A stretch of 64,000 bases of DNA from Burkholderiales bacterium (lineage in GTDB: Bacteria; Pseudomonadota; Gammaproteobacteria; Burkholderiales; SG8-39), in contig JAHDYJ010000006.1 in assembly GCA_023383795.1 (NCBI GenBank), forward strand, positions 1 through 64,000, written 5' to 3'. This document shows, piece after piece, positions 1-64,000 of the stretch. The position numbers and the translations under genes are program-made. The notes beneath the pieces are model-generated. The model ran no database searches. It saw nothing but the letters and a program-made list of their open reading frames with translations, and had not been told where the DNA came from. Numbering within the stretch: the first letter of the stretch is position 1; each line of letters begins with the position of its first letter.

Positions 1-1
1 C

Positions 2-322
2 CGCAAGAAGGACATGGCGATCGTCGGCGGCTACAACGTCTACCCGCGCGAGGTGGACGAGGTGCTGTTCGCGCATCCGGCGGTCAAGGAGGCCGCCGCG
101 GCCGGCGTGCCCGACGCGTACTACGGCGAGACGATCCGGGCGTACGTCGTCCTGCAGGAAGGCGCCGCCGTCACGGTCGAGGATCTCGTCGCCCACTGCG
201 CAAGGAACCTCGCCCGGTACAAGGTGCCGAGCCGGATCCACCTCGTCGCCGAGCTGCCGCGCACCACCGTCGGCAAGATCGACCGGCGCGCGCTCAAGGA
301 GAAGCTCGCGCGCGAGGGGTGA
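2..322 (+). CDS. Acyl-CoA synthetase (AMP-binding family), C-terminal end only
   Basis: The 5' part lies outside the window; the reading frame is open from the first bases. The visible residues form the small C-terminal lid domain of the ANL ligase superfamily. The hinge region reads RKKD followed by IVGGYNVYPREVDE, and near the end TTVGKIDRRALK carries the conserved lysine of the adenylation half-reaction. The enzyme would activate a carboxylic acid to its CoA thioester using ATP. The stop codon overlaps a GTG of the following frame, so it may be co-transcribed with the esterase downstream. Family assignment is firm; substrate unknown. Confidence 0.9.
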   Translation, partial: RKKDMAIVGGYNVYPREVDEVLFAHPAVKEAAAAGVPDAYYGETIRAYVVLQEGAAVTVEDLVAHCARNLARYKVPSRIHLVAELPRTTVGKIDRRALKEKLAREG

Positions 323-390
323 GCGCGGTCGGATGCGGTAGCATTGACCGCGCGGCGTGCGTGGCGCGCCGGCACCGCACGGAGACCGAG

Positions 391-1329
391 ATGCAGCGCC
401 CGACCGCGCCGTTCCCGCTCGAGCAGGCCCCCGAGGAGATCCGCCGGACGATGGCCGCGATCGGGCCGGTCTGGGGCGTCAACACCCGCAAGCACGTCGA
501 GATGACGGTCGCGGCGTACACGCCGCACCTCGCGCGCTCGCCGAAGGACGGCGTGCGCGTGACGCGCGACGTTCCCTACGGCGCGCACCTGCGCCAGGTG
601 CTCGACGTCTTCCGGCCGGCGGCGGCGCCGTTCGGCGGCGCGCGCGCGGCGCCGGTGATGATTTTCGTGCACGGCGGGGCGTTCGTGCGCGGCGACAAGC
701 GCGTGAGCGAGGAGATCTACGACAACGTGCTCTACTATTTCGCGCGCAACGGCTTCCTCGGCCTGAACGCCGAGTACCGCCTCGCGCCCGAGGCGCGCTT
801 CCCCGACGGCGCGCGCGACGTCGCCGCGGCAGTCGCCTGGGCCGAGCGCCACGCCGCCGAGCACGGCGGCGACCCGTCCCGCATCTACGTCTTCGGCCAC
901 TCCGCGGGCGGCACGCATGTCGCGACGTTCGCGTTCGACCGCGGCGCGGTGCCCGAGCGCCCGCAGGCGGTTGCCGGCGTGATCCTCGCGAGCGCGCGCG
1001 TGCGCGCGGACGTGCTGCCGGACAACCCGAACGCCGACGCGGTGCGCGCGTACTTCGGCGACGACGCTTCGCTCTACCACCAGCGCTCGCCGGTCACGCA
1101 CGCCGCGGATCCCGACCTGCCGGTGATGATCGTCGTCGCCGAGTACGAGAACCCGTACCTCGACGTGTACGGGGCCGAGCTTCTGCACCGGCTGAGCGGC
1201 GCGCGCAGGCGCGCGCCGCGCTTCGTGCGCCTGACGCGCCACAACCACATCTCGCTCGTCGCGCACTTCAACACCGAGGAGGAGATCCTCGGCCGGGAGA
1301 TCCTGGACTTCGTCGCGCGAGGGTCCTGA
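391..1329 (+). CDS. Alpha/beta hydrolase, esterase/formamidase type
   Basis: 312 residues. The oxyanion-hole motif HGGAF lies at about residues 94-98 and the nucleophile elbow GHSAGG has its serine at about residue 171. A histidine in RHNHISLV near residue 286 could complete the triad. This combination is typical of carboxylesterase and kynurenine-formamidase-like hydrolases. The frame extends to a GTG at 319 overlapping the previous stop, but ATG 391 has a GGAGA motif about 5-9 bases upstream and gives the usual family length, so I prefer it. It follows an acyl-CoA ligase and faces a NicX-like dioxygenase. A deformylase role in ring degradation is possible but is inference only. Confidence 0.8.
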   Translation: MQRPTAPFPLEQAPEEIRRTMAAIGPVWGVNTRKHVEMTVAAYTPHLARSPKDGVRVTRDVPYGAHLRQVLDVFRPAAAPFGGARAAPVMIFVHGGAFVRGDKRVSEEIYDNVLYYFARNGFLGLNAEYRLAPEARFPDGARDVAAAVAWAERHAAEHGGDPSRIYVFGHSAGGTHVATFAFDRGAVPERPQAVAGVILASARVRADVLPDNPNADAVRAYFGDDASLYHQRSPVTHAADPDLPVMIVVAEYENPYLDVYGAELLHRLSGARRRAPRFVRLTRHNHISLVAHFNTEEEILGREILDFVARGS

Positions 1330-1339
1330 CCGGACCAGT

Positions 1340-1460
1340 CCCCTCCTGTCCGAGGAGGGGTGGCCGCGCGAGCGGCCGGGGTGGTGCGGGCGCGGGCAGA
1401 GTGCAGGTCCGGCAACCACCCCCCGGCCTTCCGCCGGACCCCTCCTTGGGAAGGAGCGGA
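1340..1460. repeat. Palindromic intergenic repeat, family A, copy 1
   Basis: Two imperfectly inverted arms of about 42 bases (near 1343-1385 and 1414-1456) surround a loop of roughly 30 bases. Each arm has its own small internal hairpin. The left arm carries GAGGAGGGGTGGCC and the right arm ends in the complementary ACCCCTCCTT motif. Related copies lie at 31311-31412 and 45490-45595. All three sit between the ends of converging genes, so a bidirectional terminator role is plausible. Confidence 0.8.
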
Positions 1461-1472
1461 TGCGCTTTCGCG

Positions 1473-2552
1473 CTATCGCCGCACGCGCTCGACCACCATC
1501 CTCGGATCGACGAGCTTGCCGGCGACGATGACCGGCTTGCCGTCGAGCTCGACGGTGCAGTCGCGCATCGGCACGTCGTAGTGCCCGCGGGTCGTGCGCT
1601 TGCCGCCGCCCTGCGTGTTCGGGCCGGTCGAGAAGAGGAAGTTGCCGGGGAAGGTGCGCGCCGCCGCGCGATGGCGCTCCGGCTCCTCGCCGTTGAGCGC
1701 GATGCCGTACCACAGCGCCTGCGGGTTCATGCCCCAGCCGAGATGCGAGACGGCGTACGGGTCGCGGTCGCGCTCGCCGGTGCGGCCGTCCTCGAGCCAG
1801 TCGCGCATCAGCTTCGCGTCGAGGCCGCCCTCGATCCGCACGATGTGTCCCTCCCGGATCTCGAGGCGGACCGGATCGGCGACGTAGCGGCAGTAGGGCA
1901 GGATGACGATGTCACCGGGCTGGAAGACCACCGCGCCGTTCGCGCTGCCCTCGTTCGGGAAGGTGTGAACATGGCCGCCGCCCCAGTGGTCGAAGTGGCC
2001 GGGCTCGTCGGCATAGCCCCACTGCGTCATCACCGGGTACTCGCCGCACTCGTAGGTGAAGTCGGTGCCCGCCGCGCTCGTCACCCGCACCTTCTTCGTC
2101 GTCCGGTAGACGCTCTCGGCGTACTTCATCGCTTCCTTGAGCCCCGGCGGCGACAGGAGCTGCTCGAGGTCGTCCGGCGCGTCGATGATCATCAGGACGC
2201 GCGTGCCCGCCTCCTGCACCTGCTTCAGCCACTTGGTGAAGAGCGGCACGTGGAAGATCACCAGCAGATCGGCCGCGCACACCGCCTCGAGCGTGCCCTT
2301 GCACTGCCCGATGGTCGGCACGCCGACCTTGGTCCACGAGGGGATCGAGTTCACGCAGAGCTCGTAGATGTCCGCACCGAGCTCGTCGGCCGCCGCGAAC
2401 GCCGCCTGGATGTACTCGCGGCGCGTGCCGAGGTCCGACACGACGGCGATCGTCTCGCCTTTCCTCACCTTGCAGAGCTCGAGCTCCCGGCGGTAGAGCC
2501 CGGCGAGCTTCGCCGGGTTGAGCTCCTGGACGCGGATAGCGGCTGGCTGCAT
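1473..2552 (-). CDS. NicX-like 2,5-dihydroxypyridine 5,6-dioxygenase family protein
   Basis: 359 residues, close to the roughly 350 of NicX. Metal-ligand candidates His270 (SHLGWGMNP), His324 and Asp326 (GHYDVP) have nearly the spacing reported for the iron ligands of Pseudomonas putida NicX (265, 318, 320). NicX opens 2,5-dihydroxypyridine to N-formylmaleamate in nicotinate degradation. The family is related to M29 aminopeptidases, so a peptidase annotation would be the main alternative. ATG at 2552 has a GGAGA motif just upstream. The gene is divergent from the cupin dioxygenase with about 170 bases between the starts. The exact substrate is unproven. Confidence 0.75.
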   Translation of the reverse strand: MQPAAIRVQELNPAKLAGLYRRELELCKVRKGETIAVVSDLGTRREYIQAAFAAADELGADIYELCVNSIPSWTKVGVPTIGQCKGTLEAVCAADLLVIFHVPLFTKWLKQVQEAGTRVLMIIDAPDDLEQLLSPPGLKEAMKYAESVYRTTKKVRVTSAAGTDFTYECGEYPVMTQWGYADEPGHFDHWGGGHVHTFPNEGSANGAVVFQPGDIVILPYCRYVADPVRLEIREGHIVRIEGGLDAKLMRDWLEDGRTGERDRDPYAVSHLGWGMNPQALWYGIALNGEEPERHRAAARTFPGNFLFSTGPNTQGGGKRTTRGHYDVPMRDCTVELDGKPVIVAGKLVDPRMVVERVRR

Positions 2553-2721
2553 TGCGGTGTCTCCTGGTGCGGCGCGCGGCTCGCCCCGGGCAGGGCGGCG
2601 CGTCTCGTCTGCGCCAGAGCATAGTGCCAAACCCGCGCAGTGGAAAGCGCGCCGCCGGCGGCGCAGCGTCGTAGAATCGGGGCGAGCGCTGCACCCGGGG
2701 AACGCGGCGCACGGAGGAGAC

Positions 2722-3759
2722 ATGCCCCAGCCCGCCGCCAAGCCCGCCCGGCCCGACGCCGACCTGATCGCCGCGCTCGAGGCCGCGAACATCCACCCGC
2801 TCTGGGACCGCTACAAGTCGATCACGCCGATGACGCCGGCCGCGCGCGACGCGCCGATGCACTGGCGCTGGCGCGACTTCGATCCGTTCGCCGCGCGCGC
2901 CGCGGCCGAGGTGCCGATCGAGGACGTCGAACGGCGCGCGATGATCTTCGTGAATCCGGCGTTCGGCGGCCAGACCGTCACCACCGCGAACCTGATCGCG
3001 GCGTTCACCGTGCTCGAGCCCGGCGATCACGCGGTGCCGCACCGGCACACCGCCGCCGCGATCCGCTTCGCCACGCGCGCCGAAGGGGCGGTCACGATCG
3101 TCAACGGCCGCCGCTGCGAGATGCACGAAGGCGACCTCGTGCTCACGCCGCCGATGTGCTGGCACGGCCACATCAACGAGGGCGAGCGCCGCACGGTCTG
3201 GTTCGACGCCGCCAACATGCCGCTCGTGTGCGCGCTCGACGCGAGCTTCTTCGAGCCGGGCAGCCGCGAGGCGCACGAGTTCTGGAAGGTGGACGCGGGC
3301 GAGGAGCGCCTGTGGGCTGCCGCGGGCCTCGCCGTTCCCGGCGCGCAGGCGCCGGACGCGCACTCGCCGAAGTATCGCTATCCGGGCGCGGAGACGCGGC
3401 GCATGCTCGACGCCGTCGCCCCCGGCCCCGACGGCATGCGCGTCGTGCGCTACGTCAACCCGCGGACCGGCGGCGCGGTGATGCCGACGCTCGACTGCTA
3501 CGCCGTGCGGCTCGGCAACGGCGCGGCCACCGCGGCGCGCCGCACGACCTGGAACACCGTCTGCCTCGTCGTCTCCGGCGAGGGCCGCTCCACCGTCGGC
3601 GACCGCACGTTCGAGTGGTCGCGGGACGACGTCTTCACGATCCCGCACTGGACCTGGGCGAGCCACGCGGCGCGCGGCGGCGACGCCGACCTCCTCCTGG
3701 TGACCGACCGCGAGGTCTACGCGCGGCTCGAGCTCGCGCGCGAGGAAGCGCAACGCTGA
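2722..3759 (+). CDS. Gentisate 1,2-dioxygenase-like bicupin
   Basis: 345 residues with two cupin domains. The N-terminal cupin holds His107, His109 (VPHRHTAAAIRF) and His148 (MCWHGH) in the order of the iron site of gentisate 1,2-dioxygenase. The C-terminal cupin is about residues 235-335 and keeps IPHWTWASH but fewer metal ligands, as is usual. The family cleaves gentisate or related hydroxylated aromatic acids such as salicylate to ring-opened keto acids, using Fe(II) and oxygen. ATG 2722 follows a strong GGAGGA site. It is divergent from the NicX-like gene and about 50 bases ahead of the molybdenum hydroxylase. Confidence 0.85.
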   Translation: MPQPAAKPARPDADLIAALEAANIHPLWDRYKSITPMTPAARDAPMHWRWRDFDPFAARAAAEVPIEDVERRAMIFVNPAFGGQTVTTANLIAAFTVLEPGDHAVPHRHTAAAIRFATRAEGAVTIVNGRRCEMHEGDLVLTPPMCWHGHINEGERRTVWFDAANMPLVCALDASFFEPGSREAHEFWKVDAGEERLWAAAGLAVPGAQAPDAHSPKYRYPGAETRRMLDAVAPGPDGMRVVRYVNPRTGGAVMPTLDCYAVRLGNGAATAARRTTWNTVCLVVSGEGRSTVGDRTFEWSRDDVFTIPHWTWASHAARGGDADLLLVTDREVYARLELAREEAQR

Positions 3760-3808
3760 TGCCGGCGCCCGCCGCCGACGTCCCCGCCTCCCGCGGCGCG
3801 TCGCTCGC

Positions 3809-6169
3809 GTGAGCGCCGAAGGCATCGGTGCGCGCGCGGTGCGCGTCGAGGACCGGCGCCTCCTCTTGGGCGCCGGACGCTTCGTCGGCGACCTCGCGCC
3901 GGCGGGCGCGCTCTCCTGCGCATTCGTGCGCTCGCCGCACGCGCACGCCCGCATTCGCGCAGTCGACGCCTCGCGCGCGGCCGGCGCGACCGGCGTCGTC
4001 GCGGTGCTCACCGGCGCCGAGATGGCCGCCGACGGCGTCGGCCCGATGCGCTGCCTGTGGCCCATCCGCAACGCCGACGGCACGCCGATGGCCGAGCCGC
4101 CGCGCTATGCGCTCGCGCGCGAGCGCGTGCGCCACGTCGGCGAGCCGGTCGCGCTCGTCGTCGCCGAGACGCCGGCTGCGGCGGCCGACGCGGCCGAGCT
4201 GGTCGAGGCCGACTACGAGCCGCTCGACCCGGTGACCGATGCCCGCGCCGCGCTCGCGACCGATGCGCCGGCGCTGCACGAGGACGCGTCGGGCAACGTC
4301 TGCTTCCGCTTCGCGCGCGGCGACGCCGCGGCGGTCGCGGAAGCGTTCGCCCGGGCCCGGCACGTCACGCGGGTCGAGCTCGTGAACAACCGCCTGATCG
4401 GGTGCGCGATCGAGCCGCGCGCGCTGGTCGCGCTGCCGGAAGCCGACGGCCGTTCGTTGACCCTCTACGCCGCGACGCAGGTGCCGCATCACATCCGGCG
4501 GCTGGTGGCCGAAGAGCTCGGCATGCCCGAAGGGGCTTTGCGCGTCGTCGCGCCCGACGTCGGCGGCGGGTTCGGCTACAAGGGCAAGCACTATCCCGAG
4601 GAGACCGCGCTCGCGTGGGCCGCGCTGCGCCTCCGGCGCCCGCTGAAGTGGGTCGCCGGCCGCACCGAGAGCTTCGCCGCCGACAACCAGGGCCGCGATC
4701 ACGCCACCACCGCCGAGCTCGCGCTCGACGCCGACGGGAGCTTCCTCGCGCTCCGCGTCGCGACCGTGGCGAACGTCGGCGCCTACGTCTCGACTTTCGG
4801 CGCGGCGATCCCGAGCGCGATCTACTCCTCGCTTCTCGCGGGCGTGTACCGCACGCCGGCGATCCGCGTCGAGGTGACCGGGGTCTTCACCAACACGCTC
4901 CCGACCGACGCATATCGCGGCGCCGGCCGCCCCGAGGCCTGCTACGTCCTGGAGCGCCTCGCCGACCGCGCGGCGCGCGAGCTCGGGATGGACCGGGCGG
5001 AGCTTCGCCGCCGCAACCTCGTCCCTGCCGACGCGATGCCGTACGCGACGCCGCTCGGACCGACCTACGATTCGGGCGACTTCCCGCAGCTCCTCGAGAC
5101 CGCGCTCGCGCGCGCAGACTACGCGGGGTTCGAGGCGCGCCGCGCGCGTGCGCGGAAAGCTGGACGGCTGCGCGGCATCGGCATCGCGTGCTTCGTCGAA
5201 TCGTCGGGGGTCGCGCCCTCCAGGCTCGCCGGTGCGATGGGCGCGCGCGCGGGCTTCTTCGAGTCGGCCGAGGTCCGCGTCGACTCGGCGGGCGGCGTGC
5301 AGGCCTTCCTCGGCACGCACAACCATGGCCAGGGGCACGAGACCACGCTCGCGCAGATCCTCGCGACGCGCCTCGGCGTGCCGCTCGCGCAGGTGCGGAT
5401 CGTCGAGGGCGACACCGGCGCGGTGCCCTACGGCACCGGCACGTTCGGCTCGCGCACGATCGCGGTCGGCGGCTCGGCGCTCTGGCGCGCGGCGGACAAG
5501 ATAGTCTCAAAGGGCCGGCGGCTCGCCGCGCACCTGCTCGAGGCCGCCGAGGCCGACGTCACGTTCGCCGACGGCGCGTTCGCCGTCGCCGGCACCGACC
5601 GGCGCCTCGCGTTCCTCGAGGTCGCGCGCGCGGCGAACTACGCGCACGACCTGCCCGCCGGCATGGAGCCCGGGCTCGACGCGTCGGCGTCCTACGACCC
5701 GTCGAGCTTCGCCTTCTCGAACGGCGCGCACGTGTGCGAGCTCGAGATCGATCCGGAGAGCGGCGCGATCGCGCTCGTCGGCTACTGGGCGGTCGACGAC
5801 GTCGGCACCGTGATCAACCCGATGGTGGTCGAGGGACAGGTGCACGGCGGGCTCGCGCAGGGCATCGGTCAGGCGCTCCTCGAGCGCTGCGCCTACGACG
5901 CCGAGAGCGGGCAGCTCCTCTCGGGGTCGTTCCTCGACTACGCCATCCCGCGCGCCGACGAGCTGCCGGCGTTCGCGACGGAGACCGACCAGCGCCATCC
6001 GTGCACGCACAACCCGCTCGGCGCGAAGGGCTGCGGCGAGTCGGGCGCGATCGGCGCGCCGGCGGCCGTGGCGAGCGCGGCGCTCGACGCGCTCGCGCCG
6101 CTCGGCGTCGACGACATCGAGCTCCCGATCACGCCCGAGCGCGTGTGGCGGGCGCTCGGGGGCGCCTGA
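3809..6169 (+). CDS. Molybdenum hydroxylase large subunit (xanthine dehydrogenase / CoxL form II-like)
   Basis: 786 residues, the full length of a molybdopterin-binding large subunit. The segment AYRGAGRPEA is the form-II motif (form-I CO dehydrogenases have AYRCSFR there). The catalytic glutamate is in GAKGCGESG at about residue 744, near the C-terminus. Such subunits hydroxylate aldehydes or N-heteroaromatic rings using water. They normally need an FAD subunit and a 2Fe-2S subunit, and neither is encoded next to it. The start is taken as GTG 3809 because no in-frame ATG lies close upstream. Together with the NicX-like and cupin dioxygenases it suggests ring hydroxylation followed by ring cleavage. 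Confidence 0.88.
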   Translation: MSAEGIGARAVRVEDRRLLLGAGRFVGDLAPAGALSCAFVRSPHAHARIRAVDASRAAGATGVVAVLTGAEMAADGVGPMRCLWPIRNADGTPMAEPPRYALARERVRHVGEPVALVVAETPAAAADAAELVEADYEPLDPVTDARAALATDAPALHEDASGNVCFRFARGDAAAVAEAFARARHVTRVELVNNRLIGCAIEPRALVALPEADGRSLTLYAATQVPHHIRRLVAEELGMPEGALRVVAPDVGGGFGYKGKHYPEETALAWAALRLRRPLKWVAGRTESFAADNQGRDHATTAELALDADGSFLALRVATVANVGAYVSTFGAAIPSAIYSSLLAGVYRTPAIRVEVTGVFTNTLPTDAYRGAGRPEACYVLERLADRAARELGMDRAELRRRNLVPADAMPYATPLGPTYDSGDFPQLLETALARADYAGFEARRARARKAGRLRGIGIACFVESSGVAPSRLAGAMGARAGFFESAEVRVDSAGGVQAFLGTHNHGQGHETTLAQILATRLGVPLAQVRIVEGDTGAVPYGTGTFGSRTIAVGGSALWRAADKIVSKGRRLAAHLLEAAEADVTFADGAFAVAGTDRRLAFLEVARAANYAHDLPAGMEPGLDASASYDPSSFAFSNGAHVCELEIDPESGAIALVGYWAVDDVGTVINPMVVEGQVHGGLAQGIGQALLERCAYDAESGQLLSGSFLDYAIPRADELPAFATETDQRHPCTHNPLGAKGCGESGAIGAPAAVASAALDALAPLGVDDIELPITPERVWRALGGA

Positions 6170-6306
6170 GCGGTCCGTGCGCGAGCCGCGCCCGAGTGCC
6201 GCGGCCGTCGCCGCGCCGCAGGGGGCTGCGGATCCTCGACCCCGGCGCAGGGTGGCGGCCGGGAACCGCCGGCGCGCCGATTGCGTCCCTGCAACGGAGG
6301 CCCGAC

Positions 6307-6855
6307 ATGCCCGATACGCACACGCCAGGGGATTCCCCCGTCCCGCTCGACCCGCGCGCCCTCGCCGCGCTGCGGCCGCAGCTCATGAAGTTCGCGCTGC
6401 GCCGGCTGCGCGACGCGGCGGCCGCCGAGGACGCCGTGCAGGAAACCTTCCTCGCCGCGCTCGAGGGCGGCGAGCGCTTCGGCGGCCGCGCCGCGGTCGC
6501 GACGTGGCTCACGGGCATCCTGAAGCACAAGATCCTCGATCACTTCCGCCGCGGGGGCCGGGAAGGACCGCTCGACACGGCGGAGCGCGAGGGCGATGCA
6601 GCCGCCGGGGACTCCGGTGCGGCGCCGGTCTCGAGCGACCCCGAGGACGCGCTTTCGCGCGTGCGTGCCTTCACCGCGCTGGAAAGCTGCGTGTCACGGC
6701 TGCCACCGAGGGCCGCGCGCGCGCTCCACATGCGCGCGGTGCTCGGCATGAGCGCGCGCGAGATCGGCAGGGAGCTCGGGACCACGGCGTCGAGCTCCAG
6801 CGTGCTGCTGCATCGCGCGCGCGCCTCGCTGCGCGAGTGCATGCGGTCCGGCTGA
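6307..6855 (+). CDS. ECF-type RNA polymerase sigma factor
   Basis: 182 residues. Region 2 spans about residues 20-90, with DAVQETFLAALEG followed by TWLTGILKHKILDHFRR. Region 4 spans about 120-180, with LPPRAARALHMRAVLGMSAREIG forming the -35-binding helix-turn-helix. ATG 6307 follows a GGAGG site at 6295-6299. No recognisable anti-sigma factor or zinc-finger protein follows; the next gene is on the opposite strand. The linker between the regions is rich in Asp, Gly and Ala, as in many ECF factors. Its target promoters cannot be read from this window. Confidence 0.88.
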   Translation: MPDTHTPGDSPVPLDPRALAALRPQLMKFALRRLRDAAAAEDAVQETFLAALEGGERFGGRAAVATWLTGILKHKILDHFRRGGREGPLDTAEREGDAAAGDSGAAPVSSDPEDALSRVRAFTALESCVSRLPPRAARALHMRAVLGMSAREIGRELGTTASSSSVLLHRARASLRECMRSG

Positions 6856-6890
6856 GGCGCAGCGCCGCCGGCGACGGGCGCGTATGCGAG

Positions 6891-6917
6891 CGGCGGGCAA
6901 AAAAAGACGGCCCGCCG
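6891..6917. terminator. GC-rich hairpin between convergent genes
   Basis: An 8-base perfect stem (CGGCGGGC with GCCCGCCG) encloses an 11-base loop that begins with seven A residues. It lies 36 bases after the sigma factor stop, in the 293-base gap before the convergent methyltransferase. There is no T-run after the stem on either strand, so a termination role is only possible. I see no gene in the rest of this gap. Confidence 0.35.
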
Positions 6918-7148
6918 TGGCGAGCCGCTCTCCTCCTCCCGGGATGTCCGGACGCTCGCGCGGCCGAAGAGTGCGGGCTTCGGACCGGCGCGAGGATGTG
7001 GAGCGATTCTAGTGCCGAGCGCGTGCTATGGCGCAGCTGTGACAAATGTTGACAAATGCCGCACCGGCGCGCTGCGGCGCGGGAAGGCGATGGGTCGATG
7101 CGCCCCCACCTCGATCGCGTGCTTCCTTCCCGGCGGCGGGGCAGGCGG

Positions 7149-7952
7149 CTAGACCTTGTCGGCGGTGACGATGAGCGCCGGCATCACGAACGCCACGGCG
7201 CCCGCGGCGAGCGCGAACGGCTGCAGCGATTCCCGCGCCGCCTCGCGCAGCCGGTCGAACTGCTCGTCGTCGAGCAGCCCGCCGAGGGTCCAGACGCATG
7301 CCCGCTCGGTCGAGACCAGGGCGTCGATCGACCGGAAGCGCACGGTGCCGTCGACGCGCGCCACCGCGGCATCGGCGATGCCTGCCGCATCGCACAGTGC
7401 GAGCAGCCGTCGCGGGTCGCCGAGTGCGAAGGGCGCGCGGAAGGCGTCCGCCACCGACTGGCCGAAGAGGCGATGCAGCAACTCGGCGAGGACCGCGTAG
7501 CCCGGGGAATGATCGAGCGCGCCGCATACCGCGACGGCCAGTCGCCCGCCCCGGCGCAGCACGCGCATCATCTCGCGCATCGCGCCGGCCGGATCGTCGA
7601 AGAACATGCAGCCGAACTGGCTGACGACGCGGTCGAAGCTCGCATCCGCGAACGGCAGCGACTCCGCGCGCCCGCGCTTCCAGTGGATGCGGGCGTCCTT
7701 CCTGCGGGCGACCGCGAGCATCTCCTCGTTCGGGTCGAGGCCGGTGACCGCGCCGGCGACGCCTACGCGCGCGAGCGCAGCGCAGGCGAGCACCCCGGTC
7801 CCGCAGGCGACGTCGAGCACGCGCTGGCGCGGGCCAACGGCAGCCGCGTCCGCCACCACTTCGCCCCATGCCTGGAACAGGGCCGGGACGAACAGTTCGT
7901 CATACACTTCCGCCGGGGAGCGCGTCGCCGGCGCGAGCTCGGCATTGCCCAT
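7149..7952 (-). CDS. Class I SAM-dependent methyltransferase
   Basis: 267 residues. Motif I VLDVACGTG (about residues 45-53) binds S-adenosylmethionine. GLDPNEEML gives the acidic ribose-binding position, and FDRVVSQFGCMFFDD followed by MMRVLRRGGRL are the later Rossmann motifs of the Methyltransf_11/UbiE-like group. The acceptor is unknown. The gene is divergent from an AraC-family regulator with only about 47 bases between the two starts, so that regulator is the likely controller. Confidence 0.85.
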   Translation of the reverse strand: MGNAELAPATRSPAEVYDELFVPALFQAWGEVVADAAAVGPRQRVLDVACGTGVLACAALARVGVAGAVTGLDPNEEMLAVARRKDARIHWKRGRAESLPFADASFDRVVSQFGCMFFDDPAGAMREMMRVLRRGGRLAVAVCGALDHSPGYAVLAELLHRLFGQSVADAFRAPFALGDPRRLLALCDAAGIADAAVARVDGTVRFRSIDALVSTERACVWTLGGLLDDEQFDRLREAARESLQPFALAAGAVAFVMPALIVTADKV

Positions 7953-7999
7953 CGCGTCGCCTCCTCTCGTGTCCAGTCCGGCTCATTTTGACGAGCGAC

Positions 8000-9079
8000 A
8001 TGGCGAAACTCCATGATCCGTCGTCCGGATCGCTTGCCCGGCCGTCCGGAGTCGCGCCGCCGGGGGCGGTCGCGCCGGATCCGCTGTCGGACGTGCTGCG
8101 CACCGTGCGGCTCACGGGCGCGCTCTTCTTCGTGTGGGACGTCTCGTGGCCGTACGCCACGCCGGTGCCGGACGGCCGCACGTTCGCACCGATCATCCTG
8201 CCCGGCGCGCAGCAGATCGTCTCGTACCACATCGTCACGCAGGGCGATTGCTGGGGCGGCCTGATCGCCGAGCCGCCGGAGCGGCTCGAAGCGGGCGACA
8301 TCCTGCTCGTCCCGCACGGCGACGCCTACGTGATCTCGAGCTCGGCGCGGCTCTGCGCCGAAGCCCGCGTCGAGATGCAGGACTCGCTCGTGTTCTTCCG
8401 GCAGATGGCCGCCGGCGAGCTGCCCTTTGTGGTCGCCGACGGCGGCGGCGGAGATGTCTCCACGCACCTCGTGTGCGGCTTTCTCGGCTGCGATGTGCGC
8501 CCCTTCAATCCGGTGCTTGCCGCGCTGCCGCGCCTCGTGCGAGTACGCCCGCCGGCCGGCGGCGCGCCCGATCGCCTGCGCTCGCTCGTGGAATACACGC
8601 TCGCCGAGGCGCGCGCGCCGCGCCCCGGCGGTCAGAGCGTGCTCGCCCGGCTGGGCGAGCTGATGTTCGTGGAGGTGGTGCGGCGCTGCCTGAGTGAAAC
8701 GCCGGCCGCGCAGAGCGGCTGGCTCGCGGGCCTGCGCGATCCGGTCGTGGGCCGCGTCCTGACGCTGCTGCATCGCGATCCGGCTGCGCCGTGGTCGCTC
8801 GAGGCGCTTGCGGGCGAGGTCGGCGTATCGCGCTCGCGGCTTGCCGAGTCCTTCACCCGGTTCGTGGGGCAGCCGCCGATGCAGTACCTGACGCGGTGGC
8901 GCCTCCAGCTCGCCGCGCGCATGCTCGCCGACGGCAAGGCCAAGGTCGCGTCCGTCGCGCAGGACGCGGGCTACGAGTCGGAGGCGGCGTTCAGCCGCGC
9001 TTTCAAGCGCTTCGCCGGCGTGTCGCCGGCCGCGTGGCGGCGCGGTGCCGCGGCCGGCGCGACGCCGCGGAAGCGATGA
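8000..9079 (+). CDS. AraC-family transcriptional regulator with N-terminal cupin
   Basis: 359 residues. The N-terminal half (about 25-225) is an AraC-binding-like cupin sensor. The C-terminal 100 residues contain two helix-turn-helix units: LEALAGEVGVSRSRLAESF and then VASVAQDAGYESEAAFSRAFKR, the family signature. I chose ATG 8000 over the upstream extension because the extension would run into the divergent methyltransferase gene. In-frame TTG at 7988 is an alternative. It probably acts on the shared short promoter region with the methyltransferase. Confidence 0.88.
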   Translation: MAKLHDPSSGSLARPSGVAPPGAVAPDPLSDVLRTVRLTGALFFVWDVSWPYATPVPDGRTFAPIILPGAQQIVSYHIVTQGDCWGGLIAEPPERLEAGDILLVPHGDAYVISSSARLCAEARVEMQDSLVFFRQMAAGELPFVVADGGGGDVSTHLVCGFLGCDVRPFNPVLAALPRLVRVRPPAGGAPDRLRSLVEYTLAEARAPRPGGQSVLARLGELMFVEVVRRCLSETPAAQSGWLAGLRDPVVGRVLTLLHRDPAAPWSLEALAGEVGVSRSRLAESFTRFVGQPPMQYLTRWRLQLAARMLADGKAKVASVAQDAGYESEAAFSRAFKRFAGVSPAAWRRGAAAGATPRKR

Positions 9080-9167
9080 CGCCGGTCGGCGCGCTCCGGG
9101 GCTCTCGCCGCCCCGCGGTCTGCGCCCTGCCACGGCGCTTCCCGCGTCGGTCCCGCGCCGCGTCTAG

Positions 9168-9384
9168 AACCTATCTCAAAATGCGAATGCGGTCGCGAAA
9201 GTGGAAATCTACAAGGGGTGGTTGGGAAGGGAAGGGTCCCAACCCTTCCCTCGGGCCCCTTGTTTGTTCGGGGATATACAAGCGGCGGGAAGGCATGAGG
9301 GGGCCCCTTCCCTTCCCCCTCGGCGCCCCTTGTTCGTACGACCTCGGTTCGGGCAGAAGCACGGCCGCGATTTTGAGATAGCTC
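9168..9384. mobile_element. Small non-autonomous transposon-like element (MITE-like), 217 bp
   Basis: Terminal inverted repeats of about 15 bases, AACCTATCTCAAAAT at the left and the complement of GAGCTATCTCAAAAT at the right, are flanked on both sides by the 4-base word CTAG (9164-9167 and 9385-9388). That is the appearance of a target duplication of the YTAR type used by some IS5-group elements. There is no transposase; the interior is occupied by a stem-loop repeat. The 341-base gap between the AraC gene and the flavin oxygenase holds nothing else that I recognise. CTAG is itself a palindrome, so the duplication could be chance. Confidence 0.6.
9210..9344 (-). repeat. Stem-loop repeat, family B, copy 1
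   Basis: Read on the minus strand it begins GTCGTACGAACAAGGGG, then CTTGTATATCCCC, then AACAAGGGGC and finally CCCCTTGTA. It therefore has two successive ACAAGGGG...CCCCTTGT hairpin units with different inserts (GGGAAGGG-rich stems). The same order of words recurs at 57305-57382. Here it is contained inside the CTAG-flanked element. Confidence 0.7.
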
Positions 9385-9420
9385 CTAGAATGCCGGCTCC
9401 GAGGCTGCGACAGAACGCCG

Positions 9421-10629
9421 ATGAACGACACCGCCGCGGCTCGCGCTACCACGCCGCTCACACCTGCCGAGGCGCTCGAGCGCACGCGCGCGCTCGCCCC
9501 GCGGCTCGCGGCGCGCGCGCAGCGCTGCGAGGACCTGCGGCGCTGTCCGGACGAGACGATCGCCGAGCTCCACGCGAGCGGGCTGATGCGCCTGATGCAG
9601 CCGCGGCGCTTCGGCGGGTCGGAGCTCGGCGCGGTCGCGGCGGTCGACGTCACCCTGGAGATGGCGAAGACCTGCCCGTCGACCGCCTGGGTGTGGATGA
9701 ACCTCGCGAGCCACTCGTGGAACATCGCGCAGTTCGCGCTGCGCGCGCAGGAGGACGTGTGGGGCGACGACCCCGGCGCCGTCGCGGTGACCTCCCTTGC
9801 GTTCCCCTGCGGGGCCGCGCGGCCGGTCGAAGGCGGCTACGTCGTCTCGGGCAGGTGGCCGTTCGGCAGCGGTGTCGATGCGTCGCAGTGGATGCTCGCC
9901 GGGGCGATGACCGAGCGCGCGGGGGCGCCGCCCGAGCGCCGCTTCTTCCTCGTGCCGCGCGCGCACTTCCGCAGCCTCGACAACTGGCGCGCGTACGGGC
10001 TCGCCGGCACCGGCAGTCACGACGTCGAGGTGCGCGAGGCGTTCGTGCCCGCGCACCGCTCGCTCGCGGCCGAAGCGCTCGCGGCTGGCACGGATGCGCC
10101 CGGCGCGAAGGTGCACGCGAGCCCGGTCTATCGTCTGCCGGCCTACGCCACGTTCGGCTTCTTCCTCGCCGCCGTGCCGCTCGGCGCCGCGCGCGGCGCG
10201 GTGGAGCAGTTCGTCGCGGCGACCCGCGGGCGCGCCGGCACCTACACCGGCGCTCGCCGCGCCGAGCTCGCGCCGCTGCAGATCCGCATCGCCGAGGCCT
10301 CGGCATGCGTCGATTTCGCCGAGACGCAGCTCCGCGCCGATCTCGCCGAGCTCGTCGGGCAGGTCGAGGCGGGCGTCGCGCCGCCGATGGAGGACAAGGT
10401 GCGCTGGAAGCGCAACGTCGCCTTCGAGGTGCAGCTCGCGGTGCGCGCGGTCGACACGCTGATGACGGCGAGCGGCGCAGGCGGGCTCCACACGGCGGCT
10501 CCGCTGCAGCGCCTCTTCCGCGACGTGCGCGCGGCCGCGGCGCACATCGCGCTCACCTGGGACGTGCAGGCCGCCGCCTACGGCCAGCACGCGCTCGGCG
10601 TGCCGCTGCAGGCGGGCCTGCTGCTGTGA
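9421..10629 (+). CDS. Flavin-dependent monooxygenase, acyl-CoA-dehydrogenase fold (HsaA/HpaB-C2 type)
   Basis: 402 residues with the N-terminal, middle and C-terminal domains of the acyl-CoA dehydrogenase fold. The features mark the two-component oxygenase branch rather than a true dehydrogenase: STAWVWMNLASHSWNIA near residue 85, WPFGSGVDASQW near 145, and a C-terminal LFRDVRAAAAHIALTWD. These enzymes use reduced flavin supplied by a separate reductase to hydroxylate phenols or similar substrates. No reductase lies beside it; the only one in the window is at 44358-44933. It stands alone between a transposon-like element and a convergent DUF423 gene whose stop is 1 base away. Confidence 0.8.
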   Translation: MNDTAAARATTPLTPAEALERTRALAPRLAARAQRCEDLRRCPDETIAELHASGLMRLMQPRRFGGSELGAVAAVDVTLEMAKTCPSTAWVWMNLASHSWNIAQFALRAQEDVWGDDPGAVAVTSLAFPCGAARPVEGGYVVSGRWPFGSGVDASQWMLAGAMTERAGAPPERRFFLVPRAHFRSLDNWRAYGLAGTGSHDVEVREAFVPAHRSLAAEALAAGTDAPGAKVHASPVYRLPAYATFGFFLAAVPLGAARGAVEQFVAATRGRAGTYTGARRAELAPLQIRIAEASACVDFAETQLRADLAELVGQVEAGVAPPMEDKVRWKRNVAFEVQLAVRAVDTLMTASGAGGLHTAAPLQRLFRDVRAAAAHIALTWDVQAAAYGQHALGVPLQAGLLL

Positions 10630-10630
10630 C

Positions 10631-11014
10631 TCATCCCGCCCGCGCGGCGGCGAGCGCGAGCAGCAGCCAGCCCGCGATGAACGCGGTGCCGCCGAGCGGC
10701 GTGACCGCGCCGAGCCAGCGCGTGCCCGCGAGCGCGAGCACGTAGAGGCTGCCCGAGAAGAGCACGATCCCCGCGAGCATCAGCCAGCCCGACCACTTCA
10801 GCGCGGTCGAGGCGGGCAGGTGGATCGCGACGATGCCGATGGCGACGAGCCCGAGCGCGTGCCAGAAGTGGTACTGCACCGCGGTCTCGAACGCCCGGAG
10901 CAGATCGGGCGCGAGCCGCGCGCGGAGCGCGTGTGCGCCGAAGGCGCCGAGCACGACGGCGAGCGCGCCGGCGAGCGCGCCGAGGAGGATGAAGAGCTTC
11001 GCGAGCGCGGGCAC
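10631..11014 (-). CDS. DUF423 family small membrane protein
   Basis: 127 residues with about four hydrophobic segments. GAFGAHALR near the N-terminus and TPLGGTAFIAGW near the C-terminus are the hallmarks of the DUF423 (YgdD/TMEM256) family of inner-membrane proteins of unknown function. It is divergent from the TGS-domain GTPase gene and convergent with the oxygenase. Confidence 0.85.
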   Translation of the reverse strand: MPALAKLFILLGALAGALAVVLGAFGAHALRARLAPDLLRAFETAVQYHFWHALGLVAIGIVAIHLPASTALKWSGWLMLAGIVLFSGSLYVLALAGTRWLGAVTPLGGTAFIAGWLLLALAAARAG

Positions 11015-11083
11015 GGGAACCTCGGGTGCGTGGGCGGGACGGGCATCTTATACTCGTGCGCGCAGTCCCACGCGCGCACCGCG

Positions 11084-12103
11084 ATGCCCGCGAACCTCTC
11101 GCCCGAATACAAGGCCGCCGAGCAGGCCTTCCGCAAGGCGCGCGAGCCGCGCGAGCGGCTCGATCACCTGCGCGAGATGCTGCGGACGATCCCCAAGCAC
11201 AAGGGGACCGACCACCTGCAGGCCGACATCAAGCGCAGGATCAAGGAGCTCGCCGAGGAGCTCGAGGCGGCGCCGCGCAAGGGAGCCGCGCGCGGCGGCC
11301 CCGCGCTCGTCGTTCGCCCCGAGGGCGCGGCCCAGCTCGCGCTCGTCGGCCCGCCGGGCACCGGGAAGTCGGCACTGCACGCGCGCCTCACCGGGTCGGG
11401 CGCGCAGGTCGCCGACTACCCCTTCACCACGCAGGTGCCCGAGCCGGGGATGCTGCCGTGGGAGGACGTGCAGTTCCAGCTCGTCGACCTCCCCGCGGTA
11501 TCCCCGGCGCACCCGGTGCCGTGGCTCGCCGGCAGCCTGCAGACCGCGGATGCCTGCCTGCTGGTGGTCGATCTCGGCCACCCGGAATGCGTCGAGGAAG
11601 TGCAGGCGGTGCACGCGATCCTGCGCGAGAGGCGCGTGAGCCTCACCGAGCGCTGGCCGGCGTCCGACGCGCCCGCGCCGGAAGAGGACGAGGATCCGTT
11701 CGCGCTGCGCCTGCCGGCGCTGCTTGTGGCCAACAAGGCCGATCTCGCCGCCGACGAGGGCGCCGAGCTCGAAGTCTTCCGCGAGCTCACCGGCTTCCGC
11801 TATCCCGCGCTCGCCGTCTCGGCGCAGACCGGCGCGGGCCTCGACGCGGTCGGCCCGTGGCTCTTCCGCGCGCTCAGCATCGTGCGCGTCTACACCAAGG
11901 CGCCGGGCAAGCCGCCCGAGAAGGACCATCCGTTCACGCTGCGCCGCGGACAGACGGTCGAGGACGCGGCGCGGCTCGTCCACCAGGACATCGCGCGCTC
12001 GCTGAAGTACGCGCGCGTGTGGGGACGGTCGGGCTTCGACGGCCGCCACGTCGGCCGCGACCACCGCCTGGAGGACGGCGACGTGCTCGAGCTGCACGTG
12101 TAG
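11084..12103 (+). CDS. TGS-domain GTPase of the Obg/DRG type
   Basis: 339 residues. After a charged helical N-terminus (about 1-65) comes a G domain: P-loop GPPGTGKSALHARL (about 87-100), G3-like VDLPAV and G4 NKAD. The last 65 residues form a TGS domain (VRVYTKAPGKPPE to LEDGDVLELHV). The layout resembles DRG-like GTPases, best known in eukaryotes and archaea, and is distinct from the housekeeping bacterial Obg and YchF. A role in ribosome or RNA-related regulation is inferred from the family. ATG 11084 is chosen because the longer frame would overlap the divergent DUF423 gene. Confidence 0.8.
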   Translation: MPANLSPEYKAAEQAFRKAREPRERLDHLREMLRTIPKHKGTDHLQADIKRRIKELAEELEAAPRKGAARGGPALVVRPEGAAQLALVGPPGTGKSALHARLTGSGAQVADYPFTTQVPEPGMLPWEDVQFQLVDLPAVSPAHPVPWLAGSLQTADACLLVVDLGHPECVEEVQAVHAILRERRVSLTERWPASDAPAPEEDEDPFALRLPALLVANKADLAADEGAELEVFRELTGFRYPALAVSAQTGAGLDAVGPWLFRALSIVRVYTKAPGKPPEKDHPFTLRRGQTVEDAARLVHQDIARSLKYARVWGRSGFDGRHVGRDHRLEDGDVLELHV

Positions 12104-12159
12104 GACGGAGTGCGGCGGCGCTGCTCGACGGGGCAGTGGCGCGGCGACGCGGGCCGCGC

Positions 12160-13176
12160 TCACGGCGTGTCGCCGTGCAACCCGGCCGCCCGCTGCTGCC
12201 ACCGCCAGGTGTCGGCGCACATCGCCTCGATGCCGAGCTCGGCCCGCCAGCCGAGCAGCTGCGCGGCGAGCGACGGATCGGCGTAGCACTGCGCGACGTC
12301 GCCCGGGCGGCGCGCGACGACGCGGCAGGGCACGCGCCTTCCGCTCGCCGCCTCGAACGCGCGCACCATCTCGAGCACGCTGTAGCCGCGTCCGGTGCCG
12401 AGGTTGACCGTCAGCACGCCGCCGCGCCTGCGCAGCGCCTCCAGCGCCGCCAGATGCCCGCGCGCGAGATCGACCACGTGGATGTAGTCGCGCACGCCGG
12501 TGCCGTCGGGCGTCGGGTAGTCGTCGCCGAACACGCGCAGCTCCGGAAGCTTGCCCGCCGCCACCTGCGCGACGTACGGCATCAGGTTGTTCGGCGCGTC
12601 GTTCGGATCCTCGCCGATCAGCCCCGAAGCATGCGCGCCGACCGGGTTGAAGTAGCGCAGGAGCCCGATGCGCCACTCCGGATCGGCCGCGGCGAGATCG
12701 CGCAGGATGTCCTCGATCACCAGCTTCGAGCGCCCGTACGGGTTCGTCGCCGCGAGCGGGAAGTCCTCGCGGATCGGCACCGACGCCGGCTCGCCGTAGA
12801 CCGTGGCCGAGGAAGAGAACACCAGCGTCTTCACGCCGGCCTCGGCCATGCACTCGGCGAGCGCGACCGTGCCCGAGACGTTGTTGTCGTAGTAGGCGAG
12901 CGGCCGCGCCACCGACTCGCCGACCGCCTTGAGCCCCGCGAAGTGGATCACCGCCTCGACGCGCTGGTCGGCGAAGAGCGCCGCGAGGCCCGCGCGATCG
13001 CGCACGTCGACCTGCGCGAACCGCGGCCGCCGCCCGGCGATCCGCGCCACGCGATCGACCACCGAGCGCTTGCTGTTCGCGAGATTGTCGACGACGAGGA
13101 CCTCGTGCCCGGCCGCCATCAGCTCGACGACCGCGTGCGACCCGATGTAGCCGGCGCCGCCGGTGACCAGGATCAT
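12160..13176 (-). CDS. galE: UDP-glucose 4-epimerase
   Basis: 338 residues, the standard GalE length. The Rossmann NAD site is TGGAGYIGSH at the N-terminus. VFSSSATVYGEP supplies the catalytic serine/threonine region and NPYGRSK the YxxxK pair. RYFNPVGAH and GVRDYIHVVDLA are further family motifs. It interconverts UDP-glucose and UDP-galactose, supplying sugars for envelope polysaccharides; the eps genes of this window could be a consumer. It is convergent with the GTPase gene, with 56 featureless bases between them. Confidence 0.95.
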   Translation of the reverse strand: MILVTGGAGYIGSHAVVELMAAGHEVLVVDNLANSKRSVVDRVARIAGRRPRFAQVDVRDRAGLAALFADQRVEAVIHFAGLKAVGESVARPLAYYDNNVSGTVALAECMAEAGVKTLVFSSSATVYGEPASVPIREDFPLAATNPYGRSKLVIEDILRDLAAADPEWRIGLLRYFNPVGAHASGLIGEDPNDAPNNLMPYVAQVAAGKLPELRVFGDDYPTPDGTGVRDYIHVVDLARGHLAALEALRRRGGVLTVNLGTGRGYSVLEMVRAFEAASGRRVPCRVVARRPGDVAQCYADPSLAAQLLGWRAELGIEAMCADTWRWQQRAAGLHGDTP

Positions 13177-13507
13177 GCGTCAGTACGATGCCGTCGTGCC
13201 ACCGGAGGCGGCGCCTGGGATCCCGTGCGGGAGAGTGTTTCGCACGTCCGCATCTTAGCAAGCCCTGGGGGGGCGGCCGCCCACCGCGGCGGTGCCGGCG
13301 GCGAGCGGCAGTTGCGGCGCAGAATTGCCGCGGGACGGCACGGAGCGGAAGCGCCTTTCGGCTTTCCCTTGCCAAATGCGCAGAAATTTGATCAACTTTT
13401 TCGAGCTCGCGCAGCCCTTTTGGCGAAAGAGCAGACCATGACCACCGGGGGGCGTTCCCAGCCCCCGCCGGGCCGCGTGCGCCTCGACGACGAAAAGGAG
13501 GAGAGTC
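13177..13507. other. 331-base intergenic region between galE and the ABC importer operon
   Basis: This divergent gap must hold the galE promoter and the promoter of the importer operon. The half near galE is GC-rich with short hairpin-forming runs but no recognisable riboswitch. The half near the importer turns AT-rich around a palindrome-like box (13384-13400). I find no convincing open frame in it. Confidence 0.6.
13369..13400 (+). promoter_or_regulatory. Putative promoter with GntR operator, importer operon
   Basis: AAATTTGATCAACTTTT at 13384-13400 is a near-copy of the perfect 18-base palindrome that precedes the first hyuA gene. A weak sigma-70-like pair, TTGCCA at 13369-13374 and TCAACT at 13392-13397 with 17 bases between, would place the operator over the -10 element. 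The same geometry recurs at the hyu site. This suggests repression by the GntR-family protein encoded between the two operons. The operator match is seen directly; the promoter assignment is weak. Confidence 0.55.
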
Positions 13508-14755
13508 ATGAGGCTTATCGGCATCACTGCGACAGCATTGGGGATCGCCTTCGCGGCGCCCGCCCTCGCGCAGGAGGAGATCCGCATCGGGCTCTTGTAC
13601 CCCACCTCGGGAACGGCGGCCAAATCGGGCACCGAGACGCTGGAGGCGATCAAGCTCGCCTACGACATCGTGAACGGCAGCTACGACATCCCGCTGCCCT
13701 ACGCCAAGACCGCCGGCCTGCCGGGCAGGGGCGGCGCGAAGATCAAGCTCTTCATCGAAGACCACGGCGGGCGCCCGGAGCGCGGCCAGGCGATCGCCGA
13801 GCGGCTGATCACGCAGGAGAAGGTGCACATCATCCAGGGCGCGTTCCATAGCGCAGTCGCCGCACCCTCGAGCCAAGTCGCGGAGAAGTACGGCATCCCG
13901 TACGTGACCGGCTCGTCCGAGGCACCCACGCTCACCGAGCGCAGCTTCAAGACCTTCTTCAGCGTCACGCCGACCACCGAGGACATTGCCCGCGACTTCT
14001 TCACGTTCCTCGACGACCTGCGCAAGGAGAAGGGCGTTCCGCTCAAGTCGCTCGGCGTCGTTCACGTGAACGACGCCTGGGGCGCGAGCCTGGCGAAGGC
14101 CGCGGAGGGCAACTACAAGAAATACGGCTTCGACAAGCTCTCGATGATCAGCTACTCGCCGCAGGCTGCCGACCTCAGGAGCGAGGTACTCAAGCTGAAG
14201 AGCGAAGCGCCCGACATCGTGTTGCAGGCATCGTTCGACGCGGATGCGATCCTCGCGGTGCGCACCTACCAGGCGCTCGGCTTCATGCCGAAGGGGATCC
14301 TGGCAATGGGGGCGAGCTTCGCCTCGCCCGATTTCATGAAGGCGCTGGGCAAGAACGCCGACTACGCTTTCAGCCACACCAAGTTCAACCCCTCGCTGAT
14401 CGAGAAGCGGCGCGCCGCGGCGGCGGTCAACAAGCTGTACGAGCAGCGGGCCGGGCGCCAGCTCTGGGACGCGCCGGCGCGCGAGTTCACCGCCGCGCTC
14501 GTCGTCGCTGACGCGCTGAACCGCGCGAAATCGCTCAAGCCGGACGACATTATCCAGGCGCTGCGCGAGACCAACATCGACGGCGCCGACACGATCTCGC
14601 CGTACAAGGGCGTGAAGTTCAACGAGAAAGGCCAGAACGTGCTCGCGACCGGCCTGATCACGCAGATCCAGGACGGCACGCACCACCCGGTCTGGCCGAA
14701 GGATCTCGCATCCAAGCCGGTGGTGTTCCCGGCGCCCGCCTGGGACAAGCGCTGA
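13508..14755 (+). CDS. ABC transporter substrate-binding protein, branched-chain amino acid type
   Basis: 415 residues. A signal peptide ends near residue 21 (APALAQ), followed by EEIRIGLLYPTSGTAAKSG, the start of the periplasmic-binding-protein type 1 (LivK/Leu-binding) fold. ATG 13508 follows a strong AGGAGG site. It is the first gene of an operon with the two permease and two ATPase genes of the same importer, which defines its role as the periplasmic receptor. The ligand is unknown; proteins of this class often bind aromatic acids or amides rather than leucine. Confidence 0.92.
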   Translation: MRLIGITATALGIAFAAPALAQEEIRIGLLYPTSGTAAKSGTETLEAIKLAYDIVNGSYDIPLPYAKTAGLPGRGGAKIKLFIEDHGGRPERGQAIAERLITQEKVHIIQGAFHSAVAAPSSQVAEKYGIPYVTGSSEAPTLTERSFKTFFSVTPTTEDIARDFFTFLDDLRKEKGVPLKSLGVVHVNDAWGASLAKAAEGNYKKYGFDKLSMISYSPQAADLRSEVLKLKSEAPDIVLQASFDADAILAVRTYQALGFMPKGILAMGASFASPDFMKALGKNADYAFSHTKFNPSLIEKRRAAAAVNKLYEQRAGRQLWDAPAREFTAALVVADALNRAKSLKPDDIIQALRETNIDGADTISPYKGVKFNEKGQNVLATGLITQIQDGTHHPVWPKDLASKPVVFPAPAWDKR

Positions 14756-14828
14756 CTCGCGGTGGCCGGCGTGCGGGGCGTGCCGCCCTCGCGCCGGCCT
14801 TTTCGCGTCCGTCGGCAGCGCACGCTCC

Positions 14829-15686
14829 ATGATCTACGGCCAGGTTCTCGTCGACGGGCTGATTGTCGGCCTCATGTTCGCGCTGGTGGCGATGGGACTG
14901 TCGCTCATCTACGGCGTGATGAACATCGTGAACTTCGCCCACGGCGAATTCATGATGCTTTCGATGTACTTCTGCTGGTTCGCTTGGCATTTCGCCGGCG
15001 CCGATCCGCTCGTCGCCATGCCGTTCGCCGCGGTGCTGCTCTTCTTTCTGGGCGTGGCGGTCTACCGGCTGCTGATCCGCCACGTGCTCGCCCGCTCGCT
15101 GGTCGCCCAGATCTTCGCGACTTTCGGCCTGCTGCTGTTCTTCCAGGCGACCGCGCAGTTCCTGTGGAAGAGTGATGTCCGCACGATACCCACGAGCTGG
15201 GCGAGCGGCCACTTCCAGATCGCCGGGCTCTTCTTCAACGGGCCAGAGGTGGTCGCCGGCGTTGGCGCGTTGCTGACCGCGGCCGCGCTGTACTGGTTCA
15301 TCCACCGGACCGAGACCGGGCTTGCCCTGCAGGCGGTCGCGGAGGATGCGCAGGCGGCACGCCTGATGGGCATCAACGACAACCGCATGTACGCGATCGC
15401 GTGGGGCGTCGCGTGCGCCGCGGCCGCGATCGGCGGCGGACTGCTTTCGACCTACTACGCGATCGCGCCGCTCTCGGGCGCGCGCTGGGCGCTGCCCGCC
15501 TTCGTGGCGGTGGCGATCGGCGGCTTCGGATCGATCTCGGGCGCGTTCTTCGGCGGCCTGATCATCGGCGTCGTGCAGACGGCGGGCGGCTTCTTCTTCT
15601 CGCCGAACTACAAGGAGGTATTCGTCTTTGCCCTTTACCTCCTCGTCGTGTTCTGGCGCCCCTATGGGCTGCTCGGCCGCAAATGA
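14829..15686 (+). CDS. livH: Branched-chain-type ABC transporter permease LivH
   Basis: 285 residues, strongly hydrophobic, with about eight membrane segments. MGLSLIYGVMNIVNFAHGEF near the N-terminus is the LivH hallmark, and the mid-protein EDAQAARLMGIN matches the cytoplasmic loop that contacts the ATPase. Its stop overlaps the start of the next permease gene in an ATGA arrangement, indicating translational coupling. It forms the inner-membrane channel with LivM. Confidence 0.93.
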   Translation: MIYGQVLVDGLIVGLMFALVAMGLSLIYGVMNIVNFAHGEFMMLSMYFCWFAWHFAGADPLVAMPFAAVLLFFLGVAVYRLLIRHVLARSLVAQIFATFGLLLFFQATAQFLWKSDVRTIPTSWASGHFQIAGLFFNGPEVVAGVGALLTAAALYWFIHRTETGLALQAVAEDAQAARLMGINDNRMYAIAWGVACAAAAIGGGLLSTYYAIAPLSGARWALPAFVAVAIGGFGSISGAFFGGLIIGVVQTAGGFFFSPNYKEVFVFALYLLVVFWRPYGLLGRK

Positions 15687-16735
15687 GGGCCTGGCTCGCG
15701 CATCGCGTCGAGGGGCTGCCGGTCGCGGCGATCGTCATACTCGTCGCGGCGCTCGCGCTCTACCCCCTCGCCGCGACGATGCCCTTCTGGCGCCACGTCG
15801 TCATCATGTCGATGCTCTACGGCGCGATGGGCGTCGCGTGGAACATCCTCGGTGGCCTGGCCGGCCAGGTGTCGTTCGGCCACGGCTTGTACTTCGGGGT
15901 CGGGGCCTACACGGCGGCCTATTGCTACACCGCTTTCGGACTGTCGCCGATCGTCTCGCTGCCGATGGCGCTCGCGATCTCGACCGGCGCTTCGGTGCTG
16001 ATCGGGCTGCCGACCTTCCGGCTGCGGGGGCACTACTTCGTCCTGGCCTCGGTGTTCATCATGCAGAGCATCTACGTCCTGGTCTCGAACTGGGACCGCA
16101 TGGGCGGGGCGATCGGCATCGAATACCCGGTCTACAAGGCCGAGGGCATCGCCGACGCGCTCTGGCACGGCCAGTTCCCCGACAAGCTCCCCTACTATTA
16201 CGCGGCCCTCGCCCTCTTCCTGCTTGCGCTCGGCACGTTCCGCGCGATCCAGCGCTCGCGCTTCGGCATGTTCCTGGTCGCGATCCGCGAGGAGCAGGAC
16301 GCGGCGCACAGCCTCGGCGTCGACGTCGCGCGCTACAAGCTCTACGCCTTGATCGCCTCCGCGGCGGTCACGACGCTCGCCGGGACCTTCTACGCCCAGT
16401 ACGTGCTGTACGTCGAGCCGATCTCCACCGTGTCGCTGCTCGTCTCGCTCGAGATAGGGTTCATCGCGATCCTCGGAGGCATCGGCACACTATGGGGCCC
16501 TGCGCTGGGCGCCTTCGTCATCGTGCCGACGACCGAGCTGCTGCGCGCCTACCTCTCGGGACGCCTCGCCCTCGACATGTCACGACTCGCCGACGGCGGA
16601 CCCCTCGCCTGGCTCGAGTACTACGCGCTCGGCGGCGGCGGCAACGTCGACATCCTGGTCTACGGGCTCGTCATCATGCTGATCGCGCGCTTCCAGCCGG
16701 CCGGCGTGCTCGGCTTCCTGCGACGCATCGACTGA
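15683..16735 (+). CDS. livM: Branched-chain-type ABC transporter permease LivM
   Basis: 350 residues. The N-terminal membrane segments lead into WNILGGLAGQVSFGHGLYFG, the LivM signature, and REEQDAAHSLGVDVARYKL is the ATPase-coupling loop. The start overlaps the livH stop by 4 bases, which rules out the much longer upstream frame. It pairs with LivH in the importer. The spacing to livG is only 3 bases. Confidence 0.93.
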   Translation: MRAWLAHRVEGLPVAAIVILVAALALYPLAATMPFWRHVVIMSMLYGAMGVAWNILGGLAGQVSFGHGLYFGVGAYTAAYCYTAFGLSPIVSLPMALAISTGASVLIGLPTFRLRGHYFVLASVFIMQSIYVLVSNWDRMGGAIGIEYPVYKAEGIADALWHGQFPDKLPYYYAALALFLLALGTFRAIQRSRFGMFLVAIREEQDAAHSLGVDVARYKLYALIASAAVTTLAGTFYAQYVLYVEPISTVSLLVSLEIGFIAILGGIGTLWGPALGAFVIVPTTELLRAYLSGRLALDMSRLADGGPLAWLEYYALGGGGNVDILVYGLVIMLIARFQPAGVLGFLRRID

Positions 16736-16738
16736 TCC

Positions 16739-17470
16739 ATGGCGGCGCCGCTGCTCGAGATCGCGGGACTGACCAAGCGCTTCGGCGGCGTCTACGCCAA
16801 CCGCGACGTGACGTTCGACGTGCGCCACGGCGAGATCGTCGGCCTGATCGGGCCGAATGGCGCCGGCAAGACCACGCTGTTCAACCTCGTGACCGGATTC
16901 ATCCGGCCCGACGCGGGCACGGTCCGCTTCGACGGGGCGGATGTCACCGGGATGCGGCCGGACCGGCTCTGTCATCGAGGCGTCGCCCGCACATTCCAGA
17001 TCCTGAAGCCGTTCCCGCGCCTCACGGTGGAGGAAAATGTGATGATAGGAGCGCTCGCGCGCGGCGACGCCATGGAGTCCGCGCGTGCGACCGCGCGCCG
17101 CGCGCTCGCCTCGGTCGGTCTCGAGCACAAGCGCGACGGGCTCGCGCGTGGGCTCTCCACTGGCCAGCGCAAGCGCCTCGAGATGGCGCGCGCGCTCGCG
17201 ACCGGGCCGCGGCTGCTGCTGCTCGACGAGATCACCGGCGGCGTCGACCAGCCGAGCATCCCGGGCCTGATCGACCTCGTCGGCAGCCTGCGCAGCGAGG
17301 GCCTCACGCTGCTCGTCATCGAGCACAACATGCGCGTCATCATGAGCCTCGCCGACCGCGTCGTGTTCCTGCACCTCGGCGAGAAGCTAGCCGAGGGTGC
17401 GCCGCGCGAGATCACCGCGCACCCCGAAGTGGTGTCGCTCTACCTGGGTCGCAGGCGTGACGGACACTGA
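16739..17470 (+). CDS. livG: Branched-chain-type ABC transporter ATP-binding protein LivG
   Basis: 243 residues. Walker A is GPNGAGKTT (about residues 38-46). The signature segment is LSTGQRKRLEMARAL rather than canonical LSGGQ, as is common in LivG. Walker B is LLLLDEI, followed by the switch histidine in LLVIEHNM. ARTFQILKPFPRLTVEENV is the family Q-loop region. It hydrolyses ATP together with LivF to drive import. Confidence 0.93.
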   Translation: MAAPLLEIAGLTKRFGGVYANRDVTFDVRHGEIVGLIGPNGAGKTTLFNLVTGFIRPDAGTVRFDGADVTGMRPDRLCHRGVARTFQILKPFPRLTVEENVMIGALARGDAMESARATARRALASVGLEHKRDGLARGLSTGQRKRLEMARALATGPRLLLLDEITGGVDQPSIPGLIDLVGSLRSEGLTLLVIEHNMRVIMSLADRVVFLHLGEKLAEGAPREITAHPEVVSLYLGRRRDGH

Positions 17471-17474
17471 AGCG

Positions 17475-18179
17475 ATGCTGCGCGTCGAATGCCTCGAGGT
17501 CCTGTACGGCGACTTCCAGGTGCTGTGGGACGTCTCGCTCGCGGTGCGGGAGGGCGAGATCGTGTGCCTGCTCGGTCCGAACGGCGCCGGCAAGAGCACC
17601 GTGATGAACGCGACCACTGCGCTCGTGCCCCGCCGCGCGGGGCGGGTCGTCTTCCGCGGCGAGGACCTCGCCGGTGTCCCGACGCACGAGATCGTCTCGC
17701 GTGGACTCGCGCACGTGCTGGAGCGCCGGCGGCTCTTTCCGACCCTCACAGTGCGGCAGAATCTGCTGCTCGGGGGGTACAACCCGAGCGCGCGCGGGCG
17801 GCGCGCCGAGTCGCTCGCGTGGGTCGAAAGCATGTTCCCGGTGCTCGCCGAGCGCCGCAACCAGCTTGCCGGTACCCTGTCCGGCGGCCAGCAGCAGATG
17901 GTCGCGATCGCGCGCGGCCTGATGGCGCGGCCGCGGCTGCTGATGATCGACGAGCCGTTTCTCGGGCTCGCGCCCAACGTGGTGGACGACATCCTGGCGA
18001 TGTTCGAGCGCATCAACGGCGAGGGCGTGGCGCTGCTCTTCACCGAGCAGAACGTGCAGCTCGCGCTCTCGCTTTCGCACCGCGGCTACCTGCTCGAGAG
18101 CGGCCGCATCGTCCTCGAGGGCGCCGGGCGCGAGATGCTCGAGCACGAGACCGTGCGCCACGTCTACCTCGGCCTGTGA
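17475..18179 (+). CDS. livF: Branched-chain-type ABC transporter ATP-binding protein LivF
   Basis: 234 residues. Walker A is GPNGAGKST, the signature LSGGQQQMVAIARGL and Walker B LLMIDEP; LERRRLFPTLTVRQNL is the LivF-type Q-loop region. ATG 17475 is 4 bases after the livG stop; a GTG at 17457 would overlap livG and is a weaker choice. The stop overlaps the GTG start of the GntR gene, so regulator and importer are translationally linked. Confidence 0.93.
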   Translation: MLRVECLEVLYGDFQVLWDVSLAVREGEIVCLLGPNGAGKSTVMNATTALVPRRAGRVVFRGEDLAGVPTHEIVSRGLAHVLERRRLFPTLTVRQNLLLGGYNPSARGRRAESLAWVESMFPVLAERRNQLAGTLSGGQQQMVAIARGLMARPRLLMIDEPFLGLAPNVVDDILAMFERINGEGVALLFTEQNVQLALSLSHRGYLLESGRIVLEGAGREMLEHETVRHVYLGL

Positions 18180-18970
18180 CCCCGCCCGCCAAGCACGCCC
18201 CCCGGCCCGCGACGAAGCCTTCCGCGCGGCGCAAGTCGCGCCGGCGCGCCGAGGGCACCCAGCGCGAGTGGGTCTACGACCGGCTGAAGCACGGGTTGAT
18301 GTCCGGCGCGTTCGTGCCCGGCCAGAAGGTGACGCTCGCGCGCATCGCCTCCGAGCTCGGCGTGAGCATGATGCCGGTGCGCGAGGCGCTGCGCCGCCTG
18401 GCAGCCGAGCGCGCGCTCACGATGCGGCCGAACCGCTCGGTCACCGTGCCGCGGCTGTCACGCGCCGAGATCCTGTCGATCCGGGCCATCCGCCAGATGC
18501 TCGAGGGCCACGCGGCGGCCACCGCCACCAGCCTGATCACCGAGGACGAGATCGAGCGGCTCGCCGAGCTGCAGGGCGAACTCGCCGGCGCGCGCGCGCG
18601 CGGCGACGCGAAGGGCGTGCTCGCCGTGAACGAGTCGTTCCACTTCCTCGTCTACAACGCCGCCTGCATCCCGGTGCTGGTCGACATCATCGCGACGCTG
18701 TGGCTGCACTCGGCGCCCACGCTGTACCTCTTCTTCCACGCCGGCAAGCAGCCGCGCGACTACAGCGAGCGGCAGAACCGCAACAACCTCGCGCTGATCG
18801 CCGCGCTCAAGCGGCGCGACCCCGAGGGCGCGCGCCGCGCGATCGAGGACGAGATCGTCGAGGGCAGCCGGCTGCTCGACCGGCTGATGCGCGAGGCGAA
18901 ATGGGACGAGGCGGCGGCGATCGTGCCGCTCGCGGGCAGGCGGCGGCGGCGTCATGCGCCGGCAAAGTAG
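18176..18970 (+). CDS. GntR-family transcriptional regulator, FCD (FadR) subgroup
   Basis: 264 residues. A basic Pro/Lys/Arg-rich tail of about 25 residues precedes the winged-helix domain: REWVYDRLKHGLMSGAFVPGQKVTLARIA, then GVSMMPVREALRRLAAE, the recognition region. The C-terminal FCD all-helical ligand domain contains FHFLVYNAACIPVL and a final HAAxxx-like stretch altered to RRDPEGARRAI. The GTG start overlaps the livF stop, so it is the last gene of the importer operon. Matching palindromes before the importer and hyu operons make those its probable targets. Confidence 0.88.
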   Translation: MTPPAKHAPRPATKPSARRKSRRRAEGTQREWVYDRLKHGLMSGAFVPGQKVTLARIASELGVSMMPVREALRRLAAERALTMRPNRSVTVPRLSRAEILSIRAIRQMLEGHAAATATSLITEDEIERLAELQGELAGARARGDAKGVLAVNESFHFLVYNAACIPVLVDIIATLWLHSAPTLYLFFHAGKQPRDYSERQNRNNLALIAALKRRDPEGARRAIEDEIVEGSRLLDRLMREAKWDEAAAIVPLAGRRRRRHAPAK

Positions 18971-18987
18971 CCGGCCTTGCGGCCGGC
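18970..18987 (+). terminator. Perfect GC hairpin after the GntR gene
   Basis: A 7-base perfect stem GCCGGCC-TTGC-GGCCGGC begins at the last base of the GntR stop codon. No T-run follows; the sequence goes straight into the palindrome at 18991. It may attenuate read-through from the importer operon into hyuA. The stem overlaps the weak -35 candidate at 18977, so the two readings compete. Confidence 0.35.
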
Positions 18988-18990
18988 GGC

Positions 18991-19008
18991 AAAATTTGAT
19001 CAAATTTT
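18991..19008. promoter_or_regulatory. Perfect 18-bp palindromic operator before hyuA
   Basis: AAAATTTGATCAAATTTT is a perfect inverted repeat in an otherwise GC-rich setting. It lies 20 bases after the GntR stop and 34 bases before the hyuA start. A TTGCGG...TCAAAT pair with 17-base spacing (18977-19005) puts it over a possible -10. A near-identical box precedes the importer operon at 13384-13400. FCD-type GntR proteins bind such short palindromes as dimers. Confidence 0.65.
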
Positions 19009-19042
19009 GGCTTACCGGTCCAGGCGAGGAGGAGCCGCGGCC

Positions 19043-21109
19043 ATGATCCGCGTCGGTGCCGACATCGGCGGCACGTTCACCGACATCGTCTGGCTCGCGC
19101 CCGACGGCGGGTTCCGTGCGGCCAAGCTGCTGTCCACACCGGACGACTTCGGCCGCGCGATCCTCGACGGCCTGCGCGACGTGCTCGCGCGCGCCGGCGC
19201 AAGCCCGGAGATCGTGGGCGAGATCGTGCACGGCACCACCGTCGCCACCAACGCGATCCTGGAGCAGAAGGGTGCGCGCGTCGGGCTGCTCACCACCAAG
19301 GGTTTCCGCGACGTGCTCGAGATCCGGCGCGTGCGGCTCCCGGTGCTCTACGACATCCAATGGCGCAAGCCCGACCCGCTGGTGCGCCGCGAGCGCCGGC
19401 TCGAGGTGGACGAGCGCATTGGCCCCGACGGCGAGATGCGCCGGCCGCTCGACGTGGCCGGCGCGCGCGAAGCGATCGCGCAGCTGAAGGCGCTCGGCTG
19501 CGAGTCGATCGCGGTGTGCTTCCTGCACAGCTACGCGAACGCCGAGCACGAGCGCGTCGTCGGCGAGCTCGCGGCACGCGAGCTGCCCTTCGTCTCGCTC
19601 TCGTGCGACGTGCTGCCGGAGCTCAAGGAGTACGAGCGCACCGCGACGACGGTGGTCGACGCCTACGTGAAGCCGGTCGTGGGCCGATATCTTGGCGGCC
19701 TGCGCGCCCACCTCGACGCCGCCGGCGTGCGCGCGCCGCTGCTGGTGATGCAGTCCAACGGCGGCATCTTCTCCGACCGCGCGGCCGCCGACAGCCCGGT
19801 GCGCATCATCGAGAGCGGCCCGGCCGCCGGCGTCATCGCCGCAGCGGCGGCGGGGCGCGCGGCCGGGCTCGACAACGTGATCTCTTTCGACATGGGCGGC
19901 ACGACGGCCAAGGCCTCCATCGTCGAGCGCGGTGCGCTGACGCTCGCGTCGGAGTACGAGGTCGGCGGCGGCATGCACCAGGGGAGCCGCCTGATCAAGG
20001 GCAGCGGGCACCTGATCCGCGTCCCCGCGATCGATGTCGCCGAGGTCGGCGCAGGCGGCGGCTCGGTCGCGTGGATCGACGCGGGGGGCGTGCTGCGGGT
20101 CGGGCCGGACAGTGCCGGCGCCGTGCCGGGGCCGGCGTGCTACGCGCGCGGCGGCGAGCAGCCCACGGTCACCGACGCCAACCTGGTGCTCGGCTACCTG
20201 AACCCGGGCTATCTCATCGGCGGGGACCTGCGGCTCGACGCCTCGCGCGCTGAGCGCGCGCTCGCCAAGCACGTCGCCGGGCCGCTCGGCCTCGAGCTGC
20301 TCGAGGCGGCCCACGGCGTGCACCGCATCGCCAACGCGGCGATGCAGCGCGCGATCCGTTCGGTGTCGATCGAGCGCGGGCGCGATCCGCGCGACTTCAC
20401 GCTGATCGCGTTCGGCGGCAGCGGACCGGGGCACGCGGCGGGGCTCGCCGAGGTGCTCGATATCTCCCGCATCCTGGTGCCGCCGCACCCGGGGCTGTTC
20501 AGCGCGATCGGATTGCTCGCCTCCGACATCGAGCGCTTGTACACGCATTCGCTGCTGCGCGAGCTCGGCCGCGCCGACCTCGGCGCGGCCGAGGGCGTGC
20601 TGCGCGACATGGAGGCGCGCGCGCTCGCAGACCTCGGCGCCGAGGGCTTCGCGGCGGGGAGCGTCGCGCTCGAGCGCTTCGCCGACTTGCGCTACCGCAG
20701 ACAGATCTCGGAGCTCCTGCTGCCGCTGCCGGCGCGCGCGCTCGAGGAACCCGACCGCGTACGCCTCGCGCAGCGCTTCCACAACGAGCACGCGACGACC
20801 TACGGCTACGCGATGCACGACGAGCGCATCGAGATCGTCTCGCTCAAGGTGAAGGCGCGCGCGCTGCGCGAGACGACGTCCCCGGCGTGGGACTGCATGA
20901 ACGGCGCCGCGAAGACCGGCGCCGACCGGACCGCCTACTTCGGCCGCGAGCACGGCCTGCTCGCGGTCCGGGTGCTCGGGCGCGCAGCGCTCGGCGAGCA
21001 GCCGACGCCGGGGCCGCTGATCGTCGAGGAGTACGACTCGACCACCGTGGTGCCGCCGGGCTGGAGTGCCCGCCGCGGCGCGCACGGTTTCATCCATATC
21101 GAGAGGTAG
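19043..21109 (+). CDS. hyuA: Hydantoinase/oxoprolinase family subunit A (HyuA), first copy
   Basis: 688 residues. The actin-like ATPase N-terminus reads GADIGGTFTDIVW, followed by VHGTTVATNAILEQKGARVGLLTTKGF, and then the central FDMGGTTAKASIVE and VGAGGGSVAW motifs. The family hydrolyses ATP to open or carboxylate amide, lactam, hydantoin or ketone substrates together with subunit B. ATG 19043 follows a GAGGAGGAG site. It heads an operon with hyuB, an SDR, DUF3830 and a second hyuAB pair. Whether it acts on a hydantoin, a lactam or a ketone cannot be read from the sequence. Confidence 0.9.
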   Translation: MIRVGADIGGTFTDIVWLAPDGGFRAAKLLSTPDDFGRAILDGLRDVLARAGASPEIVGEIVHGTTVATNAILEQKGARVGLLTTKGFRDVLEIRRVRLPVLYDIQWRKPDPLVRRERRLEVDERIGPDGEMRRPLDVAGAREAIAQLKALGCESIAVCFLHSYANAEHERVVGELAARELPFVSLSCDVLPELKEYERTATTVVDAYVKPVVGRYLGGLRAHLDAAGVRAPLLVMQSNGGIFSDRAAADSPVRIIESGPAAGVIAAAAAGRAAGLDNVISFDMGGTTAKASIVERGALTLASEYEVGGGMHQGSRLIKGSGHLIRVPAIDVAEVGAGGGSVAWIDAGGVLRVGPDSAGAVPGPACYARGGEQPTVTDANLVLGYLNPGYLIGGDLRLDASRAERALAKHVAGPLGLELLEAAHGVHRIANAAMQRAIRSVSIERGRDPRDFTLIAFGGSGPGHAAGLAEVLDISRILVPPHPGLFSAIGLLASDIERLYTHSLLRELGRADLGAAEGVLRDMEARALADLGAEGFAAGSVALERFADLRYRRQISELLLPLPARALEEPDRVRLAQRFHNEHATTYGYAMHDERIEIVSLKVKARALRETTSPAWDCMNGAAKTGADRTAYFGREHGLLAVRVLGRAALGEQPTPGPLIVEEYDSTTVVPPGWSARRGAHGFIHIER

Positions 21110-21111
21110 CC

Positions 21112-22893
21112 ATGAGACGCGATGCGACCGCCATGGCCGGAATCGATCCGATCACCTTCGAGGTGTTGCGCACGGCGCTCGACGCCGTCGCCGACGAGAT
21201 GGCCTACACCATCGTGCGCAGCGCGCGCTCGACGATGATCAAGGACTGCATGGACTACTCCGCCTCGCTCTGCACTGCGCAGGGGGACCTGATCGCCCAG
21301 GCGGTGAACATTCCGGTGATGATGTGCTCGACGCCCGATGCGCTCCAGCCGACGATCGCGAAACTCGGCCCGACGCTCGCGCCCGGCGACTGCATCATCC
21401 TATCCGATCCGTACGAGGGCGGCTCGCACCTGCCTGACATCTTCATGTTCGTGCCGATCTTCTGGCAGGAGCGGCTGGTCGCGTTCGCCTCGACCTGCGC
21501 ACATCACGCCGACGTCGGCGGCATGGTGCCCGGCAGCGGCTCGAGCGACGCGACCGAGATCTTCCAGGAAGGCCTGCGCATCCCGAGCGTGAAGCTCTAC
21601 GAGCGCGGCCGGCCGAACGGGGCGCTTTACGAGCTGATCCTGCGCAACGTGCGCTTCCCGACGATGCTGCGCGGCGACCTCGAGGCGCAGCGCGCCGCCT
21701 GCTTGATCGGCGAGCGCGAGGTCCATCGGCTGATCGAGCGCTATGGCGTGGACACGGTGACGAATGGTATGACGGCGCTGCTCGACTACGCCGAGCGCAT
21801 CGTGCGCGAGGAGATCCGCGCGATGCCCGACGGCATATACGAGTTCACCGACTACGTCGACGAGGATGGCATGGATCCCGATCCGATCCCGATCCGCCTC
21901 CGTCTCGAGATCCGCGGGGACCGGGTGATCGCCGACTTCTCCGCGTCGGCGAAGCAGGTCCGCGGCTCGATCAACTGCTCGCTCTCGGTGACCAAGGCCT
22001 CGACCTACACCGCGGTGAAGTGCTTCTGCCGGCAGCCGTTCCCGCCGAACTCGGGTTTCTTCCGCCCGATCGAGGTGATCGCGCCCGAGGGGAGCCTGCT
22101 GAACGTCGCCTTCCCGGGTGCCACCTTCATGCGCGGGCTCACGATCTACCGCATCAACAACGTGCTCTTCGGCGCGCTCGCGCAGGCGCTGCCCGAACGC
22201 GCGATCGCGGCCGACGAGGGCGGCACCTCGATCGTGGTGATGGAGGGCCGCGACGCAGAGCGCGAGCGCTTCCTCTACATGGAGACGATCTCCGGGGCGT
22301 GGGGCGCGCGCGCCGGCGCCGACGGCATCGACTGCGCCTCGAACGTCACTGGCCTGCAGTCGAATACGCCGGTCGAGGTGCTCGAGACCGAGTATCCGAT
22401 CGAGATGGTGCAGTACGGCTTCGTGCCCGACTCCGGTGGACCTGGGCGCTACCGTGGAGGAATGTCGCTCCTGCGCGAGTACCGCTTCCTCGCCGAGTCG
22501 GGCACCCTGCAGATCCGCGCCGACCGCGTGCGCTTTGCGCCCTACGGCCTGTACGGCGGCCGGCCCGGCGGGCGCAGCGCCAACTGGCTCGACCCGGACG
22601 GCGCGAACGCAAGACTCGACTCCAAGGTCAAGAATCGCCCGATCGCACGGGGCGAGGTCGTGCGCCACATCCTGGCGGGCGGCGGGGGCTATGGCTGGAC
22701 GTTCGAGCGCGACGTGGCGGCGGTCGTCGAGGACGTGCGCGACGGCAAGGTCAGCGTAGATGGCGCGCGCCGCGACTACGGGGTCGCCCTCGACCCGACC
22801 ACGTTCGCCGTCGACGAGAGGGAAACCGCGCGCCTGCGCGCGGCGATGCGCGCTGCGGTCGACCCGGCGAATCCGCCGCTGTTCACCCGATGA
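21112..22893 (+). CDS. hyuB: Hydantoinase B/oxoprolinase family protein (HyuB), first copy
   Basis: 593 residues, the usual HyuB length. It begins IDPITFEVLRTALDAVADEM. The metal-site motifs are SDPYEGGSHLPDIFMF (about residues 102-117) and CAHHADVGGMVPGS (about 128-141). YRGGMSLLREYRF is the conserved C-terminal segment. It would bind the substrate at a metal site while HyuA supplies ATP-driven activation. It starts 3 bases after hyuA, and its stop overlaps the SDR start (ATGA). Confidence 0.9.
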   Translation: MRRDATAMAGIDPITFEVLRTALDAVADEMAYTIVRSARSTMIKDCMDYSASLCTAQGDLIAQAVNIPVMMCSTPDALQPTIAKLGPTLAPGDCIILSDPYEGGSHLPDIFMFVPIFWQERLVAFASTCAHHADVGGMVPGSGSSDATEIFQEGLRIPSVKLYERGRPNGALYELILRNVRFPTMLRGDLEAQRAACLIGEREVHRLIERYGVDTVTNGMTALLDYAERIVREEIRAMPDGIYEFTDYVDEDGMDPDPIPIRLRLEIRGDRVIADFSASAKQVRGSINCSLSVTKASTYTAVKCFCRQPFPPNSGFFRPIEVIAPEGSLLNVAFPGATFMRGLTIYRINNVLFGALAQALPERAIAADEGGTSIVVMEGRDAERERFLYMETISGAWGARAGADGIDCASNVTGLQSNTPVEVLETEYPIEMVQYGFVPDSGGPGRYRGGMSLLREYRFLAESGTLQIRADRVRFAPYGLYGGRPGGRSANWLDPDGANARLDSKVKNRPIARGEVVRHILAGGGGYGWTFERDVAAVVEDVRDGKVSVDGARRDYGVALDPTTFAVDERETARLRAAMRAAVDPANPPLFTR

Positions 22894-23636
22894 GCCGGCT
22901 CGCGAAGAAGGTGGCGATCGTCACCGGCGGCACGCGCGGGATCGGGCTCGCGATCGTGCAGGCGTTCCTGCGCGAGGGCGCCAAGGTGGTGTACTCCGGC
23001 ACCTCCGACGATAGCGTCGCACGCGCGCGCGCCGAGCTGCCTACCGGCGCCGCTGGCGAGGGCGTCGTTGCCGACCTCGCCGACCTTGCGCAGGGCGAGT
23101 TCCTGGTCGAGCGCGCCCGCGTGCGCTTCGGCGGCCTCGACGTGCTGGTGAACAATGCCGGGGTGCTGAGCCGCGCCGACGAGTGGCAGACCACGCCGGA
23201 GGACTGGGACCGCGTGATGGGCGTGAACCTGCGCACCGTATTCTTCCTCTCGCGCGAGGCCGCGAAAGCGATGAAGGCGCGTGGCGGCGGCAGCATCGTC
23301 AACATCGCGTCGGTCGCCGGGCAGATCGGCGGCATCGCTGGCAGCCCGGCCTACTCGGCCGCGAAGGCGGGCGTGATCGGCCTCACAAAATCGCTCGCGC
23401 GGCGCTTCGCGCCGCTCGGGATCCGCGTGAACGCGATCTCGCCCGCCGACATCGAGACCGACATGACCGCGGGCCTGCCGCCCGAGATCCGCGCCCGGCT
23501 CACCGCGATGACCCCGCTCGGGCGCTTCGGCGCGGTCGGGGAGGTGGTTGGCGGCGCGGTCTACCTTGCCGCCGACGAGTCGAGCTACGTCACCGGACAG
23601 ACGCTGTCGATCAACGGCGGCCTGTTCATGCCCTGA
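22890..23636 (+). CDS. Short-chain dehydrogenase/reductase (SDR)
   Basis: 248 residues, a classical SDR. The cofactor motif is TGGTRGIG, with NNAG (VNNAGVLSR), catalytic serine in NIASVAGQ, and YSAAKAG for the YxxxK pair. The C-terminus LSINGGLFMP is typical of 3-oxoacyl-ACP-reductase-like SDRs. The absence of an acidic residue straight after the second strand (YSGTSDDS) leaves NAD versus NADP preference open. Placed between hyuB and DUF3830, it probably oxidises or reduces a hydroxyl or keto group of the pathway substrate. Confidence 0.9.
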   Translation: MSRLAKKVAIVTGGTRGIGLAIVQAFLREGAKVVYSGTSDDSVARARAELPTGAAGEGVVADLADLAQGEFLVERARVRFGGLDVLVNNAGVLSRADEWQTTPEDWDRVMGVNLRTVFFLSREAAKAMKARGGGSIVNIASVAGQIGGIAGSPAYSAAKAGVIGLTKSLARRFAPLGIRVNAISPADIETDMTAGLPPEIRARLTAMTPLGRFGAVGEVVGGAVYLAADESSYVTGQTLSINGGLFMP

Positions 23637-23667
23637 AGAGCGTCACTCACAAAGGAGACTCGAGCAC

Positions 23668-24105
23668 ATGGCCAAGCTGGAATTCAAGATGGCGAAAGGC
23701 GGCGTGTTCGTCGCGGACATCTTCGCCGACAAGGTGCCGCAGACCTGGAAGCTCGTCACCGCGTTCCTGCCGAAGACGATGAAGGCGTACAACGCGCGCT
23801 GGTCGGGCCGCGAGACGCACACGCCGCTCGCGCTGCCGACCAAGCCGCCGCGCGAGAACCAGACCTGCCAGGTCGGCATCGGCGACGTCATCTACGGCTA
23901 CGAGTACCCCGACGGCCGCGAGTACACCGGCTTCGAGGCGATCGGCTGGTTCTACGCCGCCGAGACCGTGCGCGACTGGCGCGGCTACTTCCCGATCAAC
24001 CACATCGGCCGCGTGCAGCCGCAGTTCTGGCCGCTGATCGAGGAGGTCGGCGTGCGCGTCTGGAAGGAGGGCGGCGAGGACTGCACGATCCGCGTGATCG
24101 AGTAG
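23668..24105 (+). CDS. DUF3830 family protein, cyclophilin-like fold
   Basis: 145 residues. Family features are YNARWSGRETHTPL (about residues 41-54), PPRENQTCQVGIGDVIYG and FPINHIGRV. DUF3830 proteins adopt a cyclophilin-like barrel, but no isomerase or enzymatic activity is established to my knowledge. ATG 23668 follows AAAGGAG with good spacing. It lies in the operon between an SDR and a second hyuA, so it is likely a pathway component such as a lyase, isomerase or small ligand-binding subunit. That role is inference from position only. Confidence 0.8.
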   Translation: MAKLEFKMAKGGVFVADIFADKVPQTWKLVTAFLPKTMKAYNARWSGRETHTPLALPTKPPRENQTCQVGIGDVIYGYEYPDGREYTGFEAIGWFYAAETVRDWRGYFPINHIGRVQPQFWPLIEEVGVRVWKEGGEDCTIRVIE

Positions 24106-24118
24106 GCCGAACGCGTCC

Positions 24119-26203
24119 ATGTACACGGTCGCAGTGGACATCGGCGGGACGTTCACCGACGTCTTCGCCGTCGACGCCGGGAGCGGGCGCGCCGCGATGG
24201 GCAAGGCGCTGACGACGCCGGCCGACCTGCAGCGCGGCGTGCTCGACGGGCTCGCCCACGCCGCGGGGAGCCTCGGCGTCACGCTGCCCGAGCTCCTCGC
24301 CGGGGCCGAGCGCATGGTCCACGCGACCACGCAGTCCTCGAACGCGGTGTTCGCGTTCAGCGGCGCGAAGACCGCCGTGTTGACGACCCGCGGCTTCGGC
24401 GACACGCTGCTCATCATGCGCGCGACCGGGCGCGTGGCCGGGCGCTCGGTGTTCGAGCGTCACCACTACCGCGCGACCGACAAGCCGCGCCTGCTCGCCG
24501 ACGAGCGCGACGTCTTCGAGATCGTCGAGCGCGTCGACCACCGCGGACGTGTCGTCGTGCCGCTCGACGCGGCTGCGGTGCGCGCCGCTGTGCGCGCGAT
24601 CCGCGATCGCGGCTATCGCGCGGTGGCGGTGGCGTACCTCTTCTCGCACCAGAACCCGGCACACGAGCGGCGCACCGCCGAGCTCGTCGCCGAGGAGGCG
24701 CCCGACCTCTACGTGTCGCTCTCGTCGGAGGTCGCGCCGGTCATCGGCGAGTACGAGCGCTCGGCGACCGCGCTCTTCAACGCCTACGTCGGGCCGGTCA
24801 TGGAAGGCTACCTCGCGCGCCTCGAGGCCGCGCTCGTCGACGCGGGCCTGAAGCAGAAGCTCCTGATCGTGCAGGCGAACGGCGGCGTCACCACCACCGC
24901 GCAGGTGGTGCCGATCTTCACCGTCGAGTCGGGCCCGGCGGCCGGCGTGGTCGGCGCCGCGCACCTCGCGCGCGCGCTCGGCACGCCGAACGTGATCGCG
25001 ACCGACGTCGGCGGCACCACCTTCAAGGTCGCGCTGGTGCGCGACGGCGAGTGGAGCTACAGCCGCGAGACCGTGCTCAACCAGTACCAGCTGCGGCTGC
25101 CGATGGTCGACGTCGCCTCGATCGGGGCGGGCGGCGGCTCGATCGCCTGGGTCGACGGGCGGCGGCTGCGCGTCGGGCCGCAGAGCGCGGGCGCCGACCC
25201 CGGCCCGGCGTGCTACGGCCTCGGCGGCGAGGCGCCCACGGTCACCGACGCCGACGTCGTGCTCGGCTATCTCTCGCCCGAGCGTTTTCTCGGGGGGCGC
25301 ATGCGGCTCCATCCGGAGCGCGCGCGCGAGGCGATCCGGGCGCACGTCGCCGCGGCGCTCTACGACGGCGACGCGCTCGCCGCCGCCGCCGGCATCCGCC
25401 AGGTCGTCGACAGCCAGATGGCCGACCTCATCCGCAAGGTGACGCTCGAGCGCGGCTACGATCCGCGCGAGTTCGCGATGATGGCCTACGGCGGCTGCGG
25501 CCCCGCGCACGCGTGCTCGTACGGCGCCGACGCCGGCGTCGCCGAGATCGTCGTGCCGTTCTTCGCCACCGTGCACTCGGCGTACGGCGCGGCGCTCTCG
25601 GACGTGCGCTTCAGCCTGCGCCACTCCGAGCCGATCGTGCTGCCTGTCGACGCCGCGCGGCTCGAGGCGATCTACCGGGCAATGGAGGCGCGCGGCGCCC
25701 AAGAGCTCGCGCTCGCCGAGGTTGCCGCCGCGCGGCGCGTCTATCGCCGCTGGGTGGAGGCACGCTTCCGCCGGCAGGTGCACCTCGTGCGCATCGACGC
25801 GCCGGCCGAGTTCGACGAGGCGGCGATCGCGGCGCTGCCGGCCGCCTTCGAGCGGGAGTACGTGCGGCTCTTCGGCCCCGGCTCAGCGCTCGCCGACGCC
25901 GGCATCGAGCTCGTCAACTACGGCGTCGACGCGATCGGCCAGGTGGCGAAGCCCGCGCTCGCGGTGGCCGCGCCCGGCGGTGCGCCGTCGCCGCGCGCCG
26001 AGCGCCCGGTCTGGTGCCCGGTCCGCCGCGACATGCGCGCGACGCCGATCTACGACGGCCTCGCGCTCGCCGCCGGCGCCGAGATCGCCGGGCCGGCGGT
26101 CATCGAGCATCCGGGCACGACGATCGTGGTGCTCGATGGCCAGCGCGCGACGATCGACGCCGGGCGTCATACGCACATCCACGTCGCGCCCCCGAAGGCA
26201 TGA
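24119..26203 (+). CDS. hyuA: Hydantoinase/oxoprolinase family subunit A (HyuA), second copy
   Basis: 694 residues with VAVDIGGTFTDVFAVDA at the N-terminus, VHATTQSSNAVFAFSGAKTA, ATDVGGTTFKVALV and IGAGGGSIAWVDG in the same order as the first copy. The two HyuA proteins are clearly paralogous but diverged (for example HATTQSSN against HGTTVATN), so they probably serve different substrates or steps. It starts 13 bases after DUF3830 and its stop overlaps an ATG of the following hyuB. Confidence 0.9.
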   Translation: MYTVAVDIGGTFTDVFAVDAGSGRAAMGKALTTPADLQRGVLDGLAHAAGSLGVTLPELLAGAERMVHATTQSSNAVFAFSGAKTAVLTTRGFGDTLLIMRATGRVAGRSVFERHHYRATDKPRLLADERDVFEIVERVDHRGRVVVPLDAAAVRAAVRAIRDRGYRAVAVAYLFSHQNPAHERRTAELVAEEAPDLYVSLSSEVAPVIGEYERSATALFNAYVGPVMEGYLARLEAALVDAGLKQKLLIVQANGGVTTTAQVVPIFTVESGPAAGVVGAAHLARALGTPNVIATDVGGTTFKVALVRDGEWSYSRETVLNQYQLRLPMVDVASIGAGGGSIAWVDGRRLRVGPQSAGADPGPACYGLGGEAPTVTDADVVLGYLSPERFLGGRMRLHPERAREAIRAHVAAALYDGDALAAAAGIRQVVDSQMADLIRKVTLERGYDPREFAMMAYGGCGPAHACSYGADAGVAEIVVPFFATVHSAYGAALSDVRFSLRHSEPIVLPVDAARLEAIYRAMEARGAQELALAEVAAARRVYRRWVEARFRRQVHLVRIDAPAEFDEAAIAALPAAFEREYVRLFGPGSALADAGIELVNYGVDAIGQVAKPALAVAAPGGAPSPRAERPVWCPVRRDMRATPIYDGLALAAGAEIAGPAVIEHPGTTIVVLDGQRATIDAGRHTHIHVAPPKA

Positions 26204-26214
26204 GAGAGGGACGC

Positions 26215-28386
26215 ATGCTGCAGCGGACCGCCACCGACCCCGCCACCTTCGAGGTGCTGAACCACCGCCTCCTCAACATCGTCGAGGAGATGGGCATCCA
26301 GTACATGCGCTGCTCGGGCTCGAACGTGCTCATCACCGGCAACGACGCCGCGACCGCGATCATGCGGCCCGACGGCGCTCTCGTCTCGGTAGGGCCGTAC
26401 ATCGTCACCCAGGGCAACGTGCTGCCGCTGATCGTCGAGAGCACGATGCGCCTCTCGCAAGACGTCGGCTGGGCCGACGGCGACATCTTCATCTGCAACG
26501 ACCCGTACCTCGGCGCGATCCACGCACCCGACTTCGCCACTGTGGCGCCGATCTACCACGCGGGCGAGCTCGTCGCCTGGCTCGGCGCCTCCGGCCACCA
26601 GCTCGACACCGGCGGCATGGACCCGGGCGGCTTCTCGGTGAAGGCCGTCGACGTGCACCAGGAGGGGCTGCGCATGCCGCCGGTGAAGATTGCCGAGGCT
26701 GGCCGGGTGCGCGAGGACGTCTACCGCTGGATCATCAACCAGGTGCGCGACCCGCTAGTCGGCCTCGACGTGCGCGGCCAGATCGCGGCGTTGAACGCCG
26801 GTCGTCGCCGCATCCTCGAGCTGATCAAGGAGTGGGGCGTGGCGACGGTGAAGGCGGTGATGCAGCGCTCGATCGACCACGCGCGCGAGAAGCTCGGCGC
26901 GCGGCTCGCGGAGCTCCCCGACGGCGAGTGGCGCGACGTGCAGTACATCGACCACGACGGCCACGCGCCCGAGATCTACAAGATCGTCTGCACGATGCGC
27001 AAGTCAGGCGAGCGCCTCGCGTTCGACTTCGCCGGCACCAGCCCCAACGCGCGTGGCCTCATCAACTCGACCTGGTCGGGCCTGCAGGCCGCGGTGCTCT
27101 CCTCGGTCTACATCAACCTGTGCTGGGATATCCCGTGGAACCGCGGCGTGCGCGACTGCGTCGACATCCGCGCCGAGCCGGGCACGGTCAACAACTGCGC
27201 CTACCCGGCGCCGTGCGCGATGGCGACGATCTCGGCGGTGATCGTGACGATCGACGTCGTCTGGCGCTGCCTCGCGCAGCTGCTGCTGGCGGGCGACCGC
27301 CACGCCGGCCAGGCGATGGCGAACTGGTCGGGCACCTCGATGGCGCCGATCTTCGCCGGCACGAGCCAGCACGGCTTCCGCTTCGCCGCCACCGAGATGA
27401 GCCACTTCGGTGGCGGCGGCGGCGCGCGCGTCGACGCCGACGGCGTCGACACCTCGGGCATCGTGTTCAACACCACGCCGAACGTGCCGAACATCGAGGA
27501 CCAGGAGGCCGAGTACCCGGTACTTTATCTCTTCCGCCGGCACCTGCGCGACTCGGGCGGGCCGGGCACGTTCCGCGGCGGCCGCGCGGGCGAGCTCGCG
27601 TACACGGTGTACGACGCGCCCGAAGAGCGCCTCGAGGGCCTGTTCGCCGGCACCGGCGCCGAGATGCCGAACGCGCTCGGCCTCGCGGGCGGGCTGCCGG
27701 GCGCCGCGATCCGCGTCGCGCGCGTGGTCGAGACCGACCTCGCGGCGCGGCTCGCGCGCGGCGCGCCGCTGCCTGCGCGGCTCGAGGACGTCGCCGGGCG
27801 GCGCGAGATCCTCGAGTGCAAGCACGAGCGCTCGCCGATCCTCGCCGGCGAGGTCTGGTACCACAGCTGGCAGGCGGGCGGCGGCTACGGTGATCCGCTC
27901 GGGCGCGATCCGGCGCGCGTCGCCGAGGACCTCGCGCGCGGCGCGGTGTCGCCCGAGGCCGCCGAGACGATCTACGGTGTGGCGCTCGTCGCGGGCGCCC
28001 CCGACGCGGCGGCGACCGCGCGCAGGCGCGACGGGCTGCGCGCCGCGCGCCTGGCGCAGGCGAAACCTGTCGCGTCGGGTGATGCGGCGCTCGTGTTCTC
28101 CGGCGCCGGCACCCACCGGTTCGGCGATGCGTTCGTGCTCGACGCCGGCGCAGTCTGCTGCGGGCGTTGCGGCACCCGGCTCGGCGTCGCCGGCGAGAAC
28201 CTGCTGCCGGGCCTGAAGGAATGGATCGCCCCGCTCGCCGCCGCCGGCCCGGTGCGCGGCGAGGACTACGACCGCGGCCGCTTCGGCCTGCGCTTCCTGC
28301 TCTGCCCGCACTGCGGGACTACGCTCGACGCGCAGCTGGCACACGCCGGAGCGCCGCGACCTGCGATGCGCGTAGAGCACCGCTGA
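26215..28386 (+). CDS. hyuB: Hydantoinase B-like protein with C-terminal zinc ribbon, second copy
   Basis: 723 residues, about 130 longer than the first HyuB. The HyuB body starts TDPATFEVLNHRLLNIVEEMG; metal-site motifs are NDPYLGAIHAPDFA and SGHQLDTGG, where the usual HH is GH. Beyond about residue 600 an extra domain carries two cysteine pairs, CCGRCGTRLG and LLCPHCGTTL, a likely zinc ribbon. A separate zinc-binding small subunit occurs in acetone carboxylases, so a carboxylase-like enzyme is one reading. ATG 26215 has GAGAGGGA upstream; ATG 26200, overlapping the hyuA stop, is the alternative. Confidence 0.87.
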   Translation: MLQRTATDPATFEVLNHRLLNIVEEMGIQYMRCSGSNVLITGNDAATAIMRPDGALVSVGPYIVTQGNVLPLIVESTMRLSQDVGWADGDIFICNDPYLGAIHAPDFATVAPIYHAGELVAWLGASGHQLDTGGMDPGGFSVKAVDVHQEGLRMPPVKIAEAGRVREDVYRWIINQVRDPLVGLDVRGQIAALNAGRRRILELIKEWGVATVKAVMQRSIDHAREKLGARLAELPDGEWRDVQYIDHDGHAPEIYKIVCTMRKSGERLAFDFAGTSPNARGLINSTWSGLQAAVLSSVYINLCWDIPWNRGVRDCVDIRAEPGTVNNCAYPAPCAMATISAVIVTIDVVWRCLAQLLLAGDRHAGQAMANWSGTSMAPIFAGTSQHGFRFAATEMSHFGGGGGARVDADGVDTSGIVFNTTPNVPNIEDQEAEYPVLYLFRRHLRDSGGPGTFRGGRAGELAYTVYDAPEERLEGLFAGTGAEMPNALGLAGGLPGAAIRVARVVETDLAARLARGAPLPARLEDVAGRREILECKHERSPILAGEVWYHSWQAGGGYGDPLGRDPARVAEDLARGAVSPEAAETIYGVALVAGAPDAAATARRRDGLRAARLAQAKPVASGDAALVFSGAGTHRFGDAFVLDAGAVCCGRCGTRLGVAGENLLPGLKEWIAPLAAAGPVRGEDYDRGRFGLRFLLCPHCGTTLDAQLAHAGAPRPAMRVEHR

Positions 28387-28428
28387 ACGAAGAGCTTTCC
28401 CTGCAGCACGACAAAGGAGGAGGACACC

Positions 28429-29421
28429 ATGACCCGCTGGATACGTTCCTGCATCGCGCTAGCCGCGGCGCTCGCGCTGTGCGCGCCGGCCGTCGCGCAG
28501 ACGCTGAACCTGCGCTTCGCCACGCTCGCGCCCGACACGTTTCCGTACGTCGACGGGATGAAGAAGTTCAAGGAGGTGGTCGAGAAGAGCTCGAACGGCG
28601 AGATCAAGGTCTCGCTGCATACCGCCGGCTCGCTCGGCGCCGAGCGCGAGATCAACGAGGCGATTCTCGAGGGCACCATCCACCTCGGCATCGGCGCCGG
28701 CGCGATGGCGAACCTCGCCCCCATCTACAACATCGTGCAGATCCCGTTCCTGATCCAGGGCCAGAAGCACATGGCCGCGGTGGCCGACGGTCCGATCGGC
28801 GCCGAGCTCGCCAAGCGCATCGAGAAGCAGGCGGGTTTCCGCGTGCTCGGCTGGTGGAGCACCGGCGACAGCGCGATCGAGTCCACCAACCGGCCGATCA
28901 AGTCGCCCGCCGACATGAAGGGGCTCAAGATCCGCGTGATCGAGAACCCGGCGCTGATCGACACGATGCGCGCGCTCGGCGCGAACCCGACGCCGATGCC
29001 GCTCACCGAGGTCTACACCGGGCTCAAGCAGGGCGTCATCGAGGGCGCGCACCTCGACGTGGTGCTGGTGCACGCGCTGAAGGCCTACGAGGCGCTCAAG
29101 TACATGACCGACTGGGAGCAGATCACGTTCCTCTCCGAGCCGCGCCCGGTCATCATGAAGGCGAGCTACTTCGACGGGCTGCCGAAGAAGCACCAGGACG
29201 CGATCCGCGCGGCGGTGCGCGACGCCACCGTGCACGAGCGTCAGGTGTTCGCCGAGAAGATGAAGTCGATTCGCGGCATCCTGATCAAGGAGGGCATGCA
29301 GATCACCAAGGTCGACCGCGACGCCTTCCTCAACCAGGTCAAGCCGGTGTGGGAGAAGTATGCGGCCAAGCTCCAGGCCGAGGACCTGCTGAAGCAGATC
29401 ATCGCCGCGCGGCCCAAGTGA
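28429..29421 (+). CDS. dctP: TRAP transporter substrate-binding protein (DctP family)
   Basis: 330 residues. A signal peptide ends at about residue 23 (CAPAVAQ), followed by TLNLRFATLAPDTFPY. The central TNRPIKSPADMKGLKIRVIENP holds the arginine that usually pairs with the ligand carboxylate in DctP proteins. ATG 28429 follows AAAGGAGGAGG. It is the periplasmic receptor for the dctQ and dctM genes that follow. It closes the hyu block, suggesting uptake of the same or a related organic acid. Confidence 0.92.
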   Translation: MTRWIRSCIALAAALALCAPAVAQTLNLRFATLAPDTFPYVDGMKKFKEVVEKSSNGEIKVSLHTAGSLGAEREINEAILEGTIHLGIGAGAMANLAPIYNIVQIPFLIQGQKHMAAVADGPIGAELAKRIEKQAGFRVLGWWSTGDSAIESTNRPIKSPADMKGLKIRVIENPALIDTMRALGANPTPMPLTEVYTGLKQGVIEGAHLDVVLVHALKAYEALKYMTDWEQITFLSEPRPVIMKASYFDGLPKKHQDAIRAAVRDATVHERQVFAEKMKSIRGILIKEGMQITKVDRDAFLNQVKPVWEKYAAKLQAEDLLKQIIAARPK

Positions 29422-29479
29422 GCGCGCGTGGGCGGCGCAGCCCAGCGCCGCCCGCGACCGACCCGGCACGATCGTCCAA

Positions 29480-29992
29480 GTGGCTGCTTATTCCGAGCCG
29501 CCGCGCGCGGTGACGCGCGCGCTCGATCTCCTGATCGGGCGGCTTTGCCTGTGGGTCGCGGTCATGGTGCTCGCGGCCGCGTTCGCGGTCGTCTGCGCGC
29601 AGGTGTTCGCGCGCTACGTGCTGAACGACAGCCTGATCTGGGCCGAGGAGCTCACCCGCTTCCTGGTCGTCTGGAGCACGATGATCGGCTCGGCCGCGGC
29701 CTACCGGCGCGGCGAGCACATCGGCATCACGATGGTGCTCGACAAGCTCGCTGGCGCGTGGCGCGGGACCGTCGTGCGCGCGATCCACCTGCTGGTGCTC
29801 GCCTTCGCGAGCATGGTCGCGTGGGAGGGATGGCACCTCACGATGCGCAACTTCGCGCGCAACCAGCTCGCCCCGGCAATGCAGGTCGACATCGCCTGGG
29901 CGTACCTCGCGCTGCCGATCGGGGGTTTTCTGATCGCGCTCGCCGCGGCAGAGGCGCTCTGGCGCGGCGCCGCGCCGACCAAGGAGCCGTGA
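29480..29992 (+). CDS. dctQ: TRAP transporter small permease (DctQ)
   Basis: 170 residues with four membrane segments. FARYVLNDSLIWAEELTRFLVVWSTM is the DctQ signature, including the EE pair. The start is taken as GTG 29480, 58 bases after dctP, since no ATG with a better site is in frame. It forms the transporter with DctM, 10 bases downstream. Confidence 0.88.
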   Translation: MAAYSEPPRAVTRALDLLIGRLCLWVAVMVLAAAFAVVCAQVFARYVLNDSLIWAEELTRFLVVWSTMIGSAAAYRRGEHIGITMVLDKLAGAWRGTVVRAIHLLVLAFASMVAWEGWHLTMRNFARNQLAPAMQVDIAWAYLALPIGGFLIALAAAEALWRGAAPTKEP

Positions 29993-30002
29993 GGGCGCGG
30001 CG

Positions 30003-31286
30003 ATGCTGAACATTCTCGGCTGGTTCCTCGTCCTCGCGCTCGCCGGCGTGCCGATCGCCTTCGTGCTCGGCGTCTCGGCGACGCTCTATCTTGTCTTCGT
30101 CGCCGACGTACCGCTGCGCATCGTGCCGCAGCGGCTGTTCAGCGGCATCGACAGCTTCGTGCTAATGAGCATCCCGTTCTTCGTGCTCGCGGGCTTCCTC
30201 ATGAACGAGGCGCAGCTCACCGCGCGACTGATCAACTTCGCCAACTTTCTCGTCGGGCGCTGGCGCGGCGGGCTGGCGCAGGTGACCGTGGTCGCGAGCA
30301 TGTTCTTCGGCGGCATCAGCGGCGCCGCCGCGGCCGAGTCGGCGGCGCTCGGCGCGATCCTGATCCCGGCGATGGAGAAGGAGGGCTACAAGCGCGACTT
30401 CGCCACCGCGGTGGTGGTCGCGGCCTCGCTCTGCGGGCCGCTGATCCCGCCGTCGATCCCGATGCTCGTCTACGGCGTCTCCTCCGGCGCTTCGATCGGC
30501 GACCTGTTCCTCGCCGGCGCGACCCCCGGCGTCGCCGTCGGCGTCTCGTTCCTGTTGCTGAACCGCTACCTGCTGCGCCGCATGCCGACCGGGGCGGAGC
30601 GCGCGGCCATCACCGGCGTGCGCATGGAGGGCTTCTTCACCTCGCTGCGCGGCGGCCTGGTGGCGCTCGCGATGCCGGCGATCATCCTCGGCGGCGTGAT
30701 CGGCGGCATCGTGACGCCCACCGAGTCCTCCGCGGTCGCGGTGTTCTACGCGATCCTGGTCGGCCTCGCGATGCGCACGCTGAAGCCCTCCGGCACCTAC
30801 CAGTGCTTCGCGACCGCGGCGCTGCTCTCGGCCACAATCCTCCTCATCGTCGGCTGCGCGAGCGTCCTCGGCTGGGTGCTCGCCGCCGAGCAGATCCCGG
30901 AGGCGGTCGCGCGCTTCTTCCTCTCGCTCACCGACAGTCCCGGCGTCTTCCTCTTGCTGGTGGTGGTGCTGCTCCTGGTCGTGGGGCTCTTCATGGAGAC
31001 CTCGGCCGCGATCATCATCCTCACGCCGGTGCTCCTTCCCGCCGCCCGCGACTACGGCATCAGCGAGCTGCACTTCGGCGTGGTGATGGTGTTCGCGCTC
31101 GTGATCGGGCTGCTCACACCGCCGGTCGGACTGTGCCTGTTCATCGGTTCGAGCATCGGCAAGGTGCCGGTGCACGTCCTGACACGCGCGCTGCTGCCGT
31201 ACCTCGGCGTGCTCGTCCTGCTGTGCCTGGTCTTCACCTACTTCCCGTACACCGCCCTATGGCTACCCGATCTGGTCAAGCGCTGA
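30003..31286 (+). CDS. dctM: TRAP transporter large permease (DctM)
   Basis: 427 residues, about 12 membrane segments, the expected DctM length. FGGISGAAAAESAALGAILIPAM matches the conserved pore loop, with CGPLIPPSIPMLVYG and LTPPVGLCLFIGSSI as further family motifs. It uses the sodium or proton gradient to import the solute delivered by the DctP protein. Last gene of the co-directional 13.5-31.3 kb block. Confidence 0.93.
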   Translation: MLNILGWFLVLALAGVPIAFVLGVSATLYLVFVADVPLRIVPQRLFSGIDSFVLMSIPFFVLAGFLMNEAQLTARLINFANFLVGRWRGGLAQVTVVASMFFGGISGAAAAESAALGAILIPAMEKEGYKRDFATAVVVAASLCGPLIPPSIPMLVYGVSSGASIGDLFLAGATPGVAVGVSFLLLNRYLLRRMPTGAERAAITGVRMEGFFTSLRGGLVALAMPAIILGGVIGGIVTPTESSAVAVFYAILVGLAMRTLKPSGTYQCFATAALLSATILLIVGCASVLGWVLAAEQIPEAVARFFLSLTDSPGVFLLLVVVLLLVVGLFMETSAAIIILTPVLLPAARDYGISELHFGVVMVFALVIGLLTPPVGLCLFIGSSIGKVPVHVLTRALLPYLGVLVLLCLVFTYFPYTALWLPDLVKR

Positions 31287-31310
31287 GCGCCCATGCACAT
31301 CGGGGAAGGC

Positions 31311-31412
31311 GCCTTCGAAGGGTGGCCGCGTAGCGGCGAGGGTGGTGCGGAACTTGGCAGGGCCGTAACCACCCCGCCGCTTTCGGCGGCGCCCTCCTCT
31401 GAAAGGAGCGGA
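31311..31412. repeat. Palindromic intergenic repeat, family A, copy 2
   Basis: The left arm contains GGGTGGCCGCGTAGCGGCGA and the right arm CCGCCGCTTTCGGCGGCGCC, each an internal hairpin, and together they pair imperfectly. The loop reads GCGGAACTTGGCAGGGCCGT, nearly identical to copy 3. It fills the gap between the converging dctM and LysR genes and ends in GAAAGGAGCGGA, as copy 1 does in GGAAGGAGCGGA. Confidence 0.8.
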
Positions 31413-31417
31413 CGGCG

Positions 31418-32410
31418 CTATCCGGCATCGCCCGCAATCTTGTCGACTGATGGGAGCGTCGGGTCGCTCGCCGTGAGCGGCACGGTGCTCTTCAGGCGTC
31501 GCGCGATGCGGAAGCTCTTGCCCGGGTATTGCTTGTCCGTGTAGGCGGACAGCTCGTCGATGAAGCTTCTGACGACCGGCTGCGTGAAGCGCCGCGCGTC
31601 CCAGAAGGCGTGCATCCATACGCCGAGTTGGCTCTGCTGGTGCGTCAGCGGGATCGTCGGCACGTGACCCTTCGGGAGGCGCACGGTCGAAGGAATGATC
31701 GCCACGCCTAGGCCGCTCTGCACCAGCGCGAGCAGGCAGTGCGGGCTGGCGCTCTCGATCAGCACGCGCGGCTGCACGTGCGCGACTTGGCACGCGCCGT
31801 CGAAGAGCTTGCGGGTCATGAAGTCCTTGCGCAGCAGCATTACCCGCTCGCTCTGGATCTCGCTCATCTCTACGGAGGCGCGCTTCGACAGCGGGTGTCC
31901 GTCGGGAACGGCGGCCAGGACGACTAGGGGAAACAGCGGGCGCGAGCGCACGAACCGTTCGCGGCCGAGCGCACCCACCGCGACGTCCACGTCTCCGCGC
32001 TCGACCGCGCGGACGAGGTTCGTGCTGCCGTCCTCGACGAGGGACATCTGCACCTCCGGGTGCTTGCGCTGGAAGCGCGGCAGGATTGCCGAGATCAGGC
32101 TCTCGAGCGTCTGCGGCGTGGCGCCAATCCTGAGGACGCCTTGCTCTCCGGAGGCCAAGCCCGCCGCCCGCGAGAGAAGAGAGTCAAGCCCTCGCTGGAT
32201 CTCGTAACAGTGATCGAGCAACTCGCGCCCCGCGGAAGTGAGGAAGACCTTGCGGCCCACGCGGTCGAAGAGCTTGAGGTTCAGCTCGGCTTCCATGAGC
32301 TGGATCTGCCGCGACACCGCCGGCTGAGAAAGGCCCAGCTGTTCGGCCGCCGCCGAGAAGCTCAGCAGCTCCGCCAGGGTCGTGAAGTAGCGCAGGGTTC
32401 GCAGATCCAT
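31418..32410 (-). CDS. LysR-family transcriptional regulator
   Basis: 330 residues. The winged helix starts MDLRTLRYFTTLAELLSFSAAAEQLGLSQPAVSRQIQ, the LysR signature; the type 2 periplasmic-binding-like sensor domain spans about 90-300. It is divergent from the CoA-transferase gene that heads the next operon. The shared region of about 120 bases contains repeated ATGC half-sites just upstream of a good -35, the usual position of a LysR activator site. It probably activates that operon in response to a pathway metabolite. Confidence 0.9.
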   Translation of the reverse strand: MDLRTLRYFTTLAELLSFSAAAEQLGLSQPAVSRQIQLMEAELNLKLFDRVGRKVFLTSAGRELLDHCYEIQRGLDSLLSRAAGLASGEQGVLRIGATPQTLESLISAILPRFQRKHPEVQMSLVEDGSTNLVRAVERGDVDVAVGALGRERFVRSRPLFPLVVLAAVPDGHPLSKRASVEMSEIQSERVMLLRKDFMTRKLFDGACQVAHVQPRVLIESASPHCLLALVQSGLGVAIIPSTVRLPKGHVPTIPLTHQQSQLGVWMHAFWDARRFTQPVVRSFIDELSAYTDKQYPGKSFRIARRLKSTVPLTASDPTLPSVDKIAGDAG

Positions 32411-32448
32411 TGGGCAGCGGGCGGGATGTCGTCGCGTTCATATTACTA

Positions 32449-32477
32449 GCATGCATGGCTTCATGCGATCGAATGCA
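32449..32477. promoter_or_regulatory. Candidate LysR binding region (three ATGC half-sites)
   Basis: GCATGC, CATGC and GCAT words spaced about 12-13 bases apart form two overlapping inverted repeats directly upstream of the -35 hexamer at 32479. This is where LysR-type activators normally bind. The repeat is visible; the identity of the binding protein is inferred from the divergent gene. Confidence 0.45.
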
Positions 32478-32478
32478 T

Positions 32479-32507
32479 TTGACAGATGGGTGACGCTCAC
32501 CAATACT
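32479..32507 (+). promoter_or_regulatory. Sigma-70 promoter of the CoA-transferase operon
   Basis: A consensus -35 TTGACA (32479-32484) is followed after exactly 17 bases by AATACT (32502-32507). Transcription would begin near 32514. This decides the start of the next gene: the ATG codons at 32451 and 32463 lie upstream of the promoter and would not be on the transcript. Confidence 0.65.
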
Positions 32508-32528
32508 GGTCGCACGGGGGAGCAGCGG

Positions 32529-33767
32529 TTGGACTCGAATTCGACACGAGGCGGCGCCCTTTGCGGCGTTCGCGTGCTCGATCTGTCGCGCATACTCGCC
32601 GGCCCGGCTTGCACGCAAGTGCTCGGCGATCTCGGCGCGGACGTCATCAAGGTCGAGCGGCCCGGCGACGGCGACGACACGCGGAGGTGGGGCCCGCCGT
32701 TCGTGCGCGACGCGCACGGGCGCGACACCACCGAGAGCGCCTACTACCTCTCGACCAATCGCAACAAGCGCTCGATCGCCATCGACCTCTCGGCGGCGCA
32801 GGGCCAGCGCCTCGTGCGGGCGCTCGCCGAGCGCTCCGATGTCCTGATCGAGAACCACAAGGTCGGCGCCCTGGCGCGCTTCGGGCTGGGCTACGCGCAG
32901 CTCCGCGAGTCGCACCCGAAGCTCGTCTACTGCTCGATCACCGGCTTCGGCCAGGACGGCCCCTACGCCCAGCGCACCGGCTACGACTTCCTGGCCCAGG
33001 GAATGGGCGGCATCATGAGCGTGACCGGGGCGCCTGACGGCGAGCCAATGAAGGTCGGCGTCGGCATCACCGACGTGATGACCGGCATGTACGCCGCGAT
33101 CGCGATCCTCGCCGCGCTGCGCCATCGCGACGCGTCCGGGCAGGGCCAGCACGTCGACCTCGCGCTCCTCGACACGCAGGTCGCCTGGCTGATCAACGCC
33201 GGGCAGTACTACCTGACCTCCGGCGAGGTGCCGCCGCGCCTCGGCAACGGCCACCCGAACATCGTGCCTTACGAGGTGTTTCCGGCGAGCGACGGCTACT
33301 TCATCCTCGCGGTCGGCAACGACGCCCAGTTCCGCAGGCTGTGCGAGTGTGCCGAGGTCGCCGAGCTCGCGGACGATCCGCGCTTCGCCAGCAACGCCTC
33401 GCGCGTCCGCAACCGGGACGTCCTGGTGCCGATGCTGAAGCAGGTGACCGCGCGGCGCGCCGTCGCGGAGTGGGTCCAGGCGCTCGAACGCCTGCAGGTG
33501 CCGTGCGGGCCGGTCAACCGCATCGACCAGGTCTTCGCCGATCCGCAGGTCGTGCACCGGGGCATGCGCGTGACGCTCGACTACCCCGGCAGCGCCGCCG
33601 ACACGGTGGATCTCATCGGCAGCCCGATCCGTCTGTCGGACACGCCGGTGCAGTATCGCCGCCCCCCGCCGCGCCTCGGGCAGCATACCGACGAGGTGCT
33701 GCGCGAGGTGCTCGGCATCGACGACGCGGAACTCCGGTCGCTACGCACCGAGCGCGTGCTCGCCTGA
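32529..33767 (+). CDS. CaiB/BaiF family CoA-transferase
   Basis: 412 residues from TTG 32529, which has GGGGGAG about 6 bases upstream and lies just after the predicted promoter. GVRVLDLSRILAGPACTQVLGDLGADVIKVERP is the N-terminal signature of class III CoA-transferases. NRNKRSIAIDLSAAQG and TGYDFLAQGMGGIMSVTG follow; the aspartate that carries the covalent acyl/CoA intermediate is expected in the LLDTQVAWL region. It would move CoA from a donor such as succinyl-CoA to the pathway acid. First gene of the operon. Confidence 0.9.
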   Translation: MDSNSTRGGALCGVRVLDLSRILAGPACTQVLGDLGADVIKVERPGDGDDTRRWGPPFVRDAHGRDTTESAYYLSTNRNKRSIAIDLSAAQGQRLVRALAERSDVLIENHKVGALARFGLGYAQLRESHPKLVYCSITGFGQDGPYAQRTGYDFLAQGMGGIMSVTGAPDGEPMKVGVGITDVMTGMYAAIAILAALRHRDASGQGQHVDLALLDTQVAWLINAGQYYLTSGEVPPRLGNGHPNIVPYEVFPASDGYFILAVGNDAQFRRLCECAEVAELADDPRFASNASRVRNRDVLVPMLKQVTARRAVAEWVQALERLQVPCGPVNRIDQVFADPQVVHRGMRVTLDYPGSAADTVDLIGSPIRLSDTPVQYRRPPPRLGQHTDEVLREVLGIDDAELRSLRTERVLA

Positions 33768-33786
33768 CCCGCCTGCGAGGCAGTTC

Positions 33787-34998
33787 ATGCAATTCGACCT
33801 ATCCGGCGAGCTGAAGGAGTTCCAGGCACGCGTGCGGCGCGTGGCCGCGGCGGAGATCGCGCCGCATGCCGCCGAGACCGACCGCACCGAGCAGTATCCG
33901 TGGCACTGCGTCGAGGTCCTGAAGCGCGAGGGCTTCATGGGCATGACGATCCCGCGCGAGTACGGCGGCAAGGGCGCTTCCTACCTCCACGCCGTCGTGC
34001 TGATCGAGGAGATGGCCAAGGCGTGCAGCACGACCGGCCGCATCTGCGTCGAGTCGAACATGGGCGCCCTCGGCGCGATAATGAAGTATGGCGGCGAGGC
34101 GCAGAAGCGCCTCGCCGCCGAGCTCGTGCTGGCCGGCGACAAGCCCGCCATCTGCATCACCGAGCCGGAGGCCGGCAGCGCCGCGACCGAGATGACGACG
34201 CGCGCGGACCAGAAGGACGGCCGCTACGTCCTGAACGGCAAGAAGCACTGGATCACCGGCGGCGGCGTCTCCCGCCTGCACCTCGTTTTCGCCCGCATCT
34301 ACCGGGACGGCGAGGAGCAGGGCATCGGCGGATTCATCGTCGTGCGCGATCCCGCGACCGGCGAGCCGAAGAACCTGGTCGTGGGCAAGCGCGAGCCCGC
34401 GATGGGCGTGCGCGGCATCCCTGAGACCGAGATCATCCTGCAAGATCTGGAGGTCGCCGAGGAGATGCTCGTCGTCCCGCCGCAAGGCGTCCGCAAGGGG
34501 TTCGCAGGACTCATGGACGCGTACAACGGGCAGCGCGTCGGCGCCGCGACCGTGTCGCTCGGGATCGCCCAAAGCGCGTACGAGCTCGCGCTCGACTACG
34601 CACGCAAGCGCCGCCAGTTCGGCCGCCCGATCGCCGAGTTCCAGGGCCTGCAGTGGATGCTCGCCGACATGTCGATCCAGCTCGCGGCGGCCCAGGCCCT
34701 GATCTACAAGGCCGCCTCGCACGCCGGCGACGGCTTCCCGAACAAGCACGAGGCGGCCGCGGCAAAGATCTTCGCCTCGGAGACGGCGGTGCGCGTCACG
34801 AACGACGCGCTGCAGATCCACGGCGCCATGGGGTACTCGCGCAACCTGGCGCTCGAGCGCAAGGTGCGCGACGCGCGCATGTTCCCGATCGCGGGCGGCA
34901 CCGCGCAGATCCTGCGCACGCAGGTCGCCGGCGCGATCCTCGGCATCCGCACGCCGCAGACGCGCGACGGCTACCTGAAGCTCGCGGCGGGCGAGTAG
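33787..34998 (+). CDS. Acyl-CoA dehydrogenase
   Basis: 403 residues with the complete family architecture: AICITEPEAGSAATEMTT in the flavin-contacting middle domain, ARKRRQFGRPIAEFQGLQWMLADM, and IHGAMGYSRNLALERKVRDARMF in the C-terminal helical domain. The segment after it reads IAGGTAQILR. The glutamate of the YEGT motif used as catalytic base by many members is therefore absent, and the base must sit elsewhere, as in the isovaleryl-CoA group. It follows the CoA-transferase by 19 bases and would desaturate the activated acyl-CoA using an electron-transfer flavoprotein. Confidence 0.9.
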   Translation: MQFDLSGELKEFQARVRRVAAAEIAPHAAETDRTEQYPWHCVEVLKREGFMGMTIPREYGGKGASYLHAVVLIEEMAKACSTTGRICVESNMGALGAIMKYGGEAQKRLAAELVLAGDKPAICITEPEAGSAATEMTTRADQKDGRYVLNGKKHWITGGGVSRLHLVFARIYRDGEEQGIGGFIVVRDPATGEPKNLVVGKREPAMGVRGIPETEIILQDLEVAEEMLVVPPQGVRKGFAGLMDAYNGQRVGAATVSLGIAQSAYELALDYARKRRQFGRPIAEFQGLQWMLADMSIQLAAAQALIYKAASHAGDGFPNKHEAAAAKIFASETAVRVTNDALQIHGAMGYSRNLALERKVRDARMFPIAGGTAQILRTQVAGAILGIRTPQTRDGYLKLAAGE

Positions 34999-35008
34999 CG
35001 CGGACGTC

Positions 35009-36613
35009 ATGGCTACCGTCGCCCAGCTGATTGCCAGACGCCTGCACGAGGCTGGCGTCCGTCACGCATTCGGGATTCCGGGTGGCGAGGTGCTGTCGCT
35101 GGTGGACGCGCTGCGCGAGGCGGGCGTCCACTTCGTGCTGGTCAAGCATGAGAACGGCGGCGGGTTCATGGCCGAGGGCGTGCACCACCGCACCGGCGCG
35201 CCCGCCCTCCTGGTGACCACCGTGGGTCCCGGGCTCGTCAATGCGGTGAACGTCGTGGCGAACGCCCAGCAGGACCGCGTGCCGCTGATCTTCCTCACCG
35301 GATGCATCGAGCCTGCGACGGCGCAGACCTACACCCACCAGTGGCTCGACCAGACCGCGCTGCTCGGGCCGATCACGAAGGCCCGCTTCGTCGCCGACGC
35401 CGGCGCGGTCGACGTCATGATCGACAAGGCGGTCGGCATCGCGCTCGACGACCCGCCCGGCCCGGTGCACGTCGACGTCCCGGTGGCGGTCGGCGCGGCC
35501 GAGGTGCCAGACGCGCCGTCCGTGCGCCGGTCGCGGCCGCTGCGCGGCGCTCCCCGCGGCGAAGCGCTGCAGCTCGCCCGCGAGTGGCTCGCCGCCGCGC
35601 GACGCCCGCTCTTGATCGCCGGCGTGGAGGCGCTGAACCACGACGCGACCGAGGCGGTGCGCGCCTTCGTCCGCGGGCTCAACGTCCCGCTGATCACCAG
35701 CTACAAGGCGAAGGGCATCCTGCCCGAGGACGACTCGCTCGCGCTCGGCGGCGCGGGCCTCTCGCCGGTCGCTGACAAGATTCTGCTGCCGCTGGTGCGC
35801 GAGAGCGACTGCGTCGTGCTCGCCGGCTACGACCCGATCGAGATGCGCATCGGCTGGCGGGATCCCTGGCCCGCCGCGGCCCGGGTCGTCGAGCTCACGG
35901 CGACGCCCAACACCCACTACGTGCATCGCGCGGCGCTGAGCTTCCTCTGCGACGTCGGCGGCGGCCTCCAGGCGCTCGGCGCGAACCTGACGGGCCGCTC
36001 CGCCTGGACGCCCGAAGAGATCGCGACGCGCCGCCGCGGGCTGCGCGCGGCGTACCGCCCGGACGAAGAATGGGGGCCCGCCGCGATCATCGACACCGCC
36101 CGGCGCGCGCTTCCGCGCGCGACGATCGCGACGGTGGACTCCGGCGCGCACCGGATCATGCTGAGCCAGCTCTGGGAGGCGTACGGCGCGCGCGAGCTGC
36201 TGCAGTCGACCGGGCTCTGCACGATGGGCTGCGCGCTGCCGCTCGCGATCGGGGCGAAGCTTGCCGAGCCCGCGCGGCCGGTGGTCGCGTTCACCGGCGA
36301 CGGCGGGCTCGACATGGTGATGGGCGAGCTCGCCACCGCCAGGGATCTCGCGCTGCCGGTGATCGTCGTCGTCTTCGCCGACACCTCGCTCGCGCTGATC
36401 GAGATGAAGCAGCGTGCGCTCGGCCTGCCCAACGCCGCGGTGGATTTCCGGGGTACCGACTACGCGCAGGTCGCCCGCGCGCTCGGCGGGAACGGCCACC
36501 AGTGCCGCAGCCGCGCGCAGCTCGAGGACGCGCTGGCGCAGGGCCTGAGGTCGGACCGGTTCACGGTCGTCTCGTGCGAGTTCCTGCGCAGCGCCTACGA
36601 CGGACGCATATGA
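35009..36613 (+). CDS. Thiamine-diphosphate-dependent enzyme, acetolactate synthase-like (first)
   Basis: 534 residues with the three-domain layout of the ALS/pyruvate-decarboxylase family. The catalytic glutamate is in VKHENGGGFMAEG (Glu48). VGPGLVNAVNVVANAQQDRVPLIFLTG marks the pyrimidine domain, and GDGGLDMVMGELATA starts the ThDP/magnesium site, where the usual downstream Asn is Asp in VFADTSLAL. Such enzymes decarboxylate 2-oxo acids or cleave 2-hydroxyacyl-CoA. The start is 10 bases after the dehydrogenase stop. The substrate is not predictable. Confidence 0.85.
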   Translation: MATVAQLIARRLHEAGVRHAFGIPGGEVLSLVDALREAGVHFVLVKHENGGGFMAEGVHHRTGAPALLVTTVGPGLVNAVNVVANAQQDRVPLIFLTGCIEPATAQTYTHQWLDQTALLGPITKARFVADAGAVDVMIDKAVGIALDDPPGPVHVDVPVAVGAAEVPDAPSVRRSRPLRGAPRGEALQLAREWLAAARRPLLIAGVEALNHDATEAVRAFVRGLNVPLITSYKAKGILPEDDSLALGGAGLSPVADKILLPLVRESDCVVLAGYDPIEMRIGWRDPWPAAARVVELTATPNTHYVHRAALSFLCDVGGGLQALGANLTGRSAWTPEEIATRRRGLRAAYRPDEEWGPAAIIDTARRALPRATIATVDSGAHRIMLSQLWEAYGARELLQSTGLCTMGCALPLAIGAKLAEPARPVVAFTGDGGLDMVMGELATARDLALPVIVVVFADTSLALIEMKQRALGLPNAAVDFRGTDYAQVARALGGNGHQCRSRAQLEDALAQGLRSDRFTVVSCEFLRSAYDGRI

Positions 36614-36663
36614 AGGACAGCCGAAGAGCCTCGCGCAGCGGCGCTGGCAGAGAGGAGGGGCCA

Positions 36664-37932
36664 ATGAAGCGGGAGAACGCCAGCACGCGGGACACGGTCT
36701 CCGCCGAGACCAGCCGGAAGTGGGTCGATCGCGCCAAGGCGCTGAAGCCGCTGCTCGAGGCAGCCGCGCCGCGGATCGAGCAATCGAGGAACCTGCCGCC
36801 CGACGTCATGGACGCGCTGCACGAGGCGCAGATGTTCCGCACCGTGCTGCCGCGCTCGGTGGGCGGCGCGGAGCTCGACCCTGCCACGCACGCGCAGGTG
36901 GTCGCGGCGATCGCCGAGGGCGACGCGAGCGCCGCGTGGTGCATCGCGCAGAGCGCCTGTGCCTCGATGGCCGCCGCCTACGTCGCGCCGGAAGTGCTGC
37001 AGGAGATTTGGTCCGATCCGCGCGCGGTGTTCACGTTCGGTTTCACGAGCGGAAACCCGCCGTGCCTGGCGGTTCCGGTCAAGGGCGGCTGGAAGGTGAA
37101 CGGGACCTGGACCTTCGGCAGCGGCAGCCACGTGGCGACGTGGCTCGGCGGGCACTGCCGCATGTGTGACGAAAGCGGCACGCCGCTCAAGCGCCCGGAC
37201 GGCCGCTTCGTCGAGCGGACGATGCTGATGCCGCGCTCCGCGGTGACGCTGCGCGACGACACCTGGGAGGTGATGGGGCTCTGCGGCACCGGCAGCGACA
37301 CCTACTCGGTGACCGACCTCTTCGTGCCGACCGAGTTCTCCGTGGTGCCGCGGGTGTCCGCGCGGGACCACCAGCTCCCCGAAGGCGTGCGGGGCGAGCC
37401 CGAGCCCGAGCGCCGCGAGATGGGCACGCTGTACCGGCACTCGATGCAGCTGGTGGCCTCGGCCGGGCTGTCCTCGGTCGCAGTCGGCATCGCGCAGGCG
37501 ACGCTCGATGCCTTCATCCTGCTCGCGCGCAAGAAGTCGCCGTTCAATGCCAACCAGTCGCTGCGCGACGACGGTTGGGTCCAGGCGCGCGTCGCGCAGG
37601 CCGACGCCAGCCTCTGCTCGGCGAAGAGCTGGCTCGTCCAGCTGCTCGACCAGGCGTGGGACGAGTGCGTGACCGCGGGCGAGGTGAGCTTTCCGCTGCG
37701 CATCAAGCTGCGCCAGGCCTGCACCCACCAGATCGACGCCGCGCGCGAGGTGGTCACGATGCTCTTCCTGGAGGCCGGCGCGACGGCGATCTTCAGGAGC
37801 AACCCGTTCGAGCGCCGCTTCCGCGACGTGCACACGGTCTCGATACAGGTGCAGGGCAGCGTCGCCCGCATGCAGACCGCAGGGCAGTACTACCTGGGGC
37901 TCGCGCCCCAGCAGATGATCCTCATACCATGA
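36664..37932 (+). CDS. Flavin-dependent monooxygenase, acyl-CoA-dehydrogenase fold (HsaA type)
   Basis: 422 residues. DASAAWCIAQSACASMAAAY, WTFGSGSHVATWLGGHC and the C-terminal FERRFRDVHTVSIQVQ place it with two-component flavin hydroxylases rather than dehydrogenases. ATG 36664 has a strong GAGGAGG site; ATG 36610, overlapping the previous stop, is an alternative that adds 18 residues. The flavin reductase encoded at 44358-44933 in the same operon is the obvious partner. It would hydroxylate the pathway intermediate. Confidence 0.82.
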   Translation: MKRENASTRDTVSAETSRKWVDRAKALKPLLEAAAPRIEQSRNLPPDVMDALHEAQMFRTVLPRSVGGAELDPATHAQVVAAIAEGDASAAWCIAQSACASMAAAYVAPEVLQEIWSDPRAVFTFGFTSGNPPCLAVPVKGGWKVNGTWTFGSGSHVATWLGGHCRMCDESGTPLKRPDGRFVERTMLMPRSAVTLRDDTWEVMGLCGTGSDTYSVTDLFVPTEFSVVPRVSARDHQLPEGVRGEPEPERREMGTLYRHSMQLVASAGLSSVAVGIAQATLDAFILLARKKSPFNANQSLRDDGWVQARVAQADASLCSAKSWLVQLLDQAWDECVTAGEVSFPLRIKLRQACTHQIDAAREVVTMLFLEAGATAIFRSNPFERRFRDVHTVSIQVQGSVARMQTAGQYYLGLAPQQMILIP

Positions 37933-37979
37933 GGTCGCCACGACGCACTTCAAGCGACAGCACCCAAGGAGGAGGCACC

Positions 37980-39191
37980 ATGAGAGAACTACATGTCACG
38001 ATGTTCGGTCTTCTGGCTGCGACGCTGATGGCGGGTGCGAGCGGCTGGGCCAGCGCACAGGAGCCGATCAAGATCGGCGTGCTGACCGTCCGCAGCGGCC
38101 CCGCCAAGCCGATCGGCGACGACATCCTTGCCGGCATCGAGACCGCGACCAGGATGTACGGGCCGGTGCTCGGACGCCAGGTCGAGCTGGTCGTCGAGGA
38201 GAGCCTGTTCAACCCGCAGCAGGCGGTCACCAAGGCGACCAAGCTCGTCCAGCAGAACCAGGTCGCGGGAATCCTGGGGACGAGCACCATCGAGACGCTC
38301 GCGCTGCTGTCGGTCGCCGATCGCCTCGGCGTCCCGATCATCACCTCCAACTCGGGCTCGGCCGCGATCACGCGCGAGCGCTGCAACAAGTGGGTGTTTC
38401 GGACCAATGCCGAGGACCTGATGTCGGTCGTCTCCCTGCAGGAGCTGGTGAAGGGGACGCCGAGACTGCAAGACGCCAAGTGGTTCACGCTCGGGCACGA
38501 CTATCCGTGGAGCCGGCTCGTCGCGAGCTCGGTGAAAGGGGTCAAGAACCTGAAGTACGTCGGCGAGGCGTTCGCGCCGCTCGACACCACCGATTGGGCA
38601 CCCTTCATCGCGCAGGCACGCGCGGCCGGCGCGACCGCGGTGATCATGCCGGTCACGCTCGGCACGCCGCTGCTGCAGTTCATCCAGCAGGCGAACGAGT
38701 TCGGCCTCACCAAGGACGCGGTGCTCGTGTCCCCGATCGGGCTCCCCGACTGGGTCGTGGACAAGCTCGGGCCGACCTCGACGCACGTGGTGTCGGCAGG
38801 CTCTTGGGCGGCCTGGCGTTACGAGGAGAGCAACCCCACCACGAAGGCGTTCAACGAGGCGTTCTACAAGGAGCACGGGCGTGTGGCGGGCATGCAGGCG
38901 CTGCAGTCCGCGAGCGCGGCGTTGATGCTGTACAACGCGATGACCAAGGCGGGCTCCGCGGAACCCCCGGCCGTCGTAGGCGCGCTCGAGACGATCGAAG
39001 TGCAAACGCCGGTCGGGCCGCTGAAGTTCCAGCCCGGCGGGCGCCAGGCGCTCGTGCCTTTGTTCCTCGGCCCGTACGAGAAGCTCGACAGCCCGCGCTA
39101 TGGCGCGAGCTTCGGCCAGCGCGCCGAGGCGCTGCCGGCGAGCAAGTCGCTGCCGAAGCCGGCGAGCGAGTACGGCTGCAAGCTGAAGTAG
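37980..39191 (+). CDS. ABC transporter substrate-binding protein, branched-chain amino acid type (second system)
   Basis: 403 residues. A signal peptide ends near residue 26 (GWASAQ), followed by EPIKIGVLTVRSGPAKPIGDD, the type 1 binding-protein fold. ATG 37980 follows AAGGAGGAGG. It heads the transporter section of the operon, in front of its own livHMGF set. Its ligand is presumably the substrate of the surrounding CoA-transferase pathway. Confidence 0.9.
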   Translation: MRELHVTMFGLLAATLMAGASGWASAQEPIKIGVLTVRSGPAKPIGDDILAGIETATRMYGPVLGRQVELVVEESLFNPQQAVTKATKLVQQNQVAGILGTSTIETLALLSVADRLGVPIITSNSGSAAITRERCNKWVFRTNAEDLMSVVSLQELVKGTPRLQDAKWFTLGHDYPWSRLVASSVKGVKNLKYVGEAFAPLDTTDWAPFIAQARAAGATAVIMPVTLGTPLLQFIQQANEFGLTKDAVLVSPIGLPDWVVDKLGPTSTHVVSAGSWAAWRYEESNPTTKAFNEAFYKEHGRVAGMQALQSASAALMLYNAMTKAGSAEPPAVVGALETIEVQTPVGPLKFQPGGRQALVPLFLGPYEKLDSPRYGASFGQRAEALPASKSLPKPASEYGCKLK

Positions 39192-39228
39192 CCAGGCACG
39201 CCCCGAGCCTCGACCACGCGGCCGCGCC

Positions 39229-40104
39229 GTGGACCTCAACTTCCTGTTTGTCAGCATGCTGAACGGCGTCGTCTACGGCGCCTTTCTGCTGCTGACGAGC
39301 CTGGGGCTCAGCCTGGTGTTCGGTCTCGGCCGCGTGGTCAACTTCGCGCACGGCGCGCTGTATGCGCTCGGCGGTTACGCGCTGCTTGCCGTGATTCGCG
39401 GCGCGGGCGTCGGCTATTGGCCGGCGCTACTGCTGGCGCCTCTGCTGGTCGTGCCGATCGCGATTGCGATCGAGCGGACGACGATCCATCCGATCCGGCA
39501 CCGCTCGGACATCTACACGCTGCTCGTCACGTTCGGCATCTCATTCGTGATCATCGGCGCGATCGAGTACGTCTGGGGCACAGGCACGACGCTGTTGAAG
39601 CCGCCGCAGCCCTTCGTCAGCACGGTAGACATCTTCGGCAATCAGTATCCGCTCTACCGCCTCGTCGCGGCCGGCGTGTCGCTGCTCGTGTCCGCCGGCG
39701 TGTTCGCCGTGATCCAGCTCACGCCGGTCGGGCTGCGCATCCGAGCGATCACCGACGACCCCGGCATGGCCGAGGCGCTCGGCGTGAACACAAAGTGGCT
39801 TCTCACGCTGGTCTTCGGCTGCGCGGCCGGACTGGCCGCTTTCGCGGGCGCGCTGGGTGCGCCGATATTCGCGATCCACCCCGAGATGGGGATGAGCATC
39901 CTGCTCGACTCGTTCCTGGCAGTGATCCTCGGTGGGCTCGGCAACTTGCCGGGTTCGGCGATCGGGGCGTTCGTCGTCGCGCTCACGAAGTCGATCGGCG
40001 GCGGATATATCGCGGACTGGTCGACGGCGGTGCTGTTCGGTGTGGTCGCCATAGCGTTGATCTTCCGGCCGACCGGCGTGTTCGGCCGCGGACGGGTCGC
40101 CTAG
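39229..40104 (+). CDS. livH: Branched-chain-type ABC transporter permease LivH (second system)
   Basis: 291 residues starting at GTG 39229. LGLSLVFGLGRVVNFAHGALYALGGY is the LivH hallmark, and DDPGMAEALGVNTKWLL is the coupling loop. About eight membrane segments. It is followed after 4 bases by livM. Confidence 0.92.
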   Translation: MDLNFLFVSMLNGVVYGAFLLLTSLGLSLVFGLGRVVNFAHGALYALGGYALLAVIRGAGVGYWPALLLAPLLVVPIAIAIERTTIHPIRHRSDIYTLLVTFGISFVIIGAIEYVWGTGTTLLKPPQPFVSTVDIFGNQYPLYRLVAAGVSLLVSAGVFAVIQLTPVGLRIRAITDDPGMAEALGVNTKWLLTLVFGCAAGLAAFAGALGAPIFAIHPEMGMSILLDSFLAVILGGLGNLPGSAIGAFVVALTKSIGGGYIADWSTAVLFGVVAIALIFRPTGVFGRGRVA

Positions 40105-40108
40105 CGCA

Positions 40109-41074
40109 GTGGGGACTCGGACGCAGAACAGCCGGGCGCCGGCCGTGCTCTTCGCCGCCGGCGCGATCGCGCTCGCCGCTCTGCCCTACGCCGGGGTGCC
40201 TCCGTTCACCATCACCCTCCTCACCGAGGCATTCATCTTCGCGATCTGGGCGATGAGTCTGGATCTGCTCGTGGGATACACGGGGCTCGTGACTTTCGGC
40301 CACGCGGCCGCCTTCGGCCTCGGCAGCTACGCGGCGGGCTATTTCGCGCGCGAGGTGACCGCCGACTTCTTCGCCGCGCTCCTCGTCGCGGAGGCGATCG
40401 TTGTCGGGTTGGCGGTGACGATCGGCTTCGTCGTCACCCGGGTGTCGGGCGTCGCCTTCGCGATCATCTCGCTCGCGATCGCACAGGTCCTGTTCCAGAT
40501 CGCCATCGCGTGGCGCCCGGTAACCGAGGGCATGGACGGGCTCGTCGGCGTGCCGCTGCCGAAGATCGCCGGGTTCACGATCGACGCCGGCGCCGAGTTC
40601 TACCTGCTCACGATCGCGACACTCGTCCTCGTGTATCTCGGCCTGAGCCGACTCGTCGCCTCCTCGTTCGGGCGCACGCTGCAGGCGATCCGAACCAACG
40701 AGGAGCGGGCGGCCGCGATCGGCATCAACGTCCGGCTGCACAAGTGGATCGCATTCACCGTCTCGTGGGGGGTCGCCGGCATCGGCGGCACGCTGATGGT
40801 GTTCATGAAGGCAGGCACCACGCCAATGTCGCTGCACTGGTCCGAATCGGGCAACGTGCTCGTCATGGCGATCTTCGGCGGCGTCGGCACGCTGTTCGGC
40901 CCGATGATCGGGGCAGTCGCGTTCGTCTTTCTGCGCGACGAATTCACCACCCGGTTCGAGGCGTGGCAGCTCGCGTTCGGGCTCGTGTTCGTCGTCGTCG
41001 TCCTGGCGTTCCCGAGCGGCCTCGCCGGGATCTTCGCGCGTGCCTGGAGGGCGCTGTGGCCGACGCGCTCGTAG
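40109..41074 (+). CDS. livM: Branched-chain-type ABC transporter permease LivM (second system)
   Basis: 321 residues from GTG 40109. LDLLVGYTGLVTFGHAAAFGLGSYAAG is the LivM signature, and TNEERAAAIGINVRLHKW is the ATPase-coupling loop. The stop lies inside the start of the following ATPase gene, an overlap of 19 bases. Confidence 0.92.
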   Translation: MGTRTQNSRAPAVLFAAGAIALAALPYAGVPPFTITLLTEAFIFAIWAMSLDLLVGYTGLVTFGHAAAFGLGSYAAGYFAREVTADFFAALLVAEAIVVGLAVTIGFVVTRVSGVAFAIISLAIAQVLFQIAIAWRPVTEGMDGLVGVPLPKIAGFTIDAGAEFYLLTIATLVLVYLGLSRLVASSFGRTLQAIRTNEERAAAIGINVRLHKWIAFTVSWGVAGIGGTLMVFMKAGTTPMSLHWSESGNVLVMAIFGGVGTLFGPMIGAVAFVFLRDEFTTRFEAWQLAFGLVFVVVVLAFPSGLAGIFARAWRALWPTRS

Positions 41075-41814
41075 TCGAGGAACTCTCGAAGTCGTTCGGC
41101 GCGCTGCGCGCCGTGGACGGCGTCGGCTTCGCGGTCAAGGACGGCGACGTGCACTCGCTGATCGGGCCGAACGGCGCGGGCAAGACCACCGTCTTCAACT
41201 GCATCTCGGGCTTCCTGCGGCCGGCCGAAGGCAGGGTCCTGCTGAGGGGCGAGGACGTGACCGCGTGGCCGCCCCATCGCCTGATCCCCGCCGGACTCGC
41301 GAGGACCTTCCAGATCACCAAGGTTTTCGGCGACCTCACGGTTCTCGAGAACGTCGCCCTGGCGGCGCGCTCCCGGCTCGGCCAGAACCTCCGGATGTGG
41401 CGCCGTGCGAGCAAGGTAACGAGCGCAAACGTGGAGGCACTGGAGATCCTGGAAATGCTCGGTCTCGCGGAAAACGCCTCCGCCAATGCCGATCACCTGG
41501 CGCACGGGGACAAGCGCATTCTCGAGATCGCCATCGCGCTCGCGCTGCGGCCGCGGTTGCTGATGCTCGACGAGCCGACCGCCGGGATGTCGGCGGGGGA
41601 GACTGAGCACATCGGCAAGCTCGTGCGACGCATCGCCGCGCGCACCAGCGTGCTCCTCGTCGAGCACGACATGGAAATGGTGCTCGGCATCTCCGACCAA
41701 GTCACGGTGATGACCCAGGGGCGCGTCATCGCCAGCGGGACGCCCGATGCGATCAGCCGCGACACAAACGTCCAGGACGCCTATCTCGGTGCCCTCGACG
41801 CGAGGAACCTGTGA
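41056..41814 (+). CDS. livG: Branched-chain-type ABC transporter ATP-binding protein LivG (second system)
   Basis: 252 residues. The start is GTG 41056 with GGAGG at about 41046-41050, overlapping livM. Walker A is GPNGAGKTT, and ARTFQITKVFGDLTVLENV is the Q-loop region. The signature LAHGDKRILEIAIAL is a known LivG variant of LSGGQ. Walker B is LLMLDEP with LLVEHDME as the switch. The stop overlaps the livF start. Confidence 0.92.
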   Translation: MADALVVEELSKSFGALRAVDGVGFAVKDGDVHSLIGPNGAGKTTVFNCISGFLRPAEGRVLLRGEDVTAWPPHRLIPAGLARTFQITKVFGDLTVLENVALAARSRLGQNLRMWRRASKVTSANVEALEILEMLGLAENASANADHLAHGDKRILEIAIALALRPRLLMLDEPTAGMSAGETEHIGKLVRRIAARTSVLLVEHDMEMVLGISDQVTVMTQGRVIASGTPDAISRDTNVQDAYLGALDARNL

Positions 41815-42545
41815 TGCTCGCGCTGAGCGGAGTCCACGCACATTACGGCTCGGCGCACGTGCTGCACGGCGTCGACCTCGAGGTCCAGTCCGGGCAGATC
41901 GCGTGCCTGGTCGGACGCAACGGCGCGGGCAAGAGCACCACCCTTAAGGCGATCATGGGGATCGTGCCGCTGAGCGACGGCTCGGTCACCTTCCGCGGCG
42001 AGCGCATCGACGGACGAGCGACGCATGTCATCGCCGCGCGCGGGTTGGCGTGGGTTCCGGAGGACCGCCGCGTCTTCGGGTCGCTGTCGGTCGCCGAGAA
42101 CATCCGGGTCGCCGCGCAGGCCACTCGGCGCTCGAACGCCGGACATGCCCGGCTCGCGCTTGAGTTCTTCCCGGCGCTACTCGAGCGCTCGCGCCACCCG
42201 GCCGCGCACCTGAGCGGCGGGCAGCAGCAGATGCTCGCGATCGCCCGCGCGCTCGCCAGCAACCCGGACCTGATCATGCTCGACGAGCCGACCGAGGGGC
42301 TCGCACCCAGCATGGTGAACTCGATCCGCGCCGGGATTCTCGAGAGCCGTGCGCGCGGCGTGTCTGTGCTGCTAGTCGAGCAGAACTTCCGGCTGGCGCT
42401 CTCGGTCGGCGACGTCTTCTTTGTGCTGAGCCGCGGAACGGTGGTGTTCCGCGGCACCCGGGACGAGCTTCAAGCGGCCCCGGAGATCATCAGCGAGCAC
42501 CTCGGCATCGGACGAGCAAAGGAGCTTTCACAATGGCACGAATGA
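41814..42545 (+). CDS. livF: Branched-chain-type ABC transporter ATP-binding protein LivF (second system)
   Basis: 243 residues. Walker A is GRNGAGKST, the signature LSGGQQQMLAIARAL, and Walker B LIMLDEP. ATG 41814 shares a base with the livG stop; a GTG 3 bases earlier is possible. The 3' end overlaps the next gene by 13 bases, tying the importer to the second thiamine-diphosphate enzyme. Confidence 0.92.
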   Translation: MLALSGVHAHYGSAHVLHGVDLEVQSGQIACLVGRNGAGKSTTLKAIMGIVPLSDGSVTFRGERIDGRATHVIAARGLAWVPEDRRVFGSLSVAENIRVAAQATRRSNAGHARLALEFFPALLERSRHPAAHLSGGQQQMLAIARALASNPDLIMLDEPTEGLAPSMVNSIRAGILESRARGVSVLLVEQNFRLALSVGDVFFVLSRGTVVFRGTRDELQAAPEIISEHLGIGRAKELSQWHE

Positions 42546-44320
42546 CCGGCGCACACGCAATCGTCAAATGCCTGGAAGCCGAAGGCGTCGAGTACGTGTT
42601 CGGCATGTCGGGGCACGCCAACCTGACGTTTCTGGATGCGCTGCTCGACTCGAAGATCAGGTTCGTCTCCGTGCCGCACGAGCAGCTCGCGGTCCACATG
42701 GCCGACGCGTACTTCCGGGTCACCCACCGGCCTGCGGTGGTGCTGACATCGGTCGGGCCGGGGTTCACCAACACGGTCACCGGCGTCGCGGACGCGATGC
42801 ACGACTGCTCCGCGGTTCTCGTCATTTCCGGGAACGTTCCGGTGGCCCACCGTGGCACCGAGGCCTACCAGGAGATCGCCTTCCACAACGATGCGGCCCA
42901 GAGCGAAATCCTGCGGCCGGTCGTCAAGCGCGCCTTCCGGCTCGACCACGCGCACCTCCTCGGCGAGATCATGAGCCGGGCCTTCAACACGGCGCTCGGC
43001 GGCGTCCCCGGGCCCGTGCTCGTCGACGTGCCGATGGATCTCTTCTCGCGCATCGAGGACTATTCGCTGCCTGCCAGCCAGGCGCGCCGAGCGAGGTCGC
43101 GCCGCTCGGGGGCCGATGCCGCCGATCTCCGGCAGGCCGCCGACATCCTCGCGGCTTCGAAGCGGCCGGTCATCTATGCTGGTGGCGGCACGCTGCTTTC
43201 CGCGGCGAGCGCAGAGCTCGCGGCGCTCGCCGAGCGGCTGGGGAGTCCGGTGATCGTCTCGCTGATCGCGCAGTCGGCCATGCGCAACGACCACCCGCTC
43301 TACGGCGGCGTCACCGGCGCAGTGGGCACGCCGACCGCCCACTATCTCGCCTCGCACGCGGACACGGTGCTGATCCTCGGCAGCCGCTTCTCGGACATGG
43401 ACGCGAGCTCCTGGCACCCGGACATGTTCTTTCGGGCACCGCCCGCGCGCGTCGTCCAGGTCGACGTCGACCCAGCCCAGGTCGGCCGCCGCGTGCCGGT
43501 CGACGTGGGCATCGTCGCCGACGCCAGGACGGTGCTGCGGCAGCTGCTCGACGCCCTGCCCGCGCAAACGGCCGGGCGCGACGCTCGCAGTGGGTGGCTG
43601 GGCGAGTTCGAGCAGGTCCGCAAGCGCTGGCGCGAAGAGATCGAGCCGTCGCAGCGTTCCGACGAAATGCCGATCGCGCTCGAGCGACTGATCACGGAGA
43701 TCCGCCGCGCACTGCCGCCCGGCGGCATCATCGTCGCGCCCAACGGGCCGCGATATTTCGTCGCCCAGCATTTCGCCGCCGACGTCCCGGGCAGCCACCT
43801 CGTGGCGAGCGGGCACGGGACGATGGGCTGGGCCGTCCCGGCCGCCCTGGGCGCCAAGCTGGGCCGCCCGCAGAGCCCCGTGGTCTGCCTGACCGGCGAC
43901 GGCGGCTTCCGGTCCACGACGCCCACGCTCGCCATCGCCGTCGAGGCAGGAATCCCGGCCGTCTGGGTGATCCTGAACAACGGCGGCTTCAACATCATCG
44001 AGCTGTACCAGAACCGTTTCTTCAAGCGCGGCGTGGGCGGCGCGTTCAGGACGGCGAAGGGCGAGCGCTACAACCCGGACTTCGTCGCCCTCGCGCGCGC
44101 TTACGGCGCCGACGGATTACGCGTGGAGCGTCCAGAACAGATCGGCCCGGCGCTCGAACGGGCCATTGAGAGCAACATGCCGTTCGTCATCGATGCCGTG
44201 GTCACGCCCCAGCCGCGCATCCGCGCGTCCGGCTACTGGGAGGCGAACCGCTACCTGAAGCACGGCTGGAACGAGTCCGAAGACACCGAGTACGCTCGGG
44301 GCTTCGGCGATTCCGCGTAG
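42533..44320 (+). CDS. Thiamine-diphosphate-dependent enzyme, acetolactate synthase-like (second)
   Basis: 595 residues. The catalytic glutamate is Glu50 in SVPHEQLAVHMADAY. VGPGFTNTVTGVADAMHDCSAVLVISG is the pyrimidine domain, and GDGGFRSTTPTLAIA followed by ILNNGGFNIIE is the complete GDG...NN ThDP/magnesium motif. It is about 60 residues longer than, and well diverged from, the first such enzyme in the operon, so two distinct carbon-carbon lyase or ligase steps are likely. It begins inside livF with an AAAGGAG site. Confidence 0.87.
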   Translation: MARMTGAHAIVKCLEAEGVEYVFGMSGHANLTFLDALLDSKIRFVSVPHEQLAVHMADAYFRVTHRPAVVLTSVGPGFTNTVTGVADAMHDCSAVLVISGNVPVAHRGTEAYQEIAFHNDAAQSEILRPVVKRAFRLDHAHLLGEIMSRAFNTALGGVPGPVLVDVPMDLFSRIEDYSLPASQARRARSRRSGADAADLRQAADILAASKRPVIYAGGGTLLSAASAELAALAERLGSPVIVSLIAQSAMRNDHPLYGGVTGAVGTPTAHYLASHADTVLILGSRFSDMDASSWHPDMFFRAPPARVVQVDVDPAQVGRRVPVDVGIVADARTVLRQLLDALPAQTAGRDARSGWLGEFEQVRKRWREEIEPSQRSDEMPIALERLITEIRRALPPGGIIVAPNGPRYFVAQHFAADVPGSHLVASGHGTMGWAVPAALGAKLGRPQSPVVCLTGDGGFRSTTPTLAIAVEAGIPAVWVILNNGGFNIIELYQNRFFKRGVGGAFRTAKGERYNPDFVALARAYGADGLRVERPEQIGPALERAIESNMPFVIDAVVTPQPRIRASGYWEANRYLKHGWNESEDTEYARGFGDSA

Positions 44321-44357
44321 GATCCGGTCCGGCGGCGACCATTGCAGCGAGCGACTC

Positions 44358-44933
44358 ATGGCCGAACCACTGGAGATCGAACCCGCAGAAGGCAGCGCCG
44401 GCGACGACATTGCGCCGGAGCTTCTCCGCCGGGCGTTCGGAACGTTCACGACCGGCGTTACCGTGATCGGCGCCCGCAGCGAGGACGGCAGGCTGGTGGG
44501 CATGACGGCCAACTCGTTCACTTCGGTCTCCCTGCATCCTCCGCTCGTTTTGTTCTGCCCTGCGCGCTCGCTCGCCGCATTCGACGTGTACAGCACCGCG
44601 CGACATTTCTCGGTGAGCGTGCTGCCCGCGCACGGCGAAGCGTCGTCCAATCGGTTCGCTCGTACGAACACCGCCAAGTGGGAATCCGAGCCGCACCGGG
44701 TCGGCAAGACCGGGGCGCCGCTCCTGCTGGGAGCGCTGGCGAGCTTCGAGTGCGAGGTCGTTGCGCGGCACGACGGCGGGGACCATCTGATCGTCGTGGG
44801 ACGCGTGGCTTACCTCCAGGCGACCGAGACGGGCGAGCCGCTCGTGTTCTTTCGCAGCCGATACCGCGCGCTCGACTCGCAGACGCGCCTGGTGGCCCCG
44901 GTCAGCGATCCGTGGTTCGTCGTCTGGGAATGA
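44358..44933 (+). CDS. Flavin reductase domain protein (HpaC/HsaB type)
   Basis: 191 residues. [41 protein letters not shown] is the FMN-binding signature of the short flavin reductases that feed two-component monooxygenases. RFSVSVL-type (HFSVSVLP) and DHLIVVGRV follow. It supplies reduced flavin using NAD(P)H, most likely to the HsaA-type oxygenase at 36664-37932 and possibly also to the orphan oxygenase at 9421-10629. Confidence 0.88.
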
Positions 44934-44961
44934 GATTCGTACAGGTAGAGGAGGCCCGATA

Positions 44962-45345
<384 letters not shown>

Positions 45346-45489
45346 GCGTGCTCGCGCTTGCCGGCCGTGACGCGGGCGGGAACCTCGTAGTCCGGTGCGG
45401 CCGCAACGCGTCGCCCTTCGGCTCCCCTGCATGCCGTGAGCACTCTATGCCTAGACTGGGAGAAAGCCTGAGGGGGCGGTCTTTCCGTT

Positions 45490-45595
45490 CCCTCCTCTGC
45501 GAAGGGTGGACGCGTAGCGGCGAGGGTGGTGCGGAACTTGGGGGGCCGTAACCATCCCGCTGCTTTCGGCGGCGCCCTCCTCGGAAAGGAGGGGA
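45490..45595. repeat. Palindromic intergenic repeat, family A, copy 3
   Basis: Nearly the same as copy 2: GGGTGGACGCGTAGCGGCGA, then GCGGAACTTGGGGGGCCGTA, then GCTTTCGGCGGCGCCCTCCT. Outer CCTCCT and AGGAGG words complete the long imperfect stem. It lies between the converging gloA and cinA-like genes. The remaining about 145 bases of this gap, before the repeat, show nothing I recognise. Confidence 0.8.
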
Positions 45596-45612
45596 CGTCG
45601 CCTCGCACCGTG

Positions 45613-46896
45613 TCAGGCCCGTTCGTCGAGCTTCTCGAAATCGATCCGCTCGGCGACCGGCAGCCCCTGCAGGCGGCGGCGCAGGCAGTCGAGCCCCATC
45701 TCCACCGCGCCGAGGCGCACCCAGTCGCGCCCGCCGACGAGGCGGCTGCGGCGCGAGACCACGTCGTGCGCGGTGGCGATCGCGAGGCAGACAGTGCCGG
45801 CGAAGTCCATGCGGTCGGCGCCCTCGTCGAGCTCGACCAGCGCTGCGAGCGCGTGCGTCGCGCCGGCCTGCAGCCGCGCGGCGCCTGCCACCCGCTCCGC
45901 GGCCGCGGGCGTGACGCCGTCGCCGGCGGCCGCGCGATCGAGCCCGACCGCCGCGCATATTTCGACGAGGTCGGGCGCCACGGTCCCGCGCCGGAAGACC
46001 TGCTGCGCGCCGGGCAGAGGCGCGATGCGGCCGGCGATCTGCCCGCCGGTGAACATCTCCACGACGCCGAGCGTGCCCTGGCGGGCGCTCAGCGCTTCGA
46101 GGATCACGCCCTCGAGCGTGCGGTCGTCCTCGGCCACGATGAAGTTGCCGAGGCGCCTGCGCACCTCCTCCTCGACTGGCGTGAGCTTGCGCCGGATGTC
46201 CTCCATGTCGCGGCCGCGCGCGGCGAGCTTGGTCTCGAGCTGGGGGTAGTGCGCGCGAAAGCCGAGCTTCACCGTGCCGTCGGGCACGCCGTCGGTCACC
46301 CCGGCGAGCAGCGCGTCGGCGCGCGATTCGCCGATGCCGAAGGAATGGAACCGCTTCAGGTGGATCGCCGACTGCATGCCCTGCTTCGCGAGCAGCCGCG
46401 GAATGATCTCGGCCTCGAGCATGCGGCGCAGCTCGCGCGGCACGCCGGGCGTGAAGTGGAAGCGCGCCTTGCCGATGTCGAGCGCGAAGCCGCAGGCGGT
46501 GCCGATCGGGTTGTCGAGCACCTCCGCGCCGGCGGGCAGCATGGCCTGCTTGCGGTTGGTGGGCGGCATCGCGCGGCTGCGGCGCGCGAAGTACGCCTCC
46601 ATCCGCGCGAGCCACGCCTCGTTCAGGACGAGCCCGACGCCGGCCGCCTGCGCGGCGATCTCCTGCGACAGGTCGTCGACCGTCGGCCCGAGCCCGCCGT
46701 TGACGATGACCGCGTCGGCCCGCTCCCCCGCGAGCCGGAACGCGAGCAGCAGGTCCTCGCGGTCGTCGCCGACGGTGGTTTCCCAGCGCACCGCGAGCCC
46801 GACCTCCTCGAGCTTCTGCGTGATGTAGGCGAAGTTGGTGTTGACGGTCTTGCCGGTGAGGACCTCGTCGCCGGTGCAGATGACCTCGATGCGCAT
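45613..46896 (-). CDS. cinA: CinA-like protein, amidase active site apparently lost
   Basis: 427 residues. The N-terminal MoaB/MogA-like domain starts IEVICTGDEVLTGKTVNTN, with VIVNGGLGPTVDDLSQE. The C-terminal domain aligns with the PncC/CinA nicotinamide-mononucleotide amidase, but where that family has ESCTGG this protein has EMFTGG, so the catalytic serine is missing. It keeps the N-terminal domain linked to ADP-ribose or NAD-derivative hydrolysis. ATG 46896 is chosen because the longer frame would overlap the next gene. It is transcribed after the PPOX gene, 16 bases away. Confidence 0.85.
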   Translation of the reverse strand: MRIEVICTGDEVLTGKTVNTNFAYITQKLEEVGLAVRWETTVGDDREDLLLAFRLAGERADAVIVNGGLGPTVDDLSQEIAAQAAGVGLVLNEAWLARMEAYFARRSRAMPPTNRKQAMLPAGAEVLDNPIGTACGFALDIGKARFHFTPGVPRELRRMLEAEIIPRLLAKQGMQSAIHLKRFHSFGIGESRADALLAGVTDGVPDGTVKLGFRAHYPQLETKLAARGRDMEDIRRKLTPVEEEVRRRLGNFIVAEDDRTLEGVILEALSARQGTLGVVEMFTGGQIAGRIAPLPGAQQVFRRGTVAPDLVEICAAVGLDRAAAGDGVTPAAAERVAGAARLQAGATHALAALVELDEGADRMDFAGTVCLAIATAHDVVSRRSRLVGGRDWVRLGAVEMGLDCLRRRLQGLPVAERIDFEKLDERA

Positions 46897-46912
46897 GGCA
46901 GCGGGTCGGCGG

Positions 46913-47554
46913 TCAGTAGAGCTGGGCGACGTAATCGCGCTCGATGCTCGCGTCGAGCTCCGCGGCGGAGGCATCGAGCTTCCCGGCGGCGATCAGCGCC
47001 TCGCCCAGGCTCGGCAGCCCGGCGAGGTCCGGCCACGCCGCGGGGTTCCACAGGTTCGAGCGGATCACGCACTTCGCGCAGTGGAACATCACCTGCGCGA
47101 CGGCCACGACGAGCGCGAAGTCGGGCAGCTTCCCCGCGACGGCCATCGATTCGCGCAGCGCATGGTCGCGCACGATGATCGCGCGGCCCGACACGCGCAG
47201 CGTCTCGCGCTTGCCGGGCACGAGGAACAGCAGGCCGACCGTATCGCGCTGCAGCAGGTTGCGGAACGTGTCGGCGCGGCGGTTGCCGAGCCGGTCGGGA
47301 ATCGCGAGCGTGCGCTCGTCCAGCACCTGCACGAATCCGGGCGGATCGCCCTTCGGCGAGACGTCCATGCGCCCGTCGGCGTCCGCCGAGCTCACCAGCA
47401 CGAACGGCGAGCGGGCGATGAACGCCCGGCAGTGCGCGTCGAGGAACGCGATCTCCTTGCGCGCCGCGCGCTCGCCCGGCACGCCCATGACGCTGCGGAA
47501 CCCTTCCTCGGACGTCACGACGTCCGCGAATCTCGTGCTCAGATCGTCCATCAT
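46913..47554 (-). CDS. Pyridoxamine 5'-phosphate oxidase family (flavin-binding) protein
   Basis: 213 residues. FIARSPFVLVSSADADGRMDVSPKGDPPGFV and IPDRLGNRRADTFRNLL are typical of the split-barrel FMN proteins of the MSMEG_1061 type. VMFHCAKCVIRSNLWNP near the C-terminus is characteristic of that subgroup. Function is unknown beyond flavin or F420-type redox chemistry. It starts at a tandem ATG pair (47554 or 47551) and is divergent from the CrtI-like gene. Confidence 0.82.
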   Translation of the reverse strand: MMDDLSTRFADVVTSEEGFRSVMGVPGERAARKEIAFLDAHCRAFIARSPFVLVSSADADGRMDVSPKGDPPGFVQVLDERTLAIPDRLGNRRADTFRNLLQRDTVGLLFLVPGKRETLRVSGRAIIVRDHALRESMAVAGKLPDFALVVAVAQVMFHCAKCVIRSNLWNPAAWPDLAGLPSLGEALIAAGKLDASAAELDASIERDYVAQLY

Positions 47555-47737
47555 CGCAGGCGCTCCTTCGCGCGGTCGGCGCGGGCGGCCATCGGCCCGC
47601 GGCCAGCCGGAATTGTAGGGGCGCGGCGGGAAGGGCGTTCCGGTCGCCCCGCCGTCTGGCGCGCCGCCGGCGTCCGGGCGAGAATGCCGGCCGAAGCGGG
47701 GCGCCTGCGCGCCATCGCACGCGCGGGGCGACGAGAC

Positions 47738-49354
47738 ATGAGCGAAGCGGCGGCGGAATACGACGGCATCCTGCTCGGCGCGGGCCACAATGCGCTCGTC
47801 CTGCAGGCCTATCTCGGGCGCGCGGGCCTGAAGACGCTCTGCCTCGAGCGCGGCAGCCGGCCCGGCGGCGGCCTCGCCACGCTCGAGGACCCGCGCTTCC
47901 CCGGCTTCCTGCACAACACCCACTCGTTCTTCCACCGCGCGATCACCGAGATGCCGTGGTACCGCGACCTCGAGCTCGCGCGCCACGGCGCGCGCTACCT
48001 CGAGCCCGAGTTGAACGTCGCGCTGGTGCAGCGCAACGGCAACGTGCTCGAGTGGTGGACCGACTTCGAGAAGACCGCCGCCTCGTTCGAGCGCCTGAGC
48101 GCGAAGGACGCGCGCACGCTGCGGCGCTGGCGCGACGACTTCGTGCCGGTGCTGGAGCGGATCGTCGGCCCGGAGGCGCGCACGCCGCCGCTGCCGGCGG
48201 GCGAGCGCCGCGCGCTGCTCGAGCGCTCGCGCGAGGGCCGCCTGCTGCTCGAGACGAGCGCGCTCTCGCCGCAGGAGTTCGTGCTGCGCGAGTTCGAGCA
48301 TCCGACGATCCAGGCGGGGCTCCTCTTCTTCAACGGGCTGCGCGAGGTGGACCTGCGCGCGAAAGGGTTCGGCCACCACATCCCGATCCTGCTCGCATCG
48401 AGGGCGAAGGCGCAGATGTGCGTCGGCGGCGCCGCCGGCCTCGCGCGCGCGCTCGTGGCGGCCGTGCGCGAATCGGGCGGCGCGGTGCGCTGCGGCGTCG
48501 CGCCGCGGCGCATCGTCGTCGAGCGCGGCCGCGCGACCGGCGTCGAGACGGATCAGGGTGAGTTCGTCCGCGCGCGCCACTTCGTGGCCTCCGGGCTCGA
48601 TCCGCACCAGACCTTCCTCGAGCTCATGGCCGGGCGCGACGTGCCATCCGACTGGCGCGACAAGGCCGCGAAGTTCGTCTACAACGTGATCGCGCCGCTC
48701 TTCGCGCTGAACTTGAGCCTGCGCGAACGTCCGGTGTACGCGGCCGAGCAGGCGTTTCCCGAGCTCGGGCGCGCGCTGATGGTGATCCTCGGGCTCGAGG
48801 GCTACGCGCAGTATCCCGAGATCGTCGCTCACCACGAGCGCGGCGAGATCCCGCCGACCGTGATGTGGGGTTCCACGCCCACCGTGTTCGATCCTTCGCA
48901 GGCGCCGCCCGGGCGGCACGTCGCCTTCATGTGGGAGAAGCTCCCTTACCGCCTGCACGGCGATCCGCGCAACTGGGACGGCGCACGGCAGGCGCACGGG
49001 CGGCAGATGCTCGACCTGTGGACCGGGTACGCGCCGAACCTGCGCGAAGCTGTGATCGACTGGTTCACCCGCAGCCCGCTCGACACCGAGCGCGCGCTGC
49101 CGAACATGCGCTTCGGCGACCTGCTGGTGGGCGCGTTCACGCACGGCCAGATCGGCCACGACCGCCCGTTCCCGGGCGCCGGGCACTACCGCGGTCACGT
49201 CAAGGGCCTGTACCTCTGCGGGTCGTGCTGCCACCCCGGCGGCAACATCACCGGACTGCCCGGCTACAACTGCGCGCAGGTGCTGCACGCCGACCTTGGC
49301 CTCGCGGCGCCGTGGGCGCCCGAGCCTGCGGCGCAGGCGCTGGCGCGGCTGTAA
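47738..49354 (+). CDS. FAD-dependent NAD(P)/phytoene desaturase-like oxidoreductase
   Basis: 538 residues. The dinucleotide motif is ILLGAGHNALVLQAYLGRAG, followed by CLERGSRPGGGLAT. The C-terminal YLCGSCCHPGGNITGLPGYN is the FAD-pyrophosphate segment of the CrtI/PYROXD2 group. ATG 47738 follows GGGGCGACGAG; no other in-frame start near it is as suitable. No carotenoid genes are nearby, so a carotenoid role is not supported; amine or alkene dehydrogenation is possible. It is followed by a DUF559 gene. Confidence 0.83.
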   Translation: MSEAAAEYDGILLGAGHNALVLQAYLGRAGLKTLCLERGSRPGGGLATLEDPRFPGFLHNTHSFFHRAITEMPWYRDLELARHGARYLEPELNVALVQRNGNVLEWWTDFEKTAASFERLSAKDARTLRRWRDDFVPVLERIVGPEARTPPLPAGERRALLERSREGRLLLETSALSPQEFVLREFEHPTIQAGLLFFNGLREVDLRAKGFGHHIPILLASRAKAQMCVGGAAGLARALVAAVRESGGAVRCGVAPRRIVVERGRATGVETDQGEFVRARHFVASGLDPHQTFLELMAGRDVPSDWRDKAAKFVYNVIAPLFALNLSLRERPVYAAEQAFPELGRALMVILGLEGYAQYPEIVAHHERGEIPPTVMWGSTPTVFDPSQAPPGRHVAFMWEKLPYRLHGDPRNWDGARQAHGRQMLDLWTGYAPNLREAVIDWFTRSPLDTERALPNMRFGDLLVGAFTHGQIGHDRPFPGAGHYRGHVKGLYLCGSCCHPGGNITGLPGYNCAQVLHADLGLAAPWAPEPAAQALARL

Positions 49355-49421
49355 GGAGCCGCGCCGGACGCCGGTGTCGCAGGCTCACGCCGTGAGCCAC
49401 TGCCGCGCCTATCTTCGCGGC

Positions 49422-49826
49422 ATGCTCCCGGGAAGGCACGTTCCTGTCGCGCGCGGCGCCAAGGCGCCGGCGCCGCGCCGGCGCGCGCAAGCCGCGAAAG
49501 CCGAGGTCATCCTGTGGCAGCGGCTGCAGCGCGGCCGATTGCACGGGCGCCGGTTCCGCCGCCGGCACAGCGTGGGTCCGTACGTGCTCGACTTCTACTG
49601 CCCCGAGGAGCGGCTCGCGGTGGAGCTCGACCGCGCCGAGCGCGAACGCGGGCGCGCGGAGCGCCGCGCGGCCTTCCGCACGGCGTACCTGGCCGCCACG
49701 GGCGTGCGCGTGGTGCGCTTCGGGGACCGCGACGTCGTGCGCAACCTCGAAGGCGTGCTGGCGGCGATCGGACGGTGCCTGGTCCGGGCCGCCGGGCGCG
49801 TCCACGCGCTCGGCGACGACGAGTAG
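49422..49826 (+). CDS. DUF559 (Vsr-like endonuclease fold) protein, degenerate motif
   Basis: 134 residues from ATG 49422; an upstream GTG at 49374 is possible. The family pattern is visible: EVILWQRLQRGRLHGRRFRR, VGPYVLDFYC, LAVELD, VRVVRFGDRDVVRNLEGVLAAI. The usual glycine/histidine stretch just after ELD is replaced by RAERERGRAERR. The acidic residues remain but one expected catalytic-region histidine is gone. DUF559 proteins are predicted nucleases of unknown role. It is convergent with epsG, with a 48-base gap. Confidence 0.8.
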   Translation: MLPGRHVPVARGAKAPAPRRRAQAAKAEVILWQRLQRGRLHGRRFRRRHSVGPYVLDFYCPEERLAVELDRAERERGRAERRAAFRTAYLAATGVRVVRFGDRDVVRNLEGVLAAIGRCLVRAAGRVHALGDDE

Positions 49827-49874
49827 CGACGGTCGCGGCGGCGCCCCGGCGAGAGCGCGCGGGCGACCGCCCGA

Positions 49875-50768
49875 TCAGTGGTCGTTCAGGACCGCACCGA
49901 CGACGTGCAGCGAGGCGGCGGTCAGCGACTCGGCCACGCTGCGCGCCTCGGCCGCGCGGGTGACGTTGCGGCGGGTGACGAGCACCGCGCCTTCGGCGGC
50001 GGCGGCGACGCTCTGGAAATCGGTGCCGACCTCGCCGGCCGGCGTGTCGAGGATGATGACGTCGTACTGCTGGCTCAGGCCGCCGACCAGGGTGCCGAAG
50101 CCGGGCCGGGTGAGGAGCTCCTGCGGGTTCGGCGGCGCGGCGCCCGCCGGCAGGACCGAGAGGCCGAGCAGCCCGCGGATGCGATGGATGACGTTCTCGT
50201 CGCCGCGGCGTGCGAGCAGGGCCGAGAGCCCGAGGCGGTCGGACACGCGGAAGATGTCGTGCTGGCGCGGGTTGCGGAGGTCGGCGTCGATGAGCAGCGT
50301 GCGCTCACCGAGCTGCGAGAAGACCACCGCGAGGTTCGCCGCGAGGTAGCTCCGGCCGTCGCCGCGCCCCGCGCTCACCACCGCGATCATCTTGCGCCGC
50401 GGCTCGGCGTCGAACCAGCGCAGCAGGAGCTGCGTGCGCAGCGCGCGCAGCGCCTCCACCGCGGGGGAGAACGGGGCGTACGCCGCGATCACCTCGCGGC
50501 TGATCGAGTCGTCGTCGGGCGAGAGGTACGGATAATCGAACTGGCGCGCGAGCGCGTGCTGCACGTCGGCGCGCGTGACCAGGCCGAGCCGGATCGCCGC
50601 GTCGCCGAAGCGCAGGTTCTCCTCGCGGGCGAAGCGCATCACGGCCTCGGCGTCCGCGGCGCTCAGCCGGCGGCTGTCGACGAGGAGCGCGCCGATCGAG
50701 CGGTCGCGCTTCACCGGCTGGGCCTGCTGGCGCTGATCGGGTCGCAGCCGCCGCTGGTTCATGTCCAT
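49875..50768 (-). CDS. epsG: Exopolysaccharide chain-length tyrosine-kinase-like protein EpsG
   Basis: 297 residues. After an N-terminal domain of about 100 residues comes the P-loop ATPase: VVSAGRGDGRSYLAANLAVV, where the Walker A lysine is replaced by arginine, then TLLIDADLRNPRQHDIF (Walker A') and YDVIILDTPAG (Walker B). This is the pattern of the EpsG family of betaproteobacterial exosortase-associated loci. There is no C-terminal tyrosine cluster. It starts 13 bases after epsF. Confidence 0.85.
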   Translation of the reverse strand: MDMNQRRLRPDQRQQAQPVKRDRSIGALLVDSRRLSAADAEAVMRFAREENLRFGDAAIRLGLVTRADVQHALARQFDYPYLSPDDDSISREVIAAYAPFSPAVEALRALRTQLLLRWFDAEPRRKMIAVVSAGRGDGRSYLAANLAVVFSQLGERTLLIDADLRNPRQHDIFRVSDRLGLSALLARRGDENVIHRIRGLLGLSVLPAGAAPPNPQELLTRPGFGTLVGGLSQQYDVIILDTPAGEVGTDFQSVAAAAEGAVLVTRRNVTRAAEARSVAESLTAASLHVVGAVLNDH

Positions 50769-50781
50769 GGCTGGTCGGGCC

Positions 50782-51642
50782 TCACGCGGCGCCCTGCGGG
50801 CGGTGGGTGAGCAGGCGCCGCACGATGCGCGGGAAGCGCGCGTGCGGCAGCGTGGCGAGGAGCGGCACCCCGAGCGCGCCGGCGACGTCGGCCTCCGAGC
50901 GCAGGCGCCGGTCGAGCGCCTCCATCACGAGCGCGATGCACACGCCGAGCAGCGCGCCGAGGCCGAGCGCGAGCGCGATGTTCAGCGGCCACTTCGGGAA
51001 CGACGGCTCGATCGGCTCGACCGCGGGCGACAGGACGGCGATGTTCGTCTGCGCGGCGAGGCTCTCGCCCGGCGGCGCGCGCGGCGCGGCGCCGTCGGCC
51101 TGCGTGCGTTCCGCCGGTCCCGGCACGGACTGGCGAGCGAGCTCGTCCTTGAGCTCGAGGTTCGCCGCCGAATAGGCGCTGGCGAAGGCGTTCGCCGCCG
51201 CGGCGGCGAGCTGCGGGTCGTCGCCGGCATAGCTGATGCGGATCACGCTCGAATCCCGCGCCGGGGCCGCATCGAGGCGCCCCACCAGGCGGTCGGCGAG
51301 CCAGACCTTGAGCGAGCCGCGCCCCTGCGTCTCGGCGCGCCACTGCTGCTGCGCGGCCTGGCTCTGGTCGAGCCTGAGCGCCTCGACCACCTTGAGCGCG
51401 ACTTTGCGGCTGCGGATGATCTCCACCTGGGTCGCCATGGCGCCGGGCAGCGTCTGCGACGGCACCAGCATGCCGCTCGCCGGATCCGGGCTCTTCGAGT
51501 CCACCAGCACCGCCGCGGTGGCGGTCCAGCGCGCCGGCAGCAGCCAGCTCAGCGCGACCGCGGCGCCGAGCGCGATCGCGAGCGTCGTCAGCACGACCCA
51601 CTTGCGCGCCTTGAGGACGGTCTTGAACTGGTTGAGGGTCAT
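50782..51642 (-). CDS. epsF: Chain-length determinant protein EpsF, shortened
   Basis: 286 residues. The N-terminal Wzz segment starts MTLNQFKTVLKARKWVVLTTL with one membrane helix, and the second helix is WPLNIALALGLGALLGVCIALVMEA, followed by the EALDRRLRSEADV tail. Family members are normally about 440-470 residues. Here the periplasmic region after AYSAANLELKDELARQS jumps through a short Pro/Ala-rich stretch to the C-terminal helix, so most of the coiled coil is missing. The frame is intact. It controls polymer length with EpsG. Confidence 0.82.
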   Translation of the reverse strand: MTLNQFKTVLKARKWVVLTTLAIALGAAVALSWLLPARWTATAAVLVDSKSPDPASGMLVPSQTLPGAMATQVEIIRSRKVALKVVEALRLDQSQAAQQQWRAETQGRGSLKVWLADRLVGRLDAAPARDSSVIRISYAGDDPQLAAAAANAFASAYSAANLELKDELARQSVPGPAERTQADGAAPRAPPGESLAAQTNIAVLSPAVEPIEPSFPKWPLNIALALGLGALLGVCIALVMEALDRRLRSEADVAGALGVPLLATLPHARFPRIVRRLLTHRPQGAA

Positions 51643-51680
51643 CGATCGCTCTCGCGTGCGTTGGCTCGTCCGGGCGCCAA

Positions 51681-52583
51681 TCACTCCATCGCGCGGCCGC
51701 CCGGCCCGATCGCGGCGCGGGCCGAATCGTCGGCCGGAGGCGCATTCGCGTACTCGTCGGCGTATTCGACCTTGGCCGACGCCTTCAGCGACTTCACCTC
51801 GCTTCGCGCGAGCTCGGCCCGCTTCTGGTTCGCGAGGTACTGCTCGATGAACGGCTGTGCCTGCGCCTCGTCGAGCGGCTGGCGCTCGATCGCGCCGATC
51901 TGGACGATCAGGTAGCCCTGCTTCGCGGGCATCAGCATCGCCTGGCCGACCTCGAGCGCGGCGATGCGCGGCACCACCTCCATCGGCAGCTGCTCGGCCG
52001 CCTTCACCGTCGAGCTGGCGTTGAACGGGATCTGCTCGCGCTTCAGCCAGGCGACGACGTCGTTCAGCGAGCCTGCCTGCTTGAGCTCGGCCTCCAGCCG
52101 CTCGGTCGTGAGCCCGGCGCGCGCGCCGATCGCGAGCTCCTGCAGGCGATACAGCTTGCGCTCCGCGAAGAGCTCGGGATGCGCGGCGTAGAACTGCTTC
52201 ACCTCCTCGGGCGTGGGGCGCACGGCGCCGGCGCCGACCGCCTCGAGATACGCCTGGGCCAGGATCTGGCGCCGGGACGATTCGATCGCCTGCACGACGC
52301 GCGGGTCGCGGTCGACCCCGCGCGCTCTTGCGCGCTGCGCGAGCAGCTCCTGGTCGACGAGCCGGTCGAGCACCTGTCTCGCCGCCCCCTTCTTCTGCTC
52401 CTCGTTCAGGCCGCGCAGCCGCGCGAGCTCGTGGTCGACCTGCTGCACCGTGATGATCTCGCCGTTCACCTTCGCGGCCGCCTTCCCGGTCGGCTGCTCG
52501 CCGCCGCAGGCCGCGAGGATGACCGCAGCGAGCAGCGCCGGAACGAGGGCGGGCAGGGGGCGCGGGAGAAGCATGCGGACCAT
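51681..52583 (-). CDS. epsD: EpsD-family peptidyl-prolyl isomerase, lipoprotein
   Basis: 300 residues. A short signal peptide ends in the lipobox LAACGG (Cys about residue 24). AAKVNGEIITVQQVDHELARL starts the SurA/PrsA-like chaperone N-domain, and the parvulin-like domain follows (FYAAHPELFAERKLYRLQELAI). This is the EpsD pattern of exosortase-linked exopolysaccharide loci. The start is ATG 52583; ATG 52574 is also possible. It is the first of three minus-strand eps genes. Confidence 0.82.
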   Translation of the reverse strand: MVRMLLPRPLPALVPALLAAVILAACGGEQPTGKAAAKVNGEIITVQQVDHELARLRGLNEEQKKGAARQVLDRLVDQELLAQRARARGVDRDPRVVQAIESSRRQILAQAYLEAVGAGAVRPTPEEVKQFYAAHPELFAERKLYRLQELAIGARAGLTTERLEAELKQAGSLNDVVAWLKREQIPFNASSTVKAAEQLPMEVVPRIAALEVGQAMLMPAKQGYLIVQIGAIERQPLDEAQAQPFIEQYLANQKRAELARSEVKSLKASAKVEYADEYANAPPADDSARAAIGPGGRAME

Positions 52584-52768
52584 CGTGCGTGTGCGGTGGG
52601 TCGTCGGCCCCGGCGGACCGGGAAAGCCTTGATTTCTAGGATAAAGGGCCTGAAACGTTACGCCTTTGCCGCGGCCGCCGCAAGGACAAACTGCGGCCAT
52701 TTGCGGGTCTGCGCGGCCGGCGTCGGGCTGCGGGGACGGTTGGCCCGTCCGGGCGGCGCCGCGGTGCC

Positions 52769-54217
52769 CTAGTCGAGCGCGGATTCGTAGGCCCAGCGCA
52801 GCACCGCGTCGTGCGCGGGCTGGCTCGCGTTCGCGTTCGGGCCGTTGACGAAGAAGACCACGACGAGGCGCCGGCCGTTGCGATCGAGCACGTAGCCCGC
52901 CAGCGTGCGCGCGTCGGCGAGCGAGCCGCTCTTCACATGCGCCTGGCCGGCGACGCCCTGCTGCTTCAGCCGCCGCTTCATCGTGCCGTCGAGCGCGACG
53001 ATCGGGAGCGAAGCAACGAGCTCCGGCATCACCGGGCTCGCGAATCCCGCGAGCAGCAGCTGCCCCATGCTGCGCGCGCTGATGCGGTCGATGCGCGAGA
53101 GCCCGGAGCCGTTCTCGATGACGAGCTCGGGGAACGCGAGGCCGCGGCCCTCGAGCCAGGCGTGCACCGCCCGCGCCGAGCGGTCGTAGCGGCCGGGCAG
53201 CTTGAGCGCCTCGGCCGCGAGTGTGAGGTACACCTGGCGCGCCATGACGTTGTTGGAGTACTTGTTGATGTCGCGCACCATCTCGGCCGCGGTCGCCGAC
53301 TCGTAGGTCGCGAACAGGCGCGCCATCGGCGGCACCGGGGCGTCGCGGTAGCCGCCGGCGAGCGTGCCTCCGGCGGCGGTCCAGAGCTGGCGGAACACGC
53401 CGTGGACGAACTCGGGGTGGGTGAGGAGGCTCACGTTCCAGTAGCGCTCGCCGCACGCCGAGGGCATGTGGCCGGAGAACGCGACGCGCGCGCCGGCCGC
53501 GCCGTCCCGCACGTCGATGCGCAGGTTGGCGCGCCAGTCGCCGCACGGCGCCGCGGCGAGCTTCACGCGGTTGTCGACCGCGAGCTGCACCGGGTGCGGC
53601 TCGGGGATGATGCGCACAGTGCCGCGCTCGATCTCCGGCACGAAGAGGAAGCGCACGGTCTTGAAGTTGAGGAGCAGCGCGTCGGCGCCCACGTTGTACG
53701 AGCGCAGCGGCTCGCCGTCGAACCGCGCCGGGTCGTGGCCGACGACGTCGAAGTAGCCGCGGTCGAGCACGAGGTCGCCCTTGATGTCGCGCAGGCCGCG
53801 CGCCCGCAGGGACTGCACGAAGAGCCAGAAGCGCTCGAGCGTGAGCTTGGGGTCGCCGTGGCCTTTCAGCGCGAGGTCGCCGTCCAGGACGCCGTCGTGG
53901 AGCGGCCCGGCGATGTAGGCCTCGGTCTTCCAGGTGAAGGTCGGGCCGAGCAGCTCGAGCGCCGCGAAAGTCGTGACGAGCTTGATCGTCGAGGCCGGGT
54001 TCATCGGCTCGGCCGCGTTGAACGCGACGACCGGCGCGCGCGCGCCGATCTCCTGGACGAAGAGCGCCGCGCCTGCTTGCGCTACGCCGGCTCTGGCGAG
54101 CGCCTGGGCGACCGGCTGGGGCAAGGTGGCTTGCTGGGCGCCGACGGGCGCGGCGAGCGCCGCGGCGCAGATCGAGCCGGCAGCCAGGCGGCGAAGCGAT
54201 GCGGCGACGAGCGGCAT
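52769..54217 (-). CDS. dacB: D-alanyl-D-alanine carboxypeptidase/endopeptidase (PBP4)
   Basis: 482 residues with a signal peptide (ending near PVGAQQ). The three serine-hydrolase motifs are present: SxxK as PASTIKLV (about residue 75), SxN as KYSNNVMA, and KTG as VKSGSLADA. ENGSGLSR is a further PBP4 feature, and the long inserted domain between SxxK and SxN accounts for the length. It cleaves peptidoglycan cross-links and terminal D-alanine in the periplasm. It is divergent from the exporter operon. Confidence 0.93.
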   Translation of the reverse strand: MPLVAASLRRLAAGSICAAALAAPVGAQQATLPQPVAQALARAGVAQAGAALFVQEIGARAPVVAFNAAEPMNPASTIKLVTTFAALELLGPTFTWKTEAYIAGPLHDGVLDGDLALKGHGDPKLTLERFWLFVQSLRARGLRDIKGDLVLDRGYFDVVGHDPARFDGEPLRSYNVGADALLLNFKTVRFLFVPEIERGTVRIIPEPHPVQLAVDNRVKLAAAPCGDWRANLRIDVRDGAAGARVAFSGHMPSACGERYWNVSLLTHPEFVHGVFRQLWTAAGGTLAGGYRDAPVPPMARLFATYESATAAEMVRDINKYSNNVMARQVYLTLAAEALKLPGRYDRSARAVHAWLEGRGLAFPELVIENGSGLSRIDRISARSMGQLLLAGFASPVMPELVASLPIVALDGTMKRRLKQQGVAGQAHVKSGSLADARTLAGYVLDRNGRRLVVVFFVNGPNANASQPAHDAVLRWAYESALD

Positions 54218-54319
54218 GGGCGCCGGGCAAGTATGCCACGCGTGACCTCGGTCACGCAGCCTGCTCGCGGGGTCCGGCGGCCGTTACCATAGCGATCCTT
54301 GCGCGGAACGCGAAGCTCG

Positions 54320-55534
54320 ATGCGGCACCTTCTCAGGCCGGTCACCCTGCTCGCCGCGGCGGCGGTCGTCGCCGCCACGTTCTTCGCCGTGCGCTGGTGG
54401 CTCGGGCCGCAGGTGCCCGCGGTCGCGGTGACCCGGGGCGGCATCGTGCAGACCGTCGTGTCGACCGGGCGCGTGATCACGCCCGCGCGCGTCGAGATCG
54501 GCGCGGTGATCACCGGCACGGCGGTCGCGGTGCGCGTGAAGGAGGGCGACCAGGTCAAGCAGGACCAGGTGCTCGCCGGCCTGCAGGACGAGGAGCTGCG
54601 CGCGGCGCTCGCGCAGGCGCGCGCCGCGCTGCGCGAGGCCGAGGCGCGCGTGACCCAGCTCGCGAAGGTCGGCCTGCCGGTCTCCGAGCAGACGGTCGCG
54701 CAGGCCGCCGCCAACCTCGAGCTCGCCGAGCGCGAGCACGCCCGCATCAAGCAGCTCTACGAGTCCGGCTTCTACGGCAAGGCGCGGCTCGACGAGGCGG
54801 AGCGCAATCTCGACAACGCCCGCGCGGCGCACAAGTCCGCGCTGGCGCAGGCGGCGTCCAACCGCCCGCAGGGCAGCGACTACGCGCTCGCGATCGCGCG
54901 GCAGTCGCAGGCGCGCGCGGCGGTCGAGGTGGCCGAGGCGAAGCTCGCGAACACGGTGATCAGGGCGCCGGCCGACGGCACGGTGCTCCGCAAGTTCGTC
55001 GAGCCCGGCGACGTCGTGCAGCCGGGGAAGAAGCTCTTCGAGATGTCGGTCGCGGGCGAGACGCAGCTCGTGCTGCAGGTCGACGAGAAGAACCTGCGCT
55101 TCCTGCGGCTCGGCCAGGCCGCGCTCGCGGTGGCCGACGCGTATCCCGGCGGGACGTTCTCCGCGGAGATCTTCTACATCGCGCCCTCGGTCGATGCGCA
55201 GCGCGGCTCGGTGGAGGTGAAGCTGCGCGTGCCCGATCCGCCCGAGTTCCTGAGGCCGGACATGACCGTCTCGGCCGAGATCGAGGCCGCGCGCAAGTCC
55301 GACGCCGTGATCGTCGCGAGCGACGCGGTCCGCGACGCTGCCGGTCCCTCGCCCTGGATCATGATCGCCGCCGACGGCCGCGCGGCGAGGCGCCCGGTCA
55401 GGCTCGGCATCCGCGGCGTGGGCAAGACCGAGCTGCTCGAAGGCGCCGCGCCCGGCGATCTGGTCATCCCGCCTTCGGTCGCCGGAGTTATGGAGGGGGC
55501 GAGGGTGCGTGCGGTGGCGGATGGTGAGCGGTGA
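54320..55534 (+). CDS. Periplasmic adaptor (membrane fusion) protein, MacA/HlyD type
   Basis: 404 residues. One N-terminal membrane anchor is followed by a barrel-lipoyl arrangement: VVSTGRVITPARVEIGAVITGTAVAVRVKEGDQVKQ, a helical hairpin (about 100-200), then VIRAPADGTVLRKFVEPGDVVQPG. It links an inner-membrane ABC exporter to the outer membrane. ATG 54320 is preferred; an in-frame TTG at 54299 is possible. Its last codons are part of the GGTGAGCGG repeat array, so the repeat reaches to the gene end. Its permease partner begins only after a four-helix-bundle gene. Confidence 0.9.
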   Translation: MRHLLRPVTLLAAAAVVAATFFAVRWWLGPQVPAVAVTRGGIVQTVVSTGRVITPARVEIGAVITGTAVAVRVKEGDQVKQDQVLAGLQDEELRAALAQARAALREAEARVTQLAKVGLPVSEQTVAQAAANLELAEREHARIKQLYESGFYGKARLDEAERNLDNARAAHKSALAQAASNRPQGSDYALAIARQSQARAAVEVAEAKLANTVIRAPADGTVLRKFVEPGDVVQPGKKLFEMSVAGETQLVLQVDEKNLRFLRLGQAALAVADAYPGGTFSAEIFYIAPSVDAQRGSVEVKLRVPDPPEFLRPDMTVSAEIEAARKSDAVIVASDAVRDAAGPSPWIMIAADGRAARRPVRLGIRGVGKTELLEGAAPGDLVIPPSVAGVMEGARVRAVADGER

Positions 55535-55560
55535 ACGCTGAACGGTGAGCGGTGAGGGGC
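55523..55560. repeat. GGTGA-type array, left of the four-helix-bundle gene
   Basis: About four tandem imperfect units of the type GGTGAGC or GGTGAACG overlap the end of the adaptor gene. The mirror-image array (TTCACC type) lies at 56003-56026, so the two arrays form inverted ends around the small gene between them. Confidence 0.65.
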
Positions 55561-55577
55561 GAAGCCAAGGCGGGGTT

Positions 55578-55997
55578 ATGAGAGCCGCAGACGGGGCGCG
55601 AGGCGTCGCACCATCGCCGCGCGTCGCGCGCTCGGCATTGCCTCCGATCGGCAAGCCGCACTACCGGCTCGAGGCTTGGAAGCAGGCGATGGCGCTCGTC
55701 ACGGAAGTCTATCGTCTCACTTCGACACTGCCGAGCGAAGAGAAGTACGGGCTCGCGGCACAGATGCGCCGTGCGGCGGTATCGGTCCCGAGCAATATCG
55801 CCGAAGGCGCAGCACGGGAAACCAGAAAGGAATTCGCACAGTTCCTGACAATAGCTCGCGGGTCGCTGTCCGCGCTCGAGACCCAGCTGCTCAGCGCGAG
55901 CAACCTGGGCTACCTGCACGCCGACAAGGAAGTTCACGCCGTGATGCAACGCGTTTCCAGACTGCTCACGGGCCTGCTACGCAGCGCGAGGCGCTGA
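55578..55997 (+). CDS. Four-helix-bundle protein (S23 / TIGR02436 family)
   Basis: 139 residues. From about residue 27 it matches the family closely: YRLEAWKQAMALVTEVYRLT, AAQMRRAAVSVPSNIAEG, then KEFAQFLTIARGSLSALETQ. Such proteins are encoded in 23S rRNA intervening sequences and in scattered intergenic spots, and are related to the Avd accessory protein of diversity-generating retroelements; no general function is known. The gene sits between the adaptor and permease of an exporter operon. It is flanked by inverted GGTGA arrays and uses more A/T-ending codons than its neighbours. It looks like an inserted element. Confidence 0.9.
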   Translation: MRAADGARGVAPSPRVARSALPPIGKPHYRLEAWKQAMALVTEVYRLTSTLPSEEKYGLAAQMRRAAVSVPSNIAEGAARETRKEFAQFLTIARGSLSALETQLLSASNLGYLHADKEVHAVMQRVSRLLTGLLRSARR

Positions 55998-56002
55998 TCG
56001 GC

Positions 56003-56026
56003 ACCGTTCACCGTTCACTGTTCACC
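56003..56026. repeat. TTCACC-type array, right of the four-helix-bundle gene
   Basis: About three imperfect units (ACCGTTC, ACCGTTC, ACTGTTC, ACC) in reverse orientation to the array at 55523-55560. It ends 6 bases before the permease start codon and so replaces the normal ribosome-binding region of that gene. Confidence 0.65.
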
Positions 56027-56032
56027 CCTTTC

Positions 56033-57247
56033 ATGCGCTTTGAGTGGATCGTGGCGACGCGCTTCCTGCGCGAGGGGCGCATGCAGACCGCGCTGATCCT
56101 CGGCGGGACGGCGGTCGGCGTGGCGGTGATCCTCTTCATCACCGCGCTCATCAACAGCCTGCAGGTGAGCCTCGCGACGCGCACGCTGAACACCCAGGCG
56201 CACATCGTCGTGCGGCCGCCCGACGACGCGGCGAGCCGCGCGCTCGCGCCCGCGGACGCGAGCGTCGCGGCGCGCGTCGAGGCGCGCGCGCAGCGGCTGC
56301 GCTCGATCGACCAGTGGGAGGCCGTCTTCCGGCGGCTCGAGGGGACGGCGCGCGTCACCGCGGTGTCGCCGGTGGTGAGCGGCTCGGGCACGGCCCTGCG
56401 CGGCAACGCCAACCGCGCGATCGCGCTCTTCGGCATCGAGCCGGAGCGCTACGTTCGCATCGTAAAGATCACCGACTTCATGGTGGCCGGGGAGTTCCGC
56501 GTGAGCCCGGGCAACGCGGTGATCGGGGTCGAGCTCGCGGCCGACCTCGGCGCGACGGTCGGCGACCGCATCCGCGTGACCACGCCGGAGGGCGGCAACG
56601 ACGTCTTCCTGGTCACCGGGCTCTTCGATCTCGGCGTGAAGGACGTGAACAAGCGCTGGGCGCTGGTGCCGCTCAAGACCGCGCAGGCGCTGCTCGCGCT
56701 GCCGGGCGGGGTCACCAACGTCGACCTCACGGTCGACGACATCTTCGCGGCGGAGGAGGTCGCGCGGCTGATCGAGGGCGGCACCGGCCTCAAGGCCGAG
56801 AGCTGGATGGCGATCAACACCCAGCTCCTCGCCGCGTTCGACAACCAGACCATGACCACGCGCGTCATCCGCGCGTTCGTCGTGCTGATCGTCGCGCTCG
56901 GCATCGCGAGCGTGCTGGTGGTCTCGGTGGTGCAGAAGCAGAAGGAGATCGGCATCCTGCGCGCGATGGGCGCGTCGCCCGGGCGGATCATGCGGGTGTT
57001 CCTGATCCAGGGTGCGATCGTCGGCACCGCGGGCGCCGTGGTCGGGTCGGCGGTCGCCGCGGCCATGGTGGCGGTGGCGAAGCGCGTCCTGCTCGCCGAG
57101 GACGGCACGCCGCTCATCACCGGCGGCATCGAGCCCTACATGCTCGCCGGCGGGGCGCTGGTCGCGCTCGCGACCGGCCTGCTCGCCGCCGTCGCGCCGG
57201 CGCGCCGCGCCGCCAAGCTCGACCCGGTGCAGGCGATACGGGGGTAG
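56033..57247 (+). CDS. ABC exporter permease, FtsX/MacB-LolC type
   Basis: 404 residues with the four-helix FtsX topology: one N-terminal segment ([20 protein letters not shown]), a long periplasmic domain (about 45-270), then three segments beginning [55 protein letters not shown] is the characteristic C-terminus. It works with the adaptor before it and the ATPase after it. The ribosome-binding region is occupied by the GTTCACC repeat, so translation may be weak or altered. Confidence 0.9.
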
Positions 57248-57304
57248 CGGCAGATCCTGCCAAGGCGCCTTCGATCATGGCGGCGAGCGTGCATCACAAA
57301 CCCC

Positions 57305-57382
57305 GGTCGTACGAACAAGGGGGAGATCCCCCTTGTATATCCCCCAATCCGAACAAGGGGCACGCCCCTTGTATATCCCCTC
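57305..57382 (+). repeat. Stem-loop repeat, family B, copy 2
   Basis: GGTCGTACGAACAAGGGG followed by CCCCTTGTATATCCCC, then GAACAAGGGG and CCCCTTGTATATCCCC: two perfect hairpins in tandem with short loops. The same words in the same order occur on the minus strand at 9210-9344. It lies between the permease and ATPase genes of the exporter operon and would form strong RNA hairpins on that transcript. Confidence 0.75.
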
Positions 57383-57401
57383 CGGGGACCGGTCAGTTCC
57401 G

Positions 57402-58121
<720 letters not shown>

Positions 58122-58126
58122 CTGGC

Positions 58127-58240
58127 GGGTGATGGGTGATGGGGGTCAGGCAAGTCGATCGGGCGTGCGCGCCCTTTGCTTGCACGGCAATCCCGGGCCG
58201 CCGCTGTTGCGCACTGCGCATCACCCCATCACCCATCACC
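58127..58240. repeat. Inverted GGTGATGG array pair
   Basis: GGGTGATGGGTGATGGGGGT at 58127-58146 is mirrored by ATCACCCCATCACCCATCAC at 58220-58239. The 73-base core between them has no open frame I would support. It begins 5 bases after the exporter ATPase stop. The style (tandem GGTGA-type units in opposite orientation) matches the arrays around the four-helix-bundle gene, but no gene lies inside. Confidence 0.7.
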
Positions 58241-58361
58241 GCAGTAGCTGGCACTCGAGCTCGCGCAGCCGCGCCTCGAGCTCGTCGATGCGCTCGAGCA
58301 GCCGTGCACACTCGCTCGATCGACTGGTTGCGCGGAAGTTGACCGCGGTCTCGACCGTCCA
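58236..58361 (-). pseudogene. Possible small-gene remnant, coiled-coil C-terminal peptide
   Basis: On the minus strand, after an in-frame TAG at 58362-58364, a 41-codon stretch reads TAVNFRATSRSSECARL and then LERIDELEARLRELECQLLR before a TGA that lies inside the GGTGATGG array. The heptad-like leucines and charged pairs look protein-like, but there is no start codon. It could be the 3' end of a decayed helical-bundle gene that once belonged to the adjacent array, or a chance frame. Confidence 0.3.
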
Positions 58362-58368
58362 CTACGAT

Positions 58369-58383
58369 GTGCGCGATGCGAAC
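58369..58383. promoter_or_regulatory. IclR-type operator before the IclR gene
   Basis: GTGCGCGATGCGAAC is a GTGCG-N5-CGAAC inverted repeat 23 bases upstream of the regulator start. The arms match the operator type described for PcaR/PobR-like IclR proteins (GTTCG-N5-CGCAC read on the other strand). A related palindrome precedes the UbiD operon at 59259. It suggests autoregulation. Confidence 0.5.
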
Positions 58384-58406
58384 GCGTGCCGATGGAGCGG
58401 CTTCCG

Positions 58407-59162
58407 ATGTCGCGTGAACGCGACTTCGTCGCCGCGCTTGAGAAGGGTCTCGCGGTGGTGGAAGCGTTCGGGCCGGCGTGCCCGCAGCTCACTCTCTCCG
58501 AGGTCGCGCACCGGACCGGCCTCACGCGCGCCGCGGCGCGGCGCTACCTGCTTACGCTCGCGCGGCTGGAGTACGCCGAGTACGACGGCAAGCGCTTCTC
58601 GCTCACGCCGCGCGTGCTGCGGCTGGGCTATGCGTTCCTCTCGACCTCGCCGCTGCCCAAGCTGGTGCAGCCGGTGCTCGAGGCGATCGGCGAGAAGACG
58701 CAGGAAGTCGCCTCGGTCGCGATCCTCGACGGCGCCGACATCCTGTTCCTCGCGCACTCACGCAACCGCCGCATCGTGTCGGTGGCGAGCAGCGTCGGCA
58801 GCCGGTTCCCGGCCTACTGCACCGCGATCGGCCGGGTGCTGCTCGCGGGCCGGCCCGAGGCGGACGTCGAGCGCTTCCTGCGCACCGTGCGGCCGAGGAA
58901 GCTCACCAGCCGGACCAAGACTGGGTACCGGGAGCTGCTGCAGGCGGTCGCGACTGCGCGGCAGCACGGCTACGCGGTTTGCGACGAGGAGCTCGAGCTC
59001 GGGCTGCGCTCGATCGCGGTGCCGGTCGGCAACTCGCGCGGCGAGACGGTCCTCGGGATGAGCATCAGCCTGCAGACCGCGCGCATGTCCGCCGCGCGCA
59101 TGGTCGAGCAGCTCCTGCCGGTGCTGCGCGCCGGCGGGCAATCGCTCTCCGCCATGCTCTGA
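58407..59162 (+). CDS. IclR-family regulator, PcaR/PobR subgroup
   Basis: 251 residues. The winged helix includes LTLSEVAHRTGLTRAAARRYLLTL. The effector domain includes SVGSRFPAYCTAIGRVLLA and GYAVCDEELELGLRSIAVPV, typical of regulators of protocatechuate and 4-hydroxybenzoate pathways. ATG 58407 has GGAG about 8 bases upstream; GTG 58386 and ATG 58392 are in frame too. It precedes and probably controls the UbiD/ligase operon. Confidence 0.9.
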   Translation: MSRERDFVAALEKGLAVVEAFGPACPQLTLSEVAHRTGLTRAAARRYLLTLARLEYAEYDGKRFSLTPRVLRLGYAFLSTSPLPKLVQPVLEAIGEKTQEVASVAILDGADILFLAHSRNRRIVSVASSVGSRFPAYCTAIGRVLLAGRPEADVERFLRTVRPRKLTSRTKTGYRELLQAVATARQHGYAVCDEELELGLRSIAVPVGNSRGETVLGMSISLQTARMSAARMVEQLLPVLRAGGQSLSAML

Positions 59163-59258
59163 ACGCCGCTCCCCGCCGGTAACGGGCGCGCGCCCGTGCG
59201 CCCGGCGCCGCGCACGCACGGCGCCGCAGGCGCGCCGGATCTCGCGCTGCAGCATACT

Positions 59259-59273
59259 GTGCGCCATGCGCAC
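59259..59273. promoter_or_regulatory. IclR-type operator before the UbiD operon
   Basis: GTGCGCCATGCGCAC is a perfect inverted repeat (GTGCG-N5-CGCAC) in the 215-base gap between the IclR and UbiD genes, 105 bases upstream of the UbiD start. It matches the site in front of the regulator in both arms and spacing. I see nothing else recognisable in this gap. Confidence 0.5.
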
Positions 59274-59377
59274 GCAGCTTGCGGCGCTTTTAGCACGCGT
59301 CAAACGAGGCGCCGCGGCAAGTCATTAGAGTGTCCGTGTCGGGCGCACCGCCCGGTCACCCGCACGAGGAGCGGCAC

Positions 59378-60799
59378 TTGGCACACGATGACCTCAGGAG
59401 CTTTCTGGCGGCGATCCAATCCACCGGCGACCTGGTCGACATCGACGACGAGGTCGACTGGGACCAGGAGCTCGCCGGCATCGGCCGACTCGGCTGCGAG
59501 CGCGGCGCGCCCTCGTTCCGCTTCAACAACATCAAGGACTATCCGGGCTGGCGGATCATGTGCAACCCCATCGCCACCTGGCGTCGCATGGCAGTCGCCT
59601 TCGGGCTGCCGGCGGATAGCCCGGTACCGAAGCTCTACGAGACCTACGCGGTGCGCGAGCAGCAGCTCGTCCCGCCAGTCAAGGTGAAGACCGGCGCGTG
59701 CAAGGAGGTGGTGATCCCGGGTGACCGGGTCGACCTGTTCGACCTGCCGGTGCCGATGGTCCACGAGGGCGACGGCGGGCGCTATCTCGGCACGTGGGAC
59801 TTGGTCGTGTCGAAGGACGCGAAGAGCGACTGGGTGAACTGGGGCATGTACCGCTTCATGGTGCACAACGAGCGCCTGCTCACCGGTTTCCCGCGCCCCA
59901 CCAGCCACCTCGGCAAGATGCTGCTCGACGGCTACGTGCCCGAGGGCCGGCCGATGCCGATCGCGATCGCGATCGGCTGCGACCCGCTGAGCCACCTCGC
60001 GGCGGCCGCCACCTTCCGCATCGCCGGCAATGAGGCCGATCTCGCCGGCGGGCTGCGCCAGGCGCCGGTCGAGCTGGTCAAGTGCGAGACCTCCGAGCTC
60101 TACGTGCCGGCAAGCGCCGAGATGGTGATCGAGGCCGAGGTGTACCCGGACCGCGTGAACCAGGAGGGGCCCTACGGCGAGTACCCCGGCTACCGCAGCG
60201 GCGAGATGGGCAACGCGATCTGCGCCCGGGTGACGGCGATCACGCACCGCAGGGACCCGATCCTCACGCTCGACACCACCGGCTTCATGGACTCGAGCGC
60301 GACCTCGACCTCGATTTCCGGGGCGATTGCAATTCAGCGTCGGCTCGAGGCGAACGGCGTTCCGGTGAGGGCGGTATACATCCCGCCCGAGGGCGGCGTG
60401 CACCTCGCGATCGTGTCGGTGCGCAAGGGCGGCGCCGAGACCGCGCGCAAGGTGGTCGACGTGCTCACCGTGCGTCGCGCGCTGATCTCCAAGGTGATCG
60501 TGGTGGACGACGACGTCGACGTGTTCAACATGGCGGCGGTGCTGCACGCGTTCGCGACGAAGTGCCACCCCGCGCGGGGCATGCACCTCACCACTTACGT
60601 CGGGCGCGCCAACACGCTCACCCCGGCCTACACGCAGGAGGAGCGGGTGAGCCGCTCCGGCGCGAGCGTCGCGTTCGACGCCACCTGGCCGCCGGACTGG
60701 GCGGCCGACGCGACGCCGGTGCGCGCCACCCTCGATTCTATGTATTCGCCCGAGATCCAGCGCCGCGTGCTCGAGCGCTGGAAGGCACTCGGGCTCTGA
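59378..60799 (+). CDS. UbiD-family prenylated-FMN-dependent decarboxylase
   Basis: 473 residues from TTG 59378, with a GAGGAG site 8 bases upstream; a GTG at 59330 would add 16 unlike residues. Arg159, Glu263 and Glu268 (NQEGPYGEYPGY) reproduce the spacing of the catalytic Arg-Glu-Glu of fungal Fdc1 (173, 277, 282). Such enzymes reversibly decarboxylate aromatic or unsaturated acids with prenylated FMN. No UbiX prenyltransferase lies in the window. An IclR regulator, a 99-residue protein and an acyl-CoA ligase surround it, suggesting aromatic acid metabolism. Confidence 0.92.
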   Translation: MAHDDLRSFLAAIQSTGDLVDIDDEVDWDQELAGIGRLGCERGAPSFRFNNIKDYPGWRIMCNPIATWRRMAVAFGLPADSPVPKLYETYAVREQQLVPPVKVKTGACKEVVIPGDRVDLFDLPVPMVHEGDGGRYLGTWDLVVSKDAKSDWVNWGMYRFMVHNERLLTGFPRPTSHLGKMLLDGYVPEGRPMPIAIAIGCDPLSHLAAAATFRIAGNEADLAGGLRQAPVELVKCETSELYVPASAEMVIEAEVYPDRVNQEGPYGEYPGYRSGEMGNAICARVTAITHRRDPILTLDTTGFMDSSATSTSISGAIAIQRRLEANGVPVRAVYIPPEGGVHLAIVSVRKGGAETARKVVDVLTVRRALISKVIVVDDDVDVFNMAAVLHAFATKCHPARGMHLTTYVGRANTLTPAYTQEERVSRSGASVAFDATWPPDWAADATPVRATLDSMYSPEIQRRVLERWKALGL

Positions 60800-60812
60800 G
60801 GAGCCGACCCCG

Positions 60813-61112
60813 ATGTCGAACGAATACGAGACCTTCGCCCGCGATCCGCAGCGCCTGCTCTCCGGGCGCGAAGTGGTGCTGACCCTGCGGGACCTGACGC
60901 CGGGGCGGCGCAAGTACCGCGGCGTCAACGTCCGCGCCGTCGTCTCGCGGCCGCCGCGCTCCGGCGAGCCGCGGCTATGGATCCGTTCGGTCGTCGGCAA
61001 CCGCGACCCGCAGCCGTGCAGCGTGCGCATCGTCGAGGAGCTGCCCGAGGCGTTCACGGCGGTTCCCTACAGCGACTTCTTCCAGGCGATGGAACGCGCG
61101 GAGCGGCGTTGA
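60813..61112 (+). CDS. Unknown 99-residue protein between UbiD and an acyl-CoA ligase
   Basis: I do not recognise this protein. It is basic, has no membrane segment or signal peptide and one cysteine. The N-terminal third (EYETFARDPQRLLSGREVVL) is followed by a basic beta-like stretch and VEELPEAFTAVPYSDFFQAM. It starts 13 bases after ubiD, and its stop overlaps the TTG start of the ligase, so it belongs to the operon. Small third subunits occur with some UbiD enzymes (VdcD/BsdD), but those carry cysteine pairs absent here. Confidence 0.75.
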   Translation: MSNEYETFARDPQRLLSGREVVLTLRDLTPGRRKYRGVNVRAVVSRPPRSGEPRLWIRSVVGNRDPQPCSVRIVEELPEAFTAVPYSDFFQAMERAERR

Positions 61113-62647
61113 CCGCGCGGTGCGACGAGACGCTGACTGCGGCGCTCGAGCGCCACGCGCGCGAGCGGCCCGGAGCGGCCGCGCTCGTCGACGACCGCGA
61201 CCGCCTGACCTGGGGCGCGGTGAAGGCCTGGGTCGATCGCGCGGCCGGATGGTTCGGAGCGCAGCGCCTGCCGCGCGGCGCCGCGGTGCTGGGATGGCTG
61301 CCGAACTGCGCCGAGCTCTACCTCGTGCGCCTCGCCTGCGAGCAGGCGGGCCTCTTCTGGGTCCCGGTGCCCGCGAGCCAGGGCAAGCGCGAGCTCGCCT
61401 CGATCGCAGAGCGGGTGCGCCCGCACGCTGTGGTCGCGCTCGGGCGCTTTCGCGAGCGCGACTTCGCGTCCGAGCTGGACGAGGTGCTGGCGGCGTTGCG
61501 GCTCGCGCCGCTGCGCGCGACGGTGCGCCCGGAGGCGCTGCTCGACCTGGAAGGCGCCGGGCCCGCCGAGCCGCTGCGGCCGGAGGAGCCGGCGCACGCG
61601 CTCGCGACAACCGGCAGCGAGGGCGTCCCCAAGCTCGCGGTCTACACGCTCGCCGCGGCCTGCGCGCGGGCGCACGCGCAGGCCGCGCTGCTGGCGCTCT
61701 CGCCCGCCGACGTCCTGCTCACGCTCTCCCCCGGGGTGGGACCGGCGCGCGCGGCGTGGCTCGCGGCGCCGGTCGCCGGGTCGTGCGTGGTTGCGCTGCC
61801 GGTCTTCGGCACCGAGGCCGCGCTCGAACTGATCGCGGCCGAGCACACCACGATCGTGTGCGGGAGCCCCTCGCAGCTCGCCATGCTCGCGGCGCGGCTC
61901 GAGCACGCCGACACGTCGAGCGTGCGCCTGTGGTACACCGCGGGCGCCGTGCTGTCGGCCTCGCTCGCCGCCGAGCTCGAGGCGCGCACCGGTGCGCGCG
62001 TGGTGTCCACCTACGGCGGGGCGGACTTCGGCGGCTGGGCGGCGCCGGCGCTGGACGACCCGCCGGCGGTGCGTCACGGCACGGTGGGCCGCCCGCGCGG
62101 CGGCACCGAGATGAAAGTGATCGACCCCGAGGGCAGGGCGCTGCCGCAAGGTGCGGTTGGCGAGGTGGTGGGCCGCGGGCCGTGCTGCGTCGGCGGCTAC
62201 CTGAGCGGACCCGGAAGCGAGCGCTGGCGCGACGGTTGGTTCCATACGGGAGACCTCGGGTACTGGCGTGACGACGGCAACCTCGTGATCGTCGGGCGCC
62301 TGAAGGACGTGATCATCCGCGGCGGCGACAACGTTAGCCCGTCGGAGGTCGAGGCCCTGTTGCGCACCGATCCGGACGTCGCCGAGGCGGCGGTGATCGG
62401 CGTGCCGGACACGGTCTTCGGCGAGCGCGTGTGCGCGTGCATCGTGCCGGTCGCGGGGCGCGCGCCCGGGCTGGAGTCGCTGCGCGCGCACCTGCGCGGC
62501 GCGGGACTCGCGCCGTTCAAGCTTCCGGAGAGGCTCCTGCTGCTCGAAGTGCTGCCGATGGTCGGCGACAAGATCGATCGTCGCGCACTACAGCAGCGCG
62601 CGGCCGATTCGGCTTCCCTTGTCCACGCTGAAAGGAGGGCGTCATGA
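61109..62647 (+). CDS. AMP-binding acyl-CoA/benzoate-CoA-type ligase
   Basis: 512 residues from TTG 61109, with GGAG 5 bases upstream and a 4-base overlap with the preceding gene. The P-loop-like motif is ATTGSEGVPKLAVYT, followed by VSTYGGADFGGW, WFHTGDLGYW, the hinge GRLKDVIIRGGDNVSPSEVE and the C-terminal lysine in LPMVGDKIDRRAL. It activates an acid to its CoA ester. Relative to other members the P-loop has SEGVPK where SSGTTGxPK is usual, a modest variation. It is translationally coupled to the Bug protein gene (ATGA). Confidence 0.9.
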   Translation: MTARCDETLTAALERHARERPGAAALVDDRDRLTWGAVKAWVDRAAGWFGAQRLPRGAAVLGWLPNCAELYLVRLACEQAGLFWVPVPASQGKRELASIAERVRPHAVVALGRFRERDFASELDEVLAALRLAPLRATVRPEALLDLEGAGPAEPLRPEEPAHALATTGSEGVPKLAVYTLAAACARAHAQAALLALSPADVLLTLSPGVGPARAAWLAAPVAGSCVVALPVFGTEAALELIAAEHTTIVCGSPSQLAMLAARLEHADTSSVRLWYTAGAVLSASLAAELEARTGARVVSTYGGADFGGWAAPALDDPPAVRHGTVGRPRGGTEMKVIDPEGRALPQGAVGEVVGRGPCCVGGYLSGPGSERWRDGWFHTGDLGYWRDDGNLVIVGRLKDVIIRGGDNVSPSEVEALLRTDPDVAEAAVIGVPDTVFGERVCACIVPVAGRAPGLESLRAHLRGAGLAPFKLPERLLLLEVLPMVGDKIDRRALQQRAADSASLVHAERRAS

Positions 62648-63615
62648 GGAATGCGCTTAGGGGACTGCTCGCATGCCTGCTGGCGGCGGTCGCCGCGACC
62701 GGCGTCGCCCAGGAGTGGCCGGCCAGGACGGTCCACTTCATCGTGCCGTATCCGGCTGGGGGCTACTACGATCTGCTCGCGCGGGTGATCGGGCAGAAGC
62801 TGAACGAGCGCCTGGGCCAGGCGTTCGTCGTCGAGAACCGAGTCGGCGCGAACGGCATGATCGGCACCGACTACGTCGCGAAGAGCGCGCCCGACGGGTA
62901 CACGATCATGATGGGGGGCATCGGACCGCACGGCATCAATCCGAGCATGTATCCGAAGCTGCCGTACAGCCCGACGCGGGACTTCGCGGCCGTCGTCCAC
63001 GTCGCCTCGGCGCCGAACGTGCTCGTCGTGCATCCTTCGGTCAAGGCGAGCAGCGTGACGGAACTGATCGGGCTCGCGGGGGCCGCGCCCGGCAAGCTCA
63101 CGTTCTCGTCCGCCGGCAGCGGCTCGTCGCAGCACCTGTCGGGCGAGATGCTGCGCATGATGACCGGGGTGGACCTGATCCACGTGCCATACAAAGGCAG
63201 CGCGCCGTCGGTGACGGCGGTGCTCGGGGGCGAGGTCTCGATGCTCTTCGGAACCATGGCGGACGTCGTGACCCACGTGCGGGCGGGCAAGCTGCGCGCG
63301 CTCGCAGTGACCAGCGACCAGCGCATCCCGGTGCTGCCAGACGTGCCGACCATGGACGAAGCGGGCGTGCCGGGCTTCGAGGCGACGGCGTGGTTCGGCG
63401 TGCTGGCGCCTGCGACCACGCCGCAACCGGTCGTCGGCCGCCTGAACGAGGAGATCAACCGTATTCTCAAGATGCCGGACGTGCTGGAGCGCATCTCGCA
63501 GCAGGGATCGGCGGTGATCGTGGGCGGCACCTCCGAGCAGTTCGGGGCCTTCATCCGCGCCGAGATCGACAAGTGGGCGAAGGTGGTGAAGGAATCGGGC
63601 GCGCGGGTGAACTGA
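62644..63615 (+). CDS. Bug/TctC-type tripartite tricarboxylate transporter substrate-binding protein
   Basis: 323 residues. The signal peptide ends near residue 22 (TGVAQE), followed by WPARTVHFIVPYPAGGYYDLLARVIG, the Bug signature. RVGANGMIGTDYVAKSAPDGYT and VPYKGSAPSVTAVLGGEV are conserved in the family. It binds a carboxylate in the periplasm; no TctA/TctB membrane genes lie in the window, as is common for these expanded families. The start overlaps the ligase stop, with GGAGG just upstream. Confidence 0.93.
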   Translation: MRNALRGLLACLLAAVAATGVAQEWPARTVHFIVPYPAGGYYDLLARVIGQKLNERLGQAFVVENRVGANGMIGTDYVAKSAPDGYTIMMGGIGPHGINPSMYPKLPYSPTRDFAAVVHVASAPNVLVVHPSVKASSVTELIGLAGAAPGKLTFSSAGSGSSQHLSGEMLRMMTGVDLIHVPYKGSAPSVTAVLGGEVSMLFGTMADVVTHVRAGKLRALAVTSDQRIPVLPDVPTMDEAGVPGFEATAWFGVLAPATTPQPVVGRLNEEINRILKMPDVLERISQQGSAVIVGGTSEQFGAFIRAEIDKWAKVVKESGARVN

Positions 63616-63628
63616 CCGCGGCGCCGCG

Positions 63629-64000
63629 GTGAGCGGCTTTCGCGCCTACCGCATCCGCGACGACGGCCGGTTCGGCGCCGGCCGCCTGGAGCGGATGAGC
63701 CGCGCCGAGCTCGATCACGGCGAAGTCGTGGTGCGCGTCGCGTACGCCGGCGTCAACTACAAGGACGCGCTCACCGCGCGCGGCCGGGCGCGGATGGCGC
63801 GAAAGTTCCCGCTGGTCGGCGGCACCGACCTCGCGGGCGTGGTCGAGTCCTCCGAGGACCGCCGCTTCGCGCCGGGCGACGAGATCCTCATCCACAGCTT
63901 CGGGCTCGGCAGCCACCACGACGGCGGATTCGCGGAGATCGGCCGCTTCCCCGCCGACTGGATCTTCGCCCTTCCCGGCGGGCTCAGCTTGCTCGAGGCC
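63629..64000 (+). CDS. YhdH/AcuI-type quinone oxidoreductase (acrylyl-CoA reductase-like), N-terminal part
   Basis: The first 124 codons only; the gene runs off the window. GTG 63629 starts a frame with EVVVRVAYAGVNYKDALTARGR, FPLVGGTDLAGVVESSED and the GDEILIHSFGLGSHHDGGFAEIGR stretch typical of the YhdH/YhfP zinc-free medium-chain reductases. These reduce acrylyl-CoA or related enoyl compounds with NADPH. It is 13 bases after the Bug gene and so is likely in the same operon. Confidence 0.88.
   Translation, partial: MSGFRAYRIRDDGRFGAGRLERMSRAELDHGEVVVRVAYAGVNYKDALTARGRARMARKFPLVGGTDLAGVVESSEDRRFAPGDEILIHSFGLGSHHDGGFAEIGRFPADWIFALPGGLSLLEA

Follow-up and report, generated by a model that had tools for sequence, protein, structure and literature searches.

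The locus described here raises the question of why a single bacterial operon should carry two HyuA/HyuB pairs together with an SDR oxidoreductase and a DUF3830 protein. In the large hydantoinase/ketone-carboxylase family few members have a known reaction, and it is uncertain whether a given enzyme should be annotated as Hyd, Apc or Acx (PMC5214803). A preliminary description of the window (the whole stretch of DNA analysed, 64,000 nt) reported six genes packed with overlaps or gaps of less than 60 bases between an ABC and a TRAP importer, took the two pairs to be diverged and non-redundant, and read them as successive ATP-driven steps on a cyclic amide, imide or ketone. The packing is borne out below; the reading of the pairs is altered.

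Layout of the locus and its candidate regulon

The six genes hyuA1-hyuB1-SDR-DUF3830-hyuA2-hyuB2 occupy 19043-28386 with a spacing of -4 to 31 bp (2 bp before hyuB1, -4 before the SDR, 31 before DUF3830, 13 before hyuA2 and -4 before hyuB2), and dctP begins 42 bp past hyuB2. A LivKHMGF-GntR block flanks the cluster upstream and a DctPQM TRAP importer downstream. Pfam assigns Hydantoinase_A to both HyuA proteins (4e-94 for hyuA1, 1e-84 for hyuA2), HyuB to both HyuB proteins (1.9e-176 and 9e-119) and adh_short_C2 to the SDR (1.8e-60). The features are as follows; the loci and genome of relatives named in them are discussed further on.

13384..13399, no strand: operator-like palindrome AAATTTGATCAACTTT ahead of livK, differing by 1 mismatch from that at 18992
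13508..14755, + strand: livK, ABC substrate-binding protein (Peripla_BP_6); Pfam 1e-53; 47-50% to livK of L038 and L081
14829..15686, + strand: livH permease; Pfam BPD_transp_2 3.7e-41
15683..16735, + strand: livM permease; translation matches livM-type reading frames of L038/L081; start placed by ATG overlap with livH
16739..17470, + strand: livG ATPase; Pfam ABC_tran 5e-34 and BCA_ABC_TP_C
17475..18179, + strand: livF ATPase; translation matches livF-type reading frames of L038/L081
18176..18970, + strand: GntR/FCD transcriptional regulator; Pfam GntR 1.8e-16, FCD 3.5e-19; putative GTG start
18992..19007, no strand: perfect palindrome AAATTTGATCAAATTT, 16 bp, between the GntR gene and hyuA1; window and genome scans
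19043..21109, + strand: hyuA1, 688 aa, hydantoinase/lactamase-type ATP-binding subunit, accessory; Pfam; 7hk5 1.2e-137; CapA 528 vs ApcC 263 bits
21112..22893, + strand: hyuB1, 593 aa, hydantoinase/lactamase-type metal subunit, accessory; 7hk5 1.6e-95; CapB 329 vs ApcD 134 bits; gamma-less HyuB branch
22890..23636, + strand: SDR oxidoreductase, 248 aa; Pfam; orthologs of 54-81% in 3 other genomes
23668..24105, + strand: DUF3830 protein, 145 aa, divergent subfamily, probably of cyclophilin-like fold; PF12903 48.2 bits; 3kop profile 2.5e-10; low-confidence model with Foldseek matches to KslB and 3kop
24119..26203, + strand: hyuA2, 694 aa, ATP-binding subunit grouping with HyuA of gamma-partnered enzymes; CapA 525, ApcC 409 bits; tree
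26200..28386, + strand: hyuB2, 728 aa, Apc-beta-like subunit fused to a gamma-like domain; ApcD 246 vs CapB 186 bits; 5l9w_A 2.6e-64; tree
28045..28386, + strand: gamma-like domain of hyuB2, CxxC...CxxC; aligns at 31% with a stand-alone acetone carboxylase gamma protein; Acx/Apc gamma chains fill the first five Foldseek places; cysteines kept in 4/4 orthologs
28429..29421, + strand: dctP, TRAP solute-binding protein; Pfam 1.2e-71; 67% to the DctP adjoining A2B2gamma in G1367
29480..29992, + strand: dctQ, TRAP small permease, start uncertain; 48.8% to G1367 DctQ, which matches PF04290
30003..31286, + strand: dctM, TRAP large permease; Pfam 3.7e-110; 65% to G1367 DctM

The source genome has 10 Hydantoinase_A matches and the window contig is the only one with two. 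No ligand of LivK or DctP is named by their nearest solved relatives. Beyond dctM, at 31418-36613, lie a divergent LysR gene, a CaiB-type CoA transferase (closest model succinate-glutarate CoA transferase), an acyl-CoA dehydrogenase and a TPP enzyme. The last three (32451-36613) were considered as a lower pathway, set aside and treated as a separate LysR unit; a CaiB match was found in 54 of 61 genomes of the family, none of the three regions read having close relatives of the window's other genes.

The palindrome before hyuA1 is shared with the region upstream of livK. Allowing up to 3 mismatches, the window holds 2 matches against 0.00 expected and the 4.9-Mb genome holds 4, only the livK and hyuA1 sites being at 0-1 mismatch, and the reversed palindrome, used as a control, gave 0 matches in the whole genome. 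These matches suggest one regulon, for which the GntR/FCD protein is, by its position, the candidate binder. Among 81 loci the 12-base core of the palindrome was found in 1, at the window's own site, which fits the presence of XRE/cupin or LysR regulators near the relatives. Two XRE/cupin regulators (L081, L093), 58% identical, lie near the SDR and DUF3830 genes in two genomes, and the window has GntR/FCD instead. A promoter scan returned 0 sites.

The two HyuA/HyuB pairs and the C-terminal domain of HyuB2

The nearest solved relative of both subunits of the first pair (A1B1) is the N-methylhydantoinase 7hk5. Their best NCBIfam models are those of caprolactamase, at 528 (CapA) and 329 (CapB) bits, both far below the curated cut-off of 1000, and A1 scores 206 bits on ApcA. 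The pair consists of two genes only, alpha then beta, with the SDR next and without gamma, as expected of Hyd; in this, and in keeping its metal ligands and ATP motifs, it resembles CapAB and N-methylhydantoinase. The phosphate motifs DIGGTFTD and DMGGT are present in A1, and alignment places the D, HLPD and H metal ligands in B1 (D/H/D/H ligand list from PMC8453981). The second pair (A2B2) likewise retains its ATP motifs and metal ligands.

The best solved relative of B2 is the acetophenone carboxylase delta chain (5l9w_A, 2.6e-64), with Acx at 9.7e-34 (5m45_A). B2 scores 246 bits on ApcD versus 186 on CapB, the ApcD score being far below the equivalog cut-off of 1500, and A2 is intermediate, at 525 bits on CapA and 409 on ApcC (NCBIfam). 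The last 113 of the 728 aa of B2 contain two CxxC motifs about 45 aa apart, and all four cysteines are kept in 4/4 orthologs (window included). This tail gave no gamma match in Pfam or NCBIfam and none by phmmer against the PDB. It aligns at 31% over 72 aa (E 3e-7) with a stand-alone haloarchaeal protein of Natronosalvus annotated as acetone carboxylase gamma, which itself matches PF08882 Acetone_carb_G (7e-12) and ApcB (1e-8). When the predicted structure of the tail (pLDDT 69.9) was compared with the PDB by Foldseek, the first five matches were 5svc, 5svb twice and 5m45 (acetone carboxylase gamma) and 5l9w (acetophenone carboxylase gamma), with a probability of 1.00 that falls to 0.13 for the sixth and with weak E-values (0.012-0.026). 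Sequence and predicted fold together indicate that the C-terminal domain of B2 is homologous to the gamma subunit of acetone and acetophenone carboxylases. Like the shared palindrome and the place of A1B1 outside the conserved core, this domain had gone unnoticed in the preliminary description. Gamma marks Apc and Acx, Hyd complexes being without it, and has been placed far from the active site (PMC5214803).

Phylogenetic analysis separates the pairs. A HyuB tree of 22 rows splits at 100/100 into 10 rows that group with B2 and 12 that group with B1, and in a HyuA tree of 23 rows, which has more open forks, A2 groups with the partners of the B2 branch at 98/95; the A1 and A2 groups share only 36-41% identity. 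These values uphold the view of two diverged, non-redundant pairs. In the B2 branch gamma is fused or encoded by the next gene in 8 of 10 rows: fused in the window, L036, L038 and R. pseudokoreensis, and the next gene in Natronosalvus, Haloterrigena, Haladaptatus and G940. None of the six B1-branch rows in which the next gene was read carries it. One B2-branch row, from L075, ends at a contig end, so that gamma cannot be judged there; L075 (contig C167 of the source genome) is the genome's second HyuAB pair of the gamma branch, truncated where the contig stops. The R. opacus HyuB (L065:10094-12403) has a gamma-like C-terminal extension which, judged by eye, is degenerate, most of the zinc-binding cysteines being gone.

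On plasmids, genes of a ketone type adjoin several of these relatives. The R. opacus locus reads SDR-hyuA-hyuB-SDR-acyl-CoA ligase, the hyuAB-gamma set of Haloterrigena adjoins genes for an acetoacetate decarboxylase, an AMP-binding protein and acyl-CoA functions, that of Haladaptatus occurs with butanediol dehydrogenase and SDRs, and in Rhodococcus hyuA-hyuBgamma is followed by a CoA transferase with an HMG-CoA lyase nearby. Two of these plasmids, both haloarchaeal (L066, L067), combine a hyuAB lacking gamma with a hyuAB-gamma set in a stretch of about 14 kb alongside the ketone-type genes, and these paired sets echo the arrangement in the window.

DUF3830 and the recurrence of the locus

The DUF3830 protein of the window belongs to PF12903 (48.2 bits against a gathering cut-off of 26, E 1.5e-12), with a profile match to the DUF3830 structure 3kop. 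It is divergent, at 26-29% to the main types of the family with the same core residues, and is conserved within its own group. Its best structural matches are 3kop and the Pictet-Spenglerases KslB and McbB, the latter at a Foldseek E-value of 5.7e-5 and a VIA Z of 9.1 on a poor model (pLDDT 48.6) and at a profile E-value of 0.51. The fold is probably cyclophilin-like, as far as such a model can tell, and the structural matches count as leads; a role as a C-N bond enzyme is speculative and likewise a lead only.

A scan of contigs with this protein gave 15 matching stretches, 3 of them encoding relatives, and a search of genomes added one more. The latter found it in 2 of 347 genomes in the taxonomic order of G764 (G764 and G1367), 1 of 43 in that of G766 (itself) and 1 of 369 in the window's class (itself). 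Window-type DUF3830 is thereby seen in five genomes: the window's, G764, G765, G766 and G1367. Across the five, A2 with B2gamma occurs in 4, an SDR linked to DUF3830 in 4, Liv, TRAP and RidA each in 3, and FAH and A1B1 each in 2. Identity to the window is 68-78% for A2, 70-82% for B2, 54-81% for the SDR and 49-78% for DUF3830.

G764, an alphaproteobacterial MAG (L036), has all six genes in the same order (A1-B1-SDR-DUF3830-A2-B2gamma, then a triple-RidA protein) at 77-87% amino-acid identity and with changes mainly at third positions, and the window cluster is therefore not a chance assembly. This short contig ends too early to judge importers and has no FAH gene. In G766 (L038/L093) DUF3830-SDR-XRE/cupin is divergent from A2-B2gamma-FAH-LivKHMGF-RidA(triple)-DctQ-DctM, which runs up to the contig end; its DctM is only 39.5% like that of the window. 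G1367 has the set on two contigs (L081/L091), with SDR-livKHM-DUF3830-livGF-XRE/cupin on one and RidA-DctPQM-A2-B2gamma-FAH, with a divergent LysR gene, on the other. The exception to the linkage of DUF3830 with A2B2 is G765 (Bradyrhizobium, L037:10001-10438), where DUF3830 stands alone beside a sugar-type ABC system and no A2B2 ortholog was found (best HyuB 31%). That the core set recurs in shuffled arrangements speaks for a functional link and against mere inheritance of gene order. The triple-RidA fusions (L036:9679-10803 and L093:11821-12882) are 47% identical and linked to B2gamma in two genomes, and the G766 FAH is closest to 2,4-didehydro-3-deoxy-L-rhamnonate hydrolase and HpaG/HpcE decarboxylases; neither the RidA nor the FAH of the relatives was found in the window.

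Neither G766 (best 49% and 40%) nor G1367, where B2 was used as query and the pair read is at 37.5/30.6%, showed orthologs of A1 and B1, absences that may come from incomplete assemblies. With A1B1 in only two of five genomes, the pair is accessory, and the core consists of A2B2gamma, the SDR, DUF3830 and the importers. The locus type represents a rare, recurring putative breakdown pathway with its own importers.

Main-type DUF3830 was found in 11 of 399 genomes of the window's taxonomic order (source genome included), and nine of these loci were surveyed (L026-L034; L019 was excluded as its contig has only a fragment). Their 112 reading frames include 4 Amidohydro_1, 3 Amidase, 2 AtzD/TrzD and 8 ABC ATPases, a descriptive count and not an enrichment, as well as xanthine-dehydrogenase-type genes and an M20 hydrolase; none of the nine has a HyuA or HyuB match. 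In three of three haloarchaeal plasmids read (L021, L022, L035) main-type DUF3830 adjoins amidohydrolase and/or M20 hydrolase genes, and urate degradation genes are near it in two. A survey of DUF3830 neighbourhoods, proposed in the preliminary description, thus links the window type to HyuAB (A2B2gamma in 4/5 genomes) and the main type to none (0/9 loci), so that the window protein is HyuAB-linked rather than AtzD/amidase/allantoinase-linked. The family as a general HyuAB marker is ruled out by the same nine loci.

A candidate pathway, its rivals and known systems

We tentatively read the locus as an import-and-catabolism regulon for what we infer to be an N-containing organic acid, with candidate carboxylation of a ketone by A2B2gamma, and put the chances of this at close to even. 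LivKHMGF or DctPQM would import the substrate, and the GntR/FCD protein would work through the palindromes ahead of livK and hyuA1. By analogy with its family, A1B1 would act on a cyclic amide, imide or ureide, spending ATP to phosphorylate its carbonyl oxygen and hydrolysing it at the B1 metal. DUF3830, whose family occurs next to ring-opening amidohydrolases, might then handle a C-N step, such as isomerisation or imine or ring opening, which is speculative. The SDR would yield a ketone, and the linked RidA-type enamine/imine hydrolases of three other genomes could do likewise from the nitrogen side. A2B2gamma, activating a ketone enol and bicarbonate with ATP, may form a beta-keto acid, as acetone and acetophenone carboxylases do, and C-C cleavage may follow by the FAH-type hydrolase/decarboxylase present in two relatives. 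The carboxylase reading is favoured by the ketone-type genes beside A2B2gamma relatives, the gamma domain and the branch placement; C-C cleavage is favoured because the FAH relatives (2,4-diketo acid hydrolases and HpaG-type decarboxylases) act on the type of product that a ketone carboxylase could make. The recurrence of the core and the two palindromes also support the reading. A2B2gamma probably fixes CO2, and a further hydrolase that opens rings is the less likely role for it. What counts most against carboxylation is that A2 scores high on CapA and that alpha-prime and epsilon subunits are missing, on account of which sequence does not settle the reaction of A2B2gamma. Further points against are the lack of a gamma match for the B2 tail in Pfam or NCBIfam, its weak Foldseek E-values, the lack of a CoA ligase or thiolase in the operon and the failure to find RidA and FAH in the window. 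The nearest published puzzle, a HyuAB that resembles Apc-beta and has no assigned function, comes from an aminophenol microcompartment locus of actinobacteria and likewise speaks against carboxylation (PMC10470539).

Both pairs could instead be ATP-dependent amidohydrolases acting in succession on a cyclic amide, imide or ureide, the gamma-like domain being purely structural. The intact ATP motifs and metal ligands of both pairs agree with this, as do the caprolactamase alpha model as the best for A2 (525 bits), the amidohydrolases, amidases and AtzD/TrzD ring-opening enzymes near main-type DUF3830, and the distance of gamma from the active site. Against it, B2 lies in the gamma-partnered branch with an ApcD score above that for CapB, Hyd enzymes are without gamma (PMC5214803), and two of the four genomes with the core showed no A1B1 orthologs, so that a pair of steps is not needed; we consider it rather unlikely. 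The same observations count against the earlier view of two like successive steps. The substrate class then proposed, a cyclic amide, imide or ketone, keeps its ketone for A2B2, which an amide or imide fits less well.

A diketo-acid route, in which the SDR oxidises a hydroxy-keto acid, FAH splits a 2,4-diketo acid, enamines are removed by RidA and the Hyu pairs do no more than open the ring of the substrate, would account for the relatives of the G766 FAH, the recurrence of the SDR with FAH and the linked TRAP-type acid importer. It is distinctly unlikely, since it leaves the gamma domain unexplained and neither FAH nor RidA was found in the window, nor FAH on the short G764 contig. That the pairs are redundant duplicates in an ordinary catabolic operon assembled by chance gains something from the abundance of hyu genes in the source genome (the 10 HyuA matches). 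The low identity of the A1 and A2 groups and the dedicated palindrome tell against it, and it was rejected, as very improbable, on the 100/100 HyuB split and the conservation of both pairs in the distant G764 genome, where third-position changes dominate. A more specific version of the carboxylase reading has a cyclic-amide hydrolase opening an N-heterocycle, DUF3830 cleaving C-N in a reversed Pictet-Spengler-type reaction, and a one-kinase, beta-gamma-fused carboxylase of the Apc branch adding CO2 to a ketone without alpha-prime or epsilon; as a whole this is unlikely.

Ped of Aromatoleum aromaticum is an SDR. The Apc system of that organism (apcABCDE with Ped and Bal) shares the ATP-binding alpha, the beta and the four-cysteine gamma parts with the window, and the wider apc gene cluster also encodes a secondary-alcohol dehydrogenase (PMC5214803, PMC4729919). 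B2 provides both an Apc/Acx-branch beta-type subunit and, as a fused domain, the four-cysteine gamma. The window differs in this single beta-gamma polypeptide, in its extra hydantoinase-type pair and DUF3830, in its own ABC and TRAP importers and in having no CoA ligase in the operon; alpha-prime and epsilon genes and the apcABCD(E) order are absent from 19043-31286, A1 having its own partner B1. Acx (acxABC) likewise has one kinase-type, one beta-type and one gamma part, but B2 is closer to Apc, and with gamma fused the three separate genes are not found. The claim that no described pathway has exactly this set stands within the open-licence literature searched, where none was found and DUF3830 was not mentioned: the HyuAB, DUF3830 and SDR families are known, and their combination and the fusion were not found described there.

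One operon thus joins a member from each side of the hydantoinase/ketone-carboxylase family, with a diagnosable beta-gamma fusion, and supplies a functional context for DUF3830. Its regulator has two candidate sites to act on, and the binding proteins of both importers lend themselves to ligand screening. If the more specific version of the pathway is true, A2B2gamma would represent a new class of carboxylase working without alpha-prime and epsilon.

Follow-up and report, generated by a model that had tools for sequence, protein, structure and literature searches.

A small S23-family gene between inverted heptamer arrays in an exporter operon looks like a copy of a widespread mobile element

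The S23 gene family first came to notice through insertions in the ribosomal RNA of bacteria. These 23S rRNA intervening sequences (IVSs), which carry an S23 open reading frame in Leptospira, Coxiella and other bacteria, are about 430-500 bp long, end in terminal inverted repeats and occur patchily, as do the elements described here. In Coxiella, tandem GACAGAT heptamers lie 5' of the S23 frame in strain-variable number, and the protein of structure 2GSC has been described as a homopentamer; mobility of IVSs is an old hypothesis with an unclear mechanism (PMC4990558). Tandem heptamers have also been described between protein-coding genes. TAACTGA repeats occur in Beggiatoaceae, cyanobacteria and Bacteroidetes with no evident mechanism of spread (PMC4679880), and GGGAATC repeats occur in Xanthomonas with no general association with mobile elements, including 70 and 75 convergent pairs in two genomes (PMC4692102). 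Like the arrays reported below, these are dispersed tandem heptamers near gene starts, but neither study names an associated four-helix-bundle protein. REPIN/RAYT systems and MITEs are likewise small, have inverted repeats, lie at gene junctions and include gene-less copies; unlike them, S23 elements end in tandem arrays that vary in length and letters and have no transposase gene. The IVS papers that we found do not describe array ends as a general feature, an element-specific heptamer, empty sites or gene-less derivatives. IVSs and heptamer repeats were thus known separately, and a search of the literature, made up mostly of open-access articles, found no published link between the TIGR02436 family and heptamer arrays outside rRNA, which is the connection drawn here.

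The window, a 64,000-nucleotide stretch of a Burkholderiales draft genome, contains a four-helix-bundle gene enclosed by inverted tandem heptamer arrays within an exporter operon (Table 1). The gene product matches TIGR02436 with 112.5 bits (cut-off 24) and PF05635 with 117.4 bits (cut-off 33.8), and its sole sequence relative in the PDB is 2GSC (E 2.4e-32), an entry with five chains. The only families matched by the reading frame of the element are four-helix-bundle families, and no transposase is encoded. The start codon is likely the ATG at 55578, as the longest frame opens at a GTG (55545) within the left array. The window copy thus has an S23-type frame between terminal inverted repeats, as 23S rRNA IVSs do, but it lies between the adaptor and permease genes and not in a 23S rRNA gene, as do most sampled copies in lying between protein-coding genes.

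Table 1. Features of the exporter operon and its inserted elements in the window
Feature	Position	Strand	Remarks
HlyD/MacA-like periplasmic adaptor gene	54299..55534	+	TIGR01730, 171.6 bits; upstream of insertion
Left heptamer array, 5 units	55523..55557	+	GGTGAGC/GGTGAAC type; contains adaptor stop TGA 55532-55534
Four-helix-bundle (S23/IVP) gene, TIGR02436/PF05635	55578..55997	+	Profile matches; PDB relative 2GSC
Right heptamer array, about 3.6 units	56002..56026	-	Inverted relative to left array
MacB/LolC-like permease gene	56033..57247	+	PF02687 and PF12704; downstream of insertion
ABC ATPase (LolD/MacB-like) gene, same operon	57402..58121	+	TIGR02211, 258 bits
Second, gene-less element	58127..58240	.	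GGGTGAT array 58127-58144, inverted array 58220-58240, hairpin-rich spacer

The arrays on both sides of the gene are real. The original prediction described units of eight letters, GGTGA(A/G)CG; the tandem arrangement stands, but the period is seven. The left array reads GGTGAGC GGTGAAC GCTGAAC GGTGAGC GGTGAGG and the right array CACCGTT CACCGTT CACTGTT CACC, together forming a 28-nt inverted repeat with 86% complementarity. None of 1000 dinucleotide-preserving shuffles of the flanks matched the score of either array, and the inverted match between them (observed 20) was reached in none of 200 shuffles (maximum 13). As predicted, the left array runs through the stop codon of the adaptor gene. 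The right array, said to fill the ribosome-binding region of the permease gene, ends 6 nt upstream of the ATG. The reported preference for A/T-ending codons also held, with a GC3 of 0.747 compared to 0.91-1.00 in 330-nt segments of the neighbouring genes. A stem pairing the two arrays is predicted in RNA, with a z of only -1.8.

The adaptor and permease genes are adjacent in related operons. A DNA search for the window operon within the same genus returned only short spurious matches, so the permease protein was used as the query, and orthologues were found across the family. The 11 best-matching orthologous operons (46-62% protein identity) all had adjacent adaptor and permease genes, with no four-helix gene found between them, in agreement with the original view of the gene as an insertion that separates the two. 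By this comparison, 55523-56026 is an insertion in the exporter operon. The empty state of this locus is known only from these relatives, which at 46-62% identity place the insertion no more closely than between the two genes.

Closer pairs of filled and empty sites were available for related units in other genomes. One cyanobacterial element (L089) differs from its empty counterpart (L098) by a clean gap of 428 bp with GTAAT on both sides and flanks that are about 98% identical, and in a second pair (L103 and L092) TTCTA is duplicated. A 5-bp target duplication is clean in just these two pairs, which are from related elements. Empty sites were also found for L079 and L081; there, at L092 and at a site in a rhizobia-like genus (a label taken from gene content) no unambiguous target duplication was seen, and L082 compared with L217 gave no clean junction. 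The cyanobacterial element occurs at three different sites (L085, L089, L215) between which similarity is confined to the stretch from array to array, about 418 bp, and decayed and gene-less derivatives (L100, L101) lie at the L089 site. Two identical copies in G277 are copies of 23S rRNA and therefore do not define ends. The outer edges of the arrays mark where similarity between copies at different sites ends, and they also match the insertion junctions at empty sites. The suggestion that the arrays are the ends of a small mobile cassette is supported by the empty sites and by related units at different sites. Mobility is read here from comparisons of sites, in which the unit looks like a mobile element.

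In the rhizobia-like genus, one junction could be followed across 30 species, of which 10 are filled and 20 empty, with array length varying greatly. The four-helix gene at this junction has a dN/dS of 0.070 and is under purifying selection there. Two loci without the gene (L162, L169) have a palindromic insert at the junction, where the intergenic distance is 87-88 nt instead of the usual 30 or so; this is apparently another small repeat family.

Inverted heptamer arrays are a general feature of TIGR02436 genes. The family is patchy, being present in 5 of 61 relatives and in 50 of 299 genomes of a phylum sample, and a scan of genome contigs returned one locus. We surveyed 250-bp flanks of 77 TIGR02436 loci from Pseudomonadota, Cyanobacteriota, Bacteroidota, Gemmatimonadota and one deltaproteobacterial MAG, with stretches 600 bp further out as controls. 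The top repeat period was 7 or 14 in 63/77 left and 66/77 right flanks, as compared to 9/77 and 9/76 in controls. With an inverted match defined by a score of 15 or more, left and right flanks were inverted copies of each other in 59 of the 77 loci. This count is conservative, since at some loci (L085, L089) the annotated gene runs into the right array. The same score was reached by 31 of 462 mismatched left-right pairs (6.7%), by 3/76 controls and, in direct orientation, by 11/77 loci. Thus the predicted inverted arrays do flank other family members, but a shared GGTGA motif does not. What the elements have in common is a tandem heptamer in inverted orientation with element-specific letters; in Gemmatirosa an octamer takes its place. 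The only other copy in the host genome (L002), whose protein is 37% identical to that of the window, has inverted GTTGGCA/TGCCAAC arrays.

Gene junctions within operons are the preferred location of the element, which is also found in 23S rRNA. Neighbouring genes were co-directional in 27 of the 34 loci where both could be called, and gene boundaries mostly lay no more than about 30 nt from the edge of the array. Sites on plasmid records include nrdB/nrdA, hlyD/hlyB, cas6/cas4 and sufA/sufB. The cas6-cas4 junction is occupied on cyanobacterial plasmids of both Pseudanabaena galeata and Anabaena sp. 90 (L083, L216), with different heptamers. In Nostoc 'Peltigera' cyanobiont N6 (L093) the annotated four-helix gene spans only 240 nt and aligns with the intact copy by blastn in separate pieces, which suggests an interrupted copy. 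Two sampled elements, one in Azospirillum lipoferum (L087) and one at L116/L117, are located within 23S rRNA and likewise show inverted heptamer arrays, placing the classical IVSs in the same class. It follows that the classical IVS is one kind of site for a heptamer-ended S23 element. A phage origin was rejected, with no match to the element in 50,697 phage records.

Arrays are far more numerous than S23 genes in the host genome, which has many dispersed arrays of both heptamer types belonging to its two elements. Inverted pairs made up 26 of 47 sampled array loci and were mostly 54-250 bp long. The spacers of gene-less pairs are mostly unrelated to each other, which is the main fact left unexplained by simple copying, as in a copy-and-paste miniature element. 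The assembly is a draft of 234 contigs, and heptamer arrays stand at many contig ends (L015, L030, L181, L187, L200, L202); they are therefore a probable cause of assembly breaks, and the number of arrays counted is a minimum. In the rhizobia-like genus, several genomes have arrays but no TIGR02436 gene, and in several others the gene is present but that heptamer is not.

More similar proteins tend to have more similar heptamers. Across 40 independent sites the Mantel r between protein identity and heptamer similarity was -0.285 (reached in 0/2000 permutations), changing to -0.205 (1/3000) once flank GC and heptamer composition were controlled for and to a weaker -0.132 (26/3000) in the fully controlled test with several related loci removed. 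This covariation could reflect recognition of a cognate heptamer by each protein, or joint inheritance without binding. Since 7 is not a multiple of 3, a stop codon within the heptamer recurs in all three frames; this was the case for the inward strands of 58 of 104 arrays and for 19 outward strands. Among 66 distinct heptamers, 35 have this property, where 27.4 +- 3.2 are expected from base composition, so the excess is modest and much of it follows from composition.

Taken together, 55523-56026 is probably a copy of a mobile element with a broad distribution, consisting of a small S23/TIGR02436 gene and inverted heptamer-array ends, because the same layout recurs in several phyla at sites that are empty in relatives. 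We propose that the S23 protein, which forms a homopentamer in the solved relative 2GSC, binds its own heptamers sequence-specifically, either as DNA or as RNA, and that it may mark or protect the ends while the unit is inserted by a cut-and-fill process with a duplication of about 5 bp. The element encodes no recombinase, and catalysis would come from a host or trans-acting enzyme that could also move gene-less inverted arrays in trans. Insertion within operons may be tolerated because the inward strand often has stops in all three frames and a purine-rich sequence resembling a ribosome-binding site, and because the arrays could pair into an RNA stem, like that of 23S rRNA IVSs, which RNase III removes. 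More tentatively, and at somewhat less than even odds, S23/TIGR02436 genes may form the core of a transposable-element class in its own right, one that lacks a recombinase. In that view a pentameric protein would recognize its cognate heptamer, the arrays would be the ends, and host enzymes recruited by the protein would place the unit, and in trans also gene-less pairs, into gene junctions and rRNA; IVSs and intergenic heptamer repeats would then both be products of this system. If true, this would add a minimal class of mobile element that inserts in operons without a recombinase gene. It would also join two puzzles, the spread of 23S rRNA IVSs and the presence of tandem heptamers between genes in unrelated bacteria, and would give an uncharacterized protein family a testable role, as each protein is predicted to bind its own heptamer.

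Several other explanations were weighed against this one. The heptamer arrays could be independent dispersed repeats, such as hairpins grown by slippage, with the gene as a passenger that landed in, or recombined between, inverted arrays. That most array pairs in the host genome carry no gene, that array length is so variable among species and that spacers are unrelated all fit this account; the absence of arrays and gene together from empty sites, the presence of arrays at nearly every sampled copy of the gene and the covariation of heptamer and protein count against it, and we consider it unlikely. An old regulatory or structural insert passed on by vertical descent and no longer mobile, for example an mRNA-processing stem with an RNA-binding protein, would agree with purifying selection at one site and with the same junction being filled in several species of one genus, where the split between filled and empty may reflect one old gain followed by losses. 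The suggestion from the Coxiella IVS that the RNA matters more than the protein (PMC4990558) also leans this way. Presence in only 5/61 relatives, related units at different sites, empty sites and cyanobacterial plasmid copies make it highly improbable.

Two further possibilities supply an enzyme from a described system. The S23 protein resembles Avd of diversity-generating retroelements in being a four-helix bundle with weak profile similarity, and could be the Avd-like partner to a reverse transcriptase that acts in trans on the hairpin RNA of the element; its score of 19.7 bits falls far below the Avd cut-off of 80 bits (NF033474), however, no RVT_1 match was found in the draft host genome, and RVT_1 occurs in 15/50 genomes with TIGR02436 and 82/249 without (odds ratio 0.87, p 0.74). 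Dependence on reverse transcriptase was thus rejected, and a retroelement-like process is quite improbable. The short dispersed inverted pairs at gene junctions resemble REPINs, which would suggest single-strand transposition of the REPIN/RAYT or IS200 type by a Y1 transposase acting on hairpin arrays. Y1_Tnp (PF01797) was also without a match in the draft host genome and without association across the 299 genomes (31/50 with and 143/249 without TIGR02436; odds ratio 1.21, p 0.64), so dependence on this enzyme was rejected as well. Insertion of the IS200 type makes no target duplication, whereas the two clean empty-site pairs have one, and this route appears the most improbable of those considered.

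The window operon contains further repeats downstream of the insertion. The second, gene-less element lies just 3' of the ATPase gene, and its predicted RNA fold is strong (-70.6 kcal/mol, z -4.3). Between the permease and ATPase genes are two similar tandem hairpin-forming repeats (GAACAAGGGG...CCCCTTGTATATCCCC) at 57311-57382, which belong to a different repeat family.
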